From contig NZ_CANLOZ010000003.1 of the NCBI RefSeq assembly GCF_947492965.1, forward strand, positions 434,001 through 498,000: a DNA stretch of 64,000 nt, given 5' to 3'. Shown here one piece after another: positions 1-64,000 of this stretch; position 1 is the stretch's first letter, and the number at the start of each line of letters is the position of its first letter. Made by a program: the position numbers and the translations under genes. The DNA is from an uncultured Aquimarina sp. (GTDB lineage Bacteria > Bacteroidota > Bacteroidia > Flavobacteriales > Flavobacteriaceae). The notes under the pieces are model-generated. The model worked only from the letters and a program-made list of their open reading frames with translations. It was not told where the DNA came from and did no database searches.

Positions 1-771
1 GATAAAAATAATGAAGTAATCGCGGCTCAAGGTATCGTAAGAGATATTACAAGCCAGATAGAAGCACAGCAACTAAAAGAAGAATTACTTAGGAATCTCG
101 AACAAAGTAATAAAGAGCTAAATGATTTTGCACACGTGGTGTCACATGATTTAAAATCACCACTTCGTAGTATGAATGCTCTGATTACCTGGTTCAAAGA
201 AGACTATGAAGATAAACTAGACGAAGGAGCTATGAAATCATTCGATTCATTACTCAATAAAATTGAAAAAATGGATCATATGATCGACGGGATTTTAAGC
301 TATTCGAGTATTGATAAAAACGAGAAGGAGAAGCAGAAAGTCAATCTTAATAAAATTGTATCCGATATATTAGAAATGATTTTCATCCCAGAAACTTTTA
401 GCGTAAATATCCATGATATGTTACCAGTTGTAATGGGAGATAAGTTTAGATTTCAACAATTGTTTCAGAATATTATTAGTAATGCAATAAAATATAATGA
501 TAAAGAAAAAGGTGTTTTAGATATCAAATGTAGAGAGATTGGTGGTTTTTGGGAGTTTACGCTTGCAGATAATGGACCAGGAATTCCAAAGGCATACCAC
601 CGCAAAATTTTTGAGATTTTTCAAACAGCACAGGATAAAACTAAGTCTACCGGTATTGGATTATCGATCGTAAAAAAGATCGTTAATATGTATGGCGGAG
701 AAGTACAAGTTTCATCCGAAGAAAATAAAGGCACAACATTTTTATTCACTCTTAAAAAAACCTCTAAATGA
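1..771 (+). CDS. Sensor histidine kinase, 5' end outside window
   Basis: The frame is open from the first base, so the ORF-track start (GTG at 136) is an artefact and the gene begins upstream. The first visible residues (GIVRDIT) are the usual end of a PAS domain. A short linker helix follows, then a HisKA domain with the phospho-acceptor motif VSHDLKSPLR, then a HATPase domain with the N box (NIISNAIKYN), G1 (DNGPGIP) and G2 (GIGLSIVKKI). No receiver domain follows. The kinase core closely resembles the kinases at 1904 and 4052, so the three look like tandem paralogues. Its stop overlaps the start of the FIST gene (ATGA), which indicates translational coupling. The input signal cannot be known from the visible part. 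Confidence 0.93.
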   Translation, partial: DKNNEVIAAQGIVRDITSQIEAQQLKEELLRNLEQSNKELNDFAHVVSHDLKSPLRSMNALITWFKEDYEDKLDEGAMKSFDSLLNKIEKMDHMIDGILSYSSIDKNEKEKQKVNLNKIVSDILEMIFIPETFSVNIHDMLPVVMGDKFRFQQLFQNIISNAIKYNDKEKGVLDIKCREIGGFWEFTLADNGPGIPKAYHRKIFEIFQTAQDKTKSTGIGLSIVKKIVNMYGGEVQVSSEENKGTTFLFTLKKTSK

Positions 772-1901
772 AAATTCAACAATACGAAAGAAACGGACAA
801 GGTGAATGGGTAGCTACCCAATCCTATACCGAAAAGTTACGGAACCCGTTGGTTTTAGTATTTGGAAATCGATTCATTTTAGAAAAAGAACCGATTTTAG
901 AAGAGGTATCAGGACTTTTTGGAACCAGTGAAATAATTATTGGCTCTTCTGCTGGAGAAATTTTAGGAGGTAATGTTTCTGACAATACAGTTTCACTAAC
1001 AGCTATAGAATTCGAAAGAAGTACCATAAAACTAAGTCGTCAAAATATTCTGGATAATGATAAGAATACCTTTGAAACAGGAAAAAAATTAGCAGCTGGA
1101 TTACCCGCCGATAACCTGAAACATATTTTTATTGTTAGTGAAGGAAGTTTTGTAAATGGTTCTGCACTAATTGATGGTATCGAAGAAGTATATAAAGACA
1201 TTCCATGTACTGGAGGACTGTGTGGTGATGATGCAAGGTTCGAAAAAACACTAGTCGGATATAACGAAAAGCCCAAAGAAGGAGAAATTGTTGCAGTTGG
1301 ATTTTATGGAGATACCTTACAGATTACGAGTGCTCAATATGGAGGATGGAATCCATTTGGTCCAGAAAGAATTATTACAAAATCAGTAGATAATATTTTA
1401 TACGAGTTAGACAATCAACCAGCGCTGGATTTGTACAAAAAATACTTAGGAGATAAAGCATCAGAATTGCCACAGTCCGCTCTTTTATATCCACTAAGTG
1501 TGAAAACGGAAGGGCGTAAAGAAGCAATCGTAAGAACGATACTAAATATCGACGAAGAAAAAAATGCCATGATTTTAGCAGGTGATGTACCAGAAGGATC
1601 TGTGGTGCAGTTGATGATGGCTAATATCGATAAAATTGCGGAAGGAGCTTCGAAAGCAGCAGAAATTGCTATGGAGTCTCGTGATAAAGATCCACAATTA
1701 GCGCTATTGGTAAGTTGTATCGGAAGAAAATTGGTAATGGATCAACGAGTAGAAGAAGAGATAGAGGAAGTCATTGAAGAGGTAGGTAAAAATGCAGCGA
1801 TTACAGGTTTTTATTCTTATGGAGAGTTAGCACCTTTTAGTAATAGTACAAGATGCGAACTCCATAATCAAACCATGACCTTAACCTTATTGAGTGAATA
1901 A
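768..1901 (+). CDS. FIST domain sensory protein
   Basis: The 377-residue protein has the FIST_N/FIST_C layout. The N-terminal half contains the GSSAGEIL segment and a GGLCGDDA segment that are characteristic of FIST_N. The C-terminal half (from about residue 215, ALDLYKKYLG) matches FIST_C and ends in a GFYSYGELAP-type motif. FIST domains are thought to bind small ligands, possibly amino acids, and commonly feed signal-transduction proteins. There is no signal peptide or membrane segment, so it should be cytoplasmic. It is sandwiched between two histidine kinases, overlapping the first by 4 bp and 2 bp from the second. I infer that it modulates one or both kinases; the ligand is unknown. Confidence 0.88.
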   Translation: MKIQQYERNGQGEWVATQSYTEKLRNPLVLVFGNRFILEKEPILEEVSGLFGTSEIIIGSSAGEILGGNVSDNTVSLTAIEFERSTIKLSRQNILDNDKNTFETGKKLAAGLPADNLKHIFIVSEGSFVNGSALIDGIEEVYKDIPCTGGLCGDDARFEKTLVGYNEKPKEGEIVAVGFYGDTLQITSAQYGGWNPFGPERIITKSVDNILYELDNQPALDLYKKYLGDKASELPQSALLYPLSVKTEGRKEAIVRTILNIDEEKNAMILAGDVPEGSVVQLMMANIDKIAEGASKAAEIAMESRDKDPQLALLVSCIGRKLVMDQRVEEEIEEVIEEVGKNAAITGFYSYGELAPFSNSTRCELHNQTMTLTLLSE

Positions 1902-1903
1902 CA

Positions 1904-2947
1904 ATGAATTCATTATTGAAGCGACAGATAAGAAAACACTTATCTGAAGAATTAAAAAATAATCCTGAGATACAAAGCTTTTTAGCCGCAATCGAAGGTT
2001 CATATAACACCTACGAAGAGCAATTTTCGATGCTGCAGAGGGCGATGTCGATAAGTTCACAAGAGTTGTTTGACGCTAATAAAAGACTAACAGAAGAAGC
2101 CAAACAACAGCGAATGGTGATAAAAAGATTGAATGATGTTATAAAAACACTTCAATCTATAGGTAACAAAGAAGTAACCAAAGAAATCAAAGATCTTACA
2201 GGAATTGAGTTAGCCACATTGATAGAAGAACAAGCGGCTAAGATTTCTGCCTTTGAAAAGCAAAGAGCAAAGATGCTCAGGGATTTAGAAAAAAGTAATG
2301 AAGAGCTTACAAGCTATGCACAAGTAGTATCGCATGATTTAAAATCGCCTTTGCGCAATGTAAGTGCCCTGATTTCTTGGATAAAGGAAGATGCTGAGCA
2401 AATGGGAGGAACTGCATTAAGTCATCTTGCTCATATCGAAAAGAATATAAGTAAGATGGATAATATGATCGGAGGAATTTTGGAATATTCGCTGGTCGAC
2501 AAAAAGGATAAAATTGTAAATCTGGTAGATTTAAATGTATTGATATATCAAACGATTGAGTCACTACACGCCCCAGATTTTATAGAATTTAGTATAGATA
2601 ATAGGCTTCCTACAATAAAAAAGGATCCGCATAGAATCAAGCAATTATTTCAAAACTTGATTAGCAATGCGATTAAGGGAATGGATAAGGAAGAAGGGTA
2701 TATCTATATTGGCTCTAGAGAAGAAGAAGAGTATTGGGAATTTTACATAAAAGACAACGGAAAGGGGATTCCGGAAAAGTATCACACAAAGATTTTTAAA
2801 ATGTTTCAGAGTATCGACTCCACAAAAGAGTCTACTGGAATTGGATTATCTATTGTTAAAAAGATCATAGATTACTATGAAGGAAAAATTTGGTTGGAAT
2901 CTGTCGTCGGTGAAGGAACTACCTTCTACTTTACGATAAAAAAATGA
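1904..2947 (+). CDS. Cytoplasmic sensor histidine kinase
   Basis: The 347-residue kinase has no membrane segment. The first 130 residues are charged and helical, likely a coiled coil, with no recognisable sensor fold. HisKA begins near residue 135 with VVSHDLKSPLR, and a HATPase domain occupies the last 110 residues (NLISNAIKGM, DNGKGIP, GIGLSIVKKI). Because it lacks its own sensor domain and lies between two FIST genes, it probably receives its signal from a FIST partner. No receiver or output domain is present, so phosphate must pass to a separate protein. The LytTR regulator at 5551 is the only receiver in the operon. Confidence 0.92.
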   Translation: MNSLLKRQIRKHLSEELKNNPEIQSFLAAIEGSYNTYEEQFSMLQRAMSISSQELFDANKRLTEEAKQQRMVIKRLNDVIKTLQSIGNKEVTKEIKDLTGIELATLIEEQAAKISAFEKQRAKMLRDLEKSNEELTSYAQVVSHDLKSPLRNVSALISWIKEDAEQMGGTALSHLAHIEKNISKMDNMIGGILEYSLVDKKDKIVNLVDLNVLIYQTIESLHAPDFIEFSIDNRLPTIKKDPHRIKQLFQNLISNAIKGMDKEEGYIYIGSREEEEYWEFYIKDNGKGIPEKYHTKIFKMFQSIDSTKESTGIGLSIVKKIIDYYEGKIWLESVVGEGTTFYFTIKK

Positions 2948-2954
2948 AAAAAGT

Positions 2955-4055
2955 ATGTTAATAAATTCTACAGACCCCCATAATGTAGCAAAAACAATTA
3001 AAGAAAAATCAAAAGGTCGAAACGTTGTACTATCAATACCAGATAATTATCCGGTAGATGTCGAAATGCTTATCGAAGAATTGAACAAACTCGATGTGCA
3101 GTTCATGGGAGGAATTGTTCCCAAAATCATTTATCAAAATATGGTGTTAGATGAAGGTGTGGTTGCTAATTTTTTAGACCACGTAGTAACTCAGTTTGTG
3201 ATAGAAAACATTAGAGAGAAAGATTTTACTATTCCTCAAATTCCATTTGAAAGAGAAAAAGATTATTGCGCTTTTACCATGCTAGATGGTTTAACTGGTA
3301 ATATATCCCATTATTTATCAGAAGTATATCGGGTGCTCGGTAATAATTGCCTATATCTAGGCGGAGGTGCCGGAAGCCTTACTTTGGAACAAAAACCTTG
3401 TGTTTTTAGTAATGAAGGTTTTTTTATGAATGCAGCCATAACCGTAGTTTATGAAGGTTCAGGCAGTCTAGGTGTGCAACACGGATGGGAAAAAATTGAA
3501 GGTCCTATCATCGCTACAAAAACCGATAAAAATGTAATACAAGAACTGAATTGGAGAAATGCTTTCGAGGTATATAAAGAAATCGTAGAAGCAGATAGCA
3601 ATAAAGAAATAGGTAAAGAAAATTTCTTTGATATTGCAAAATCATATCCGTTTGGTGTTGTAAAAGATAACTCGGAATGTATCGTAAGAGACCCTATTGC
3701 TACAAATGAAAAAGGAGAATTAATATGTGTGGGTGAGGTATTTAATAACACCGTTGTGGATGTATTAAAAGGAAATCGATGTAGCCTGGTAAAGTCTGCA
3801 GAGAAGGCCGCGAAAATGGCCATTGAGAATTTTTCGGATCCCAGGTCTGGAGTCATCATCGATTGTATATCTCGTGCATTATTTTTAGAAGAAGAGTTTC
3901 AAAACGAATTAGATACCGTAGTAGATTTGTTGAAAGAGCAAAATGATCAAATGTTCATTGGTGGAGCATTAACATTAGGAGAAATATCTTCTTTTAATGG
4001 GTATTTAGAACTTTTTAATAAGACTATTGTAGTCGGACTATTTGGTAAAAAATGA
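2955..4055 (+). CDS. FIST domain sensory protein
   Basis: This is a second FIST-family protein of 366 residues, more divergent than the one at 768. The FIST_N region includes FMGGIVPKII and a glycine-rich LYLGGGAGSLTL segment. The FIST_C region starts near residue 205 (AFEVYKEIVEA) and ends with IGGALTLGEISS, the counterpart of the GFYSYGEL motif in the first copy. No signal peptide or membrane segment is seen. It starts 7 bp after the preceding kinase and its last 4 bases overlap the next kinase. The pairing of one FIST protein with one kinase, repeated, suggests that the operon samples more than one ligand. Confidence 0.83.
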   Translation: MLINSTDPHNVAKTIKEKSKGRNVVLSIPDNYPVDVEMLIEELNKLDVQFMGGIVPKIIYQNMVLDEGVVANFLDHVVTQFVIENIREKDFTIPQIPFEREKDYCAFTMLDGLTGNISHYLSEVYRVLGNNCLYLGGGAGSLTLEQKPCVFSNEGFFMNAAITVVYEGSGSLGVQHGWEKIEGPIIATKTDKNVIQELNWRNAFEVYKEIVEADSNKEIGKENFFDIAKSYPFGVVKDNSECIVRDPIATNEKGELICVGEVFNNTVVDVLKGNRCSLVKSAEKAAKMAIENFSDPRSGVIIDCISRALFLEEEFQNELDTVVDLLKEQNDQMFIGGALTLGEISSFNGYLELFNKTIVVGLFGKK

Positions 4056-5221
4056 GTGTAAATATCAACAAACATATCGCAGACATTCTTCAGCTCTACG
4101 AGTTTTCTATGTCCATAGGAAAGACGCTAGATTTTCATAAGAATTGTGATAACTTTCTGAAGCTATTGTTGGCCAGAAAAAACCTAAGTGGTTGCTGTGT
4201 AATCTCCAAAGAAGGAGATGACTTTACGAGATCTTATGCATATCCTGATGGATTGGTAGATGATAGAATGATAGAGCATAGTGGATTCCTTACAGATTGT
4301 TTTAAGGATGACACTATAAAAACCGGTATGTTTGAAGATAATACGAAGGAAATGGTTTCTTCCTGTAGAACACAAGGTTCCTGGTTGTTTTTTAACTTAA
4401 AAAACGATAAGGGATTGATGCTCATGAATCATAAAGGAACCCCATTTAATCAGGTAGAGATTAATCAGCTAACACCGATTATGGAAAAATTCTCGATTTC
4501 TCTAAAAGCCTGTGAATCCTTTATGAGAAGAGATAACTTACTAAAGAGATTAACAAAGCAAAATAAAGAGCTAAGAGAATATACACAGGTGATTTCGCAT
4601 GATTTAAAATCTCCACTAAGAAATATTGTTACTTTAATTGCCTGGACGAAAGAAGATGGAGAAAATCTTCAGGATGATGTTATGCAAAACTTAGAAAGTA
4701 TTGAGGATAACATCGAGAAAATGGATAACCTTATAAAGGGATTACATGCATATTCTACGATCGATAAGTTCGAAGAAAATGATAAAGAGATTGAGGTTGC
4801 AACATTTTTGGACGGAATTATAGAATCTTTAGAGGTTCCTGACAATATAGAAATCATGGTAGATAGTAATATCTCTACCTTATCGATACACCCAACACTC
4901 TTTCAAAACCTGTTTCAACATTTAATAAGTAATGCGGTCAATAGTATTGACGAGGAAAATAAAAAAGGAAAAATTAGTATTAACATAAAAGGAGAAGAAA
5001 CACAACTAAAATGTAGCGTTCAGGATAATGGAAAAGGAATACCAGAAAAATATCAAGAACGGGTTTTTGAGCTATTCGAAAGCATAGATTCTAAAAAGGA
5101 ATGCGTTGGAATTGGATTACCAATCATCAAAAAAATTATCGATTATTACGATGGTGATCTGCTATTAGAATCAGAAGAAGGTAAAGGAACCACATTTAGT
5201 TTCTCTTTAAAAAAAGAATGA
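4052..5221 (+). CDS. Sensor histidine kinase with GAF-like N terminus
   Basis: The 389-residue cytoplasmic kinase has an N-terminal alpha/beta region of about 150 residues that resembles a GAF domain (LARKNLSGCCVIS, then QGSWLFFNLKN). I assign this by general pattern only. HisKA follows near residue 175 (VISHDLKSPLR), and a HATPase domain ends the protein (HLISNAVNSI, DNGKGIP, GIGLPIIKKI). Its kinase core closely resembles those at 1 and 1904. It overlaps the upstream FIST gene by 4 bp and is followed 3 bp later by the Hpt gene. Confidence 0.9.
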   Translation: MSVNINKHIADILQLYEFSMSIGKTLDFHKNCDNFLKLLLARKNLSGCCVISKEGDDFTRSYAYPDGLVDDRMIEHSGFLTDCFKDDTIKTGMFEDNTKEMVSSCRTQGSWLFFNLKNDKGLMLMNHKGTPFNQVEINQLTPIMEKFSISLKACESFMRRDNLLKRLTKQNKELREYTQVISHDLKSPLRNIVTLIAWTKEDGENLQDDVMQNLESIEDNIEKMDNLIKGLHAYSTIDKFEENDKEIEVATFLDGIIESLEVPDNIEIMVDSNISTLSIHPTLFQNLFQHLISNAVNSIDEENKKGKISINIKGEETQLKCSVQDNGKGIPEKYQERVFELFESIDSKKECVGIGLPIIKKIIDYYDGDLLLESEEGKGTTFSFSLKKE

Positions 5222-5224
5222 ACT

Positions 5225-5545
5225 ATGAACGAAGCCCCAAATTTGTCGTACATTAAAGAATTATCAGCCGGATCAGAAGAATTTGAAGAAAAAATAATCG
5301 GATTGCTCAAAAGAGAATTTCCTGAGGAAAAAAATGAATTTTTGAATAATTACAACAGTAGTGTATTTAAAGCAGCAGCAGAAAATGTTCACAAATTAAA
5401 GCATAAGATCGGAATGCTTGGTTTTGAAGATGGATACCAGACTACGATCGCCTTTGAAGAAGGCTTACTTAAGGGAGAATATTCCTTATTTTCAAAATTT
5501 ATGCTTATTTTAGACTCCATTGATGAATTTCTTAAAAATTTATAA
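5225..5545 (+). CDS. Hpt (histidine phosphotransfer) protein
   Basis: The small helical protein of 106 residues contains VHKLKHKIGMLGF, which fits the Hpt signature H-x-L-K-x-x-x-x-x-x-G. His56 is the expected phospho-acceptor. It consists of an Hpt domain and nothing else. It lies 3 bp after a histidine kinase and 5 bp before a LytTR response regulator, so it is probably the shuttle between the operon's kinases and that regulator. None of the visible kinases carries a receiver domain, which an ordinary His-Asp-His-Asp relay would need. Either a receiver protein is encoded elsewhere or this Hpt acts as a phosphate sink or reverse-transfer partner. Confidence 0.85.
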   Translation: MNEAPNLSYIKELSAGSEEFEEKIIGLLKREFPEEKNEFLNNYNSSVFKAAAENVHKLKHKIGMLGFEDGYQTTIAFEEGLLKGEYSLFSKFMLILDSIDEFLKNL

Positions 5546-5550
5546 GGAGA

Positions 5551-6273
5551 ATGAATTGTATTATTATAGACGATGAAGAAGCAGCGAGGTTAATTATTGG
5601 TCAATTATGCACTCAGGTAGATGATCTGGATGTAATTGAAGAGTTTCCCAACGCCATTCAAGCTATCAAATTCTTGAATAAAGAGTCTATAGATCTTATA
5701 TTTTTGGATATTCATATGCCTGATTTTACAGGGTTTGATTTTATTCAAACCCTTAAGAATCCGCCTAAGATCATTCTAACTACCTCAGACAAGAATTTCG
5801 CTTTAGAAGCTTTTGAATATGAGTGTATTGTAGATTATCTAATCAAGCCTGTAACCTTACCGAGATTTTTAAAAGCCATTCAAAAAGCGGAAAGTACTCC
5901 TGCTTTGGATGTAGCTGCATCTTCATCGAGTACGGGAGAAGCTAAAGGCACAGGTTCTGAAGAAAATGATCTATATATCAATATTGATCGTAGATTAATT
6001 AAAATAGATATTCCTACTATTAATGTGATAGAAGCCAAAGGGGATTATATTCTTATTAAAACAGAAAAGCAAAATTATACAGTGCATTCTACTTTAAAAA
6101 AGATCGAAGAAAAACTTCCTGAAGATGTTTTTTTAAAAGTACATAGATCCTATGTGATTAACTTCAAGAAAATCATCGATATAGAAGATAACAGTGTATT
6201 AATCGCCAAAGATGTGATTCCTGTGAGTAGATCTAAGCGTCCTGAATTAATGAGACGATTAAATCTTCTATAA
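5551..6273 (+). CDS. LytTR family response regulator
   Basis: The 240-residue regulator has an N-terminal receiver domain (acidic pair IIIDDEE, phospho-acceptor Asp53 in FLDIHMPD, conserved Lys in DYLIKPV). A Ser/Thr-rich linker around residues 125-140 follows, then a LytTR DNA-binding domain (INVIEAKGDYILI, then VFLKVHRSYVIN). LytTR proteins bind as dimers to pairs of 9-bp direct repeats about 21 bp apart. A GGAG ribosome-binding site lies just upstream of the ATG. The gene ends the FIST/kinase operon and is followed by a terminator. Repeats of exactly this geometry occur upstream of the next genes (6831-6904 and 7751-7804), so these are likely targets. Confidence 0.93.
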   Translation: MNCIIIDDEEAARLIIGQLCTQVDDLDVIEEFPNAIQAIKFLNKESIDLIFLDIHMPDFTGFDFIQTLKNPPKIILTTSDKNFALEAFEYECIVDYLIKPVTLPRFLKAIQKAESTPALDVAASSSSTGEAKGTGSEENDLYINIDRRLIKIDIPTINVIEAKGDYILIKTEKQNYTVHSTLKKIEEKLPEDVFLKVHRSYVINFKKIIDIEDNSVLIAKDVIPVSRSKRPELMRRLNLL

Positions 6274-6299
6274 CAGCATCAAAAAATATATTTTTATTT

Positions 6300-6326
6300 A
6301 GATCGTGTTCTACACGATCTTTTTTT
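6300..6326 (+). terminator. Rho-independent terminator of the FIST/LytTR operon
   Basis: A perfect 9-bp stem (AGATCGTGT / ACACGATCT) with a 3-base loop is followed directly by a run of T residues, 27 bp after the LytTR stop codon. Confidence 0.88.
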
Positions 6327-6830
6327 ATGCTTAATAATAAAGTTACCTTGGAGTATTCAAATCAATCAGTTTAAAAACACATAATTTTGATTTAATAGAG
6401 ACTATAATCATATATTCTTAGGATAAAATAGTTGCAGTTTTTGTTTTGGAAAAACATCTTCCCCCTTTTCTACCTAACAAGTTGGCATCATCATTATCAA
6501 TATTTCTTTTTAAAGGAAAGAAGCCAAAAGTCCTCCAGTAACTGAGATAGTCACAATAAAAAAATGTATGCATCTATTCTAGTATTAAAGTATCTCTTTT
6601 GTATTAATAAACGTACTATAAACTTTTCATTATCCTTAATTCGTCTTGAAATTGTTCTTTTAAATGATCGAAATTATTGTGCAGTTCGAAGATCGTTTAC
6701 TAGAATTACTTGTATATAAAAACAGTTTGTCGAATTTATAAAATTGATGGTTAAACAAGACGAATGCCATTTATCGAAAGTTTGCTGCTGTTAAACAGTT
6801 AATTACTACCATAAATCGAGTTTCGACGAA
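6327..6830. other. Long intergenic region with scattered LytTR-like half sites
   Basis: No convincing gene is seen here. The right-hand part contains isolated 9-mers that fit the LytTR consensus [TA][AC][CA]GTTN[AG][TC] without mismatch (ACAGTTTGT at 6722, ACAGTTAAT at 6795). It also has related ATCGA/GTCGA-ending copies at 6636, 6766 and 6808. The 6766 and 6808 copies are 42 bp (2 x 21) apart. Some of these could be chance in AT-rich DNA. Confidence 0.45.
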
Positions 6831-6904
6831 AATTTTCGTACACAATAACTTACATTTCGTCGATAGACATCTACCATTCGTCGAAAAATACAACCGTTAA
6901 TCGG
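6831..6904 (+). promoter_or_regulatory. Array of four LytTR-type repeats upstream of the metzincin gene
   Basis: Twelve-base units begin at 6831 (AATTTTCGTACA), 6852 (ACATTTCGTCGA), 6873 (ACCATTCGTCGA) and 6893 (ACCGTTAATCGG). The steps are 21, 21 and 20 bp. The first nine bases of each fit the published LytTR consensus with zero to two mismatches, and the last fits perfectly. The array lies 100 bp before the chosen start of the next gene and just downstream of the lytTR gene. Assignment to that regulator is inference. Confidence 0.65.
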
Positions 6905-7003
6905 TTATCTGAGTAATTTCATTGTAGGAAAAATATGGTATGCGCACTTTATGATTCCACGTTCTATTTTTTATTTACTAATAACCCTAAAAAGACATTT
7001 GCT

Positions 7004-7609
7004 ATGAGATATTTACTGTTTTTATTTTTACTGTTCTTATTACCTTCATGTGCTGTAGAAGACGACTACGTTCCAACATCTATAGAACCAATATTTATGG
7101 ATAATCCATCAGCAAAATTATTAGTTGATATTATCTATGTAGTACCTTCAAAAAACTATAATCAGTCAAAGTACGCAATGGATGAAACTAGATTTATGGA
7201 TTTTATCAATGGTTGTTTTTTTAATAGACATAACATTGGTTTCGAGATGGGAGAATCCAGAGTTCTTATTAATAGCGAGTTATACGATCTTAAGGATAAC
7301 AGAGATCAAGAATCCTCGGTATTCAATACAGAAACTCAGGATTCTTATAGACAAGATAGAATGAACATATATATCATTCCAAGAACAAATACGGTTGCTA
7401 TTGCAGGAATTGGACTGAAGCAAAGAGCATTAATAACTGATGAATTTTTATTCACTACGACTGCTCCACATGAAATAGGGCATGCATTAGGACTTTCTCA
7501 CAAAGAGGTAGAAGGAAACATTATGTGCAGAGTAAAACCTTACTTACGTAAAGAATTTGATAGTGATCAAGTAGATACGATGTATAATAAGATTTTAAGT
7601 ATCAACTAA
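7004..7609 (+). CDS. Metzincin-type zinc metalloprotease lipoprotein
   Basis: I chose ATG 7004 over the ORF-track start (6935) because it gives a clean lipoprotein signal, MRYLLFLFLLFLLPSC, with the lipobox cysteine at residue 16. The mature protein of about 185 residues carries HEIGHALGLSH, the HExxHxxGxxH zinc-binding motif of metzincins (matrixin/astacin clan), followed by NIMCR as the Met-turn. It is therefore probably a small, lipid-anchored surface or periplasmic protease. The substrate is unknown. It is a single-gene unit, preceded by LytTR-type repeats and followed by a terminator. Confidence 0.87.
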   Translation: MRYLLFLFLLFLLPSCAVEDDYVPTSIEPIFMDNPSAKLLVDIIYVVPSKNYNQSKYAMDETRFMDFINGCFFNRHNIGFEMGESRVLINSELYDLKDNRDQESSVFNTETQDSYRQDRMNIYIIPRTNTVAIAGIGLKQRALITDEFLFTTTAPHEIGHALGLSHKEVEGNIMCRVKPYLRKEFDSDQVDTMYNKILSIN

Positions 7610-7693
7610 TCTAATAGATCTTATTACTAATAAACCCAGTACAAAATATAAAGAGTATAATAAAATAATGTGTTTCGATTTTTATGTTTACCT

Positions 7694-7730
7694 AAAACGG
7701 TAGGATTTTGATCTCTTCCTACCGTTTTTT
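7694..7730 (+). terminator. Rho-independent terminator after the metzincin gene
   Basis: A 12-bp perfect stem (AAAACGGTAGGA / TCCTACCGTTTT) with an 11-base loop ends in T6. Confidence 0.88.
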
Positions 7731-7750
7731 AAATCGTTTTAAGCACATTT

Positions 7751-7804
7751 TACCTTTATCGAGGTCAGAAAACCACTCACCTAATCAACAAAACCATTCA
7801 TCGA
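7751..7804 (+). promoter_or_regulatory. Three 21-bp-spaced LytTR-type repeats
   Basis: Units start at 7751 (TACCTTTATCGA), 7772 (ACCACTCACCTA) and 7793 (ACCATTCATCGA), exactly 21 bp apart. The second matches the third at 9 of 12 positions. The array lies just upstream of a good -7 element at 7834, in position to activate the type IX secreted protein gene. Confidence 0.68.
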
Positions 7805-7833
7805 GTAATTCTTTTTAGAGGCTTCATCTTCAA

Positions 7834-7841
7834 TACTTTTG
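7834..7841 (+). promoter_or_regulatory. Bacteroidota -7 promoter element
   Basis: TACTTTTG fits TAnnTTTG. Transcription would start near 7846, downstream of the TTG codon at 7839 used by the ORF track. This favours the GTG at 7869 as the translation start. Confidence 0.6.
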
Positions 7842-7868
7842 AGATATAGAAACCAAATATTTAAAGCC

Positions 7869-10800
7869 GTGAAAAATACTATTACCTTTTTATTAGCCTT
7901 AATTTGCTTCGCAGCAAATGCCCAACAAACGTTCGAATGTAACGATGGAACTTTTTACCAGGTAATCTCTGGATCAATGAAAGCCTACGATCCTATTACA
8001 GGTTCTTATTCTGAAGCCTTACATTCTTATGATACTTATAACGCTGGTGGTTATAACGTAGTGGATAACTACTTATATGCTATTAAGAAGAGTGATAAAC
8101 ACTTATTACGTATCGCAAAAGATATGGTGATAGATTTAGGAGCAGTTGCTCCAAACGGAACTACAGTTTTTGGAGGTGGATATGCAGCTGATGTAGATCC
8201 AGATGGTAACTTATGGGTATTCCAAAATAATACAAAAAGAACTTTCCATAAAATAATAAATCTTAAAGACTATGATGGTAGTTATTCTCCGCAATTCGAG
8301 ATTGTAGAAGCAGATGTTACTGCGCCAAGTACATGTGCAGACATCGTTTATGTAAATGGAGCTTTTTACGGAGGTAGTAGAGGTAAGATTTTTAAATGGG
8401 ATCTATCTTCAGGAACTCCTGTGTTTTCGAGTAAATCAGTAGCCAATTTACCATCCAGTACGTTTGGAGCTGCTTATGCGGATACAGATAATAGATTATA
8501 TTTTTCAGACAATAATGGAGGTTTATATTTAATCAATGATTATGAAGGCGCTAATCCTTCGGCAACTCTTTTAAACTTAACAGAAACTACCAATTCCAAT
8601 GACGGTTTTAAATGTGCAAGTGGTATTTCTCCTTTAGATAAAGACGCAGATGGTATTTTGGATTCTATGGATGCAGATGTAGATGGAGATGGTTTATCTA
8701 ACGTATTTGAGTGTAATGGTACAGATCCTTATGGAGATATAGATGATGATGGAATGTTTAACTACTTAGATAATGATATCAGTGGTAACGGAGACAATGT
8801 AGTACAAGATGCATTTGATAGAGATAGTGATGGGAATCCAGATTTCTTAGATATCGATTCTGATAATGATGGTATTTATGATATCGTAGAAGCAGGTGGA
8901 GGAGCTAATGATACCAATAATGATGGTGTGTTTAATAATCAAGATATAAACTATCAGGATACAGATAATGATGGAATCGCTGATACGTATGATGTAGATC
9001 AGTTAGGTACAGAATTTATTCCTTTAGATACAGATAATGATCAGGTATATGATTGTTATGATATCGATTCTGATAACGATGGAATTATAGATCTAATAGA
9101 AGGTCAGGAAGAGAACTCCTTTTTAGGACTTTCGGGTAACGATGAAGATGCGGACGGAATGGATGATAACTTCGATCCTGATTTTGGTGGAACTACAAAT
9201 GGAACAGTGAATACAGATAATACCGATGCGTATGATCATTTAGATACGGATTCTGATAATGATGGGATTTCTGATCATATAGAAGCTTATGATAGTGATG
9301 GTGATGGTGTAGCAGAAACAGAAGCTTCTGGAGTAGATTCTGATAATGATGGATTAGATGATCACTATGATCAAAGAAAAACAGGTTTTGATTCTGAAAA
9401 TGGAGGTCAAACACCAGCCAATTTTCCAATACCAGCAATTTGCGATAGATATAACTACTTAGGTGAATTTAATTCCAATGGAAAACCATTGTATTTAGAT
9501 GGACAAGATGTGGTTTCTCAGGAAACAGTAGATATGATACATAATGCATTGCCAGAAGGATATCCAGTTCCTGATTTTAATCCTCATTATATCTCATCAG
9601 GGTATGATACGGATGTAGTAGTACAGGAAAATGCTGAGATTTGGGTAACTTTTGTAGGAGAAGGAGCTGGATATAAAAATACACTTGGATTCTATACGTA
9701 TGATGCAGACAATCCATATACTACCGTTCCGCAGCCAGAAGACATTACAGTAATTTTTCCGAATGTATCTGCCGTAGGTAGTGGAGGTGAGTTAGAAATA
9801 GGGGATAAAGTAAAAATAGGAAGTTTTCCTCCTAATACAGGTATTGGATGGGTATTATTAGCAGATGCATGGAAAGATGGATGTGTAGATACAGGAAACT
9901 GGCAATTATACTCTAATCCTGATTACAACCCAGAAAGTGATGAAACTTTACGATACCATAACGTATTGCTAAACGATCCGGATTCTGAAAGAATAATTCT
10001 TGGATTCGAAGATATTAGAAGAGATTATGCGTCTTGCGATCAGGATTTTAATGATGCATTATTCTATATCACTGCAAGTCCTATTACAGCAATAAAAACA
10101 GATAATTATGCAGATATTAATAGTGCTACAGATGTTACATCGGCAAATGATGGAGGATTAGAAAGTAACGGAGATTTAGCTAGCTTAATTGCTAAGCGTA
10201 ACTTTAATAGAACAAAATCTAATTCGATTTTTAATACTAAAAAATCGCAGAGAAGCTTTCAGCCAGGACTTGTTTCTTATAACTCAAAAAATAATGGAAA
10301 TTTAAGTACATATTTCCCTGCAACGGGAGTACTTGGATCTGAGTCAGCATATGTGTCTAGTCCAGAAGATTTATTAGAAATTACAAATGCAAATACGGTA
10401 TTTTCAGTTGATTATTATAATAACGAAAAAAGAGTGGCAGCTGCTTTAGCAACTTCTACTACAGGTAAGATATATGATCATTCTAAAACAATCTGTGATC
10501 GTCTTAACGGATCTAAATTGTTAGACTTAAGAACTGTAGCTATCAGAAACCATACGATCATTAGTACGCGAATTGAGAGAGCTTCTGGTGAGATTGAGTA
10601 CGCACTTACATTCTCTATCAAAGAAGGAGAATCAGAAAATGAAATTTATAGCCTTTGGAATATAGATAGCTATCCAGAAGGAGATTATACCAATTTCCAG
10701 GTGTGGGGCGGTTCTGTAGCACAAGTAGCTAATATTGCGAATCATATCTTAGATACTTTTATCGCAGAAAAGCCAATGAGAAGTCACGAAGTAGCTGATA

Positions 10801-11828
10801 GAATTCCGACAGTGTATGTAGAAAAAGGAAACTATACAAATGGAGAACTTACATTAAGTATAGTAAATACAACAGGAGCTTCTTCGATGGACTTTAATGG
10901 AAATATTAGAAGAACTGAATTATCAGCAGAAGTACAACTGAACCAAGCAATAGCATTGTCTGGCGAGTATAGAGAAGAAATCAAAGTAGCAACTGGATTC
11001 TTATTCGATATCGGATTCTCAGTAAATGGAACAGAATCTACACAACTAGATGCATTATACCTTGCAGATGGTCCTTGGGGAATTGATTATACAGAAGAAG
11101 GAGTGATTATAGAATCATTCGAAGTGTTAGAGCAAATAGAAGGAGCTACAGAAGAGAACCATACGATAGAAAGAGGCATTACAGTGAGCGGAGAAGTAAA
11201 AGAAACAATGAATATCTTCAGAAATATTGTAGCAGGAGAAGGTACATTGAATGTAGAAGCTTATGATGCATTACAATTCCAAATGAATACAGACAGAGAC
11301 ATTGAAGTAATCTTAGTAACAAAAGATCTTGTAGATTGGAATAACAGATTAAGATATACTGTAAAAGCAGGTGCTAAAAGTAAAATGCATACAATAGCTT
11401 TCTCAGATTTTGTAGATGGACAAGGAGCAAGTACAGAAGTTGCAGATGTAAGAAGTATCGTATTCTCTATACAAGGAGACTATCAAAACTTCGAACTGTT
11501 TGATGTAGCTATTACAGAAGTAGCATTTACAAACAGCTCTGTACTAAGCGTAGATGAGTATGAGATTGAGGATAAGCTGACCAAAGTAATGAATTATCCA
11601 AATCCATTTCAGATGACCACTTCTATTAGAGTGCCTGAAACAATGCAAGGAAATATTCAAATCACAGTAGTTGATATGCTAGGAAGAGTAATTAGAAATG
11701 AAAAACTAGAAATGGTAGCTCCTAATGTAGCTAGATTCAACGGAGAAGAGTTAACAGCAGGATTATATAAGTATATCGTATCAGATGATCACAAGAAAAG
11801 TTACCAAGGAAGTTTTATGAAAAAATAG
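7869..11828 (+). CDS. Large type IX secreted surface protein with calcium-binding repeats
   Basis: From GTG 7869 the protein has about 1,319 residues and a clear signal peptide (VKNTITFLLALICFAANAQ). The N-terminal 240 residues look like a beta-propeller of the kind annotated as DUF6923. Next come about 250 residues of thrombospondin type-3-like Asp-rich repeats (DTDNDGIADTYD and variants), expected to bind calcium. A DUF4114-like segment follows (GFEDIRRDYASCDQDFNDALF), then a long beta-rich region. The C-terminal 80 residues (NYPNPFQMTTSIRV to GLYKYIVS) are a type A sorting domain of the type IX secretion system. I infer an adhesin or matrix protein. It is preceded by LytTR-type repeats and a TACTTTTG element. 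Confidence 0.9.
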   Translation: MKNTITFLLALICFAANAQQTFECNDGTFYQVISGSMKAYDPITGSYSEALHSYDTYNAGGYNVVDNYLYAIKKSDKHLLRIAKDMVIDLGAVAPNGTTVFGGGYAADVDPDGNLWVFQNNTKRTFHKIINLKDYDGSYSPQFEIVEADVTAPSTCADIVYVNGAFYGGSRGKIFKWDLSSGTPVFSSKSVANLPSSTFGAAYADTDNRLYFSDNNGGLYLINDYEGANPSATLLNLTETTNSNDGFKCASGISPLDKDADGILDSMDADVDGDGLSNVFECNGTDPYGDIDDDGMFNYLDNDISGNGDNVVQDAFDRDSDGNPDFLDIDSDNDGIYDIVEAGGGANDTNNDGVFNNQDINYQDTDNDGIADTYDVDQLGTEFIPLDTDNDQVYDCYDIDSDNDGIIDLIEGQEENSFLGLSGNDEDADGMDDNFDPDFGGTTNGTVNTDNTDAYDHLDTDSDNDGISDHIEAYDSDGDGVAETEASGVDSDNDGLDDHYDQRKTGFDSENGGQTPANFPIPAICDRYNYLGEFNSNGKPLYLDGQDVVSQETVDMIHNALPEGYPVPDFNPHYISSGYDTDVVVQENAEIWVTFVGEGAGYKNTLGFYTYDADNPYTTVPQPEDITVIFPNVSAVGSGGELEIGDKVKIGSFPPNTGIGWVLLADAWKDGCVDTGNWQLYSNPDYNPESDETLRYHNVLLNDPDSERIILGFEDIRRDYASCDQDFNDALFYITASPITAIKTDNYADINSATDVTSANDGGLESNGDLASLIAKRNFNRTKSNSIFNTKKSQRSFQPGLVSYNSKNNGNLSTYFPATGVLGSESAYVSSPEDLLEITNANTVFSVDYYNNEKRVAAALATSTTGKIYDHSKTICDRLNGSKLLDLRTVAIRNHTIISTRIERASGEIEYALTFSIKEGESENEIYSLWNIDSYPEGDYTNFQVWGGSVAQVANIANHILDTFIAEKPMRSHEVADRIPTVYVEKGNYTNGELTLSIVNTTGASSMDFNGNIRRTELSAEVQLNQAIALSGEYREEIKVATGFLFDIGFSVNGTESTQLDALYLADGPWGIDYTEEGVIIESFEVLEQIEGATEENHTIERGITVSGEVKETMNIFRNIVAGEGTLNVEAYDALQFQMNTDRDIEVILVTKDLVDWNNRLRYTVKAGAKSKMHTIAFSDFVDGQGASTEVADVRSIVFSIQGDYQNFELFDVAITEVAFTNSSVLSVDEYEIEDKLTKVMNYPNPFQMTTSIRVPETMQGNIQITVVDMLGRVIRNEKLEMVAPNVARFNGEELTAGLYKYIVSDDHKKSYQGSFMKK

Positions 11829-11865
11829 AGTATTGATTTCGGTTGGGTTTTTGGGGTCTACTAAG

Positions 11866-11902
11866 AATAGCGAGGATAGGTGTTGTTTCCTCGCTATTTT
11901 TT
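11866..11902 (+). terminator. Rho-independent terminator
   Basis: An 11-bp stem (AATAGCGAGGA / TCCTCGCTATT) is followed by T7, 38 bp after the stop codon. Confidence 0.85.
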
Positions 11903-11957
11903 TATGCTTTATTCCTTATGGAAATCTTTTAATTTTTTATTAGCAATTGTTATCAAA

Positions 11958-14030
11958 TTACAATCTTAATTTTTCAATCTTTTTATTAAAAAGTGGTTTT
12001 TCTAAGAAGTACCATTTTAGTTTAAAACCAATTTCAGTAAATTCAAAACCGGCAGCAGTTGCAGAAGCTATATTACTATACTTTCCATAAATGTGAGCCA
12101 TAAATCTTTCAGAAAAATGATGACCAATTTTTCCTTCTGCTCTAAAGGTAGTAGAAGCAGGATCTTCTTCTACAAACTGGCGTCCTACAGCTGCACTTAA
12201 ACTATAAAACCAATCATTATTCTGGTCATTCAACAATTCAGCAAAAACTTCTACTAAATGAAATGATGACGGACTGAAATAAATGGTTGGTACTTGATCT
12301 TTAAAAGAAATATACTGATAATTAATACCGGTTTTTAGAACAGGTCTGTTTAAAATATTATAGTATAATGAAGTGAACAATAAATTTCTGGTATTATCAT
12401 CGGATTGAGTTGTATATATGGCCTGAGTATACCATCCTAAATTAATGTTGGTACCAAGGTTATAATTTATGGAGTAATTATTCATGATAATTTCTCTATC
12501 AATAAGATCTGCATTAAAATTTTGTAATTCTCTTTTGTAACCAAAATCTAAACTCTGAAGTCTGAAAGGTTTGGTGCTAATAATCACTTCACCAATGACA
12601 CCTGTATAACTGGTTGTATTTGCATCAGATGCATTAAATCCAAGATTTGCTTTTAATCCTATCCTGCCTCCAAATTTATAATCCAACCCAATTAGAGCTT
12701 CTTGGGACTCGGCTTTACTACCTGTTTCAGTATTTTCTGTAGTTCTAAAAGAATAGCTGCCTCTTATTTTTAGTTTTGGAGATAGTGGTATTTCAGTATT
12801 AAAATTGGTACTTATGGCTTCATTATTGCCATTATCAAAAGTATATGCCGTCCTATTTTCTATAAAAGGCGTATGAGATTTTTTTAAGGTAGCGATTAGT
12901 TTTTCTGCATCGGGTTGTTTTGGATAAAAGAATAAAGTTTTAAAGGCAAATTCATAAGACTTCATGTCTAAACCAGATGCTCTATATGCATTGGCGATTC
13001 CCAAATTACCATCGAATGAGCTTTCGCTTTTAGCAAGAATTTTTTGATATTGATCCAGACTCAGTCCAAAATCACTAGTATACATTCCTAAAGTAGCTCG
13101 TAAACTTAAAAGGTTAGTACTTTCTGGATATTGTTTTTCAAATTCTAATAATGTGCTCTTTGCTTCTTTAAACTTTTTATTCCAGAATAAGGCCTGGATA
13201 TAGCGTTCGTAGGATGATATCAGAAGATTCTCATCTGATGGAGATAATTTTTTCGCTTTACGAAGTGCTTCACTTGCCTGTTCTAATGCTTTCTTTTCTT
13301 TAAATCTTTTGTGAGATACTAACGATAGTCCTTGTAAAGAGGTAATACTATCTTTAGGGTTTGTAGCAATCGTACGGTAAGCTTTTTCTGCATTATCATA
13401 CTGTTCTAGAATGATATAGATATTAGCTTGATTTAGCAAGGTGTCTTTATCTTCAGGGAAATCATTTAGATTTTGCTCTAATAGGTTTAATGCTTCTTCG
13501 TATTCTTTATTCTGGGATAGTGTGAAAGCATATCCTAGTCTAATGTATTTTCTAGAAATCAGAGCATTTGGATTTCCTGCTTGTATCGATAATGCTTTAT
13601 TAACAGTCTCCAGCGCTTGGGGATATTTTTTTAGGTTAGAAAGGGTATTTGCATATCCTAGTACCGCTGCAAAACTAGTACTGTTTTCTTCCACTATAGT
13701 TTGATAGTAGGTTTCCGCTTTTTCATAATTCTTATTCCATAATAAAGACTCTGCATAGTTTAGTTTTATTTCATAGTCATTTGGATATATACTTTTTAGT
13801 TCTGTAAAAAGAGCAACTGCTTTTTCCGATTCTCCTAATAGTCCTATTGCACGCCCATAACATAATTTTGCAGTTCTGTTATCGGGATAATTTTTAAGGA
13901 TACCTTCAAAAAAGGACTTGGCTTCTTGGTAGCGACCATTTTCTAGATAACCAAACCCTTCTTTCATATCTTGACCATTGGTCAAGGTTATTACAAAAAG
14001 AAGGAAAACCAAAAGTATTTTTTTGTTCAT
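11958..14030 (-). CDS. TPR protein with C-terminal outer-membrane beta-barrel (YaiO/PgaA-like)
   Basis: The start was moved from 14084 to ATG 14030 because this gives a typical signal peptide, MNKKILLVFLLFVITLTNGQ. The 690-residue product has about ten tetratricopeptide repeats up to roughly residue 400. The last 280 residues alternate polar and hydrophobic positions and are rich in aromatic residues, ending in LKWYF, as in an outer-membrane barrel. The YaiO family has this end. TPR plus barrel is also the architecture of exopolysaccharide export porins (PgaA, BcsC, PelB). It is divergent from the STAS/flippase/GT genes 870 bp away, which fits an export-porin role, but this is inference. Confidence 0.82.
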   Translation of the reverse strand: MNKKILLVFLLFVITLTNGQDMKEGFGYLENGRYQEAKSFFEGILKNYPDNRTAKLCYGRAIGLLGESEKAVALFTELKSIYPNDYEIKLNYAESLLWNKNYEKAETYYQTIVEENSTSFAAVLGYANTLSNLKKYPQALETVNKALSIQAGNPNALISRKYIRLGYAFTLSQNKEYEEALNLLEQNLNDFPEDKDTLLNQANIYIILEQYDNAEKAYRTIATNPKDSITSLQGLSLVSHKRFKEKKALEQASEALRKAKKLSPSDENLLISSYERYIQALFWNKKFKEAKSTLLEFEKQYPESTNLLSLRATLGMYTSDFGLSLDQYQKILAKSESSFDGNLGIANAYRASGLDMKSYEFAFKTLFFYPKQPDAEKLIATLKKSHTPFIENRTAYTFDNGNNEAISTNFNTEIPLSPKLKIRGSYSFRTTENTETGSKAESQEALIGLDYKFGGRIGLKANLGFNASDANTTSYTGVIGEVIISTKPFRLQSLDFGYKRELQNFNADLIDREIIMNNYSINYNLGTNINLGWYTQAIYTTQSDDNTRNLLFTSLYYNILNRPVLKTGINYQYISFKDQVPTIYFSPSSFHLVEVFAELLNDQNNDWFYSLSAAVGRQFVEEDPASTTFRAEGKIGHHFSERFMAHIYGKYSNIASATAAGFEFTEIGFKLKWYFLEKPLFNKKIEKLRL

Positions 14031-14785
14031 ATACCGTATTTGGAATAACAAGTTACTAATATTTTTTGAAGATAAATTCTCCATAGAATATAATACTTGT
14101 AAGTTAAGTTTTTGAGTTAATATTAAAAATATAAACGTACTTTTTTTGAGGGAATATTCAACTTTATAAGACGGAATTCTCCCTTTTAGTAAAAAAAGAT
14201 TCAGTTTTAAATGTTAAAAAAAGAGGTAAAAAGAGGTTTTTTATACTTTAAAAAGTTAATTAAATGTTAATTTTATCGATTAAAGGCATTTAAAACCGTT
14301 GTAATACATGATTTCTTGTCAAGACCTTACTAAAATTACGGTTTTACAGTATTTATTTAAAAGATAATACATTTAACTTTACAGTAAGTTGATTCATAGT
14401 TATTTATATTCAGCTTAGTCGTCATAAATTAAAAGAATAAATCTTCGGTTGCCCTTCGAAGAAAGTAGAAATTAAAATGATTAATTTATAACAACAACAA
14501 CACTTTTACCTTGTTTTTTACAACAAATAAAAGCAAGGCCCCAAAATCTTAAACAACAATGAATACAATCCACATCATTATTCCTTTTCGCGACACATAG
14601 TTTTATAGGATCTAGCAAAAGTTTTGGAATGAAGAAATCCTTTGCTAAAGTGCTTTTGAAGAACGTATATGATTTAAAAATATATGTTATGTATTCTTTA
14701 AAAAACTTTTAGACCAATTTATGATAGTATATAGTTCTATTGCACAATACCATAGATGTTTGTTTTAAAATGGCGCTGATGGTAA
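14031..14785. other. Long divergent intergenic region
   Basis: No convincing gene is seen. There is one micro-ORF at 14559-14600 (13 residues, ending IIIPFRDT). It resembles the first strand of a glycosyltransferase and could be a leader peptide, a remnant or chance. The region separates the TPR/barrel gene from the STAS/flippase operon and probably holds both promoters. Confidence 0.35.
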
Positions 14786-14818
14786 ATACTTCATCTAATG
14801 ATATTTGTCATTCGTCGA
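14786..14818 (+). promoter_or_regulatory. Pair of LytTR-type repeats upstream of the STAS genes
   Basis: ATACTTCATCTA at 14786 and GTCATTCGTCGA at 14807 are 21 bp apart and share the core TTCrTCkA. They lie 83 bp before the first STAS gene. The match is weaker than at 6831 and 7751, and no perfect -7 element follows. Confidence 0.5.
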
Positions 14819-14900
14819 TCATAAAAAGTATCTGGTCTAAAACAAGAGAATATTGTAGAAAAGAATAAAGATATTGAGAGTAATCAAAAACTAAATTATT

Positions 14901-15197
14901 ATGGCCCTAAAAATAACACACCGATACGGAATTTTTGAACTAGAAGGAAATGTAGTAGGTAAGAACGCTTTATCTGTAAAAAATCATTTCGAACAATTAA
15001 TGCTTTCGTCAGAGCAAATCGTATTATCCTTGGATAAGGTAAAGAGGATTGATACGCAAGGAATCCAAGTACTTAGCAATTTATACAGAAGAGCAGTTAA
15101 AAACAATAAGATATTCTATTTGATTGGAGCAGAGAATGCCATTATAAAAAAGGCCTTTGGTAAAGTAAATTATGTTATAAGAAAGGAGTCTCTGTAA
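14901..15197 (+). CDS. STAS domain protein
   Basis: The 98-residue protein has the STAS (anti-sigma-factor antagonist-like) pattern: a beta-strand start, then IVLSLDKVKRIDTQGIQVL. In SpoIIAA-type proteins the phosphorylated Ser/Thr sits in the D-S/T-x-G loop, and here DTQG supplies a threonine. There is no partner kinase or sigma factor nearby. The gene is first in a run of STAS, STAS, flippase and, after a gap, GT4, so it may act as a local switch on exopolysaccharide assembly rather than on sigma factors. Confidence 0.78.
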   Translation: MALKITHRYGIFELEGNVVGKNALSVKNHFEQLMLSSEQIVLSLDKVKRIDTQGIQVLSNLYRRAVKNNKIFYLIGAENAIIKKAFGKVNYVIRKESL

Positions 15198-15225
15198 TTA
15201 TTACTAATCCCAAAATTAGCCCCAA

Positions 15226-15525
15226 ATGGAATTAGAAATAAATAATGTAAGAGGACGCATGGAAGTAGTAGGAGATTTTACTTCCGAGAATGTCCATAAG
15301 GTAAAAGATCATTTTAATTACTTATTAGATCATTATGAAGAAGTAGTAATGTGTCTAAAAAAAGTAAAGAAGATAGATAAAAAAGCTTTACAGGTGTTAC
15401 AAGGCATTTATGCCAAAGCGCAGCGTAGAAAGAAAGTATTATTTGTATTAGGAAAGAAAAATAAGAAGGTGTTTATGACCTTAAAATCAAATAAACTCAA
15501 CCATATTTTTAGAAATGACTATTAG
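15226..15525 (+). CDS. STAS-like protein lacking the phospho-acceptor
   Basis: The 99-residue protein is a paralogue of the preceding STAS protein (same length, same spacing, VVMCLKKVKKIDKKALQVL). The D-T-Q-G loop is replaced by D-K-K-A, so the usual phosphorylatable residue is absent. It is very basic at the C terminus. It starts 28 bp after its neighbour, and its last 11 bases overlap the flippase gene, indicating translational coupling. It may be a non-switchable partner or membrane-adaptor version of the first STAS protein. Confidence 0.75.
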   Translation: MELEINNVRGRMEVVGDFTSENVHKVKDHFNYLLDHYEEVVMCLKKVKKIDKKALQVLQGIYAKAQRRKKVLFVLGKKNKKVFMTLKSNKLNHIFRNDY

Positions 15526-16744
15526 CACATTGGTTCCAAAACTAACATCAGAGCAAAAATTTATGCTTAGTGTTATCGTAGTGAATGCTGGGAATTATCT
15601 TTATAACCTTTTGTTAGGAAGAATTCTTGGTCCAGAAATGTTTGCAGATGCAGCCTTGTTGATCACTTTTTTGTTAGTGTTATCCTTTGTTGCTATGACT
15701 TTTCAATTAGCTACGGCAAAATTTTCTGTGTTGTTTGAGAATGCTACTTTTAAAAGTTTCATTGCTCTTATTTATAAATATGCAGGTATTACTGGTATTG
15801 TCATCGGAGCCGCTATGGTTGTATTTTCTGGAGAGTTACAGCAATTATTTAATACTAAATCTTCTTTGATGTTTACCATTTTTGGATTGGGAGTACCTGT
15901 GTATTTTATCATGAGTGTAAATCGTGGTTTTTATCAAGGTACCAAACGATTCGAAAAACTTGCCTGGACCTATCAGGGAGAAATGTTTAGTAGATTAGCC
16001 ATTACACTTTTATTGATTTTTACCATCACTACCGTAAGCTCATCAATTTTAGTAGTCATAGGAATCTTTGCATCCTTCTTTTTTGGGTTATTACCATTTA
16101 AGAAAGAAAACTTTGTGCTTAAGGTAAAGAATGTACTAAGTAAAGAGCAGTCTAGTCAGATTAGTAAGTTTTTTGTGCTTACTGCATTTTATGAGTTGAC
16201 TCAGATCATTATCAATAATAGTGATATCTTATTAGTGAAGCATTATTTCCCAGAATATGATGCAGGATTATACGCCTCTTTAGCATTAATCGGACGTGTA
16301 GTCTATTTTGTTACCTGGATGTTTGTAATGCTATTACTTCCAGCGGTTATAGAAAAGAAAAAACTAGGAGAAGCTACTGCACCAATTTTGGTTAAATATG
16401 TTGGTTATGTAGTAGGTCTAGCATCCGTTGTTGTTTTAGGATGTTATCTATTTCCAGAATTAGCGATTCATTTATTATTTGGTGATGCATACCTATCTAT
16501 GGCTCCTTTATTATGGAAATACGCTATAGCAACAGCATTATTTGCGGTGTCTAATATATTCGCGTACTATTTTTTGTCATTGGATCAATATATGCCTGTA
16601 GTCGTTTCTGGTTTATTAGGAATTTCACAGATTTTACTCATCGTATTTTTTCATAGTTCTTTATTAGAAGTGGTGGTTGTGCAGATAATTGCGATGGCTG
16701 TTTTATTAGTAATTCAGTTGATATACTTCTTTTTTAAAAAGTAG
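15515..16744 (+). CDS. Oligosaccharide flippase (MOP/Wzx-like)
   Basis: The 409-residue integral membrane protein has about 10-12 hydrophobic segments across its length. It has the general pattern of MOP-superfamily polysaccharide flippases (GNYLYNLLLGRILGPEMFADAALL near the N terminus). Such proteins move lipid-linked or nascent glycans across the inner membrane. It is slightly shorter than typical Wzx proteins. It overlaps the second STAS gene by 11 bp and is followed 121 bp later by a GT4 glycosyltransferase, a combination also found in Pel-type exopolysaccharide loci (PelG/PelF). Confidence 0.85.
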   Translation: MTISTLVPKLTSEQKFMLSVIVVNAGNYLYNLLLGRILGPEMFADAALLITFLLVLSFVAMTFQLATAKFSVLFENATFKSFIALIYKYAGITGIVIGAAMVVFSGELQQLFNTKSSLMFTIFGLGVPVYFIMSVNRGFYQGTKRFEKLAWTYQGEMFSRLAITLLLIFTITTVSSSILVVIGIFASFFFGLLPFKKENFVLKVKNVLSKEQSSQISKFFVLTAFYELTQIIINNSDILLVKHYFPEYDAGLYASLALIGRVVYFVTWMFVMLLLPAVIEKKKLGEATAPILVKYVGYVVGLASVVVLGCYLFPELAIHLLFGDAYLSMAPLLWKYAIATALFAVSNIFAYYFLSLDQYMPVVVSGLLGISQILLIVFFHSSLLEVVVVQIIAMAVLLVIQLIYFFFKK

Positions 16745-16865
16745 TAATGAAATAGATGAAAGAAGTAAAAATGTTATTGATCGAAGTAAAACGGTAACCC
16801 AACGAATATCAAAAGACAAATAGATAAATAAAAAAGAAATTTACATCAACATACAATCAAAACAC

Positions 16866-18089
16866 ATGAAATTAGCAATCGTAACAGCATATCCACCAAG
16901 TAAGGTGACTCTAAATGAATATGCATTTCATTTAGTAAAACATTTTAGACAGCAAGCGGAAATTACAGAATTGGTTTTATTAACTGATATTACCGAAGAA
17001 GAAGCAAATTTAGATTTTGAAACAGAAGGTTGCAGCGTTACTGTAAAACAATGTTGGAAATTTAATAGTTATAAGAGTATTAGAACTGTCATGAAAGCAG
17101 TTAAAGAGACAAAACCTGAAGCTATTTTATTCAATCTTCAGTTTATGAAGTTCGGAGATAAAAAGATAGTTGCGGCACTAGGACTGCTATTACCGTTCTT
17201 ATGCAAAATGAAAAAGATACCAACGATTGTCTTATTACATAATATCATGGAACAGGTAGATCTAGGCAAAGCTGGTTTTACAAATAATGTTTTCTTAAAA
17301 GCAATTTTCAATTTTATTGGAACAGTCTTAACAAGGTTTGTTTTAGCTTCCGATCGTGTGGCAGTAACGATTAGTAAATATGTGGAAATATTAGAGAAAA
17401 AATATAACGCGAAGAATGTGGTTTTGATTCCTCATGGAACTTTCGAAATTCCCAGAGAACCTTCGTACGAATTACCAGAAGGACCATTAAAAATAATGAC
17501 TTTCGGAAAGTTTGGGACTTATAAAAAAGTAGAAATCTTAATCGATGCTGTTAAAAAAGTGAGAAAAGAAACCGGAGTGGATCTGGAAGTGGTCATCGCG
17601 GGAACCGATAACCCGAATACACCAGGATATTTAGAAAATGTACAAAAACAATATCAGGATATACCACAGCTAACATTTACAGGCTATGTAGAAGAAGAAG
17701 ATGTGCCAGTAATTTTTGGAGAAAGTGCTATGGTAGTATTTCCATATACATCTACTACTGGAAGTTCTGGAGTATTACATCAGGCAGGAAGCTATGGGAA
17801 AGCAGTGGTAATGCCGGATTTAGGAGACCTGAGCATATTAGTAAAAGAAGAAGGATATAGAGGTGAGTTTTTTGATCCTCAAAGTACGGATAGTTTGGCT
17901 ACAGCAATACAAAAGATCGTGGTAGATAAAGCATATAGAAATCAATTGGCAAAAGCAAATTATCAAGCGGCTACCGCATTTCCAATGAGCAGGATAACCA
18001 AAATGTATATAGACTCATTTAAAAGTATTAAAAACGGAAAAAGTAAGAAAAAGAAAGAGGAAAAAGAATTACAAGGAATATCGGTTTAA
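16866..18089 (+). CDS. Glycosyltransferase family 4-like protein
   Basis: The 407-residue protein has two Rossmann-like halves: an N-terminal acceptor domain (MKLAIVTAYPPSK, VLLHNIMEQ) and a C-terminal GT-B domain (KIMTFGKFGTYKKVEILIDA, then LTFTGYVEEEDVPVIF). This is the family GT4 pattern. The usual E-x7-E nucleotide-binding motif is altered: the segment reads TTGSSGVLHQAGSYGKAVVMP, without the first glutamate. The C terminus is a lysine-rich tail that may contact membrane lipids. It probably adds sugars to the polymer handled by the upstream flippase; donor and acceptor are unknown. Confidence 0.85.
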   Translation: MKLAIVTAYPPSKVTLNEYAFHLVKHFRQQAEITELVLLTDITEEEANLDFETEGCSVTVKQCWKFNSYKSIRTVMKAVKETKPEAILFNLQFMKFGDKKIVAALGLLLPFLCKMKKIPTIVLLHNIMEQVDLGKAGFTNNVFLKAIFNFIGTVLTRFVLASDRVAVTISKYVEILEKKYNAKNVVLIPHGTFEIPREPSYELPEGPLKIMTFGKFGTYKKVEILIDAVKKVRKETGVDLEVVIAGTDNPNTPGYLENVQKQYQDIPQLTFTGYVEEEDVPVIFGESAMVVFPYTSTTGSSGVLHQAGSYGKAVVMPDLGDLSILVKEEGYRGEFFDPQSTDSLATAIQKIVVDKAYRNQLAKANYQAATAFPMSRITKMYIDSFKSIKNGKSKKKKEEKELQGISV

Positions 18090-18166
18090 GTACTGTCATT
18101 ATCTTAATAGAATGACTTAAGCCATAATAATTAAGTGTTTTGATGTTTTTTTCAAAAAGATGTTTT

Positions 18167-19711
18167 TCAATAACTTATAAATTGGAAAGCATCTTTTTTA
18201 TTTCCATCTGCATCAATAAATCCAAAATGCTTTTGTGCATTTTTTCTCCAAGGCAATCTTCCAACTACATCTGTTGGGATTTTATTAAAATCATACAATG
18301 TCCAAGATAAATAGTGTAATTCATGTTGTTGGATGATTTTTAAAAATGCCTCATGATACGCTGCCTGATCTTCTTCATTATTCCCGAAGGGAGCCCACAA
18401 TCCTTTATCAGAAGACAACCCAAATTCTTGCAAAACGAGTGGCTTTTCTAAAGATGATATAGTTTTAAAGATATCCTGAAACTGAGTCAAATCTTTATAA
18501 TAATGAAAAGATACAATATCCACATCTTCACTCAGAATATCTGCAGTTTCTATAGAAGACCAACCAATAGTTATGGGATGTTCTGTATCTATAGTGCGTA
18601 TTTGATGAATCATTTCTTTTAACCAGGCAAGAACGGTTTCTTTTGTTCTGCTTTCAAAATCAAGATTAGGTTCGTTTTTTATATCCCACATAAGAAGCGC
18701 TGGGTGCTCTTTGATACTACTTACGATTTGCTCAGCATGTCTATGCGTAAAGGTCCAATCGTTTATATCATAATTACCATAGAAATCGAAGAGCGTAAGT
18801 ACGACTTTTAGACTATTCTTTTCTGCCAGATCCATCACTTCTTTTAGCTTTATGAGTTTGTCTGCTAGTACATATTCTTTGCCAAAATCTTCGTAGGGAA
18901 CAAATATTCTGATGGTATTTAATCCAGCATCTTTAATAATTTTAAAATCCTTTTGGATAATATCAATATCAAATTCTTCACCAAACATATTCCATGGAGT
19001 ATCTTGCGGATAATAATTGATACCTTTTATTTGATAAGGTGTATTGTCTACAATAATTTGGTTTCCTCGGATATATGGAGATTCTTTTTGTGTATTGGTG
19101 TCAATAACTGTGATATTAGGTTGTTTTACAATATGTCGTACTCTCCAAAACCCGTCTTCTAGAAGCATTGCAATTTTATAACTTGCTACCGAAGTAGTTT
19201 CATATTGCAAGTTGTTTTCTTTAAAACTTTGGGTGTAAGATCTTACGTTTTGATCTTCAAATACTACTAACTGCCCATCTGCGCTATAAAAGTCTAGAGC
19301 AAGATGATGGTCTAATGTGGTACTCACAATTTGTACGTCATTTGTCTTATTAAAATGAATTCCATCAACTAAGTTCTTTCGGGCGCTTTCGGTATAAAAA
19401 TCAAAAATACCTAAGGAGTCATAAGTAGCATATCCTACGTTTCTAACGTACCACGAATTCACATAATCTTTTTGGATATCATACATGGTTTGTTTTTCGA
19501 TCGGTCGAGCAGGATTTATAGTGTCTTTCCATTCGACTTTGGGAATATACGCTTGCTTATTTTTCACACCGATATGTAGCATCATAGAACGATCTGCACC
19601 AGTGCTAAGAAATGATAACGTTTGACTTATTCCAAAAAGGATTAAGGCATTTATAGCAATAAATGATGTGATAATGAAAGACCTGTATATCATTTTATTC
19701 TTTTTCTTCAT
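18167..19711 (-). CDS. Membrane-anchored glycoside hydrolase, GH5/GH2-type barrel
   Basis: The 514-residue protein has one N-terminal membrane segment (SFIITSFIAINALILFGI). A region of about 200 residues without a clear fold follows, then a TIM barrel from roughly residue 225 (IKGINYYPQDTPW). The barrel shows the clan GH-A features NTIRIFVPYED, the acid/base glutamate in WDIKNEPN (about residue 340), and the nucleophile glutamate in VLQEFG (about residue 430). It is probably a periplasmic endo-glycosidase that trims or releases the polymer made by this locus. Its start overlaps the preceding gene by 4 bp (same strand), so the three minus-strand genes form one operon. Confidence 0.85.
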   Translation of the reverse strand: MKKKNKMIYRSFIITSFIAINALILFGISQTLSFLSTGADRSMMLHIGVKNKQAYIPKVEWKDTINPARPIEKQTMYDIQKDYVNSWYVRNVGYATYDSLGIFDFYTESARKNLVDGIHFNKTNDVQIVSTTLDHHLALDFYSADGQLVVFEDQNVRSYTQSFKENNLQYETTSVASYKIAMLLEDGFWRVRHIVKQPNITVIDTNTQKESPYIRGNQIIVDNTPYQIKGINYYPQDTPWNMFGEEFDIDIIQKDFKIIKDAGLNTIRIFVPYEDFGKEYVLADKLIKLKEVMDLAEKNSLKVVLTLFDFYGNYDINDWTFTHRHAEQIVSSIKEHPALLMWDIKNEPNLDFESRTKETVLAWLKEMIHQIRTIDTEHPITIGWSSIETADILSEDVDIVSFHYYKDLTQFQDIFKTISSLEKPLVLQEFGLSSDKGLWAPFGNNEEDQAAYHEAFLKIIQQHELHYLSWTLYDFNKIPTDVVGRLPWRKNAQKHFGFIDADGNKKDAFQFISY

Positions 19712-20940
19712 TCTAATTCGATGCGATCATATTTTTTATGTACTCCCATTCCCTTGATCTCTAAGGTATAAATTCCCTTTGGAAAGAAATCCTCGGATAG
19801 GTGAAAATTCACAAATCCTTTGGATGAAAATTCAGTTATCGTTTCAATTAATTGATCATTCTGATAGATATCCAAAGTGATTAGAGCTCCATCTGGTATG
19901 ATTTGATCCATGAAACTTACAATAGGACCAATTTCTATAGTTCTATTTTGTTCTTTAAAAAAGACCTTATAATCAGAAACGGCAGCTTCAAAATTTAGTT
20001 CGATACTATTACTTTCTGCCATTTCAGGAATAAAAGCCTGAGCATTCCAGGTTGATTTTTGATCAGGATGCACCATAAAGCCTTTTGCTACACCATCTAT
20101 GGTAGTTCCTGAGGTGCGTAACCTTTCTTTATTGTCCTTTAGAATGCTAAATTCTACAATACGACCATCACTGATAATGTTCCCAAATTCATCTTTTATT
20201 GTTGAGGTAAAAAATTCTGCAATTTGATTGCCGTCAGCATAATTATGTTTTGTGTTCACAAATAATTCAAAATCCTGTCCTTGAGAAGGGAATACATCCA
20301 ATGAAAACTCTTTAGAGGGGATGTTATCCAAATTTGCACTTACCAGTATTCTTCCAGATTTTTCATAGGAAAATATGTTTTTCCAAACGATAAAATCTTT
20401 ACTGTAAATATCATCGTCAATTTCTTTGTCTAAGAATTGATGTTTGACGACGATTAGAGTGCTATCCTTCACAGGATTATCGTAGCGATCTGAAGCAATG
20501 ATGGAAAGCATACTGTAATCAGTACCTCCTGCAGTAATGCTTGGAGGACCTAAGTAAGATTCTAATGGTTCTTTTATATCAGTCATCGCAGTAATGTAGC
20601 ATTCTCCAGTATATATGTTTTTTTTGTTTTTAACGAGATGATAATTAAGTATTCCTCTCTTTTTAGATACAAATTCTGGGATTTTAAAAACTACAAAATC
20701 AAGCTGTTTTTCTGGTGTAAGTAATGTAGTGCCATAAGAACTTTGGATTGCTAATACCAAATTTTCTATGGTATCGTATTTAAATTTTAAAACGATTTCT
20801 TCTCCGGCGGTATATTCATCTTTTGCATCGAATAGAACAATTTCCTTATCCATAACAGTATCCGTATGGGTTGTGTGGATCGTAAATCCAAAAACCAATA
20901 CAATTGCAACTAACAGATATGGATAAATATTTAATTTCAT
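19708..20940 (-). CDS. Exported protein of unknown function with Ig-like segments
   Basis: The 410-residue protein has an N-terminal hydrophobic segment (MKLNIYPYLLVAIVLVFGFTI), either a signal peptide or an anchor. The rest is beta-rich and has the look of several bacterial Ig-like or macroglobulin-type domains (EYTAGEEIVLKFKYD, ADGNQIAEFFTSTIKDEFGN). No catalytic motif is seen. It is coupled to both neighbours, sharing one base with the upstream membrane protein and 4 bp with the glycosidase. I infer a periplasmic scaffold for the polysaccharide machinery. Confidence 0.7.
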   Translation of the reverse strand: MKLNIYPYLLVAIVLVFGFTIHTTHTDTVMDKEIVLFDAKDEYTAGEEIVLKFKYDTIENLVLAIQSSYGTTLLTPEKQLDFVVFKIPEFVSKKRGILNYHLVKNKKNIYTGECYITAMTDIKEPLESYLGPPSITAGGTDYSMLSIIASDRYDNPVKDSTLIVVKHQFLDKEIDDDIYSKDFIVWKNIFSYEKSGRILVSANLDNIPSKEFSLDVFPSQGQDFELFVNTKHNYADGNQIAEFFTSTIKDEFGNIISDGRIVEFSILKDNKERLRTSGTTIDGVAKGFMVHPDQKSTWNAQAFIPEMAESNSIELNFEAAVSDYKVFFKEQNRTIEIGPIVSFMDQIIPDGALITLDIYQNDQLIETITEFSSKGFVNFHLSEDFFPKGIYTLEIKGMGVHKKYDRIELE

Positions 20941-23900
20941 TAATAAGGAGCTCCGATATAATTGTTTATTTCTACTTTTATATAATCATATCCTTTGCCT
21001 TCGATAGGGATGAGGATATAATCATCTTGTTTAATTCGTCTATTAGGTGTTACTTTATGACTGATTGCTTTATTAGGTAATCCATTTATATAAATATTTT
21101 CCATATCCTGACTTAAGGAATTGATACATTCTAACTCTTTTAATTCAAATTCGAACACCTTTTTACGTTGAGGTCGGATACCTTCTCTTACATAAGAATG
21201 ATCAACCCAAATGAGTTCTTTATCACTGTTGTAATAAGAAATAATTAATTGAGGTATAGTAACTTCTTGTAAACCAGAGTTGAATAAAATACCTCTAACT
21301 TTCTTGTTACTTATTTTAATTTCAGAGATCGATAGTCCTTTGTACAAATCAGTGGTAGCAACATTTCCTGCGCATTGCAAATTAAAAGTGGTCGGTATAT
21401 CAGCGAGTTCTATAGCTGTAAATTCATCTGGGTTAAAAGTTTTAGGTTTATCAGAATTCATCCAGGCAATTCCCTCAAAATTAACTCTAAAACTGGTAAT
21501 CTCTTTAGGTACAAGTTTGTGTTTTATTTGATCTTTAGCATTATAAATAGCTAATTCTTCATTTTCCTTATTATATAAAGTTGCTTTTATAACTACGTCT
21601 GCAGGCACATTGTCAACATTTTGTATCTCACCTACAATGGTATAGGTAGTGTCATTCTGAATTAGATTGGCTTTCAGAACCTCCAGCACTGGTTGTTTCA
21701 ATACATCTTCATGGAAAGTTTGTTCAGAAGAGATTCGTCTTCTTCCATGGTTATAGAATTGCGTTTTGTTTTGCGAAAACAATTGATCCGGTGGAATATC
21801 AAGATCATAATTAGGAGGTTTTACAAACCACTTTCCTTTATGCTTCACCAATTCATGATAAAATACTTTATCAATACGTTCTAATGGAGTAATCCAGTAG
21901 GTAGTAGCTTTGGCTTTTGCTGTACTATCTGTTTGTTCCAAAATATCAACAGTAATCTCATCCATTTTGGCATAAGAACTTAATAAACCATCCGTTACTG
22001 CTATTTCTAGCATATATTGTTCTTCCTTTTTATCACTTTCGGGATCTATATAGCTGTAAGCTCGTTTAAATTCTTTAAAATCCAGCGCATCATAATAGGA
22101 TTTGACTATGTTTTCTGGACTAATTTGTGTGGCATTTTTGAGATAGAAAATATAAAATCCAAAAGCTATCACACCTAATAGGAAAACAACCCAAATATGT
22201 TGTAGACGGATCATATAATTTTTGAAATCACCATATTGAATACGATAATTATAAAAGTCAAGGAGACTTCGTTCTTTTGTTTTTAAGGCTCTTATCCAAA
22301 TGAATTGTATGTTGATGATAAAGGCAATAAGTACAGTAGTTACAGGAATAAGTCCCCACATTAATTTTAGAGGTAATGCCACATCATCTTTAGGGATAAT
22401 ATTAGGAATGGGTGGGACATTTAGTTTTTCCCATACCATAATCCCATTTTCTAGTTGTCTTAGACGTTGCCAACCACAGAAGAAGAGAACTGGATCATAA
22501 AACTTATCATTGGAGAATACGTATTTGAGATTGTATTTCTCTGGTACAGTTAAGAATTGCTGTAAAGAGCCAATGCCTTCTACGCCTCTAAATTTAGAAT
22601 TCTCTAATCGTTCTACGGCTCTCGATGTTAGTTCGGGAAGTCTTCTTGCAGAGTGGTAGTTACCATCTACGGTCATGGCATTCGTTTGCGCAGAAAGCCA
22701 TGCCATCTGATCGCCAAACCCCAACGGAAGGTACCGCCAGTGATCGTGTTGATCTTGTTTTAGGAAATTTAAGATTGGAAGCATTTTAATTTTCTGTGGC
22801 TGCGAAGGTCTAAAATAACCCAAACTCATCGTAAAAATGCAGACAAAAATATAAGCTCCAGCAAAAGCTCCTCCGAGGATTCGGTGATACACGCTTCCAA
22901 ATTTTTGTTGAATTTTATTTTTTATATCACCTTCTATAAATCGATAACAAAATTCACCGAAGATAGGAAGTGCCATAATAGAACCCCAAAGAGTAAATCT
23001 ATCCAACGTAAGAATATTAAAGGCATTATCCCCCAACATCATTTTTGGGATTGGAGTGGTGCCACCAGTTCCTAGAATACTTAATAAGGTAAGTGAAAGG
23101 CCAAAAAACAAGTATCGTTTACTATAATATCTATAAAATAAATAGGGGAAAATAAATAAAATAATACCCCAAGGAATTGTGAAAAACACCAATCCAGAAG
23201 AAGTAACTTCTAAGAAATTATCTCTTGAACCATGAGGAATAGGGACCTGAGTGATAGGGTTATTCTTGGTATTAATCCAGTAGGGTAGGATACAAAAAAT
23301 AATAAGGAATAAAGAACCGAAACCAAAACTTACAATTCTCCAAAACAGCTTAAAGAAAGTTTGTAGAAAATGTTTAAATCGTACTGCTCGATAGGAATCA
23401 ACCTTGTCTTTTGCACTATCCATGATTACCATACCGATTAACGGAAATATAAAAAATACCATTCCAAAAATAGGAGTAACATGATGCGAGGTAACAGTAA
23501 CCGCTAATAAACTAAATGCTCTAATTAAATAGGTATACTTACCGGTTTTAATCCATAAATATATTTCTGGTAATGCGTGCATTAAAACGGAAACACCTAC
23601 AATACTTGGCAGTTGTCCGAAGATATGAAGCGTTTCTACAAAAGAAGATGAAAATACTGCAACAAGTGCAGCATAACCCGCCACATTCCTTTTGCCAGTT
23701 ATTAGAAGAGAATATCGATATACTCCGGTTATAAAAAGTAAAATAGCAATGAAAGCCACAGAAAATAGACCAAACTTAAGTCCGCCGATTAATGAAAACA
23801 GTCCAATGCTTTGATGTACCAGAGGAGGATATCCCTGAACCGTAAACCCTGTATACCAACTATAACTCCATGGATCGAACCAGCTATTGGCATAGTGATC

Positions 23901-24026
23901 GGCAAAGAAAAGATGAATTAAGGCATCATAAGTAGTTTCTATGGTAAAGAAGATACTAGATCCATGGAATAAGATCCCAATAAGTATTGCACTAATTAAA
24001 TATTTGTTTGTGTTTTTTTTATCCAT
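20940..24026 (-). CDS. Large polytopic membrane protein, PTPS-related type
   Basis: The 1,028-residue protein has about ten membrane segments in the first 400 residues and one or two more near 555 and 610. A soluble C-terminal region of about 400 residues follows, with mixed alpha/beta and beta-sandwich character. The N-terminal half (DALIHLFFADHYANSWF, QGYPPLVHQSIGL) resembles the membrane family annotated as 6-pyruvoyl-tetrahydropterin synthase-related, which looks like GT-C glycosyltransferases. Loop acidic residues near the N terminus would fit GT-C catalysis. It is first in the operon with the Ig-like protein and the glycosidase and divergent from a GT2 gene that could supply its lipid-linked sugar. 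Confidence 0.75.
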   Translation of the reverse strand: MDKKNTNKYLISAILIGILFHGSSIFFTIETTYDALIHLFFADHYANSWFDPWSYSWYTGFTVQGYPPLVHQSIGLFSLIGGLKFGLFSVAFIAILLFITGVYRYSLLITGKRNVAGYAALVAVFSSSFVETLHIFGQLPSIVGVSVLMHALPEIYLWIKTGKYTYLIRAFSLLAVTVTSHHVTPIFGMVFFIFPLIGMVIMDSAKDKVDSYRAVRFKHFLQTFFKLFWRIVSFGFGSLFLIIFCILPYWINTKNNPITQVPIPHGSRDNFLEVTSSGLVFFTIPWGIILFIFPYLFYRYYSKRYLFFGLSLTLLSILGTGGTTPIPKMMLGDNAFNILTLDRFTLWGSIMALPIFGEFCYRFIEGDIKNKIQQKFGSVYHRILGGAFAGAYIFVCIFTMSLGYFRPSQPQKIKMLPILNFLKQDQHDHWRYLPLGFGDQMAWLSAQTNAMTVDGNYHSARRLPELTSRAVERLENSKFRGVEGIGSLQQFLTVPEKYNLKYVFSNDKFYDPVLFFCGWQRLRQLENGIMVWEKLNVPPIPNIIPKDDVALPLKLMWGLIPVTTVLIAFIINIQFIWIRALKTKERSLLDFYNYRIQYGDFKNYMIRLQHIWVVFLLGVIAFGFYIFYLKNATQISPENIVKSYYDALDFKEFKRAYSYIDPESDKKEEQYMLEIAVTDGLLSSYAKMDEITVDILEQTDSTAKAKATTYWITPLERIDKVFYHELVKHKGKWFVKPPNYDLDIPPDQLFSQNKTQFYNHGRRRISSEQTFHEDVLKQPVLEVLKANLIQNDTTYTIVGEIQNVDNVPADVVIKATLYNKENEELAIYNAKDQIKHKLVPKEITSFRVNFEGIAWMNSDKPKTFNPDEFTAIELADIPTTFNLQCAGNVATTDLYKGLSISEIKISNKKVRGILFNSGLQEVTIPQLIISYYNSDKELIWVDHSYVREGIRPQRKKVFEFELKELECINSLSQDMENIYINGLPNKAISHKVTPNRRIKQDDYILIPIEGKGYDYIKVEINNYIGAPY

Positions 24027-24106
24027 CCAATAACCGTAAGCGGAAACTTCCCTTTAAATATAAACTAAAGTTTGCTAAAACTAAATATACAATAAAGCTT
24101 TTGGAT

Positions 24107-24146
24107 TCGACGAGTGGTATGTCTTTAGACAAAAACCATTCGTCGA
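24107..24146. promoter_or_regulatory. Divergent pair of LytTR-type elements
   Basis: A minus-strand copy ACCACTCGTCGA (complement of 24107-24118) and a plus-strand copy ACCATTCGTCGA (24135-24146) face outward between the divergent PTPS-related operon and the GT2 gene. They differ at one base. The plus copy is identical to the unit at 6873. Confidence 0.6.
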
Positions 24147-24229
24147 TAGCTTTTTTTCAGTGATCGAAATAGTCCAATATTCGGTGCCGCTTCAACATAC
24201 TTTTGAATCAAAACCCAAAAGAATGTATC

Positions 24230-25048
24230 ATGAAAACTGGAATTATTATACCATGTTATAACGAGGAAAAAAGATTAAATAAAAATGCGTTTATCAAATT
24301 TGTACAACAGGAAAATGAATATTATTTATGTTTTGTGAATGATGGAAGTAAGGACAACACCATCCATGTGTTAAAGGAAATACAAGAAGCAAATCCATCT
24401 AAGGTGAGTATTATAGATATGAAAAAAAATGGAGGGAAAGCCGCCGCTGTAAGATCAGGATCTAGATATTTTTACAGCAATCATCATATAGATTATATAG
24501 GATTTATTGATGCTGATCTCTCTACTGATTTTGAGGATTTTGGTGACTTAGTAAAAACTTTGGAAATAAATAATGAATTAAATTTTGTATTTGGTTCTAG
24601 AGCTAAAAATGCATCTAAAGCCATAGAAAAAGATAAGATACGAGCGCTGATCTCTAAAGTAATAAATATATTAATTGTTTTAATCGTGGGTTTGTCCATT
24701 AGCGACACACAATGTGGAGCAAAAGTTTATAAGGCAGAATTAGTACCTATTCTATTTACCGAGAGCTTTTTGAGTAAATGGCTTTTTGATGTAGAAATGT
24801 TTATTAGAATGAAACGGTATTTTGGAAAATCCAAAATAACCAAAGCGATATATGAACAGCCTCTAAAAAGATGGGTGCATATTGAAGATTCTAAATTAGG
24901 GTTGAAGGATTCTTTAGAAATTCCATATCGGTTAATCTTGATTTGGTTTAATTATAATGTGATATCAACATTTACCATTAATCCTTCTATTACTTATGAG
25001 CCTTTGTTGGAAATATATGGAAATACAACGCAGCCAATTGCAGCATAG
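24230..25048 (+). CDS. Glycosyltransferase family 2, polyprenyl-phosphate hexose synthase type
   Basis: I chose ATG 24230 (MKTGIIIPCYNEEKRL) because the GT2 fold begins immediately there; the ORF-track start is an upstream TTG. The 272-residue product has the GT-A features CFVNDGSKDNT, the NGGKAAAVRSG segment and DADLST as the metal-binding DxD-like motif, then the SDTQCGAKVY segment typical of DPM1/GtrB-like enzymes. These make polyprenyl-phosphate sugars on the cytoplasmic face. That is the donor type used by GT-C enzymes, so it fits the divergent membrane protein at 20940 as a partner. No C-terminal membrane pair is seen. Confidence 0.88.
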   Translation: MKTGIIIPCYNEEKRLNKNAFIKFVQQENEYYLCFVNDGSKDNTIHVLKEIQEANPSKVSIIDMKKNGGKAAAVRSGSRYFYSNHHIDYIGFIDADLSTDFEDFGDLVKTLEINNELNFVFGSRAKNASKAIEKDKIRALISKVINILIVLIVGLSISDTQCGAKVYKAELVPILFTESFLSKWLFDVEMFIRMKRYFGKSKITKAIYEQPLKRWVHIEDSKLGLKDSLEIPYRLILIWFNYNVISTFTINPSITYEPLLEIYGNTTQPIAA

Positions 25049-25222
25049 TATTCTTCAATAATCAGAAAAGAAAGAGAAATAATTATCTAATACAAAATTA
25101 TACTATATGAAATAGAAAATTACATAAGTTGAGGTTGCGGTAATGTACTGTTTGTAGAATATTAGTAAATAATGGGTTAAGTAAATAAGAAATAGAGTTT
25201 TACCGCAAGCATAGTTAAAGTG

Positions 25223-25259
25223 AAAACCAGCTAACTTTTGGAACGGGTTAGCTGGTTTT
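25223..25259. terminator. Bidirectional terminator between GT2 and leuB
   Basis: A 13-bp perfect stem (AAAACCAGCTAAC / GTTAGCTGGTTTT) with an 11-base loop lies between convergent genes and can serve both. Confidence 0.8.
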
Positions 25260-25264
25260 GTAAT

Positions 25265-26323
25265 TTATATGTGTTTCACCAACCAATCTCCAACTTCACT
25301 AGTTTTGTAGGCTTTAGCATCACCAGCTAAATCTTCGGTAACAATCCCTTCTTCTAGAGACTTATCCACGACATTTTTAATAGCTTGCGCTTCTTCTTGA
25401 AGCCCAAAAGCAGTTTCAAACATCATAGCAGCAGATAATACGGTAGCCAATGGATTGGCAATATCTTTTCCTGCAGCCTGTGGATAGGATCCGTGTATCG
25501 GTTCGAATAAAGATGTTTTCTCTCCAAGCGAAGCGGATGGCATTAACCCCATAGATCCAGATATTACAGAAGCTTCATCTGTTAGAATATCTCCAAATAG
25601 ATTTTCAGTAATTAATACATCATAAGAATTTGGCCATTGCACTAATCTCATAGCTACAGCGTCTACAAACTCGTAGCTAACCTCCACTTCAGGATAGTCT
25701 TTTTCCATGGCTTGTACCGTTTCTCTCCACAAACGAGAGGACTCTAATACATTAGCTTTGTCTACACAACATAATTTTTTGTTACGAGCCATTGCCATTT
25801 CAAACCCTTTTTTGGCTAATCTTTTTACTTCTTCGCGGGTATACGTGCAAGTATCATAAGCTGTCTCACCATTGTCTTCTCTTCCTCTTTTTCCAAAATA
25901 GATACCACTTGTTAATTCACGCAAGAATACTAAATCTGTTCCTTCAATACGTTCTTGTTTTAAGGGAGATTTATCTATTAATGATGGAAATGTAAATGTA
26001 GGACGTACATTAGCGAATAATCCAAGTTTTTGACGCATTTTTAGTAATCCTTGTTCTGGGCGTACTTTTGCTGAAGGATCATTATCAAATCTAGGATGAC
26101 CAATAGCTCCAAACAATACAGCATCTGCGTTGGTGCATATTTCATGGGTTTCATCAGGATAAGGTTCTCCTACAGCATCAATAGCAGCTGCACCCGTTAA
26201 TGCGGATGTCCAGTTAATTTTGTGGTCGTATTTTTTTGCAACGGCATCACATACTTTTACAGCTTGATCGATTACTTCGGGTCCAATACCATCTCCGGCA
26301 AGTAGCGCGATATTTAATTCCAT
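25265..26323 (-). CDS. leuB: 3-isopropylmalate dehydrogenase
   Basis: The 352-residue protein is the usual length for LeuB, which oxidises and decarboxylates 3-isopropylmalate to 2-oxoisocaproate with NAD+. It begins with IALLAGDGIGPEVI, carries the substrate-binding LRELTSGIYFG, the metal-binding aspartates around NLFGDILTDEA, and the NAD-binding HGSYPQAAGKDIANP. It is last in the order leuC-leuD-leuA-leuB on the minus strand. It is separated from leuA by 121 bp that contain a REP-like inverted repeat. Confidence 0.97.
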   Translation of the reverse strand: MELNIALLAGDGIGPEVIDQAVKVCDAVAKKYDHKINWTSALTGAAAIDAVGEPYPDETHEICTNADAVLFGAIGHPRFDNDPSAKVRPEQGLLKMRQKLGLFANVRPTFTFPSLIDKSPLKQERIEGTDLVFLRELTSGIYFGKRGREDNGETAYDTCTYTREEVKRLAKKGFEMAMARNKKLCCVDKANVLESSRLWRETVQAMEKDYPEVEVSYEFVDAVAMRLVQWPNSYDVLITENLFGDILTDEASVISGSMGLMPSASLGEKTSLFEPIHGSYPQAAGKDIANPLATVLSAAMMFETAFGLQEEAQAIKNVVDKSLEEGIVTEDLAGDAKAYKTSEVGDWLVKHI

Positions 26324-26358
26324 TTTGTTAATTCTAATTTATAGTAATTTACTAGTTA

Positions 26359-26426
26359 TGTCATACTGAGCTTGTCGAAGTATTATATTCTGATTCCAAA
26401 TCGTCTTCGACAAGCTCAGACTGACA
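26359..26426. repeat. REP-like inverted repeat between leuA and leuB
   Basis: Two 22-bp arms, 26359-26380 and 26405-26426, are inverted with 20 of 22 matching positions around a 24-bp spacer. The core reads CTTCGACAAGCTCAG. I recall this core as a dispersed intergenic palindrome in Flavobacteriaceae genomes, but cannot verify the copy number here. Confidence 0.8.
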
Positions 26427-26444
26427 ATTTGGTTTTATATATTA

Positions 26445-27968
26445 TTATAATTCAATAATGTTCAGCATTTTTTCTGTTGCTTTTATTGCGGAAACCGTTT
26501 GATCTGAATCTAATCCTCTGGTGGCAAATTCTTTGCTTTCGGTTCTCCAGGTAATTACTGTTTCACATAAGGCATCAGAATTACTTCCTGGTGGTATTCT
26601 TACTGCATAATCAATCAATTTAGGAAGCTTTTTGTCTTTTCGTTGATATACTTTAGCTAAAGCATTCATAAAAGCATCGTACTGACCATCACCTTGTGCA
26701 TGTTCTTCGATTACTTCATCATCCAATTTAATAGCCAACGTGGCAGAAGGGTTTAAGCCTTTTGCATGATTGAGAACATAAGATTTGATTTTTACCTTTT
26801 TGGTGTATAGGTTACTATCTAGTACATCGGAAATAATATAAGGTAAATCCTCTTGAGTCACTACCTCTTTTTTATCTCCCAGTTTGATGATTTTCTGTGT
26901 AACTTTCTTGATATCTTCTGGGCTTAGTTTTAGTCCAAGTTCCTGAAGGTTTTTTTCGATATTCGCTTTTCCAGAAGTCTTGCCAAGGGCATATTTTCGT
27001 TTTCTTCCAAAACGCTCTGGCATGAGATCATTAAAATAAAGATTATGTTTATTATCGCCATCAGCATGTATTCCGGCTGTTTGGGTAAACACATTATCTC
27101 CAACTACAGGTTTATTAGCTGGGATTTTAAACCCTGAAAAGGTTTCTACCAATTTACTTACCTTATATAAAGCTAATTCATTTACATTGATATGCACCTC
27201 AGGAAGATAATCGTTAATCACCGCAACGACACTTGCTAATGGTGCATTTCCTGCTCGTTCTCCCATACCATTCATAGTAAGGTGTAATCCATTAACACCA
27301 GCTTTTACACCTTCTATTGCATTGGCTACTCCTAAATCATAATCATTGTGGGCATGAAAATCAAAGTGCAAATCAGGATATTTATTTCTTAAGGCCGACA
27401 AATAAGTGTTTGTTTCAGAAGGAATCAGAACTCCCAATGTATCCGGTAATAAAACTCTTTTTACCGGTTGTGTAGCTAAAAAGTCTAAAAACTGATATAC
27501 ATATTCTGGAGAATTACGCATACCATTACTCCAATCTTCTAGATATACATTAGTAGTAATCCCTTCTTCTTTGGATTTTTTGAAAACTTCTGCGATATCT
27601 TTAAAATGTTCATCAGGAGTTTTTTTTAACTGATACGTAAGGTGATTTAAAGATCCTTTGGTTAATAGGTTTTGCACTTTAGCTCCGGTATCTTTCATCC
27701 ATTGGATAGATTTACCACCATCCACAAAAGTTAGTATCTCTACCTGATCAATGTATCCATTGTTAGTTGCCCAATCGATGATATTTTTTACCGCATCAAA
27801 TTCACCTTTTGATACCCGAGCAGAAGCCACCTCGATACGATCTACTCCTAATTCTTCTATCAAAAGTCGCGCAATGGTTAGTTTTTCTGAAGCAGAAAAG
27901 GATATCCCAGAGGTTTGTTCTCCGTCTCTGAGGGTAGTATCCATAATTTCGATTGATCGTATACTCAT
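26445..27968 (-). CDS. leuA: 2-isopropylmalate synthase
   Basis: The start was taken at ATG 27968 (MSIRSIEIMDTTLRDGEQT), since the catalytic motif DTTLRDGEQTSG normally lies within the first dozen residues; the ORF track begins 12 codons earlier. The product of about 507 residues condenses acetyl-CoA with 2-oxoisovalerate. A TIM barrel carries the metal-binding HAHNDYDLG. The C-terminal portion (from about residue 370) has the LeuA allosteric fold that mediates leucine feedback. Citramalate synthases are close relatives, but the leuBCD context favours LeuA. Confidence 0.92.
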   Translation of the reverse strand: MSIRSIEIMDTTLRDGEQTSGISFSASEKLTIARLLIEELGVDRIEVASARVSKGEFDAVKNIIDWATNNGYIDQVEILTFVDGGKSIQWMKDTGAKVQNLLTKGSLNHLTYQLKKTPDEHFKDIAEVFKKSKEEGITTNVYLEDWSNGMRNSPEYVYQFLDFLATQPVKRVLLPDTLGVLIPSETNTYLSALRNKYPDLHFDFHAHNDYDLGVANAIEGVKAGVNGLHLTMNGMGERAGNAPLASVVAVINDYLPEVHINVNELALYKVSKLVETFSGFKIPANKPVVGDNVFTQTAGIHADGDNKHNLYFNDLMPERFGRKRKYALGKTSGKANIEKNLQELGLKLSPEDIKKVTQKIIKLGDKKEVVTQEDLPYIISDVLDSNLYTKKVKIKSYVLNHAKGLNPSATLAIKLDDEVIEEHAQGDGQYDAFMNALAKVYQRKDKKLPKLIDYAVRIPPGSNSDALCETVITWRTESKEFATRGLDSDQTVSAIKATEKMLNIIEL

Positions 27969-28105
27969 ATTCAGCATCTTTTGCGTTAGGGATAGTAGCG
28001 GCATCCTTTTTTACTTCTGGTCTAGAAGTCTAATTTTGTATTAAGACGTTTCTACAATAAGAAAAAAGATATAGCGTATAGCCCGCTCGAACGCCCAAAC
28101 TCTAA

Positions 28106-28702
28106 TTAAAAAGGACGTGCAGCAGCAAATTCTTGAATCTCTGATTTCATTTTTGTGAGATAGTCAATATCATCATATCCATTAAGCATATTCTCTTTTT
28201 TATAACTATTAATCTCAAAGGATTCTGACGCTCCAGTAGCTTTGATAGTAATGGTTTGTTCTGGTAAACTTACTTCTATTTCAGTTTTAGGATCTGCTTC
28301 GATGGCACTGAAGATTTGTTCTAAAAACTCTGGACTTACCTGAACGGGTAATACCCCAATATTTAAACAATTACCTCTAAAAATATCTGCAAAGAAACTA
28401 GAGACTACACATCTAAAACCATAGTCATAAACTGCCCAAGCAGCATGTTCTCTGGAAGACCCTGAACCGAAGTTTTTACCACCCACTAGTATTTTACCAC
28501 TATAGGTAGGATTATTTAATACAAAATCTTCTTTAGGGGTATCATCATTATGATATCTCCAGTCTCTGAATAAGTTGTCTCCAAAACCTTTACGTTCGGT
28601 AGCTTTTAGGAAACGAGCTGGTATGATCTGATCTGTATCTACATTTTCTATTGGTAATGGAACCGCTGTAGATGTTAGTATGTTGAATTTATCGTATGCC
28701 AT
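28106..28702 (-). CDS. leuD: 3-isopropylmalate dehydratase small subunit
   Basis: The 198-residue protein matches LeuD, the swivelling domain of isopropylmalate isomerase. Visible hallmarks are [14 protein letters not shown] near the N terminus and [12 protein letters not shown], which binds the substrate carboxylates. It works with LeuC to interconvert 2- and 3-isopropylmalate. It starts 41 bp after leuC and ends 137 bp before leuA. Confidence 0.97.
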
Positions 28703-28743
28703 TTTAATTGCGAATTATATCGATTAAGAATTTCGAATTCGAT

Positions 28744-30156
28744 TTATGCTAATGTTTGTTCTTTTAAAAGTGTTCTAGGATCTGTTACGACACCAGTTAC
28801 TGCAGTGGCAGCAGCCACTAGTGGGCTAGCCAATAAAGTTCTGGATCCTGGTCCTTGTCTTCCTTCAAAATTTCTGTTGGAGGTGCTAACAGCAAGTTTT
28901 CCTGCAGGGATTTTATCCGCATTCATTGCTAAACAAGCTGAACATCCAGGTTCTCTAAGTGTAAATCCAGCTTCTTTTATAATGTCTAGTAAACCTTCTT
29001 CTTTGATCAGGTCTTCTACTTCATGAGATCCTGGAACTAACCAGGCTGTAATGTTTTCTGCTTTCTTTTTTCCTTTTACAATAGAAGCAAAGGCTCTAAA
29101 ATCTTCGATTCTACCGTTGGTACAACTTCCTAAGAATACATAATCCACAGGTTTGCCAATCATAGCGTCACCCTCGTTAAAATCCATATATCCTAAAGAT
29201 TTTTTATAGGTGGCAACACCTCCCTCTACAGTAGATGCATCCGGAATATGATTGGTAATTCCGATTCCCATTCCTGGATTCGTACCATAGGTAATCATAG
29301 GTTCTATATCCGCACCATTAAAAGTCAATTCTTTATCAAAGACTGCATCCTCATCGGTATAAAGTGTTTTCCAATATTCCATAGCAGTATCCCAAGCTTC
29401 ACCTTTTGGAGTTAGTGGCTTTTCCTTTATATAATCAAATGTTTTGTCATCGGGAGCTACCATTCCTCCTCTTGCACCCATTTCGATACTAAGATTACAA
29501 ACCGTCATACGACCTTCCATGGTCATATTTCTGAAAACGTCCCCTGCATATTCTACAAAATATCCTGTCGCACCGGAAGTGGTTAGCTGAGAAATTATAT
29601 ATAAAGCAACATCTTTTGGTGTTACCCCAAAACCAAGATCACCATTTATATTGATCCGCATTTTTTTAGGTTTAGGCTGCATGATACATTGTGTAGATAG
29701 CACCATTTCAACCTCTGATGTTCCTATTCCAAAGGCAATAGCCCCGAAAGCTCCGTGTGTTGAGGTGTGTGAATCTCCACATACAATCGTAGCTCCTGGA
29801 AGTGTAATTCCATTTTCAGGACCTACTACATGAACAATTCCATTTTTTTTATGTCCTAATCCCCAATGTGAAATACCCCATTCGGCTGCGTTTTCTTCTA
29901 AGGCTTTTAGTTGATTCGCAGAAAGCGGATCTTCTACTGGTAAATGTTGATTAATAGTTGGAGTATTATGATCTGCGGTTGCAAATGTGCGTTCTGGATA
30001 TAAAACTGTATTCCCTCTACTTTTTAATCCTAAAAATGCTACTGGGCTAGTTACTTCGTGAATGAAATGACGATCAATAAAAAATACATCGGGTCCATTT
30101 TCTATTTTACGAACTACATGGGAATCCCATACCTTATCAAATAATGTCTTACTCAT
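28744..30156 (-). CDS. leuC: 3-isopropylmalate dehydratase large subunit
   Basis: The 470-residue aconitase-family protein carries the three [4Fe-4S] cysteines expected for LeuC: one in FLGSCTNGR and two in [10 protein letters not shown]. It also has the substrate region [13 protein letters not shown]. Length is standard. It is the first gene of the leu operon. No leader peptide with a leucine run and no T-box is visible in the 320 bp upstream, so regulation by attenuation is not supported. Confidence 0.97.
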
Positions 30157-30437
30157 TTTTACGATCTTTTCTGCAATACAATCGATGCATTTAGCATCTT
30201 GTTATTAAAATGTTAAAAAGGAGGTGAATTTACGAGTTATGGAAGATATCAGCTAATAAAATGGTAAAGTAAGGAGTAGTTTTAAATATATCTCAAAATT
30301 CGCTTAAATTTTAGATGATTTGATAAAAAAGATAGAGGTTTTGGGAAAAACCAATATTTTTTGTTTTGGTATTTGATTTAAAATCAGGTTATAAGAAATG
30401 ATAGGATAAAAAAAATGTTACTTTTTGTTAATTATCC
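30157..30437. other. Intergenic region between leuC and tRNA-fMet
   Basis: This is AT-rich DNA that must contain the leuC promoter reading leftward. I see no gene, no leucine-rich leader ORF and no strong hairpin. Confidence 0.4.
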
Positions 30438-30467
30438 TTTGTAAAGCTAAAAAAGGTTGTATATTTG
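30438..30467 (+). promoter_or_regulatory. Promoter of the initiator tRNA gene
   Basis: TTTG at 30438-30441 and TATATTTG at 30460-30467 fit the Bacteroidota -33 (TTTG) and -7 (TAnnTTTG) elements, 11 bp before the tRNA. Confidence 0.7.
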
Positions 30468-30478
30468 CCGTCCAATAG

Positions 30479-30551
30479 CGCGGGATAGAGCAGTAGGCAG
30501 CTCGTCGGGCTCATAACCCGAAGGTCGCAGGTTCGAGTCCTGCTCCCGCTA
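30479..30551 (+). tRNA. Initiator tRNA-Met (CAU)
   Basis: The 73-nt gene folds as a full cloverleaf: acceptor CGCGGGA/TCCCGCT, D stem GAGC/GCTC, anticodon stem TCGGG/CCCGA with loop CTCATAA, and T stem GCAGG/CCTGC with TTCGAGT. The three G:C pairs in the anticodon stem and the unpaired 1-72 position (C and U here) identify it as an initiator. CCA is not encoded. The 3' part from the anticodon loop on is duplicated at 43344-43386, making this gene the integration site of the island. Confidence 0.96.
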
Positions 30552-30552
30552 C
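30510..30552 (+). repeat. attL core, 43-bp direct repeat
   Basis: The sequence from CTCATAACCC in the anticodon loop through CCCGCTAC is identical to 43344-43386. It ends one base beyond the tRNA. Confidence 0.92.
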
Positions 30553-30556
30553 GAAG

Positions 30557-30597
30557 AAAGCTAAAATATTGAATTTCAGTATTTTAGCTTTTGTTTT
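30557..30597 (+). terminator. Terminator after the tRNA (island-derived)
   Basis: A 12-bp stem (AAAGCTAAAATA / TATTTTAGCTTT) is followed by TTGT7. It lies inside the island boundary and so replaces the original tRNA terminator, which now sits after attR. Confidence 0.8.
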
Positions 30598-30683
30598 TTT
30601 GGCCAGTTTTGTCCGAAAATGAGTGTGACTTTCGTCTTCTCCACCCGAAGGACACAAATTTTTTTTATCCTCATTTTGAATAT

Positions 30684-30706
30684 AAATAATTGATAATGAA
30701 TATTTT
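30684..30706 (+). repeat. Left copy of the TTGATAAT island-end motif
   Basis: AAATAATTGATAATGAATATTTT matches 43303-43325 at about 20 of 23 positions. It is a possible recombinase or bending-protein site. Confidence 0.5.
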
Positions 30707-30749
30707 GATTTCTGTTTAAGGCAAGGGTTTAGTTGATTTATATAATATA

Positions 30750-30771
30750 GGTGGGGGGATTTGGTGGGGGG
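30750..30771 (+). repeat. Left pair of GGTGGGGGG repeats
   Basis: GGTGGGGGG occurs at 30750-30758 and 30763-30771, a 13-bp step. G-runs like this stand out in such AT-rich DNA. The right island end has the same pair with the same step. Confidence 0.75.
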
Positions 30772-30944
30772 TATTTTTAATTTTTTCTCAAAAAGATGCT
30801 TAATTTTTCTTTCCTGGGATATTGATAAAATAAAAGTAAAGAATTCAAAAAAATGTTTGTATTAGTATTGTTAACATTAATTAGGAAACCTGTAATTTAT
30901 CAAATCTTAAGAAGTTAGTTTAAAAATAGTTTTATTAAATTTCG

Positions 30945-30952
30945 TAGTTTTG
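30945..30952 (+). promoter_or_regulatory. -7 promoter element of the island operon
   Basis: TAGTTTTG fits TAnnTTTG and lies 18 bp before the AAA+ ATPase start, giving a short leader. Confidence 0.55.
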
Positions 30953-30970
30953 TATTAGACTTTTATTCAA

Positions 30971-31975
30971 ATGAATCAAGCGCTACTTACTCGATTATTT
31001 AAATCCATTGAGGGAAACAAAGACACTCCTTTGATCAAGATAGCGTACAGTATTATTAGAGCCGAAGAGGAAAAAGGACATTCTAAATTAGCAAATAAAC
31101 TTAGTAATATAATAGAAAGCAATATAGCTAAGTCAGAAAAATCAGCTATAAATAAAGGATTCAAAATTGCTAAGCAAGCTGATTTTAAAATTCCTGCTGA
31201 TAGAAGATATAAGTTACCTCTAGCTACTCATATTGAGCATGATCATTTAAGACATCAAATGATACTTTCTCCAGAGGTAGAAAATAAAATTCTACGAATT
31301 GAAAAAGAATATCTAGCGAGAGAAAGACTAGCTCATCACGGATTAAAACCTAGAAAGAAGATTTTGCTGTATGGAACATCTGGATGTGGAAAAAGCATGA
31401 CTGCAGAAAAAATTGCTTGGGATTTAGGTTTACCTTTTTATAAAGTACGTTTTGACTCAATTATATCTTCTTATTTGGGAGAATCTGCTGCTAACCTTCA
31501 AAAGCTATTCGAAAGTATTAAAGATTATCCTTGTGTGTTACTTTTAGATGAATTTGACATAATAGGTAAGCAAAGAGATGTTAAATCTAGTGATGTTGGA
31601 GAAATTCATCGTATTGTGAACATTCTATTAGGTTTACTAGAAGAGTATGATGGAGAAGGCATCTTAATTGCTACAACTAACTTAGAAGATAGTTTAGATA
31701 ATGCTTTATTTAGAAGGTTTGATGATTTTATTGAGTTGCCAAAACCAAATAAGAAAGAAATAGTGAATTTACTAACTACTACTTTTTCCGCCTTAAAGCT
31801 TAGTAAATCCATCAATTTAAGTGATTTCGCCGAAAGAATGCAGGGTCTATCTTATGCAGTGATAGTAAAAATTGCCATTGATGCTGCTAAAAATTCCATT
31901 ATTAGTTCTAATAATGAAATATCACCAGACGATTTATTAAAAGCTCTAGAGGAAAACTTAGCTTTTAATAAATAA
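30971..31975 (+). CDS. AAA+ ATPase paired with an S8 protease
   Basis: The 334-residue protein has a helical N-terminal region of about 100 residues and a single AAA+ module. Walker A is LLYGTSGCGKSMTAE (near residue 136), Walker B is VLLLDEFDII, and an arginine-finger-like segment (NALFRRFDDFIELP) follows. This is the classic FtsH/Cdc48-like subgroup, expected to form a hexamer that remodels proteins. It begins the island operon and is followed 3 bp later by a subtilisin-family protease. Adjacent AAA+ ATPase and S8 peptidase genes recur in bacterial accessory regions, some proposed to be defensive. The ATPase probably unfolds or delivers substrate to the protease. Confidence 0.92.
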   Translation: MNQALLTRLFKSIEGNKDTPLIKIAYSIIRAEEEKGHSKLANKLSNIIESNIAKSEKSAINKGFKIAKQADFKIPADRRYKLPLATHIEHDHLRHQMILSPEVENKILRIEKEYLARERLAHHGLKPRKKILLYGTSGCGKSMTAEKIAWDLGLPFYKVRFDSIISSYLGESAANLQKLFESIKDYPCVLLLDEFDIIGKQRDVKSSDVGEIHRIVNILLGLLEEYDGEGILIATTNLEDSLDNALFRRFDDFIELPKPNKKEIVNLLTTTFSALKLSKSINLSDFAERMQGLSYAVIVKIAIDAAKNSIISSNNEISPDDLLKALEENLAFNK

Positions 31976-31978
31976 TAC

Positions 31979-34444
31979 ATGGAAAAATTTCCACATTTAA
32001 AATTTGTTCAAAAAGTTATAGGAAAACCTCGATTATATGGAGGTGGAGAAACTAGTGAAAGAACTGCCAAAAATAAAGACAATAGACAAGGGCATAGTGA
32101 CTTTCTTTTCAACAAGACTGGCAATATTAAAAAAGACTGGAATACAATGCTTTCAGAGAGAAAAGATCAAGGTTTAGCTCCAATAGATTCTGAGGTAGTT
32201 CCTATTTTTTTACAGATAAATCCCGATATATTAACAAGTGACTTTGAACTAAAACAATTTGGTATTGAAATCATTTCTGAGGAAGAAAATGGTTTTATTA
32301 TTGGTGCATCTCTTGATAAATTACAATCTTTAGAAGAAAAGATTAATGGTTTCATCGAATCTAAACATGGTACTGGTAAAATTGCTGAGTTTTGGGAAAT
32401 TATTGAAGGAAATGATACTAATTGGAAAGCTGAACATATATTATCAGAAGAACTTCTATCCAAATGGCCTAATATTGATGACAACGATATATTTCTTTTA
32501 GAAGTAAGTATTGCATTTGACAAACCTATCGGAAAAGAACCTGACCCTGAAAAGCGAGGAGGGGTAGATCGTCTTGAAAGGTATAGAAATCAATTAATTG
32601 AAAGGGATGAACTGCTAATGGATCGTGAAGAAGGCTTTGAAAATTTTATAAATCATTATGGTGAATTAAGAAGTAGTATTATTCATCTTTCTGACAGCTT
32701 TGGTTGTGAAGTTGAAATTAATGGTAAGGGACTAAAAGATTTAGTTCAAAATTATCCTTTTGTTTTTGATATTTCTGAAGTAGAAGAAGTTGGAGGTGTT
32801 GATGGGAATGTTAAGGAAGGAGAGGACATAGATTTCAATATTCTGCCTCCTGAAGTAGGGTCGCCAGAAATAGGAGTTATTGATAGTGGTATTATGGAGG
32901 AACACAAATATTTAGCACCTGCCATAGTAAACGATAATTCTAAATCATATGTAGAAGGTGATCCTTCAACTATGGACAAAGTTTTAGGAGGTGGACATGG
33001 CACAAAAGTCGCAGGCGCAATTTTATATCCATATGGTATATCAGAAATAGATGCGGATTATCAACTTCCTTGTTTCGTAAGAAACCTTCGTGTTTTAAAC
33101 CAAGATAATACCCTTGTAAACAAATTTCCCGCAGAATTAATGATGAAAATTGTGGAAGAAAACAAAGATTGCTCAATCTTTAATCTTTCTATAAATTCTA
33201 AAGTTCCTTTTCGTAAAAAACATATGTCATTATGGGCTGCAACAATTGACTCTCTAATCCATGACAATCGTATTTTATTTGTAATATCTGCAGGTAATAT
33301 TGGAAAACCTGATATCAGAAATTACATAAATAATGGAGTTTCTTATCCGGATTATTTAGATAAACCCTTCTGTGGGTTAGCTAATCCAGCACAAAGTAGT
33401 TTTGGGTTAGTCGTTGGCTCTATTAATCATACCTCATTTGAAGATGAAAATTGGTATTCATTAGGAAGTGAATATGATGTTTCTGGCTTCTCAAGAATTG
33501 GTTCTGGTATTTGGGAGCATATCAAACCGGATGTAGTGGAATTTGGTGGAGGACTTATCCGTTCGAAAAACGGAATTAACTCTATCAATGAGAATGAGTT
33601 TACTTCTACAGAATTAATACGATCCACATTGCATGGTGGCAATGCCTTCGGCAAAGATACTGTAGGAACTTCTTTTGCTACTCCTAAAGTAAGTCATATC
33701 GTTGCTCAATTAAGGAAAATATATCCTGATGAAGATATTAACCTTATTAAATCACTTGTAGTGCAAGGATCACGATTGCCTAACGATTTCTTTTTAAATC
33801 CTACAAATAAAAGTGTAAAACACTTTGGGTATGGATTACCTTCAATAGATAGGGTTACGAACAACAACGCACAAAGAATTACTTTTTATAATACGGATTC
33901 AATAGCAGCTGAAGAAGGGAAAATTTATTCTTTAAGGATACCTGAAAATCTAAGGAATCAAGCGGATGAATATGATATATTGATTGAAGTAACGTTATCA
34001 TATACCGCAAAAGTTAGAAGAACAAGACAAAAAACAAAATCTTATCTGGCTACCTGGTTAGATTGGACCAGCTCTTATTTAGGGGAGTCTCAAGAAAACT
34101 TCACCAAAAGAGTTGTAAAAGAGATAGAAGATCAAGAAATACAAATTCCTGAAAATGTAGAACGGAATATTATTCCATGGAAAATTAGAGAAAATAGGGA
34201 TTGGGGTACTGTGGAAGGATTTAGTAGAAATAATAGTACGGTTCAAAAAGACTGGGCTATTCTAAAATCCTATGATCTTCCTGAAGAACTTAGTTTTTCG
34301 GTAAGAGGTCATAAAAGCTGGGATAAAAACCTTGAGGCTGTTCCATATGCTATAATTGTGTCAATAGAAGTTTTAAATGAAAATATCGATGTTTATGAGT
34401 CGATAAGAATCGAAAATGAAATTGAGTTGCCAATTGAGGTGTAA
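31979..34444 (+). CDS. Subtilisin-family (S8) serine protease without signal peptide
   Basis: The 821-residue protein starts with about 290 residues of non-catalytic sequence lacking a signal peptide, so it is probably cytoplasmic. The S8 catalytic triad is visible as Asp302 (GVIDSGI), His340 (GGHGTKVAG) and Ser565 (GTSFATPKVSH), with the oxyanion region FVISAGN between. About 240 C-terminal residues, beta-rich, follow the protease core. Being cytoplasmic and next to an AAA+ ATPase, it is unlike secreted nutritional subtilases. It may cleave a specific target on a trigger, for example the large protein encoded downstream or a host factor. That role is inference. Confidence 0.92.
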   Translation: MEKFPHLKFVQKVIGKPRLYGGGETSERTAKNKDNRQGHSDFLFNKTGNIKKDWNTMLSERKDQGLAPIDSEVVPIFLQINPDILTSDFELKQFGIEIISEEENGFIIGASLDKLQSLEEKINGFIESKHGTGKIAEFWEIIEGNDTNWKAEHILSEELLSKWPNIDDNDIFLLEVSIAFDKPIGKEPDPEKRGGVDRLERYRNQLIERDELLMDREEGFENFINHYGELRSSIIHLSDSFGCEVEINGKGLKDLVQNYPFVFDISEVEEVGGVDGNVKEGEDIDFNILPPEVGSPEIGVIDSGIMEEHKYLAPAIVNDNSKSYVEGDPSTMDKVLGGGHGTKVAGAILYPYGISEIDADYQLPCFVRNLRVLNQDNTLVNKFPAELMMKIVEENKDCSIFNLSINSKVPFRKKHMSLWAATIDSLIHDNRILFVISAGNIGKPDIRNYINNGVSYPDYLDKPFCGLANPAQSSFGLVVGSINHTSFEDENWYSLGSEYDVSGFSRIGSGIWEHIKPDVVEFGGGLIRSKNGINSINENEFTSTELIRSTLHGGNAFGKDTVGTSFATPKVSHIVAQLRKIYPDEDINLIKSLVVQGSRLPNDFFLNPTNKSVKHFGYGLPSIDRVTNNNAQRITFYNTDSIAAEEGKIYSLRIPENLRNQADEYDILIEVTLSYTAKVRRTRQKTKSYLATWLDWTSSYLGESQENFTKRVVKEIEDQEIQIPENVERNIIPWKIRENRDWGTVEGFSRNNSTVQKDWAILKSYDLPEELSFSVRGHKSWDKNLEAVPYAIIVSIEVLNENIDVYESIRIENEIELPIEV

Positions 34445-34508
34445 CAATTTATTTTAATCTATAGTTAGAACTCAATTTTATATCATTTACTCTAAAATAT
34501 GTTTTGAA

Positions 34509-37280
34509 GTGCCCAATATACTCACTACTTATTTTCTTTTATTTTCTGTCTTAATCTGCAATAGTCAGAACATAGTATTAGACTCTGTCAATGTTCCTAA
34601 AAATTTCAAAAATCATTACCATATTTCGAAAGAAGAACTTACTATAGATGATATTTTAAAAGTTGACAAAAAAGAATTTTCAAATAGGGAGATAAAAAAT
34701 GTTGAAATAGGCACTTCGTATTGGAATATCTTTTCTTTTACCTTAAATACTGATGTACCACCAAAGTATATTGAGTTTAGCTTTGCTGTAACTGATAAAA
34801 TTACACTATACATCCCTAGAATAAATGAAGAATATGATCATTTTGTAACGGGACTTTCCTATCCGACCCAAAAAATAATTTCGCTACAAGAATCTTCAAA
34901 AATACTGGTAAGGGCAAAAGATATTGATTTTTCAAAACTCTTTTACACCCATAATAAACCAATGACTATTTATGGGCTACAGTCGGTAAACGAACAAAGT
35001 AATGTAGTAGCCTATAATAAGAAACCTCTATATGAAAATATAGGGTTTCGAAAAAGATTGATTGATCATACAACATTTGATTTTCAGTTTTTTCTGTTGA
35101 TTGGGATGATAATGATATCTTTTGTTTTTATGCTTTTGCACTATTTGATTATGGGGAAAGTATATTTTCTGTCTTACGCTTTGTACCTCTTTTTTCTAAT
35201 ATTTAATTATGGTTATAGGACTCCGTATTTCTATAATTTTTATTCAGAAATACATCCAAACTTGTATTTCTATTTGAATCAAAATTGCCAAATGCTGGCA
35301 AATTTGAGTTATATGTTTTTCGCTAAACAGTTTATTGATATCAAACAGTATTATCCAAAACTTAATCCGGTTTATAATTTTGCGATTTATCTCTTTATAA
35401 CATTCATAATTATCTATAATATTATAATTATCACTAATCCCTTTTATCCTTATCACGAAGATATAATGAAAACCTCTGTGTATATTTTATCACTGATAAG
35501 TTTAGGATTTGTAGTATATATGTTTGTAAAGAGAAAACTCACATATACTGCAATTATTTTTATAGGAAGTATCATGTTACTTATCGGTTATGTACTATGT
35601 CTTGTATTAGACAACTTCTTTATTCTGGTACCTCTTATAGTTATAGAAACGACGCTTTTTATGAGTGTAATATCATATTTGGATCTTAGAAACTTTAAAA
35701 AAGCATTAGAGAGTGACAAACTAAGACAGATTAATGAATTTAAAAGTAAATTCTTTTCAAGTATATCACATGAGTTTAGAACACCATTGACTTTGATTTC
35801 AGTACCTATCCAGGAAAAGTTGGAAGACAATAGTATTTCTGAAAAAGATCGTTCTGATTTTGAAATGATCAACAGAAATAATGAGCGTTTATTGAATTTG
35901 GTTGATCAATTACTTGATTTGTCAAGAATAGAAGCAGGAAGTCTTAGTCTTAAGGTTAGGAATGGTAATATTCATAATCTCCTAAATCTCATAGCAAATT
36001 CTTTCATTCATTTGAGTAATAAAAAGAACATTTCTTATGATATAAAAATTCCTGAAGGCGAAGGTGCTAAAACCCGTTTTGATCCTGATGTAGTAGAGAA
36101 AATTGTAGTTAACCTCTTATCAAACGCTTTTAAGTATACTCCGATTAGAGGTTCGGTTATTCTGAAAGCAAGTACAAGTAGTGATGATAATTGGTTAAAT
36201 CTTGAAATAAAAAATACTGGAAGCGGACTATCTAAAGAACAATTAAACAGGATATTTGATAGATTCTATCAAGTAGATGAGAATAAGGAAGGATCGGGTA
36301 TAGGTTTAACTTTAGTTAAAGAATTAGTAGAATTACATAAAGGCTCAATTGAAGTTGATAGTAAGCTTAATAAATGGACTTGTTTTAGTATAAAAATTCC
36401 AATATCTAACGATGTTTATCTGAAGGAAGAAATACTGAATGCTGAATTAAATGAAAATAAAAATTTACAAATTCATTTGGATCCATCATTACCGATTAAA
36501 TCAAATAAAATAAGTTCTGAAGATGTTCCGGTTTTATTAATTGTAGAAGATAACGTCGATCTTACCAAAATTCTTAAAGAAGCTTTTGAAAACAGTTTTA
36601 ACGTGGTAATAGCAAATAATGGACAGAATGGTGTAGAGCTAGCTTTAGAGTATATCCCTGATATTATCATTTCGGATATTATGATGCCTGTAAAAGATGG
36701 TGTCACTCTAACTAAGGAATTAAAAAACAATGAATCTACTAGCCATATTCCTGTGATACTTTTAACTGCTAAGGTAGGTGAAGAAAATGAACTTATGGGA
36801 ATTGAGACTGGAGCGAACGACTATATCTATAAACCTTTTAGTAAAAAAATTTTAGTAGCCAAAGTCAAAAACGTACTAGAATCCAGAAAAAAGCTGCAGG
36901 AAAAGTATAGTGGAAAATCAATCTTCAAAATAAATCCTTTGGACATCTCTCCAATGGACAAAGAGTTTTTGAAGAAAATTGAAATTGTTTTTAATGAAAA
37001 GCTGACCGATCCTTCATTTAATGTAAAAGAATTTAGTAGACATCTTAATCCCAGTTTAAGAACCATAGAACGTAAGTTAAAATCCCTAACCGGGTTAACT
37101 CCTGTAGAGTTTATTGAATCTCACAGACTTGAATTAGGAGCTGAACTACTAAAAAAAGATTCGAGTATCAGAATTCAAGAAGTAGCGTATGATGTGGGTT
37201 TTAATAGTCCGTCCTATTTTTCCGAGCGATTTAAATTAAAGTATGGATGTAGTCCTACCGATTACCAATATAAAAACTAA
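34509..37280 (+). CDS. Hybrid two-component sensor: 7TMR-DISM, kinase, receiver, AraC-type HTH
   Basis: The 923-residue protein starts with GTG and a signal peptide (LTTYFLLFSVLICNSQ). Domains in order are: a periplasmic beta domain of the 7TMR-DISMED type (about 30-170), seven membrane helices (about 190-390), HisKA with SISHEFRTPLT (near 418), and HATPase (SGIGLTLVKEL). A receiver with DIIISDIMMPV follows (about 670-790), and an AraC-family HTH (RTIERKLKSLTGLTPVEFI, VGFNSPSYFSERFK) ends the protein. It is a one-protein signalling path from outside the cell to DNA. It is 64 bp after the protease and 190 bp before the giant gene, so the probable target is one of these promoters. Confidence 0.92.
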   Translation: MPNILTTYFLLFSVLICNSQNIVLDSVNVPKNFKNHYHISKEELTIDDILKVDKKEFSNREIKNVEIGTSYWNIFSFTLNTDVPPKYIEFSFAVTDKITLYIPRINEEYDHFVTGLSYPTQKIISLQESSKILVRAKDIDFSKLFYTHNKPMTIYGLQSVNEQSNVVAYNKKPLYENIGFRKRLIDHTTFDFQFFLLIGMIMISFVFMLLHYLIMGKVYFLSYALYLFFLIFNYGYRTPYFYNFYSEIHPNLYFYLNQNCQMLANLSYMFFAKQFIDIKQYYPKLNPVYNFAIYLFITFIIIYNIIIITNPFYPYHEDIMKTSVYILSLISLGFVVYMFVKRKLTYTAIIFIGSIMLLIGYVLCLVLDNFFILVPLIVIETTLFMSVISYLDLRNFKKALESDKLRQINEFKSKFFSSISHEFRTPLTLISVPIQEKLEDNSISEKDRSDFEMINRNNERLLNLVDQLLDLSRIEAGSLSLKVRNGNIHNLLNLIANSFIHLSNKKNISYDIKIPEGEGAKTRFDPDVVEKIVVNLLSNAFKYTPIRGSVILKASTSSDDNWLNLEIKNTGSGLSKEQLNRIFDRFYQVDENKEGSGIGLTLVKELVELHKGSIEVDSKLNKWTCFSIKIPISNDVYLKEEILNAELNENKNLQIHLDPSLPIKSNKISSEDVPVLLIVEDNVDLTKILKEAFENSFNVVIANNGQNGVELALEYIPDIIISDIMMPVKDGVTLTKELKNNESTSHIPVILLTAKVGEENELMGIETGANDYIYKPFSKKILVAKVKNVLESRKKLQEKYSGKSIFKINPLDISPMDKEFLKKIEIVFNEKLTDPSFNVKEFSRHLNPSLRTIERKLKSLTGLTPVEFIESHRLELGAELLKKDSSIRIQEVAYDVGFNSPSYFSERFKLKYGCSPTDYQYKN

Positions 37281-37470
37281 TATCTGTCTTAAATTCTTAC
37301 TGTTTTCTGTATAATTCACCTACTGATTTCTTTGTTAAGCACTGTTGTCATTGACTTGTCGTAGTTCTGATAGATTATGTCGTATTTCTGATAATTGGAT
37401 TGTCATTATAAGATTTATTTTGAAGATATCTCACCCCGTTTTTTTGCATAAATTATTAAATTCATACTGT

Positions 37471-40400
37471 ATGGCTTCTTTACAATATACCTTTAATACT
37501 GAAAACTTAGAAAATTCTTCAGAGATTCAAAGCTTAATTATTGAAGTAGAATTTCCTCGATTTTCATTTATTAATGATCATGGAACTCTTCGAAGGTTTA
37601 CAAATGGTATTAAAAAATTTAAGGCATCACATCAAATAACTGATAAAGAATATTTTGTTGATTTGCCTTTATCAGAGATCGTTGGAAATAAACTTGAAGA
37701 TATTTATGGTTTTTTTAGATATTATTTTATCGATGTATTGAACCCTCAGATTGATATCAATGATTTTTCAGTTCAATTTAAGATAAACATTAAGGATAGT
37801 TTTGGACAATTAATCAAATCTGAGATGTTTGAGGGGATTTTTTATCAAAAAGCTTCAATTTCTTCAGATTTTGATGAGAGAAATTTTAACCAAGAACTTT
37901 CTGATTACGAAAATTCTTATAGACCTTATGATAAAAACTCGCAATTAGGGAGGATATACAACATCGAAGCATTACAAAATTTAGCAAAAGAAAGAAATCC
38001 GAATGTTTTTATTTTAAACAAACAGGTTTTTGAGTTTTTCAAATTAGACATATATACTAAATCAAAAACTATTCGTACTGATGATTTTAGTCGTCTTTCT
38101 TCAATTTCCGAAGCTCAAATTTTGGATTTGTTACAAATTGTTGTAGATCTAAAACAGGACCACGTAAATCCTGATATTTATCTCGTTCAACTTAATGATT
38201 ATTTAAAAAATATATTAAAGATCAATGTGAATTACGATTCAAATAGCCCAGTTATCGCTTTTCTATATGAGAGCATAAATAAATATCAGAATTTCTTATT
38301 GGATTTCCCTCTCACGCTTGCTAAAATAAAAACGGTTTCAGTAAAAGGAAACCTAGAATTTCTAACAGATAAGGAAGTGGCTAATAAAGATTTAGATTTT
38401 TACAGTTTAGTTCTGGAAGCCCCGAGAATAGATAATACTCCATTGATATTAAAGTACATTTGGAATTCATCTAATGATACTATTTCAAACAATAAGATTG
38501 ATTTTTCATTTGATAACAGTACTCCAATTATTACTAATAGTCTATCTAATTTTGTTACTGTAAAATTGAAAGGATTTGACGGAACTACTTTGTGGAATGA
38601 AAGATTTAGTCCTAATGATAAAAAATTACAAAACCTTTCCATAGAAATAGAAGAGTATTTCCCAGGGAATATCAACTTAGGATCAAATATAGGTTCTAAC
38701 AAGGGTATAAAAAAAATTAGAGGTAAAGTTTTACAGAATAGTAATAAGCATAAATTGAAAGACCTTACAATAACCATTAAGGCAAAAAAAGAAATAGATA
38801 GTGAATCACAAATTGTAGCAGTAACAACTACAGATAAATCGGGAAATTTCTTTATGCCTTATCCTTATGGTAATTATACGGAAGCTCAAATTTTTGTATC
38901 ATTAATGCCTAACAGTCCGGCAGAAATAAAAATATATCCGGATAATAATAACGAAACAATTTCTGATGATTTTATTTTTTTACTTTTAGATGAGGAAAGT
39001 GTAATTGATCTAGATAAGGAAAAAGAAGACGATTGTGGATGCAATGAAACCAAAAAAGCAAAGCGACTTCCTGATCAAGCAGATTTAATTGAGTCTGATG
39101 AATATTCACAAGATATTGGAGGCACTTGTCTTAATTTATCTACACCAAACAGAACACTTCGTGAGTATAGTTACAATGCAATAGTAAGGATTACAGATCC
39201 TGAAGTGTCAAATTACACTTTTAAAAAGATTGAAGGAGAAGATGGAACCATACGCTACAATTTAACTCCCGGAGATGGAGAAGAAGCTTATAATCGAGAA
39301 GAAATAGGTTTGAACAATCCTGTAAATTGGCAAGATTCTCCATTGGTAACAAAAGCTTCTAATTATCCAAATCAAGACTCTGATTTATCCTTCTATCAAG
39401 CTGTGACTGTAGCTACTGGTCATATATTGTATTTTAAATCTGTATTTAAAGCAGATGGATATTCATTAGGAGATTTGGTGTATTCACTTCCATTAGCACC
39501 GGGTCAGAAAAAGCAAATTGTAGTTTTTGAATCCTCGCATGCATTACAAGGTGCAGAATCACAATCTCTATCACAAGGAGAAAGTCTTACTGCAGGGTTA
39601 ATTAGCGATAGATTCATAACAGACCAACTTAGTGGCGGGATTAATGAATCTTTAAATGGACAAAGTAAAGCACATACCTCTGGGATGTCGGCAGGTCTAG
39701 GTGCTGCAGGTTCTTATGGAGGCATTGGTGCTTCATTGGGAGTAGCTGGTGGATTTTCGAATTCGAATTCTTCAGCATCTCAAAATAGCTCTAGAAACAT
39801 CTCTCAGTTCTTTGGAGAAAAATTAAGACAATCTTTAATGCAAAATGCAGAAAGTTATAGAGCGTTAAATGCCTCTGTTGTCACCACAGTTACTCAAGAC
39901 CAAAATTATGGCGTTACAGCAGAAACTATAGCGAATCATAACCATTGTCATTCTTTAACAATGATGTATTTTGAAGTTCTTAGGCACTATGCCATTTATC
40001 AAGAAGTTTCTCATGTAGAAGAATGTGTTTTCATTCCTCTTTTGTTAACTCATTTTACAACAGAAAATATTAATAAGTGGAAAGATATATTGGCAACGAA
40101 TTTATTACCAATACCTTCTAATACATATTTAGGTAAGTTTTCATATTTCTTTGGAAAGAGAAATCATCCACTGTTGAAAGCTTTTGATGCTAATAAAAGA
40201 ATTCAAACAAACTATGATCGTGTAGATTTTCCTAAAGAAGGAGAAACTTATGCAGATGGAGATGTTGAAAGTATTCAGGGAAGATTTTCCATGAATGTAA
40301 ATATGCCAAGACCAAAAACAAAATACGATAGAATAAAGTCCTTACCAATTATTACAAAAATAACGAAACACAGTGAGTTTGATGCTTTAGCAACGGCAAA

Positions 40401-43134
40401 AGCTTTCGCTAGTCCTTGGCCTTGGGATTGGGGTCCAAAATTCAAAGAAGTTGAAACTCGAACATTAGAAAAAGCTAAAATGTTTGATCATTTTATGATA
40501 ATGGATGATAATTTTCAATCAGTGCCAGCTGCACAATGTATAAGAGTTGTCAATTTTCATAGGCCATATAATGTTGAAAATAATGGAGTGAATTTTTCAA
40601 TACAAAGAGAAGAATTCTTTGATGGAGGACACATAGATAAATTGTTATGGGAATCCTATGCCAAGATTTTGGGTTATACAGGTGAGGATGCCGTTTATGA
40701 TATGTTAGACTATTATTTTAAAGGGCGATTAATTGCAGAATGGGATGAAATTTTCTATAAAGATATTTTGCCTATTGTTTTTTCTAAAATAGTCGATTCC
40801 ATTTCAATCCATTACGGTTCGGTAACCACTTCAGAAATTAAAAAGACAGTTACAATTAATGGAGAATCAAAAATTGTTACTGATTATAAATTTAAACCGG
40901 AGGGAGCGGGATTACCTTTAGACTTTTCTACAGAAACAAAATATACTGGAGGGCATAAAAAAATAAATGTAAACTTTCGATCAACAGGGTCTATTGGACA
41001 AACGAGAAAGGATTTGGGAGGAGATGAAAAGTATTTAAGCATTATTTCTAATAATGAGGATATATACGATTTAAAAAATCATATCAAATTAAATTTAGGA
41101 AGAGTGAGTTTGCACTATTCAACTGCCCATTTCACAGGAAGAATTTTTAATGGTTATGTAAATGATGATCTTTTAGATGGCACTAATCTTTATATTCCTC
41201 TAACAAGAAGGGATAAAATAAATCCGCGAAAAGAAGACGAATACCTAGTAAATGAACTTATTGAACATCTTAATAGCAATTTAGAGTATTATAATAAAGT
41301 GTTGTGGAAAAATTTAGATCCAGATAGGCGTTATATGTTGTTAGATGGATTTTCGATTCAAACTTACACTTCCTCAGGTCATAAAGGCAAAATGAGAAGT
41401 ATAGCCTCTGTTGTAAAAAATGAACTAATAAATATTACAGGTAACTCTTTGGTATTTCCAGTAGCTGATGGGTATAAAGTTGGACAGAATGTAATTCTTG
41501 AAACTATTGGTGATAATGTAACCCAAGAAATTTCTTTATTAGATTATTATAAACCCTTAACACCTATCCCTCCTTATAGAATAAGCGTGCCAACACGAGG
41601 CGTCTTTATGGAAGCGGTTCAAGGTTCTTGTGATGCATGTGAAATGGTTAAGGAAAACTCTTCTCAAGATTGGGATAAATTTAGAACTGAAGAGACAACA
41701 TCTATCTCTCCTATCATAACCCCAACACCAACCATAAATCAATATACACCTAAATACAAGGATTTTGCTCAACCTTTAGTAAATATTCAAAATGCTCCGG
41801 ATGCCCCAGCACCTGCTACAGGATTATCCGGTATAAATCAATTACTCGGCAAATCCGATGTATTTAAAGATATTACTGGCTTAGCCGCTAATCAAAGTAA
41901 TGCGATTGAAACCTTTAAGGCAAATACTGAAGCCGCACAGAAATATGCAGAAATGGCATCTAGTTTAGCAAAACAACAGCATAATACTAAAAATGCTAAA
42001 GGAATACAAGGTGATATAAACAAGGCTAAGAACGAAGGTGTTATATCTGATGAAGATGCCAAAAAATTAACAAGACAACATTTACAACAACAAATCGATG
42101 GTGGCGAAAGTATTCGCAATGAGGCTAAATTTGAAAGAGAGCAAAGCAGGCCATCACTTTCTGAGATTGCTTCGGAAGCTGTAAGTAAAGGTCAGTCTGT
42201 TGAGGCTGAAAGGACAGATTCTGATGGAGTTCAAGAGTCTTTTAAAATTCAAAAGTTAATTTCTAGCGTGAATAATGATAATCAGGAAGTTGAAATTTCG
42301 GAAAATGCTCTTTTTACAAATATATGGAGCTGGACTCGAGCACGTATGCCTTACAAAGATGATCTTAGAAAAGAAGGGATTCAAATGATAAAGAATACTG
42401 GAATAACTGATGTTGTTTTTCACTTGAACTCAATTAACTCTCCTAATTCATTTGAGTTTTTGGATAATAAAAGTCAAAATCAAATTATTGATGGATTAAG
42501 AACAACCCTCGATAGCTTCCAGAATGAAGGGTTATATTTGAATATTCACTTAATGTTTTTTCCACGTCCTTTTAGAGGTTTTATAAGGGATGCTGTAGAT
42601 CAAATTTTACCAATTGTTCAAGAATTTAGAATAAAGTCTGTCCTTCTTGATGCAGAGAAGAATTGGAGAAAAATTGGAAGTCAACATCAATGGTGTTCAA
42701 ATTATTTAAGAGATAATTTTAAAAATCAATTAGGTGATACTAAACTTGGATTTACTTCAGATGTAAAACTTACTGGGAGGGGAGCTCTTTTAGCTAGAAT
42801 TTGTGATTATTTAATGCCTCAAGCTTATAGTACATCCGGAACTAAACATAATGATGCTCATCTTCGAAGACCAGGGGAGATGCAGGTGGGTCGATATAAC
42901 TCCTATAGTACTTTAAACATTCCAATAATTTTTGCTCTTGCTGCTTGGGACTTACAAAAGCCTCGAAATATTCCTAATGCATCTGATTATGATACCATGG
43001 CTTATACGATAAATAAAATTTTAGAAATTGAAAATTATGATCCAAGAGAAATAGCCTATTGGACATTGCCTTTAGTACAGCATAATTCCGAGATAGAAAG
43101 ATTTATTAAAGAATTAAAAGTGGCCATTGTTTAG
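37471..43134 (+). CDS. Giant modular protein with C-terminal glycosidase-like barrel, function unknown
   Basis: ATG 37471 (MASLQYTFNTENL) is preferred; the 42 extra residues in the ORF track begin at a TTG and look like translated leader. The 1,887-residue product has no signal peptide. Visible parts in order are: an unassigned N-terminal region (1-400); a carboxypeptidase-regulatory-like beta domain (about 410-490); a DDCGCNE cysteine patch; a segment with YSLPLAPGQKKQ (about 670); and a Gly/Ser-rich stretch (about 730-775). A long helical region, an Ala/Gln-rich coiled coil (about 1470-1560) and a final 275-residue alpha/beta-barrel-like domain with LLDAEKNW and MPQAYS follow. The barrel recalls GH25/DUF1906-like lysozyme folds, with Asp-x-Glu as candidate catalytic residues. 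It is the main cargo of the island. Confidence 0.8.
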   Translation: MASLQYTFNTENLENSSEIQSLIIEVEFPRFSFINDHGTLRRFTNGIKKFKASHQITDKEYFVDLPLSEIVGNKLEDIYGFFRYYFIDVLNPQIDINDFSVQFKINIKDSFGQLIKSEMFEGIFYQKASISSDFDERNFNQELSDYENSYRPYDKNSQLGRIYNIEALQNLAKERNPNVFILNKQVFEFFKLDIYTKSKTIRTDDFSRLSSISEAQILDLLQIVVDLKQDHVNPDIYLVQLNDYLKNILKINVNYDSNSPVIAFLYESINKYQNFLLDFPLTLAKIKTVSVKGNLEFLTDKEVANKDLDFYSLVLEAPRIDNTPLILKYIWNSSNDTISNNKIDFSFDNSTPIITNSLSNFVTVKLKGFDGTTLWNERFSPNDKKLQNLSIEIEEYFPGNINLGSNIGSNKGIKKIRGKVLQNSNKHKLKDLTITIKAKKEIDSESQIVAVTTTDKSGNFFMPYPYGNYTEAQIFVSLMPNSPAEIKIYPDNNNETISDDFIFLLLDEESVIDLDKEKEDDCGCNETKKAKRLPDQADLIESDEYSQDIGGTCLNLSTPNRTLREYSYNAIVRITDPEVSNYTFKKIEGEDGTIRYNLTPGDGEEAYNREEIGLNNPVNWQDSPLVTKASNYPNQDSDLSFYQAVTVATGHILYFKSVFKADGYSLGDLVYSLPLAPGQKKQIVVFESSHALQGAESQSLSQGESLTAGLISDRFITDQLSGGINESLNGQSKAHTSGMSAGLGAAGSYGGIGASLGVAGGFSNSNSSASQNSSRNISQFFGEKLRQSLMQNAESYRALNASVVTTVTQDQNYGVTAETIANHNHCHSLTMMYFEVLRHYAIYQEVSHVEECVFIPLLLTHFTTENINKWKDILATNLLPIPSNTYLGKFSYFFGKRNHPLLKAFDANKRIQTNYDRVDFPKEGETYADGDVESIQGRFSMNVNMPRPKTKYDRIKSLPIITKITKHSEFDALATAKAFASPWPWDWGPKFKEVETRTLEKAKMFDHFMIMDDNFQSVPAAQCIRVVNFHRPYNVENNGVNFSIQREEFFDGGHIDKLLWESYAKILGYTGEDAVYDMLDYYFKGRLIAEWDEIFYKDILPIVFSKIVDSISIHYGSVTTSEIKKTVTINGESKIVTDYKFKPEGAGLPLDFSTETKYTGGHKKINVNFRSTGSIGQTRKDLGGDEKYLSIISNNEDIYDLKNHIKLNLGRVSLHYSTAHFTGRIFNGYVNDDLLDGTNLYIPLTRRDKINPRKEDEYLVNELIEHLNSNLEYYNKVLWKNLDPDRRYMLLDGFSIQTYTSSGHKGKMRSIASVVKNELINITGNSLVFPVADGYKVGQNVILETIGDNVTQEISLLDYYKPLTPIPPYRISVPTRGVFMEAVQGSCDACEMVKENSSQDWDKFRTEETTSISPIITPTPTINQYTPKYKDFAQPLVNIQNAPDAPAPATGLSGINQLLGKSDVFKDITGLAANQSNAIETFKANTEAAQKYAEMASSLAKQQHNTKNAKGIQGDINKAKNEGVISDEDAKKLTRQHLQQQIDGGESIRNEAKFEREQSRPSLSEIASEAVSKGQSVEAERTDSDGVQESFKIQKLISSVNNDNQEVEISENALFTNIWSWTRARMPYKDDLRKEGIQMIKNTGITDVVFHLNSINSPNSFEFLDNKSQNQIIDGLRTTLDSFQNEGLYLNIHLMFFPRPFRGFIRDAVDQILPIVQEFRIKSVLLDAEKNWRKIGSQHQWCSNYLRDNFKNQLGDTKLGFTSDVKLTGRGALLARICDYLMPQAYSTSGTKHNDAHLRRPGEMQVGRYNSYSTLNIPIIFALAAWDLQKPRNIPNASDYDTMAYTINKILEIENYDPREIAYWTLPLVQHNSEIERFIKELKVAIV

Positions 43135-43238
43135 TTAGTGACTTAGGCTTAAAAAGAACCTTTTCTAGATCAAACATAAACCCAAATAAAGTGAATATAT
43201 TGATTTGGTACATGAATACCTGTTTTTTTAACTTTTCA

Positions 43239-43260
43239 GGTGGGGGGTTCTGGTGGGGGT
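43239..43260 (+). repeat. Right pair of GGTGGGGG repeats
   Basis: GGTGGGGGG (43239-43247) and GGTGGGGGT (43252-43260) have the same 13-bp step and the same orientation as the left pair at 30750. They lie about 84 bp inside the right att core. Confidence 0.75.
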
Positions 43261-43302
43261 TTTTTTACTGTTTTTTCATGTTTTTACAACTTTAAAGAAT
43301 TT

Positions 43303-43325
43303 AAATTATTGATAATCAATACTTT
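43303..43325 (+). repeat. Right copy of the TTGATAAT island-end motif
   Basis: AAATTATTGATAATCAATACTTT contains the perfect palindrome ATTGATAATCAAT. It lies 19 bp from the right att core and is similar to 30684-30706. Confidence 0.5.
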
Positions 43326-43343
43326 ATTTTGTGAATATTCACC

Positions 43344-43386
43344 CTCATAACCCGAAGGTCGCAGGTTCGAGTCCTGCTCCCGCTAC
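43344..43386 (+). repeat. attR core, 43-bp direct repeat of tRNA 3' part
   Basis: This is an exact copy of 30510-30552. It lacks the acceptor and D-arm half and so is not a functional tRNA gene. Confidence 0.92.
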
Positions 43387-43390
43387 TAGG

Positions 43391-43425
43391 AAAAAGCTTC
43401 AGAAATAATCTGAAGCTTTTTTTAT
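43391..43425 (+). terminator. Ancestral tRNA-fMet terminator beyond attR
   Basis: A 13-bp perfect stem (AAAAAGCTTCAGA / TCTGAAGCTTTTT) with a T tract lies just outside the island. It is presumably the original terminator of the tRNA gene before insertion. Confidence 0.85.
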
Positions 43426-43500
43426 TCTCAAAATTAGATGTGCGGTATTTTGGTTTTCTTCGCATAAGCTCACATAAAATTCAAAAACATAACACATTCA

Positions 43501-43543
43501 TGATAAATGTCATATTTATCGGATTCTACAGGAATTACTTTTG
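43501..43543 (+). promoter_or_regulatory. CRP/FNR-type box and -7 element of hpf
   Basis: TGATAAATGTCA (43501-43512) is followed by TACTTTTG (43536-43543), 35 bp from start to start. The predicted transcription start (about 43548) excludes the ORF-track start at 43507. Confidence 0.75.
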
Positions 43544-43566
43544 GAGTATATTTTAAAGTAATGCCT

Positions 43567-43869
43567 ATGAAAACAAATATTCAGTTCGTGCAGATGCCAA
43601 CCAGTGAAGCTATGGAGGGTTATGTGCATGAAAAATTAGAAAAACTCTACAGGAAATACGATTGGATTATTAAATCCGATGTTTTTTTCAAAAAAGAAAA
43701 TGATCCCAAAGGAAAAGGGAAAATTTGTGATATAGAACTAAGTATTCCTGGTCCTAGAATTTATGCTACTTCCAATGAAAATAATTTTGAAATGGCATTT
43801 AAAGAAACTCTTAAGGATATCGAGACACTGCTTAAGAAAAAGAAGCAGGAGATGAAACCATATCATTAG
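43567..43869 (+). CDS. hpf: Ribosome hibernation promoting factor, short form
   Basis: From ATG 43567 (MKTNIQFVQMPTSEAM) the protein has 100 residues and matches the HPF/RaiA (sigma-54 modulation) fold in its short form. The basic strand-helix pattern ends in a lysine-rich helix (ETLLKKKKQEMKPYH). HPF binds the 30S subunit and stores ribosomes in inactive form. The start is chosen because the CRP/FNR-type box and -7 element place transcription downstream of the longer ORF start. It is grouped with universal stress and microaerobic genes, which suggests ribosome storage under low oxygen. Confidence 0.88.
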   Translation: MKTNIQFVQMPTSEAMEGYVHEKLEKLYRKYDWIIKSDVFFKKENDPKGKGKICDIELSIPGPRIYATSNENNFEMAFKETLKDIETLLKKKKQEMKPYH

Positions 43870-44073
43870 TACCATTTACAAATTTGATAATATTCGATTC
43901 TAAAGGGCGCTATCTATCAATATACCTATTTAATTAGTCTTGCTCTATGAATTTATTTATAAATCCATGCATCTAAACCCATGAAATAAGCCATAACAAT
44001 TAAGTTGATATTCACCGATATGATTAGATGGTCATTCCATCTAACCATTAAAAAACAACAAAAATATAAACAG

Positions 44074-44913
44074 ATGAAAAAAATTCTTGTCCCTGTAGAT
44101 TTTTCGGAATATTCCGAATACGCTTTAGAAGCCGCAGCTATTATTGCTAAAAAATTAAACTCAGAAATTATCGTATTACATATGCTTGGTTTATCAGAAG
44201 CCATTCTTACCAAAGATGAAAGTCAGGAAGTAGCAGAAGCTATGTATTATATGAAACTAGCAGAAAAAAGATTTAGCACTTTTTTAGATAAACCGTATTT
44301 AGAAGGAATTAAAGTTTCCGAAACAGTTCAGAACTATAAAATCTTTAGCGAGGTAAATAAAGTGGCTAAAGAATATGATGCAGATCTCATCGTAATGGGA
44401 TCACACGGAACAAGTGGAATGAGCGAAGACATATTCGTTGGTTCGAATACAGAGAAAGTTGTACGAACTTCGGATGTACCCGTATTGGTAATTAAGCAAG
44501 CGGTCACAGATTTTAAGATACAAGAAGTGGTTTTTGCCTGCGATTTCAAAATAGAAAATATTCGTCCTTATGTAAATGCGATTAACTTGTTCGAAGCTTT
44601 TGGAGCTAAAATACACCTATTGTATATTAATCTTCCTGGAGATAGTTTTAGAAGCTCTGACCAAATAGAAGAAAGGGTGAAAGAGTTTTTGTTTAAAGCT
44701 GCTACTGGAAGTATTGAAAGGTTTAAGGATGTTGTTTTTTATAATGATTATACCGTAGAAAATGGTATTTACAAGTATAGTAATCAGGTAGATGCCGATG
44801 TGATTGCTATTCCAACTCATGGAAGAAAAGGACTTTCACACTTTTTTAATGGAAGTATTGGAGAGGATATAGCAAATCATGCTAATAGACCTGTGATTAC
44901 ATTTAGAATTTAA
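44074..44913 (+). CDS. Universal stress protein, tandem UspA domains
   Basis: From ATG 44074 (MKKILVPVDFSEYSEYAL) the 279-residue protein holds two UspA domains. The first has a good ATP-binding signature, VMGSHGTSGMSEDIFVGSNTEKVVRTSDVPVLV (GSHG-x-G and G-S-N). The second is also well preserved (IPTHGRKGLSHFFNGSIGEDI). It therefore probably binds nucleotide. Unlike most neighbours, no convincing CRP/FNR box is found upstream; a TGATATTCACCG at 44006 has half a site only. A strong terminator follows. Confidence 0.9.
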   Translation: MKKILVPVDFSEYSEYALEAAAIIAKKLNSEIIVLHMLGLSEAILTKDESQEVAEAMYYMKLAEKRFSTFLDKPYLEGIKVSETVQNYKIFSEVNKVAKEYDADLIVMGSHGTSGMSEDIFVGSNTEKVVRTSDVPVLVIKQAVTDFKIQEVVFACDFKIENIRPYVNAINLFEAFGAKIHLLYINLPGDSFRSSDQIEERVKEFLFKAATGSIERFKDVVFYNDYTVENGIYKYSNQVDADVIAIPTHGRKGLSHFFNGSIGEDIANHANRPVITFRI

Positions 44914-44943
44914 ATCACATATAAAATAAGTTGAGTTTGTATC

Positions 44944-44978
44944 ATAACGGTTGACAAATAGTCAACCGTTATTTTTTT
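44944..44978 (+). terminator. Rho-independent terminator after the usp gene
   Basis: A 12-bp perfect stem (ATAACGGTTGAC / GTCAACCGTTAT) with a 5-base loop is followed by T7. Confidence 0.92.
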
Positions 44979-45060
44979 ATCTATTATTGGAAGGATATAA
45001 ATTTTCTTTCCTAGTATATTAATTAGTACACTAGAACTGTTTTCAATCTAATGAAAACTG

Positions 45061-45948
45061 CTAGTTACCTATCATAGGAATGTCTTTATAATTCCTAATT
45101 AAATGCATAACCGTTGTTATTGGAATTTGGATACTATACGTTCCGGTGTAGGATGGACAAATAATGCAATCATCAAAATAGTAAGTGATAGTTTCGTCAT
45201 TGATCACAAAATTGTTTTTATAAGCATTAAAATCTGATTCGGAGATTTCCCAACAGTCGTAATACATTTCTCCAGAATGGATAGCTGCTTTTATTTCATC
45301 ATTCAGAATACTCAATAATTCTTTTTCAGAGCCTAGATCAAAGAAGTCATTGTAATATATAAATTGATGTGTATCCATTTCATAATTAAGACATTCAAAC
45401 ATATACGTAGAATGTTTCATACCCGAATAATAGTTTTCTTTATAAATAACTACACTGACTAAGTCGTTTTTGGCATTGTATATTTTGTAATCGATCAATC
45501 TTTTATCCATACATCGTCCTATTTGCATACTGTCGCAAAAGATTACGTTATCCTCCATGATTTCATTTTCAGTAGCTTCAATGTTTAAATAAGTTTCACT
45601 TATATAAGTGTTAAAGACAGCATACCCTTTATTAATGTCTTCGTTCAGATATGGATAGGTATAATCCAAAACATAATAATCTTCTGCCTTGTATAATTTT
45701 TTATTAATAACTAAATCTTGCAGCTGTGCTTTATCATCGGGAGCAGTAATTAATTTTTTTCTTTTGATTGCCTTCGTTTTTTCTTGGTGCATTTCTAGAT
45801 TTTCTTCAGAAAAAACAGCTATAGAATCGATATCATCACTATTTGTATCGTGATTAGTAGCTTTTGTATGAGAAGGTTCGGGATGAGAAGATGCTTTTGG
45901 TTTACAACCTATAGTACATATAATCAGGATAAGAATTAAATATTTCAT
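45061..45948 (-). CDS. Lipoprotein with DUF4163/DUF3298-like (RsiV-like) domains
   Basis: The 295-residue protein has a lipoprotein signal (MKYLILILIICTIGC). After a low-complexity His/Ser/Asp linker to about residue 70, it shows the pattern of PdaC-type DUF4163 (YYVLDYTYPYLN, VFNTYISETY). This is followed by a DUF3298-like domain (IYYNDFFDLGSEKELLSILND, ending in IPITTVMHLI). These two domains together occur in RsiV-type lysozyme-binding proteins and in deacetylase-associated proteins. No catalytic domain is present. It stands alone, and its role is unknown. Confidence 0.75.
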   Translation of the reverse strand: MKYLILILIICTIGCKPKASSHPEPSHTKATNHDTNSDDIDSIAVFSEENLEMHQEKTKAIKRKKLITAPDDKAQLQDLVINKKLYKAEDYYVLDYTYPYLNEDINKGYAVFNTYISETYLNIEATENEIMEDNVIFCDSMQIGRCMDKRLIDYKIYNAKNDLVSVVIYKENYYSGMKHSTYMFECLNYEMDTHQFIYYNDFFDLGSEKELLSILNDEIKAAIHSGEMYYDCWEISESDFNAYKNNFVINDETITYYFDDCIICPSYTGTYSIQIPITTVMHLIRNYKDIPMIGN

Positions 45949-46037
45949 AAGTATAATTTTATAATATCAATGTAAATCGGATATGCTAGAATAAAAATGA
46001 CTTTTATCATCTTAATTATCGAACAGATTTTAAAAAC

Positions 46038-46075
46038 AAAAAAGAGTGAACCTTAATAAAAGTTCACTCTTTTTT
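46038..46075. terminator. Bidirectional terminator
   Basis: Stem AAAAAAGAGTGAAC / GTTCACTCTTTTTT with a 10-base loop and A/T tracts on both sides ends the minus-strand gene at 46097. Confidence 0.82.
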
Positions 46076-46096
46076 CAAGTTTATTAATAATGTAAA

Positions 46097-46381
46097 TTAA
46101 AAGAGAGTATTGATAAGAATAATTAATGAGTTTATTGCTAAGCTGGTGATCAAAAGATCTAATACCAATTTTGGTTTTTGTACGGTTAATATAGCTGCAT
46201 TATGAGCACTACAAATCGCTACACTTAGAAATACCGTAAACATTTCTACAGCGCCATGACCACCCATTAAAGTAGACATAATTGCTACAGAACCTAGACA
46301 GGTGGAAGCGATAATTGCTAAAGCAGAATATCCAATGTAATTTTCAGAAAAGTCGGTGTTTATTTTTGCATATAGTGTCAT
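46097..46381 (-). CDS. Small membrane protein of unknown function
   Basis: The 94-residue protein has three hydrophobic segments (about 17-36, 46-63 and 72-92), with a glycine-rich turn MGGHGAVE between the first two. I do not recognise the family. It has its own CRP/FNR-type box (46437-46448) with a TACCTTTA -7 element at the standard distance, so it belongs to the proposed low-oxygen regulon. A bidirectional terminator follows the stop. Confidence 0.72.
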   Translation of the reverse strand: MTLYAKINTDFSENYIGYSALAIIASTCLGSVAIMSTLMGGHGAVEMFTVFLSVAICSAHNAAILTVQKPKLVLDLLITSLAINSLIILINTLF

Positions 46382-46405
46382 AATAATTTGGTTTTTAATT
46401 TGTTG

Positions 46406-46448
46406 TAAAGGTATATCAGGTCTCAGAACTGAAATATGATATTTGTCA
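46406..46448 (-). promoter_or_regulatory. CRP/FNR-type box and -7 element of the small membrane protein
   Basis: On the minus strand TGACAAATATCA (46448-46437) is followed by TACCTTTA (46413-46406), 35 bp from start to start. It fits the consensus TGAYAwwTRTCA. Confidence 0.7.
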
Positions 46449-46465
46449 GTAATGGAAAAAAAAGA

Positions 46466-46870
46466 TTAGTTCTCGAAAAGCAATTTTAATTTCCCAAGCA
46501 TCATTAATTCAGATTTATTTTTTCCTGAGAAAGCACTGGCAATGGCATTACAGGTAGACCATACAAGTTCTTTGATCTGATTGGAAAACATGGAAGTGTG
46601 TTCCGTATAAAAGTTTTGGAACTCCTCAAAACAGTCTTCTGCATTAGGTGTTTCATAATCTAACCAATCAAAAACAATTTCTATTTGAAACGCTGCATCT
46701 ATTCCAAATTCATCTTCGAGATCATCTAGTGGCAACCATTCTGATTGTACAATCTTATGCAAAGATTCATATTCTGAAACGCGTACTACCTTGTCGGATG
46801 CAGCAATGGCATAAAATAGTTTACCTAAGCTTTGATACAATGCTACTCCAATATTTTGTGTTGTATTCAT
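46466..46870 (-). CDS. TerB-like helical protein
   Basis: The 134-residue, acidic, all-helical soluble protein has a layout (LGKLFYAIAASDKVVRVSEYESLHKIV) that resembles the tellurite-resistance TerB fold, in which acidic residues bind metal. The resemblance is at pattern level only. It is divergent from the PAS kinase gene, and its promoter has a CRP/FNR-type box with TACTTTTA at the standard 35-bp distance. Confidence 0.65.
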   Translation of the reverse strand: MNTTQNIGVALYQSLGKLFYAIAASDKVVRVSEYESLHKIVQSEWLPLDDLEDEFGIDAAFQIEIVFDWLDYETPNAEDCFEEFQNFYTEHTSMFSNQIKELVWSTCNAIASAFSGKNKSELMMLGKLKLLFEN

Positions 46871-46893
46871 GGTGTATTTTTTTAATATTGAAG

Positions 46894-46962
46894 TAAAAGT
46901 AATAGGTGTTACGGAGAAAAATTATGACATAAATCAGGTTGCTGTTTTTTTGTGTAAATTTG
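46894..46962. promoter_or_regulatory. Divergent promoter with shared CRP/FNR-type box
   Basis: The box TGACATAAATCA (46925-46936) lies between the TerB-like gene (minus) and the PAS kinase (plus). Leftward, TACTTTTA starts at 46901, exactly 35 bp from the box. Rightward, TAAATTTG starts at 46955, 30 bp from the box, so regulation of the kinase may differ or be negative. Confidence 0.65.
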
Positions 46963-46994
46963 TGGATACACCCAAAAAAACAACCTCCATTTAT

Positions 46995-48143
46995 ATGTCA
47001 TTAACCGGTGATAACACTTTTGATATTCTTTCTGAAGCGATTTCTGAAGGAGTAATTATTGTAGATGAAAATCAAATGATTGTTGCCACAAATAGTGCTT
47101 CAGAACAAATTTTTGGTTATGAAAAAGGAGAACTTAAAGGACAATCGCTAAATATTCTGATTCCACAACAATATAGAGGAAATCATGGAGGACATTTCCA
47201 AAGCTTTATGAAACATAGTCAAAAACGGCAAATGGGAATTGGGAGAGATATTCATGGAGTAAAAAAGAATGGAGATACCTTTCCTGTAGAAGCAGGATTA
47301 AGCCCATTTCAGATATATGATAAAACATTTGTCATGGCATTGGTAATGGATATCACAGAACGCAAAAACTATACAGAAAAACTGGAAAGCACTGTAAAAG
47401 AGCGAACCAAACAGTTACAGGAAGCTTTAGAGAAAGAAAAGGAACTAAATGAGTTAAAAACAAAGTTTTTATCATTAGTATCACACGAATTCAAAACCCC
47501 TTTAAGTGGCATACTAACTTCAACTACTTTGATCGGTAAATACCAAAAAACAGAACAACAAGAAAAGCGAGAAAAACACCTTCATACTATTAAAAGTAAG
47601 GTGAAGTACCTTGATAATATCTTAACAGATTTTTTGTCTATAGAAAGGCTAGATAGTGGAAAAGTAAATTATAAATTTTCCACTTTTCCTTTGAGCAAAG
47701 TAATTAACGAAGTAGTCTACGATGCCAATATGCTGCTAAAAGATGGACAAAAGATCAATTATCCTCAGGATATTGATGAATATACCCTAGAGTTTGATGA
47801 AAAAATATTGGAGTTAACACTAACCAATTTAATAGGAAATGCGATCAAATATTCTGGAGAAGGTACTACCATAGATTTGCAAGCTTATCCAGAAAAAGAG
47901 ACCTTCGTTTTTAAGGTAATTGATCAAGGTATCGGGATCCCAGAAAAAGAACAAAAGTTTATCTTTAACAGATATTTTAGAGCAGAAAATGCATTATTGG
48001 ATCAAGGGACTGGCATAGGACTAAATATTGTAAAAAGTCATATAGAAAATCTTGGAGGTTCTATTACTTTTTTAAGTGTAGAAAATCAAGGTACTACCTT
48101 TACTGTTACAATTCCTACAACTATAAAAGCAATACACAAATAA
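46995..48143 (+). CDS. FixL-like PAS sensor histidine kinase
   Basis: From ATG 46995 the protein has 382 residues; the longer ORF start lies upstream of the predicted promoter. It consists of a PAS domain (about 5-130), a coiled linker, HisKA (LVSHEFKTPLSG) and HATPase (LTNLIGNAIKYSG, DQGIGIP, GTGIGLNIVKS). There are no membrane segments. The PAS F-helix region aligns without gaps to FixL: His64 (YRGNHGGH) matches the haem-ligating His and Arg84 (MGIGRDI) the distal Arg, with the same 20-residue spacing. Oxygen sensing through haem is thus plausible, but many haem-free PAS domains share this pattern. It is co-transcribed with the regulator 4 bp downstream. Confidence 0.9.
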   Translation: MSLTGDNTFDILSEAISEGVIIVDENQMIVATNSASEQIFGYEKGELKGQSLNILIPQQYRGNHGGHFQSFMKHSQKRQMGIGRDIHGVKKNGDTFPVEAGLSPFQIYDKTFVMALVMDITERKNYTEKLESTVKERTKQLQEALEKEKELNELKTKFLSLVSHEFKTPLSGILTSTTLIGKYQKTEQQEKREKHLHTIKSKVKYLDNILTDFLSIERLDSGKVNYKFSTFPLSKVINEVVYDANMLLKDGQKINYPQDIDEYTLEFDEKILELTLTNLIGNAIKYSGEGTTIDLQAYPEKETFVFKVIDQGIGIPEKEQKFIFNRYFRAENALLDQGTGIGLNIVKSHIENLGGSITFLSVENQGTTFTVTIPTTIKAIHK

Positions 48144-48147
48144 CTAA

Positions 48148-49203
48148 ATGATGAGTAAGGTTTTATTAATAGAAGATGATACAGCATTACGAGAAAACAC
48201 AGCAGAATTACTGGAATTGTCTGACTATGATGTTACTACTGCACCTAATGGCAAAGTAGGTATAGAAAAAGCAAAAACCGAAAATCCAGACATTATTGTT
48301 TGTGATATTATGATGCCCGAAGTGGATGGATACGGAGTGCTAGAAGCACTATCATTACATAATCATACGCATCAGATTCCTTTTATCTTTTTGTCGGCAA
48401 AAACAGAACATAAAGAAATACGCAAAGGGATGGATCTGGGAGCTGATGATTACCTTACCAAACCTTTTGAAGAAGAAGAATTAATAAGTGCAATCGAAAG
48501 TCGCTTGGCTAAAGCAGCGATTTTAAAAAAGATGATGACAGGTAGTGCTGTTGCTTCAGAAGATCAAGAGGATACGCTGCGAAACTTACATGAATTGAAG
48601 AACTTTTTTGATGATCAAGGTGAGATTTCTAATTATAAAAAAGGAGAAGTTATATATAAAGAAGGAGATCATTCTAATAAAATTTATCTCATCCTAAAAG
48701 GAGTGGTAAAAACTCATAAAATGGATGAAAGTGGGAAGGAATTGATCACAACTTTGTACAAACCCGATGATTTTTTAGGATTTACTTCTTTCATGGATAA
48801 TATCCCGTATCAAGAATCTGCAACAGCAGTAGAGGAGACCGAACTCGCTGGAGTTTCTAAAAATGAACTAAAAGATATTTTAGCAAAAAGCAATAATATA
48901 TCCTTGGAACTAATGGAGCTCCTTACAGATAATCTTTCAGATATCAAGGAACAATTATTACAGATGGCCTATAGCTCTGTACGCAGAAAAACAGCACAAA
49001 CAATACTTCAGTTTGCAGAAATTTTAAATAAAAAAACTGAGGAAAACATTAAAATTTCACGAAACGATTTAGCTAGTGTGGCAGGAATAGCCACTGAAAG
49101 CTTGATACGTACACTGTCTAGTTTTAAAAAAGATGGTCTAATAGAAATTGAAGGCCGAAATATCAAGATATTAGATTTATCTGCATTACAATTGATGGAA
49201 TAA
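48148..49203 (+). CDS. Response regulator: receiver fused to CRP/FNR-family DNA-binding protein
   Basis: The 351-residue protein has a receiver domain (VLLIEDD, phospho-acceptor Asp53 in VCDIMMPE, Lys in DYLTKPF). A cNMP-binding-like beta-barrel follows (about 155-265: GEVIYKEGDHSNKIYLILKG), then a Crp-type winged HTH (ISRNDLASVAGIATESLIRTLSSFKKDG). It therefore combines the roles of FixJ and FixK in one chain. No N-terminal cysteine cluster of the FNR type is seen, so oxygen is probably sensed by the kinase. It is the obvious candidate for the TGAYAwwTRTCA boxes found throughout this region, including one 22 bp after its own stop. Confidence 0.93.
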   Translation: MMSKVLLIEDDTALRENTAELLELSDYDVTTAPNGKVGIEKAKTENPDIIVCDIMMPEVDGYGVLEALSLHNHTHQIPFIFLSAKTEHKEIRKGMDLGADDYLTKPFEEEELISAIESRLAKAAILKKMMTGSAVASEDQEDTLRNLHELKNFFDDQGEISNYKKGEVIYKEGDHSNKIYLILKGVVKTHKMDESGKELITTLYKPDDFLGFTSFMDNIPYQESATAVEETELAGVSKNELKDILAKSNNISLELMELLTDNLSDIKEQLLQMAYSSVRRKTAQTILQFAEILNKKTEENIKISRNDLASVAGIATESLIRTLSSFKKDGLIEIEGRNIKILDLSALQLME

Positions 49204-49225
49204 TTTTTCAATAAATTTCCAAACC

Positions 49226-49268
49226 TGACATTTGTCATATTTCGGGAGGTAGCGACCAGATATATTTG
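49226..49268 (+). promoter_or_regulatory. CRP/FNR-type box and -7 element of usp-hemN
   Basis: The perfect palindrome TGACATTTGTCA (49226-49237) is followed by TATATTTG (49261-49268), 35 bp from start to start. Confidence 0.8.
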
Positions 49269-49291
49269 TATATAACTAGGTGGCGAAAGAC

Positions 49292-50125
49292 ATGAATAAT
49301 ATATTAATTCCGACTGATTTTTCTGATAATGCATGGAATGCTTTGGATTATGCCATTTCTTTTTTCAAGAAAGAGGAATGTTCTTTTTATTTACTTCATG
49401 TTTCCGCTTCCGAAATGGTGGCATCAGGAATCACTTCTGAAATTATCATGAATCCTTTTGAAGAAAAAACAACAGTATCAAAACGTTTCATAGATCTTCG
49501 AGAAAAAATCAAACAGTTTTCCACCAACCAAAAGCACCACTTTTTTACGCTTCATGAATATGGTTATTTAGTAGATACTATACGAAATATTGTATCCGAA
49601 AAGTCTATTGATTATATCGTCATGGGTACAAAAGGGGCGTCTGGATGGAAAGAAAGAACGATCGGAAGCAATACTGGAGATGTAATTACCAAAGTGAAGT
49701 GTCCGATTTTAGTAATACCCGAAAAAGCAACTTATATAAAACCAATAGAAATAGCTTTTCCTACAGACTATAATCTACAGTATAGAAGCAAAGTTTTAAA
49801 TACCATTAGAACTGTTGTTGCCACTAGTGATGCAAATTTTCGAATACTTCATATTGCCAAAAAAGAGAAAGAACTTTCTGAATTACAAAAAGGAAATAAA
49901 AACCTTCTTGATGATTATCTGGGAGATACTCTAAAGCACAGTTTTCATTTTCTTTCTACCGCTAATATCGAAGAAGGAGTTCAATCTTTTGTAGAAAGTA
50001 GTAATATAAATATGATAACGATGATTGCAAAAAATGTGAATTTTTTTCAGCGAATTTTATTTCGTCCTACAGTAGAAAAAATTAGTTATCACACCCATAT
50101 TCCTTTTTTTGTTTTACACGAATAA
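49292..50125 (+). CDS. Universal stress protein, tandem UspA domains
   Basis: From ATG 49292 (MNNILIPTDFSDNAWNAL) the protein has 277 residues. The first UspA domain has a complete nucleotide-binding motif (VMGTKGASGWKERTIGSNTGDVI). The second is degenerate at the same place (MIAKNVNFFQRILFRPTVEKIS), a pattern shared with the USPs at 61040-63832. It leads an apparent two-gene operon with hemN, 23 bp downstream, under a CRP/FNR-type box. Confidence 0.9.
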   Translation: MNNILIPTDFSDNAWNALDYAISFFKKEECSFYLLHVSASEMVASGITSEIIMNPFEEKTTVSKRFIDLREKIKQFSTNQKHHFFTLHEYGYLVDTIRNIVSEKSIDYIVMGTKGASGWKERTIGSNTGDVITKVKCPILVIPEKATYIKPIEIAFPTDYNLQYRSKVLNTIRTVVATSDANFRILHIAKKEKELSELQKGNKNLLDDYLGDTLKHSFHFLSTANIEEGVQSFVESSNINMITMIAKNVNFFQRILFRPTVEKISYHTHIPFFVLHE

Positions 50126-50148
50126 TAAACCCTAATAATTTCTAACGA

Positions 50149-51513
50149 ATGTGTACAAGTTTAATCACCAAGTATAATGTGCCAGGACCTAGGTATACAA
50201 GCTATCCAACAGTGCCCTATTGGAACAATGATATGTTTTCGCTTAAAAAGTGGACAGAATCAGTTCAAAAATCTTTTCATGTTACCAATAATTCTAAAGG
50301 AATCAGTATCTATATACATTTGCCATTTTGTGAGAGTTTGTGTACTTTCTGTGGCTGTCACAAACGAATTACCAAAAGACACGAAGTAGAAATACCTTAT
50401 ATTAATGCCGTTATAAAAGAATGGCAATTGTATGTTGACCTATTTGGAACCAGGCCAATAATTAAAGAACTACATTTAGGAGGAGGTACTCCTACATTCT
50501 TCTCTTCTGAAAATTTGCAATACTTACTACAAGGTATCTTTTCCTTTGCAAAAAAAGCAGAAGGATTCGAGTTTAGTTTTGAGGGGCATCCTAATAATAC
50601 AACACGAGAACAGTTACAGGTCTTATACGAAGTAGGTTTTAGAAGAGTAAGTTTTGGGGTGCAGGATTATGATGAAACGGTACAGAAGGCTATCCATCGT
50701 ATTCAGCCCTTTGAAAATGTGAAATATGTTACAGAAGTTGCCAGAGAAATTGGTTACACATCCATAAGTCATGATATCGTATTTGGATTGCCTTTTCAGA
50801 CAGAAGAAGCAATTATCAGAACAATCAAAAAGACAAAAGAATTACTGCCTGATCGATTGGCTTTTTATAGTTATGCACACGTTCCTTGGCAAAAAGGGAA
50901 CGGTCAACGTGGCTTTAAAGAATCAGATCTTCCTACAGCTGCTCAAAAAAGAAGACAATATGAAATAGGTAAAGAATTATTAACGAATGAAGGGTATATA
51001 GAAATTGGAATGGATCATTTTGCACTCAAAAGTGATGCACTTTATACATCCAAAATGGAAGGAGATATGCATCGTAATTTTATGGGATATACCATTTCTA
51101 ATACCAAATTGATGATTGGTTTGGGCGCTTCTTCCATTAGTGATAGTTGGTATGGTTTTGCTCAAAATGTAAAAGGTGTTGAAGCTTATCAGAACTTAGT
51201 TCATGAAGGAATCATACCCATTTATAGAGGTCATATGTTAACGAAAGAAGATGAAATCATCAGAAGGCATATACTGAATTTGATGTGTCATTTTGAAACA
51301 GATTGGAGTATAGATAATCTTCATTTTGATGAATTAGCAGATGTATCTGATCGATTAGAAGAAATGGAAAGTGATGGATTAGTAGAAGTGACAAATCATA
51401 ATATAAGAATTACCAAAAAAGGACAACCTTTTGTTCGTAATATTTGCATGGCATTTGATTTAAGATTGCAGCGCAATAGACCAGAAACGCAATTGTTTTC
51501 AATGACAATCTAG
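50149..51513 (+). CDS. hemN: Oxygen-independent coproporphyrinogen III oxidase
   Basis: The 454-residue radical-SAM protein begins with the HemN-type NVPGPRYTSYPTVPYW and carries the cluster cysteines in CESLCTFCGCH (CxxxCxxC). The HLGGGTPTFF SAM-binding segment and the C-terminal HemN domain are also present. It makes protoporphyrinogen without oxygen, which is needed for haem supply to the cbb3 oxidase when oxygen is scarce. It lies in an operon with a universal stress gene under a CRP/FNR-type box. Confidence 0.96.
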   Translation: MCTSLITKYNVPGPRYTSYPTVPYWNNDMFSLKKWTESVQKSFHVTNNSKGISIYIHLPFCESLCTFCGCHKRITKRHEVEIPYINAVIKEWQLYVDLFGTRPIIKELHLGGGTPTFFSSENLQYLLQGIFSFAKKAEGFEFSFEGHPNNTTREQLQVLYEVGFRRVSFGVQDYDETVQKAIHRIQPFENVKYVTEVAREIGYTSISHDIVFGLPFQTEEAIIRTIKKTKELLPDRLAFYSYAHVPWQKGNGQRGFKESDLPTAAQKRRQYEIGKELLTNEGYIEIGMDHFALKSDALYTSKMEGDMHRNFMGYTISNTKLMIGLGASSISDSWYGFAQNVKGVEAYQNLVHEGIIPIYRGHMLTKEDEIIRRHILNLMCHFETDWSIDNLHFDELADVSDRLEEMESDGLVEVTNHNIRITKKGQPFVRNICMAFDLRLQRNRPETQLFSMTI

Positions 51514-51603
51514 AATACGAAGAAGCTTCAATATTGAAGTGTAACAAAAACCAGTATAGTTTTATTCAATTTTAACCCGAATTATATACCGTATGATTCG
51601 GGT

Positions 51604-52308
51604 TTAATGACATTCAAAATTGGTAGAGACAATAGGGGATGCTTGTTTTGGAGAAACATAAGGTATTCCTAGTCCCATTCCTCTTAAAATAAAAAGTAAT
51701 CCCATTACAATGATAAATATAGGGATCATCTTTTGTATCCGTTGTCTTATCCAAGTTCCTTTGAATATGTTGTTTGCAAAGACTATTGCAGTCATCAATG
51801 GAATTGTACCCAATCCAAAAAGAATCATATATAAACTTGCTTGTAATATGTTTGAAGAAGTGATAGCACCAAAAACAGCCATATACACAAGTCCACAAGG
51901 TAAAAAACCGTTTAAAAAACCGATGGTTAAAAAGGTATCTGTAGTTTTCTTTTGCAAATTATGACCAAGAGCAGCTTTTACTTTTGTAATTGCATAATAA
52001 ATTGGTCGGGTAAAAGTTTTTTTCTTGGCTTTAATTGCTGGTACTAGGACTATAAGAATCATTAAAATTCCGATGACGATCGATAATCCTTGTTGTAGAT
52101 TAAAAATATGAAAACTTTTCCCCAGTAAACCAAAGAAAAAACCTATCATTCCATACGCTAATAGCCTACCAGAATGATATATTAAAACCTGAAATAGTTT
52201 TTTAGCACTATTGGAATTATGTACTGGGAGCATAAATGCGATTGGCCCGCACATTCCTATACAATGAAAACTGCCTAAAAAGCCTAATATGAAAGCAGAT
52301 ATTAACAT
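51604..52308 (-). CDS. SafE/TauE-like membrane protein of the cco operon
   Basis: The 234-residue protein has about six hydrophobic segments and starts with FILGFLGSFHCIGMCGPIAF. The cysteine pair and the proline-rich LNGFLPCGLVYMAVFGA segment are typical of the DsbD/CcdA-like proteins annotated as sulfite exporter TauE/SafE. Members linked to cbb3 operons (CcoA-neighbour or urease-accessory-H-like types) are thought to help copper or haem maturation. It is last in the cco operon, directly after FixH. A role in oxidase assembly is inferred from context. Confidence 0.82.
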   Translation of the reverse strand: MLISAFILGFLGSFHCIGMCGPIAFMLPVHNSNSAKKLFQVLIYHSGRLLAYGMIGFFFGLLGKSFHIFNLQQGLSIVIGILMILIVLVPAIKAKKKTFTRPIYYAITKVKAALGHNLQKKTTDTFLTIGFLNGFLPCGLVYMAVFGAITSSNILQASLYMILFGLGTIPLMTAIVFANNIFKGTWIRQRIQKMIPIFIIVMGLLFILRGMGLGIPYVSPKQASPIVSTNFECH

Positions 52309-52755
52309 CTAATATGTAAATGATTTTTTATATAAGTAATGGATATCTTCATACTTCCAATCTATTGTAATTTTCCATTTTCCTTCGATCATATTTTCGT
52401 CTGGAATTATTATGGTATTTCTTTCAAGATTAATTGGAATAGAAAAATCTAGTTGCTTATTTGATGGACGATATAATGAAATTACTCCACTGATTTTTTG
52501 AAATTCCTTTTCTTCAGGAAATGTGATGGACAGACCTATAGGTGTTTTTTTAATAAAAACGTCATTAGGCAAAGCTCTTGCATTTTTCTCAGCGTCAATT
52601 TCCTTCTGAAAAGCTAGTTCTTTTTTGTAATATTCCTCGGTTACGAGGTCGTGCTCATATTTCTTGTTGGTATTCATACGTACTACGAAGTACATAATAA
52701 AGGTTATGAATCCTATAAATACCAATACGATTGCGGTTCCCCAGTTTATTTTCAT
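52309..52755 (-). CDS. ccoH: FixH family protein
   Basis: The 148-residue protein has one N-terminal membrane helix (WGTAIVLVFIGFITFIMYF) and a periplasmic beta domain ending WKITIDWKYEDIHYLYKKSF, as in FixH/CcoH. CcoH is an assembly factor for cbb3 oxidase. It sits 19 bp after ccoG and abuts the SafE-like gene, in the order conserved in many Bacteroidota. Confidence 0.9.
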   Translation of the reverse strand: MKINWGTAIVLVFIGFITFIMYFVVRMNTNKKYEHDLVTEEYYKKELAFQKEIDAEKNARALPNDVFIKKTPIGLSITFPEEKEFQKISGVISLYRPSNKQLDFSIPINLERNTIIIPDENMIEGKWKITIDWKYEDIHYLYKKSFTY

Positions 52756-52774
52756 AGTCTTAGGTTTTTAATTT

Positions 52775-54196
52775 CTATCTATAACTTCTTGGCCCCAAAA
52801 AAGCCGCATAAGTTGTTTCTATTAGTGTATCATTGCTATAAACTCCTATTTTTAGTTTGTCTTTATCCCCACTTAGCACAGATGCATGAACCTCAATAAA
52901 CAATGTTCCTTCGGCCAGTCCTTGTCTAGGCACAACAAAGTTTTTATGTGTTACTTGTTCAATTTTTCCTTGATGTGATAACAACTCAAAATGTACATCT
53001 ACAATGTCCTCAGTGGTTTTGTTTACCAACTTATACGTAAATACATTACTAATCATATTATTTTCCTTTCTTTCATAAAGTTGACCAGGTAATCGGAGGA
53101 TATTGGCTTCTACGTCATTTCTTAAGAATAACATTCCAGTAAGTACACCTGTCAGAATCAATAATACACCGGTATATCCTTTTAATCGGGAAGTAAATTC
53201 GAATTTCGCTTTTTTTGCAATATTCTCCTCACTTGCATATCGAATAAGTCCTTTAGGTAGGTTCACGCTTTCCATCATATGGTCACAAGCATCTATACAG
53301 GCAGTACAGTTAACACATTCTAGCTGGGTGCCGTTACGAATATCAATACCGGTAGGACATACATGTACACATTGAAAACAATCTATACAATCTCCTTTTC
53401 CAGTACTTTGGCGGTCTTCATTTTTTTTAAACTTGGCTCTGCCTGTCTCTTTTTCTCCACGTTTGTAGTCGTACGCAACTACAATCGATTTTGAGTCTAA
53501 TAATACTCCCTGTAATCGACCATAAGGACAAGCTATAATACATACTTGTTCTCTAAACCATGCAAAAACAAAATAGAAAACAGCCGTAAAAATCAGTAAT
53601 GAAATTAGAGTGCTAACATGTTTTAAAGGGCCATCAATGATATATTGTAATAATTGATCACTTCCTATAAGATAAGCCAAAAATACATTGGCGATTAAGA
53701 AGGAAATGATAAAAAATATAATCCACTTTATTATTCTTTTTCTGATTTTTTCTGCATTCCAGACTTGCTTATCAAGTCGGATTTGTTTTCCTCGATCACC
53801 TTCTATCCAGTATTCGATTCTTCTAAAAACCATTTCCATAAAAATCGTTTGTGGACATGCCCAACCGCAGAATAATCTCCCGAAAGCCACAGTGAATAGG
53901 GTGATGAATATAACTCCTATAATCATGGAAATCACAAACAAATGAAAATCCTGAGGCCAAAAAGGAGCTCCAAAAATATTGAATTGTCTTTCCAGGACAT
54001 TAAAAAGCAGGAATTGATTTCCGTTGATCTTAATAAAAGGAGCAGAAAACAGAAAGATTAATAATCCGTAACTTACCCACTTTCTATATTTATAGAATTT
54101 TCCACTTGGTTTTTTTGGGTATACCCATGCTCGTTTTCCTTCTGCATTTACAGTAGCAATCGAATCTCTGAATTTTTCATTTGTTGGTGTTTCCAA
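52775..54196 (-). CDS. ccoG: Cytochrome c oxidase accessory protein CcoG
   Basis: The 473-residue membrane ferredoxin has about five membrane helices and the FixG-type FCGWACPQTIFMEMVFRRIEY. Two [4Fe-4S] motifs are seen in CIDCFQCVHVCP and CVNCTACIDAC. The C-terminal 110 residues form an Ig-like domain (FixG_C). CcoG reduces or handles copper during cbb3 assembly. It lies 16 bp after ccoP in the operon. Confidence 0.95.
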   Translation of the reverse strand: METPTNEKFRDSIATVNAEGKRAWVYPKKPSGKFYKYRKWVSYGLLIFLFSAPFIKINGNQFLLFNVLERQFNIFGAPFWPQDFHLFVISMIIGVIFITLFTVAFGRLFCGWACPQTIFMEMVFRRIEYWIEGDRGKQIRLDKQVWNAEKIRKRIIKWIIFFIISFLIANVFLAYLIGSDQLLQYIIDGPLKHVSTLISLLIFTAVFYFVFAWFREQVCIIACPYGRLQGVLLDSKSIVVAYDYKRGEKETGRAKFKKNEDRQSTGKGDCIDCFQCVHVCPTGIDIRNGTQLECVNCTACIDACDHMMESVNLPKGLIRYASEENIAKKAKFEFTSRLKGYTGVLLILTGVLTGMLFLRNDVEANILRLPGQLYERKENNMISNVFTYKLVNKTTEDIVDVHFELLSHQGKIEQVTHKNFVVPRQGLAEGTLFIEVHASVLSGDKDKLKIGVYSNDTLIETTYAAFLGPRSYR

Positions 54197-54212
54197 GAGT
54201 TTTGATTTTCAA

Positions 54213-55169
54213 TTATTCATTCAGTGCGACAGAGGTTGAATCTGATACTAATTCTTGTGTTTCTTCCTTTGATTGTTCTTTTTTTGGAGTATCAGGATCT
54301 ATCCATAGTTCTCCTTGTGCTTCTTTCGGTTCGGCAGGAGTTGTTCCTTCTAAGGTGATGATATAACTAGCTACCTGAGCCATTTCTGCAGGTTTTAATG
54401 TTTGTTTCCAGGCCACCATTCCTTTACCATCTCTACCTCCTTCAGAAATGGTACGAAATATGTTCTTAATTCCACCACCCAAAATCCAATATCTGTCAGT
54501 TAAATTTGGACCAATTCCACCTCCGCCATCAGCGTTGTGACAGGCAACGCAATTCGCTGTGAAAATAGCTTTTCCTGCACTCATGTCCGAAGCATCAGTT
54601 AATAGTGTAACCGTATTTACATCGACTAAATCTTTGGCGGTTTTTTTGTATTCTTCGATCGCAATTTTAGCTTCAGCCATTTCTGTTTCATACTCTTCTC
54701 TTTGGGTGTAGTCATTAAACACATGGAAACGTATCATATAGATCATGCCGAATACGATGGTAGCATAAAATCCATATACCCACCAAGGAGGAAGATTATT
54801 ATCTAATTCTTTAATGCCATCGTAATTATGATCTAGGATGATTTCATCCTCTTGTGCTACCGGTTTACTATCAAGAAGCTTTAGATAGATATCTTTTAAC
54901 CATTTGAATTGTTTTTCTTTCTTAATCTTTTGAGCAAGTACATAACGTTCTTGGGCATCTGGTTTTAGAGATAGGAATAGTATATTTTGTAATGCAGCTA
55001 AACTAATTTCTATCGCAATAGCAAATAACGCAATCATACCTAATACTAACCAGCTAAGAGGTTCTTCAATAAATGCTGAATTGCCGTTAGTTTCAACTGT
55101 AAGTTCTATTAAAATATACGCAATGAGTAAAAAGGTACATACTCTTATATATGATGCGGTTGTTTTCAT
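54213..55169 (-). CDS. ccoP: cbb3 oxidase subunit III, single-haem CcoP
   Basis: The 318-residue protein has two N-terminal membrane segments, a third near residue 140 (WWVYGFYATIVFGMIYMI) and a C-terminal class I cytochrome c domain. Only one haem-binding motif, CVACH, is present, with a distal methionine in GMVAWK; proteobacterial CcoP has two. The C-terminal tail is Pro/Glu/Lys-rich. The start overlaps ccoQ by 4 bp. It passes electrons to CcoO. Confidence 0.93.
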   Translation of the reverse strand: MKTTASYIRVCTFLLIAYILIELTVETNGNSAFIEEPLSWLVLGMIALFAIAIEISLAALQNILFLSLKPDAQERYVLAQKIKKEKQFKWLKDIYLKLLDSKPVAQEDEIILDHNYDGIKELDNNLPPWWVYGFYATIVFGMIYMIRFHVFNDYTQREEYETEMAEAKIAIEEYKKTAKDLVDVNTVTLLTDASDMSAGKAIFTANCVACHNADGGGGIGPNLTDRYWILGGGIKNIFRTISEGGRDGKGMVAWKQTLKPAEMAQVASYIITLEGTTPAEPKEAQGELWIDPDTPKKEQSKEETQELVSDSTSVALNE

Positions 55170-55357
55170 AATGTTAGGTCTTTATCAATTTCTGTTTCTA
55201 ATGGTATATGACTTACTTCTTTGATGTGTTCTTTTTTTGCAGAAATAACCCACCAAAATAATGCGGTAAAGAAGATGAAAAATATCAGGAGAGAAATCAT
55301 AGGATAGATTTCTATTCCCTCGATACTTTCCATATGACCTTTTATAAATTTTAGCAT
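55166..55357 (-). CDS. ccoQ: CcoQ-like small cbb3 subunit
   Basis: The 63-residue protein has one membrane segment (MISLLIFFIFFTALFWWVI) and a charged tail (SAKKEHIKEVSH). It is placed between ccoNO and ccoP, overlapping ccoP by 4 bp. Position and topology identify it as CcoQ/FixQ, which stabilises the complex; sequence similarity is too low to judge alone. Confidence 0.82.
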   Translation of the reverse strand: MLKFIKGHMESIEGIEIYPMISLLIFFIFFTALFWWVISAKKEHIKEVSHIPLETEIDKDLTL

Positions 55358-55361
55358 AGCT

Positions 55362-57569
55362 TTATTCTTTAGTTTGTACTATCGTTTCTTCGTCTTGATT
55401 TTTAACTTTAATATCTGTTCCTAATCTTTGAATGTAGGCGATAAGTGCTACTACTTCTCGATGTCTCATCTCTATGAAGTCTAACCCATTTTCTTCGGCA
55501 TATTTCTTATCGGCTTCATAGGTCTTTGCAAAATCAGGATCGGTATATAGATTTTTTTCAATTTGTATAGCTTGCTCGTCCATCCATTCTTGTGCTCTTG
55601 CAATCTCCTCTGGAGTATAGGGAACTCCTAGGGTTACCATAGCTTCCATTTTTATCTCTGTTTGAGATCTGTCGAGCTTATTTTTTATCAACCATTTGTA
55701 GCTAGGCATGATAGAACCAGAAGAGGTGCTTTGTGGATCGTAGAAATGATTAAGATGCCAATTATCAGAATATTTTCCTCCTATCCTCATAAGATCTGGT
55801 CCTGTACGTTTACTACCCCATAAGAAAGGATGATCATATATATATTCTCCTGCTTTTGAATATTCTCCATAGCGTTCTACCTCACTTCTAAAAGGCCGAA
55901 TCATCTGAGAGTGACAAGAAACACAACTCTCTCTAATATAAAGATCACGTCCTTCTAACTCAAGAGGCGTATAAGGTTTCACGCTTGTGATAGTAGGAAT
56001 ATTAGAATCAACCATTAATGTGGGAATGATTTGTACGGCTCCTCCAATAAGAATAGCGATAGTTGCAAAAATGGTAAGCTTTACGGGTCTTCTTTCTAAC
56101 CAGGTATGGTACCCTTCTTTAGCTGTTCTGTGTCGTGTTACCTTAGTAAGAGGAGCTGCTTCGGCAAGTTCGTCTGCAACTTTGCTTCCACTTTTCACTG
56201 TTTTCACAACATTATAGAGCATAATGAATATTCCTAATATGTAGATGCTTCCACCAATAGCACGCATCCAATACATCGGTATAATTTCATTTACGGTTTC
56301 TAGAAAATTTCCATATACCAGGCTACCATCAGGATTAAATTGCTTCCACATAGAAGCTTGAACAAATCCTGCTACATACATAGGTAATGCATACATGATA
56401 ATACCAAGAGTACCTAACCAAAAGTGAGCATTTGCCAATCCTGTAGACCATAATTTGGTTTTGAAGAGTTTAGGAATTAACCAATATGCCATTCCAAAAG
56501 TTAAAAATCCATTCCATGCTAATGCGCCCACATGAACGTGAGCGATCACCCAATCACTAAAATGGGCAATGGCATTTACATTTTTAAGAGATAACATTGG
56601 ACCTTCGAAAGTCGCCATTCCGTAACCAGTGATGGCAACTACCATAAATTTAAGTACAGGATCTGTACGGACTTTGTCCCAGGCTCCACGAAGAGTTAAT
56701 AAACCATTGATCATTCCACCCCATGATGGAGCGATAAGCATTATAGAAAAAGCAACTCCAAGATTTTGTGCCCAATCTGGTAACGAAGAGTACAACAAAT
56801 GATGAGGACCAGCCCAGATATATATGAAAATAAGGGACCAAAAATGTACTATCGATAATCGATATGAATAAATAGGTCTATTGGCAGCTTTAGGAATGAA
56901 ATAATACATTAATCCTAAGAATGGAGTAGTAAGGAAAAAAGCCACTGCATTATGACCATACCACCATTGTACCAATGCGTCTTGTACTCCTGCATACACT
57001 GAGTAACTTTTTAATGCACTTACAGGAAGTTCCAGACTATTAAAAATATGGAGTACTGCCACAGTTACAACGGTAGCGATGTAAAACCAAATGGCGACAT
57101 ATAAATGACGTTGCCTTCTTTTTAATATTGTTCCAATAAGGTTCCAACCAAAAACAACCCATATTACTGCTATAGCAATATCAAAAGGCCATTCGAGTTC
57201 TGCATATTCTTTGGATGTTGTAAAACCTAAAGGAAGCGTAATGGCAGCACCAACAATAATTAATTGCCATCCCCAGAAGTTAATATTACTGAGAATATCG
57301 CTGAAAATTCTTGCTTTTAATAAACGTTGTGTAGAATAATATACCCCTGCAAAAATGGCATTTCCTACGAAGGCGAAGATTACAGCATTGGTGTGTAGCG
57401 GTCTTAGTCGACCAAAACTCAACCATGATATACCATCGGTAAGGTTAGGGAATAAAAACATGAACGCCAGAAGTAGACCAACTGACATTCCTACAATACC
57501 CCATAGCATCGTAGCGTACAAGAATTTTTTTACGATTTTATTATCGTAATAGAACTGTTCCATTTCCAT
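55362..57569 (-). CDS. ccoNO: Fused cbb3 oxidase subunits I and II (CcoNO)
   Basis: The 735-residue fusion is typical of Bacteroidota. The N-terminal 480 residues are the haem-copper oxidase subunit I with about 12 helices. Ligand histidines lie in PLHTNAVIFA, WWYGHNAVAF, GPHHLLYSSLPDW and IAHVHVGALAWNG. After a linker and one helix, the CcoO part carries a cytochrome c motif CVSCHSQMI and a methionine region SIMPSYKWL. The complex reduces oxygen at high affinity and pumps protons. It starts 1 bp after ccoS. Confidence 0.97.
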   Translation of the reverse strand: MEMEQFYYDNKIVKKFLYATMLWGIVGMSVGLLLAFMFLFPNLTDGISWLSFGRLRPLHTNAVIFAFVGNAIFAGVYYSTQRLLKARIFSDILSNINFWGWQLIIVGAAITLPLGFTTSKEYAELEWPFDIAIAVIWVVFGWNLIGTILKRRQRHLYVAIWFYIATVVTVAVLHIFNSLELPVSALKSYSVYAGVQDALVQWWYGHNAVAFFLTTPFLGLMYYFIPKAANRPIYSYRLSIVHFWSLIFIYIWAGPHHLLYSSLPDWAQNLGVAFSIMLIAPSWGGMINGLLTLRGAWDKVRTDPVLKFMVVAITGYGMATFEGPMLSLKNVNAIAHFSDWVIAHVHVGALAWNGFLTFGMAYWLIPKLFKTKLWSTGLANAHFWLGTLGIIMYALPMYVAGFVQASMWKQFNPDGSLVYGNFLETVNEIIPMYWMRAIGGSIYILGIFIMLYNVVKTVKSGSKVADELAEAAPLTKVTRHRTAKEGYHTWLERRPVKLTIFATIAILIGGAVQIIPTLMVDSNIPTITSVKPYTPLELEGRDLYIRESCVSCHSQMIRPFRSEVERYGEYSKAGEYIYDHPFLWGSKRTGPDLMRIGGKYSDNWHLNHFYDPQSTSSGSIMPSYKWLIKNKLDRSQTEIKMEAMVTLGVPYTPEEIARAQEWMDEQAIQIEKNLYTDPDFAKTYEADKKYAEENGLDFIEMRHREVVALIAYIQRLGTDIKVKNQDEETIVQTKE

Positions 57570-57570
57570 G

Positions 57571-57765
57571 TTAAGATTGTTTGGTTTTAGAAGGTGTTGA
57601 AGATTTTTCTTGGCCTTCTTTTACGAGTTCGTCTTCAAAAAGCATGCGAATAGATGGCGTATAAACGTCATCGTATTGTCCATTTTTTATAGAAAATATA
57701 AAAGCAATAAAAAAGACAATCGCTACTAGAATACTAATCGTTAAGAGCACATAAATAACACCCAT
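57571..57765 (-). CDS. ccoS: cbb3 oxidase maturation protein CcoS
   Basis: From ATG 57765 the product is MGVIYVLLTISILVAIVFF with the IKNGQYDD motif after the helix, which matches CcoS closely. The 7-residue extension in the ORF track starts upstream of the predicted transcription start and is rejected. CcoS is needed to insert cofactors into CcoN. It is the first gene of the ccoS-NO-Q-P-G-H-safE operon, and its promoter has a perfect box and -7 element. Confidence 0.92.
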   Translation of the reverse strand: MGVIYVLLTISILVAIVFFIAFIFSIKNGQYDDVYTPSIRMLFEDELVKEGQEKSSTPSKTKQS

Positions 57766-57783
57766 ACTTATTTTATTATGCAT

Positions 57784-57826
57784 CAAAAGTATGTGCCAAC
57801 CTTTTCTTAAAAAATGACATTTATCA
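57784..57826 (-). promoter_or_regulatory. CRP/FNR-type box and -7 element of the cco operon
   Basis: Minus-strand TGATAAATGTCA (57826-57815) is identical to the hpf box. It is followed by TACTTTTG (57791-57784), again 35 bp from start to start. Confidence 0.82.
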
Positions 57827-57931
57827 GGTTTCGAAATCCATCTTGTAAAAAGTATTTTTGTATGGAATACAGATTTAGAATTTTAGCCGCACTAGAAACA
57901 AATAGTTTTTAATACAGGTATAAAGCTATAA

Positions 57932-58531
57932 TCAAAGGAATCTATATGAACTGGTTTTACACCAATTATAATCTTGTTGGAGTGTATATTGAATAACCTT
58001 ATTTGCTTTAGTGAATGCGTCGTATTTTATAAATTCCATATGAATAGGCTTAAGAATATAACCACCCCAATAGGGTGGTTTTGGAATTTCTTTGTTTTGG
58101 AATTTCTGTTCCAATTGTTCCATACCTCTGTCCAGAATTGTTCGAGATGGTATAATAGTACTTTGTTCAGAAACCCAAGCTGCAAGTTTGCTACCTCTAG
58201 GACGAGATTCGAAATATCCTTCTGATAAATTTTCAGGTATTTTTTCGGTATGGCCGTAAATATGTACTTCTCTTTGCGATTTATTCCAGTTAAACAATAG
58301 TGAAGCTCTATTGTTGTTTGCAAGCGCTTTTCCTTTTTCACTCTTATAATTGGTGAAAAAGATAAAACCTTCCCAAGTAAATCTCTTTAATAAAACAATC
58401 CTGGTTTTTGGAAAACCATCTATTCCAATGGTAGAAAGTTGCATAGCATTTATTTCATCTCCAGTATCCAAGTTTTTTATTTCATAAAACCACTGTTGGA
58501 AGTGTTCTATGGGATTATAATGCTTCGACAT
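57932..58531 (-). CDS. pdxH: Pyridoxamine 5'-phosphate oxidase family protein
   Basis: The 199-residue flavoprotein shows the PdxH pattern: DGFPKTRIVLLKRF, FFTNYKSEKGKAL, ESRPRGSKLAAWVSEQS and PPYWGGYILKP. PdxH makes pyridoxal phosphate with FMN and oxygen. The C terminus is unusual: instead of W-x-x-x-RL-x-P it ends DYNWCKTSSYRFL, so the conserved Arg-Leu-Pro end is altered. It overlaps ccoI by 17 bp, an odd partner for an oxygen-dependent enzyme. The enzyme could be divergent or use another substrate. Confidence 0.85.
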   Translation of the reverse strand: MSKHYNPIEHFQQWFYEIKNLDTGDEINAMQLSTIGIDGFPKTRIVLLKRFTWEGFIFFTNYKSEKGKALANNNRASLLFNWNKSQREVHIYGHTEKIPENLSEGYFESRPRGSKLAAWVSEQSTIIPSRTILDRGMEQLEQKFQNKEIPKPPYWGGYILKPIHMEFIKYDAFTKANKVIQYTLQQDYNWCKTSSYRFL

Positions 58532-60923
58532 CTCCTTTCTTTTTATGGTATAGCTTAAAACTCATAAAATTTGTAAGTACCGTCACATAAATTACTATAG
58601 AAATTGAACTTAATGGCATTAGAATGGCAGCTACGATAGGAGATAATTGACCTATTACAGCAAAATACAAGCCAATTATATTATAGAAAAATGATATAAT
58701 AAAGCTTGATTTAATTACTTGGATTGTCTTTTTTGAAATATGTAAAAGATCACTGATTTTTTCAAATTCTGATGCATCTAAAATTGCATCACAAGCTGGA
58801 GAAAATACATTCACATTTTCTGATATAGCGATTCCTACGTTACTTTGTGCCAGTGCTCCGGCATCATTAAGACCATCTCCAATCATCATTACGTTTCGAT
58901 GGTTTTCCTGCAAGTTCTTGATATGGTTAAGTTTGTCTTTTGGTTTTTGATTAAAAAGTAATGAAGTCGTTTTAGGAAGTATTTTCTGTAAATAAGATCT
59001 TTCTCCCTGATTATCACCAGAGATTATTGATACTTCGTAAGTAATAGATAACTTTTTAAATAATTTTTCGAGTCCTTTTCGATATTGATTGTAAAAAATG
59101 AAATGGCCTCGGTAATTATCATTTGTGCTTATATGTACGGAAGTGTTAAGCTGTTTTTCGTTATCAGGATTTCCTACAAAATTCGTAGAACCAATTTTAA
59201 TGGAGTTTTCGGCATGTTTTCCTTCTATACCACTACCGATATACTCTTGATATTCATCTAAAGTCATAATTTCATATGCTGCAAGTGTATCGTATAAAGA
59301 TCTGCTTAACGGATGGTTTGAAGCCCGTAGAGTGTTTTTTAATAATGCTTCTTCGGTATGTGATAAAGGTTGCCCATGATATTCAATATTATTTTTTTTA
59401 TGTACTGTAATCGTACCTGTTTTATCAAACAGAATGGTATCTGCATTTGCCATTTGCTCGATAACGTCAGCATTTTTGAGATAAAATTTATGCTTACCGA
59501 AGAACCTTAGTACATTTCCTAGTGCAAATGGTCTGGCTAATGCTAATGCGCAAGGGCATGCAATGATTAAGACTGCTGTAAAAACATTCATGGCTTTGGA
59601 TGCATCCTTAAATAACCAGTAACTAGTTGCAATAACTGCGATACATAAAATGATTATGGTAAAATATTGGCTTACCATATCGGTAAGATTGGTAAAAGAA
59701 TCGGCTTTGTTCTTTTTAAAAATATCATTACTCCATAATTGAGTTAGATAACTTTGTTCTACGGATTTGAGCGCTTCAATTTCTATTGCTCCGTTCATCT
59801 GTTTTCCTCCTGCAAAAAGTTTATCTCCAGATCGTTTAGAAACAGGCTCACTTTCTCCAGTAACAAAACTGTAATCTATCCTTGCATTACCATTAATTAA
59901 TATGCTGTCTACAGGAATTAATTCCTCATTTCTAATTAATAAACGATCTCCTTCTTTAATTTCATATACCTGAATGTTCTCTTCTAGTTTCTGGTCTGAA
60001 GAAATTCTGGTGACTGCAATGGGAAAATAGGATTTATAATCTCTTTCGAAGGATAAGAAAGTATATGTCTTTTGTTGAAAAAACTTCCCTAATAATAGGA
60101 AGAATATCAAACCGGTGAGGCTATCAAAAAAACCGGTGCCTAGATCAAATATTATTTCTACAGTACTTCTAATGAAGAGTACTAAAATACCTAAGGCAAT
60201 AGGTACATCGATATTTAATATGTTATTTCGTAACCCTTTATAGGCAGAAATTAGATATTCCTGACCCGCATAAAAAACAACAGGTATCGAAAAAGCAAAC
60301 ATTAACCATCTAAAAGCATGTTTATATTGTTCTAACCAATATTCTGACACTTCAAAATATTCAGGGAAAGATAAAAACATCACGTTTCCAAAAGCAAAAC
60401 CTGCAACTCCTAATTTATAGAATAAACTTCGGTTAATATGTTGATTGCCCTTAGTATAATCCTCTAAGCTAATATAAGGCTCATATCCTATGGAGTTAAG
60501 TAAAGTAACAACTTCTTTTAGGGTAGTTTCTGAAGTATCAAAAGTTACTCTTACCGTTTTTTTCGGAAAATTTACTTGTGATGCAGAAATCGATGTATGA
60601 AGCTTATGCAAATTTTCTAAAATCCAAATACAGGAACTACAATGTATATGAGGGATATATAAGGTAACTATCTGGATATTTTCATTGCTGAACTCGATTA
60701 ATCTTTCAATAATATCAGGATTATCGAGATAATCGTACTTTCCTTCGAGCTCTTTGGGAATGGCTCCAGGAGTAGATTGTAAATCATAATAGCAGGATAA
60801 ATTATTGGTGGAAAAAATTTCATACACTGTTTTGCATCCATTACAGCAAAAAGTTTTATGATCAAATTTCACAATTGTTTTATCACATTCATTGCCGCAG
60901 TGAAAACATTTTGTAGCTATCAT
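58515..60923 (-). CDS. ccoI: Copper-transporting P-type ATPase CcoI/FixI
   Basis: From ATG 60923 (MIATKCFHCGNECDK) the protein has 802 residues; the ORF-track start at 60977 lies upstream of the predicted promoter. It has a Cys-rich N-terminal zinc-ribbon-like domain (CFHCGNEC, CCNGC), a heavy-metal-associated domain with HCSSCIW, and eight membrane helices. The CPC metal site (ACPCALALARPF), the phosphorylation site DKTGTITV and the GDGLNDAGAL hinge follow. This is CcoI, which exports copper to the periplasm for cbb3 oxidase. It is transcribed with pdxH and divergent from a usp gene. Confidence 0.95.
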   Translation of the reverse strand: MIATKCFHCGNECDKTIVKFDHKTFCCNGCKTVYEIFSTNNLSCYYDLQSTPGAIPKELEGKYDYLDNPDIIERLIEFSNENIQIVTLYIPHIHCSSCIWILENLHKLHTSISASQVNFPKKTVRVTFDTSETTLKEVVTLLNSIGYEPYISLEDYTKGNQHINRSLFYKLGVAGFAFGNVMFLSFPEYFEVSEYWLEQYKHAFRWLMFAFSIPVVFYAGQEYLISAYKGLRNNILNIDVPIALGILVLFIRSTVEIIFDLGTGFFDSLTGLIFFLLLGKFFQQKTYTFLSFERDYKSYFPIAVTRISSDQKLEENIQVYEIKEGDRLLIRNEELIPVDSILINGNARIDYSFVTGESEPVSKRSGDKLFAGGKQMNGAIEIEALKSVEQSYLTQLWSNDIFKKNKADSFTNLTDMVSQYFTIIILCIAVIATSYWLFKDASKAMNVFTAVLIIACPCALALARPFALGNVLRFFGKHKFYLKNADVIEQMANADTILFDKTGTITVHKKNNIEYHGQPLSHTEEALLKNTLRASNHPLSRSLYDTLAAYEIMTLDEYQEYIGSGIEGKHAENSIKIGSTNFVGNPDNEKQLNTSVHISTNDNYRGHFIFYNQYRKGLEKLFKKLSITYEVSIISGDNQGERSYLQKILPKTTSLLFNQKPKDKLNHIKNLQENHRNVMMIGDGLNDAGALAQSNVGIAISENVNVFSPACDAILDASEFEKISDLLHISKKTIQVIKSSFIISFFYNIIGLYFAVIGQLSPIVAAILMPLSSISIVIYVTVLTNFMSFKLYHKKKGDVEAL

Positions 60924-60940
60924 ATCTATTAGATTTTGTA

Positions 60941-61014
60941 CAAAAATCATAAAGACTACGTTCGTATCATATGACAAAAATCATAGTTTGGAGAAGGCAA
61001 ATAAAATAGTTTTG
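60941..61014. promoter_or_regulatory. Divergent promoter with CRP/FNR-type box (ccoI and usp)
   Basis: The box TGACAAAAATCA (60972-60983) lies between the two genes. Rightward TAGTTTTG starts at 61007, and leftward GATTTTTG starts at 60948. Both are exactly 35 bp from the box start in their own direction, so one site could drive both. Confidence 0.75.
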
Positions 61015-61039
61015 AGATATCAACATAATACTAAAAACC

Positions 61040-61966
61040 ATGAAAAAGATTTTGCTACTTACCGATTTCTCAGAAAACTCCTGGAATGCTATTGATTATG
61101 CTACAGAACTTTTTAAGGAAGAATCTTGTACATTTTATATAGTAAATGCTTACAGCAAAATTATTTATGAAGCTATTCATCTCTCCGATCATCCATCTGA
61201 GCGTAGTGTAGAAAATACAGTACAATTAGATGTTTTAACAAACCTGAAACACATAAAGAAAAGCTTGGAGTATGCGAATGTTAATAAGAACCATTATTTT
61301 GAAATCATTGCAGTTTTTGGCACGATCACTGAAGTAACATCAGAAATAGTAGCATCCAAGAAAATAGATCTTATCGTTATGGGGACTAAGGGAACTACTG
61401 CTGCAAAAGAAGTATTTATAGGTAGCAATGCTGTACGAATCATAAAAGCTATCAAAAAATGTCCGGTTGTAGTCATACCATCTGGTTTTTCCTTGATAAA
61501 CCATCCTTTGCATATAGCATTTGCAACAGAATTTACACATTTTTATAGTAAGGAAGAATTAACACCTTTAATAGACCTAGCTATACATAAAAGTGCGAAA
61601 ATCGATATTGTACACATTCCGAAGCAAGCAGGTTCTTTATCAGAGGAACAAAAATTTAATTCAGAAATATTACAAGAATATTTTAATGCTATAGATAGTT
61701 ATGTGCATACCATAAACATGGGTGATTCTATAGCTTCAACTTTACAAGGTTTTGCAGAAAAATCGAATGTAGATCTATTAGCAATGTTGAATTATAGATA
61801 CAGTTTTTTAGAAAAATTAACCAGAGAACCTGTCATTAAAAATATAGCGTTTTATTCAAAAATTCCTTTTATGATACTACCAGAAATAGGAATGAGTACT
61901 TCATTCTCTAAAATAGGTAAAGACGTATCTAAAAGATATCAAAATCTGATAAAAGATACGGTATAA
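61040..61966 (+). CDS. Universal stress protein, tandem UspA domains
   Basis: The 308-residue protein starts MKKILLLTDFSENSWNAIDYA. The first UspA domain has the motif VMGTKGTTAAKEVFIGSNAVRII. The second lacks a usable nucleotide motif (AMLNYRYSFLEKLTREPVIKNI). It carries an extra C-terminal tail of about 25 basic residues. It is divergent from ccoI and first of four successive USP genes that run off the window. It has its own box. Confidence 0.9.
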   Translation: MKKILLLTDFSENSWNAIDYATELFKEESCTFYIVNAYSKIIYEAIHLSDHPSERSVENTVQLDVLTNLKHIKKSLEYANVNKNHYFEIIAVFGTITEVTSEIVASKKIDLIVMGTKGTTAAKEVFIGSNAVRIIKAIKKCPVVVIPSGFSLINHPLHIAFATEFTHFYSKEELTPLIDLAIHKSAKIDIVHIPKQAGSLSEEQKFNSEILQEYFNAIDSYVHTINMGDSIASTLQGFAEKSNVDLLAMLNYRYSFLEKLTREPVIKNIAFYSKIPFMILPEIGMSTSFSKIGKDVSKRYQNLIKDTV

Positions 61967-61967
61967 C

Positions 61968-62010
61968 TGATATTAGTCATAGTTCATCTCCTAGACAGGA
62001 CTTAGTTTTG
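61968..62010 (+). promoter_or_regulatory. CRP/FNR-type box and -7 element of a usp gene
   Basis: TGATATTAGTCA (61968-61979) and TAGTTTTG (62003-62010) are 35 bp apart from start to start. Confidence 0.72.
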
Positions 62011-62032
62011 GATATAATAAAAACTATTTATC

Positions 62033-62881
62033 ATGAGAAAGGTTCTAATCCCCACAGATTTTTCAGAGAATTCTTTAAACGCATTAAAATATGCTGTTGA
62101 GGTTTTCAAATATGAACAGTGTGATTTCTTTATACTACATGCCTATGCGGACGAAGTATATGATCAGAATGCTCATATGGCTCGAGAACTTTTTAATGAA
62201 ATAAAAGACAATGTCTATCAAAACTCGGAAAAAGAATTGACCAAAATAGAGGAGATATTACAACAGATTTCTCCGAACCCAAGACATTCTTATAAAACAC
62301 TATCTAAGTTTGGTCAGTTGGTAGATGAGAGTAATGAAATTATAGAGGAAGAAAATGTAGATATTGTTGTCATGGGAACCAAAGGAAAAACGGATAACAG
62401 CAAAATAACCTTTGGAAGTAATACACTACAGGTAATTAAATACGTTAAAAGTCCTGTTTTGGTAATTCCTAATGGTTGTACATATACGTCTCCGAAGAGT
62501 ATCTTATTTCCATCAGATTATCAATTACCATACAAAAGAAGAGAGTTGAAGTTATTGTATACAATGGCTAGAAGTTTTAGATCTAAAATTAACTTTTTAT
62601 GGGTATCTACTAATGATAAGTTGTCCATACGACAAGAAGACAATAAAGAGTTTTTAGAAACAAGTTTATCAGGTGTTGAACTAGAATCTCATAGGATCTC
62701 GTCAAAGAGTTTGACTATAGCAATTAATGAATTTATCGAGCATAAAGGAATAGATTTTTTGGTGATGGTAAATTCTAGACATTCCTACATGGAGAACATA
62801 TTGTATACATCTACAATAGATACAATAGGATTAGAGATCAAAATTCCATTTTTGGTGATGCAAAATGTACCAAGAATCTAA
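62033..62881 (+). CDS. Universal stress protein, tandem UspA domains
   Basis: The 282-residue protein starts MRKVLIPTDFSENSLNALKYA. The first domain has VMGTKGKTDNSKITFGSNTLQVI. The second ends VMVNSRHSYMENILYTSTIDTIG, a degenerate motif like its neighbours. It is separated by 66 bp from the previous USP and has its own CRP/FNR-type box, so the USPs are probably separate transcription units under the same control. Confidence 0.9.
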   Translation: MRKVLIPTDFSENSLNALKYAVEVFKYEQCDFFILHAYADEVYDQNAHMARELFNEIKDNVYQNSEKELTKIEEILQQISPNPRHSYKTLSKFGQLVDESNEIIEEENVDIVVMGTKGKTDNSKITFGSNTLQVIKYVKSPVLVIPNGCTYTSPKSILFPSDYQLPYKRRELKLLYTMARSFRSKINFLWVSTNDKLSIRQEDNKEFLETSLSGVELESHRISSKSLTIAINEFIEHKGIDFLVMVNSRHSYMENILYTSTIDTIGLEIKIPFLVMQNVPRI

Positions 62882-62980
62882 CTTCTAAAAATAACAAGGA
62901 AAAATAGACCACAAGAATTATGAGAAGGTATAATGGTTTGTCATGATGTGGTGATTTAGTAAACAATAAATGTTGAAAAG

Positions 62981-63832
62981 ATGAAAAGGATATTATTACC
63001 AACAGATTTTTCGGATAATGCATATAATGCTATAAAATATGCAGTACAGTTTTTTAAAGACGAAACCTGTACGTTCTATTTGCTAAATACATTTACTCCT
63101 ATTTCATATACAGCAGAATACCTTATAGAGAATCCTGCACCTTATGGTATAGAGGAGGTTGCACTTGGACATTCAAAAAAAGAAATAGAAAAAGTAGCAC
63201 AAAAGATTCAAATAGAATTTCCAAATGAGAAGCATCAATTTATAAAGCTTTCTGCTTTTAATATGTTGATTGCTGAGATAAAGGATGTTATTGAAACGTA
63301 TAATATTGATCTTATAATCATGGGTACAAAAGGTGCAACAGGACTTAAAGAAGTATTGATAGGGTCCCAAACTATGTATACCATGAAAAAAGTAAAATGT
63401 CCGATTATTGCTGTCCCAGATGGATTTGTTTACGAAAAACCTAAAGAAATTCTGTTTCCGACAGACTATAATCTCAATACTTCAAACCCAATTTTATTTC
63501 CATTAATTAAGAGTATATGTGACATCCATAACTCGCGGTTACATATTTTAAATGCATATTATGGTGTTCCCTTAGTTACACAACAGAAGGATACAAAAGT
63601 ATATTTAGATACTTATTTCGAAGAGAATGCTCATGTTTTTGAAATTGCAGACGGCATGGATGTTATAGAAGCTATTGAAGACTATCAGAAATATCATATT
63701 ATCAACTTATTAGTGATGGTTCACAATAAGCATTCATTTTTTGAGAACCTTTTGTTTAAACCGGTGATCAATCAGATTGCATATCATCTAAACGTTCCTT
63801 TTTTAGTGATTCCTTCAATAGAAAGACAATAA
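62981..63832 (+). CDS. Universal stress protein, tandem UspA domains
   Basis: The 283-residue protein starts MKRILLPTDFSDNAYNAIKYA. The first domain has IMGTKGATGLKEVLIGSQTMYTM. The second has VMVHNKHSFFENLLFKPVINQIA. The upstream box is weak: AATGGTTTGTCA at 62932 has a good right half only, with TAAATGTT at the standard 35-bp distance. Confidence 0.9.
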   Translation: MKRILLPTDFSDNAYNAIKYAVQFFKDETCTFYLLNTFTPISYTAEYLIENPAPYGIEEVALGHSKKEIEKVAQKIQIEFPNEKHQFIKLSAFNMLIAEIKDVIETYNIDLIIMGTKGATGLKEVLIGSQTMYTMKKVKCPIIAVPDGFVYEKPKEILFPTDYNLNTSNPILFPLIKSICDIHNSRLHILNAYYGVPLVTQQKDTKVYLDTYFEENAHVFEIADGMDVIEAIEDYQKYHIINLLVMVHNKHSFFENLLFKPVINQIAYHLNVPFLVIPSIERQ

Positions 63833-63866
63833 TAAATTTATGATTAGATCTTAAAAATATAACGAT

Positions 63867-64000
63867 ATGAAACGTATATTAATTCCAACAGATTTTTCCG
63901 ATAATTCATGGAATGCAATAGTGTATGCTTTTAATTTCTTTGAGAATACTCCATGCGAATTTCATATTGTAAATGCCTATGATTTAGCTGCGACACAATT
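63867..64000 (+). CDS. Universal stress protein, 3' end outside window
   Basis: An open frame from ATG 63867 runs to the window edge and reads MKRILIPTDFSDNSWNAIVYA, the same start as the preceding USPs. It is absent from the ORF track because it is cut. It lies 34 bp after the previous stop, without a clear box, so it may be read through from the upstream gene. Confidence 0.88.
   Translation, partial: MKRILIPTDFSDNSWNAIVYAFNFFENTPCEFHIVNAYDLAATQ

Follow-up and report, generated by a model that had tools for sequence, protein, structure and literature searches.

Direct repeats at 21-bp spacing and a LytTR response regulator beside sensor and presumed exopolysaccharide genes of an Aquimarina sp.

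Genes and operators of the locus

The window, that is, the whole stretch of 64,000 nucleotides analyzed here (C3:434001-498000), belongs to the 5.54-Mb genome (40 contigs) of an uncultured Aquimarina sp. The following genes are relevant to the repeats, those for the sensors being assigned from Pfam matches and ORFs.

768-1901, + strand: FIST/NosP-like gene
1904-2947, + strand: kinase gene
2955-4055, + strand: FIST gene
4052-5221, + strand: kinase gene
5225..5545, + strand: Hpt phosphotransfer protein (PF01627 just at the cutoff of 24.6 bits; VHKxKHK conserved)
5551..6273, + strand: LytTR response regulator, presumed binder of the repeats (PF00072 6e-18, PF04397 7.6e-20)
7004..7609, + strand: metzincin-like lipoprotein (M10), presumed target (PF00413 8.7e-07; LLPSC lipobox in the sequence)
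11958..25048, mixed strands: presumed exopolysaccharide cluster (Pfam/NCBIfam; gene order conserved) with a TPR protein (-), STAS, flippase-like, GT4, GH2-like (-), two unassigned (-) and GT2 genes

A response regulator gene, an H-NOX gene and the start of kinase HK1 lie upstream of the window. Together, the operon C3:432554-439545 (L020:18554-20000 plus window 1-5545) holds H-NOX, two FIST/NosP-like proteins, three histidine kinases, a stand-alone receiver and Hpt, an unusually stacked candidate nitric oxide phosphorelay that is found in many Flavobacteriaceae genera with a varying number of FIST-kinase pairs. The H-NOX protein matched PF07700 at 7.5e-40, and its haem-pocket residues H102, H104, P117, Y133 and S135 were invariant in 52 sequences. 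The FIST/NosP-like proteins carry the generic FIST and FIST_C domains and scored 64.7 bits against the curated NosP model NF041558, below its cutoff of 450. The domain content of these sensor genes, including the kinases and Hpt, suggests a nitric oxide input.

In related loci, the gene order of response regulator, H-NOX, kinases, FIST-kinase pairs (in many loci), Hpt and LytTR is kept, and it is often followed by a T9SS-type gene, a TPR protein, STAS, flippase-like and glycosyltransferase genes and further polysaccharide genes. In locus L110, the Hpt-LytTR gene pair is tandemly duplicated, with a 21-22 bp operator after each copy.

The LytTR protein combines receiver and LytTR domains, both above the Pfam cutoffs, with the phospho-acceptor D53; D53 and HRS..IN were invariant in 61 sequences. 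Its closest named relatives, at 80-84% identity, are from Aquimarina species; in PDB searches, it matched relatives by the receiver domain and a single LytTR structure (3d6w, E = 2e-4). With a receiver domain of its own, and with Hpt and kinases as neighbors, it does not belong to the LytTR Regulatory System (LRS) type. It is the sole recognized DNA-binding protein of the conserved sensor operon.

Unit scores come from a matrix that was trained on 61 loci and reaches about 19 bits at most (listing threshold 2). Apart from the metzincin promoter, the following sites were listed in the window.

7751..7804, + strand: three-unit operator 7751/7772/7793 (steps 21, 21; scores 2.3, 14.8, 17.6) preceding the DUF6923/T9SS gene, with the -7 box TACTTTTG at 7834-7841
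14786..14839, + strand: operator 14786/14807 with a third, degenerate unit at 14828 (scores 7.2, 16.9, 4.5), ahead of the STAS/flippase genes; its position matches in 42 aligned STAS1 promoters
16773..16805, + strand: operator 16773/16794 (scores 9.4, 7.6) before the glycosyltransferase gene 16866; matching position in 40 aligned GT1 promoters
24135..24167, + strand: operator 24135/24156 (scores 18.4, 3.4; exact consensus copy) before the GT2 gene, with the -7 box TACTTTTG at 24198-24205
24107..24118, - strand: strong single unit ACCACTCGTCGA (score 17.3), ahead of the divergent 24026(-) operon; no clear second unit was seen

For GT2, the TTG given as its start overlaps with the predicted -7 box, and translation probably begins at ATG 24230 (MKTGIIIPCYNEE). 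At 14901-15525, two adjoining small STAS-type proteins head the flippase/glycosyltransferase genes, both here and in several related loci; no anti-sigma partner of this pair was recognized. Elsewhere in the window (30971-34444), a predicted AAA-type ATPase (334 aa) adjoins a subtilisin-like protease (821 aa), possibly a defence-type pair.

Repeat units at the metzincin promoter

An earlier note, made from the letters of the window, had placed a LytTR operator of four units ahead of the metzincin gene. The array indeed precedes this gene; it is not specific to it, as the locus has at least six such operators. The units considered are given below.

6722..6733, + strand: ACAGTTTGTCGA, possible distal unit (score 8.4), 44 bp ahead of 6766
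6766..6777, + strand: GCCATTTATCGA, upstream unit (score 13.9), 42 bp ahead of 6808
6808..6819, + strand: ACCATAAATCGA, upstream unit (score 3.6, weak), kept in L133, L144 and L137
6831..6842, + strand: AATTTTCGTACA, unsupported unit of the earlier note (score below 2; not conserved)
6852..6863, + strand: ACATTTCGTCGA, core-pair unit (score 11.2), kept in Aquimarina metzincin promoters
6873..6884, + strand: ACCATTCGTCGA, best unit (score 18.4), 21 bp past 6852; conserved
6893..6904, + strand: ACCGTTAATCGG, doubtful unit (score 5.0), coinciding with the expected -33 position
6914..6921, + strand: TAATTTCA, predicted -7 box, 41 bp from the start of unit 6873

The four 12-mers at 6831, 6852, 6873 and 6893 are present with the steps described (21, 21 and 20 bp), and 6852 and 6873 proved strong; the better unit 6766 and the conserved unit 6808 had been overlooked, 6831 was not upheld, and 6893 proved weak. 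Unit 6831 was rejected on score, on conservation and on the signal in foreign loci. The observation is thus real in its core, while only part of the listed array stands: the supported array consists of 6766, 6808, 6852 and 6873, with 6722 and 6893 doubtful. In three relatives from Aquimarina that share this metzincin gene, equivalents of 6808, 6852 and 6873 are kept, those of 6808 (L133, L144, L137) lying 44-45 bp ahead of the core pair. A partner spaced by 20 bp, as for 6893, was also present in L137. With one 44-bp and one 20-bp step, the metzincin promoter is irregular. Inverted repeats were also examined, and nothing specific was seen.

The [TA][AC][CA]GTTN[AG][TC] 9-mer, expected 0.08 times per 183 bp in the window, occurs on the + strand at 6722, 6777, 6795 and 6893. 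Three of these had been named before, and one of the four (6777) had been missed. As a unit, the perfect 9-mer at 6795 scored below 2 and was likewise rejected, with conservation and foreign signal also failing. The AgrA-type G at unit position 4 is not borne out either, as the true unit ACCATTCRTCKA has A there: the core units read CATT rather than CGTT, and the AgrA-type pattern fits only the four 9-mers above. This excludes the AgrA-type sequence alone and not the wider family, because the sequences of LytTR repeats vary widely (PMC6193735).

Spacing, conservation and promoter distance

Since a matrix derived from the sites of this locus makes any local ranking circular, foreign loci were used instead, comprising up to 20 kb around 60 LytTR orthologs, 59 of them from other genera. 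Genome-wide statements refer to pattern searches and to 464 kb of scanned sequence.

In the 5.54-Mb genome, the exact 12-mer ACCATTCGTCGA occurs twice, at window positions 6873 and 24135. A genome search for two units 21 bp apart, of the kind proposed in the earlier note and run with ≤ 3 mismatches to the consensus, yielded three places, all in this locus and within 10 kb: C3:432420/432441, 6852/6873 and 7772/7793. The first lies 1.6 kb ahead of the window and precedes the first gene of the sensor operon. The reversed pair pattern gave zero hits in the same 5.54 Mb, and the arrangement thus exceeds chance.

Stepping by two helical turns was recovered in the foreign orthologous loci from the window-derived motif alone. 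Searching the 59 other-genus loci with ACCATTCGTCGA only (3 mismatches) yielded 20 pairs at 21 bp; other spacings averaged 0.19 pairs, and each of 20 shuffled 12-mers used as controls gave 0-1. With ACATTTCGTCGA alone, no 21-bp excess was observed in foreign loci at 3 mismatches (1 pair), and 52 pairs against a mean of 20 were found at 4 mismatches. The 12-mers of 6831 or 6893 as queries gave no 21-bp signal in these loci. With the own-genome matrix, 56 pairs were counted at 21 bp, and no other spacing exceeded 4. The refined matrix produced 160 pairs at 21 bp, 14 at 22 bp and 19 at 42 bp (a double step of 2x21), with 0-5 at most other spacings and 3 pairs when reversed. No pair above the threshold was found in 4 of the 60 family loci (L086, L118, L122, L123). 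In 80 named loci, which come partly from the same genomes, all 80 contained pairs; 153 had the 21-bp spacing, and no other spacing had more than 4. The local 21-bp steps at 6852/6873, 7751/7772/7793 and 14786/14807 agree with this family peak of 21-22 bp.

Pairs stand before the first gene of the operon in 77 of the 79 named loci where that gene is seen, and further pairs follow LytTR or precede STAS/flippase and glycosyltransferase genes. Nearly all are oriented along the direction of transcription. The units are short and degenerate, and weak matches are plentiful in low-GC intergenic DNA, as would suit incidental periodic DNA or local duplications without any regulator. This explanation has next to no chance of being correct: it is already contradicted by the conservation tests, with the 21-bp peak across many genera, the orientation bias, the promoter distance and the reversed and shuffled controls all against it.

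Of 201 genomes drawn from the whole family, 83, the own genome included, encode a LytTR ortholog (54-82% identity; next matches about 40-49%). Outside the family the ortholog is rare, with one match (45% identity) in 149 class-wide genomes, the own genome and a family member aside. In a mismatch-tolerant scan with a background of about 0.4-0.5 per genome, genomes with the ortholog (n = 83) contained 3.36 tandem sites on average, compared with 0.53 in the control; the 118 genomes without it contained 0.58 compared with 0.42, an excess that was not significant. Sites and ortholog co-occurred over the 201 genomes (p = 3e-24, kinship ignored). About a dozen further LytTR response regulators are encoded in the own genome (13 matches), and one of these paralogs, or another regulator from elsewhere, might read the repeats while the local LytTR has different targets. 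This appears improbable, as most of the 118 genomes without the ortholog hold other LytTR genes and still show no significant site excess, and as arrays lie in the promoter of the ortholog's own operon in 77 of 79 named loci.

The flavobacterial sigma-A -7 box spans -12 to -5 (PMC9723704). TAnnTTTR boxes were concentrated 41-42 bp past the start of the last unit, which accordingly lies at about -53 to -42, upstream of -33. Boxes at 62-64 bp from unit 1 in T9-type promoters, and at 83-84 bp in first-operon-gene promoters, have a second or a degenerate third unit (TnAACGA) in between. At the metzincin promoter, TAATTTCA aligns with TAACTTTA, TAGCTTTA and TAATTTTA of three relatives, with +1 then expected close to 6926 and -33 close to 6893. 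Unit 6893 thus falls on the -33 position, and it more probably represents a coincidental or accessory match.

The same geometry bears on the sign of regulation. If LytTR acted as a repressor, the units would block RNA polymerase and phosphorylation would lift the block, as compared with CoxC, where a three-repeat LytTR operator overlapping -35 represses (PMC11347149). The location of unit 6893 at the predicted -33 would suit such a role. However, this unit is weak, and the last unit of the family consensus, starting 41-42 bp before the -7 box, ends upstream of -33 in the position usual for activators, so that repression is considered unlikely.

Proposed regulation and comparison with known systems

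The reading of the repeats as a LytTR operator was thus sustained by the 21-bp peak in foreign orthologous loci, the promoter positioning and the co-occurrence with the LytTR ortholog. The sites match the canonical LytTR plan, which makes activation the preferred interpretation for both the sensor operon and the polysaccharide cluster, and very probably the LytTR response regulator binds the repeats and activates its own operon together with an exopolysaccharide regulon. Each unit of about 12 bp, (A/T)(C/T)CATTC(A/G)TC(G/T)A, would hold one LytTR domain, and two or three direct units 21 bp (two helical turns) apart would align a phosphorylated dimer or oligomer along a single face of the helix. 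From this position, which borders the -33 region of a sigma-A promoter on its upstream side, LytTR would activate transcription of its own operon, of the genes that follow it (secreted metzincin, T9SS) and of the downstream exopolysaccharide genes. Gaps of at most 46 bp, or overlaps, separate the genes from response regulator to LytTR, so the first-gene operator should also drive lytTR, which would amount to autoregulation.

The phosphorelay probably runs from kinases through Hpt to LytTR and may be modulated by the H-NOX and FIST/NosP-like proteins, in which case nitric oxide probably sets the output; we infer the phosphoryl flow and the identity of the polysaccharide from domain content. That such a nitric oxide-sensing phosphorelay controls biofilm polysaccharide at the promoter, through LytTR and 21-bp-phased operators with autoregulation included, rather than through c-di-GMP, and that it is common among marine Flavobacteriaceae and rare elsewhere in the class, is to our judgment an evenly balanced proposition.

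Distal members of the regulon are less certain, as is the single-unit site at 24107. The distal candidate sites inspected in the own genome were C1:701353, C1:1007114 and C2:615579. Two paralogous secreted proteins on C1 (L004:1480-2818 and L005:209-1533) share a gliding-type C-terminus (VSPNGDG), and upstream of each lies a consensus unit that may be paired with another one 21 bp off. At L008:1470-1515 (C2:615558-615590, - strand), a candidate distal target, ACCATTCGTCTA is followed 21 bp on by TTTATTAACCGA, and TACCTTTC lies 41 bp from the first unit, ahead of an unassigned 150-aa ORF.

In the canonical LytTR site, two 9-bp repeats in direct orientation are separated by 10-13 bp, giving steps of 19-22 bp; such sites usually lie upstream of -35 and activate (PMC11347149). 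The operator appears to be of this standard kind, and the surrounding circuit appears to be new. Like the sites of AgrA, ComE and S. mutans HdrR/BrsR (PMC6193735), it has direct repeats with a 9-bp core about two turns apart, adjoining the promoter upstream. The S. mutans LRS sites, e.g., ACCACTTAT-12 bp-ACCGCTTAT, drive positive autoregulation (PMC6193735), as shown for HdrR, and the core ACCACTTAT is very similar to ACCATTCRT here. In contrast to these systems, the present unit is conserved over 12 bp, has a conserved linker (CACTTAA/CAGTAAA) and commonly occurs in threes; position 4 is A, not the G of the AgrA type. Unlike HdrR/BrsR, the regulator joins a receiver to its LytTR domain and would act within a phosphorelay, without the LRS membrane inhibitor. 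RcoM/CoxC (PMC11347149) shares the LytTR domain, three direct repeats two turns apart and a tie to diatomic gas sensing; its repeat sequence differs, and it senses CO within the same polypeptide, whereas the candidate gas sensors of Aquimarina (H-NOX, FIST) are separate and would act via kinases.

A defined operator with a candidate regulator and regulon is now available for a Bacteroidota receiver-LytTR protein, and the extended consensus and the fixed promoter distance make regulon prediction possible in dozens of genera. No description of an H-NOX-LytTR circuit was found in the open-access literature, an absence that is weak evidence. The H-NOX/NosP circuits of Vibrio, Shewanella, Legionella and Burkholderia resemble the present one in having the sensor gene beside histidine kinases and a link to biofilm, with most described outputs running via c-di-GMP enzymes (PMC8738867, PMC12570481); in Aquimarina, the output would be transcriptional, by a LytTR factor whose operators stand at presumed exopolysaccharide genes. 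If H-NOX and FIST feed this regulator, marine flavobacteria would link nitric oxide to exopolysaccharide transcriptionally, unlike the c-di-GMP circuits of Proteobacteria.
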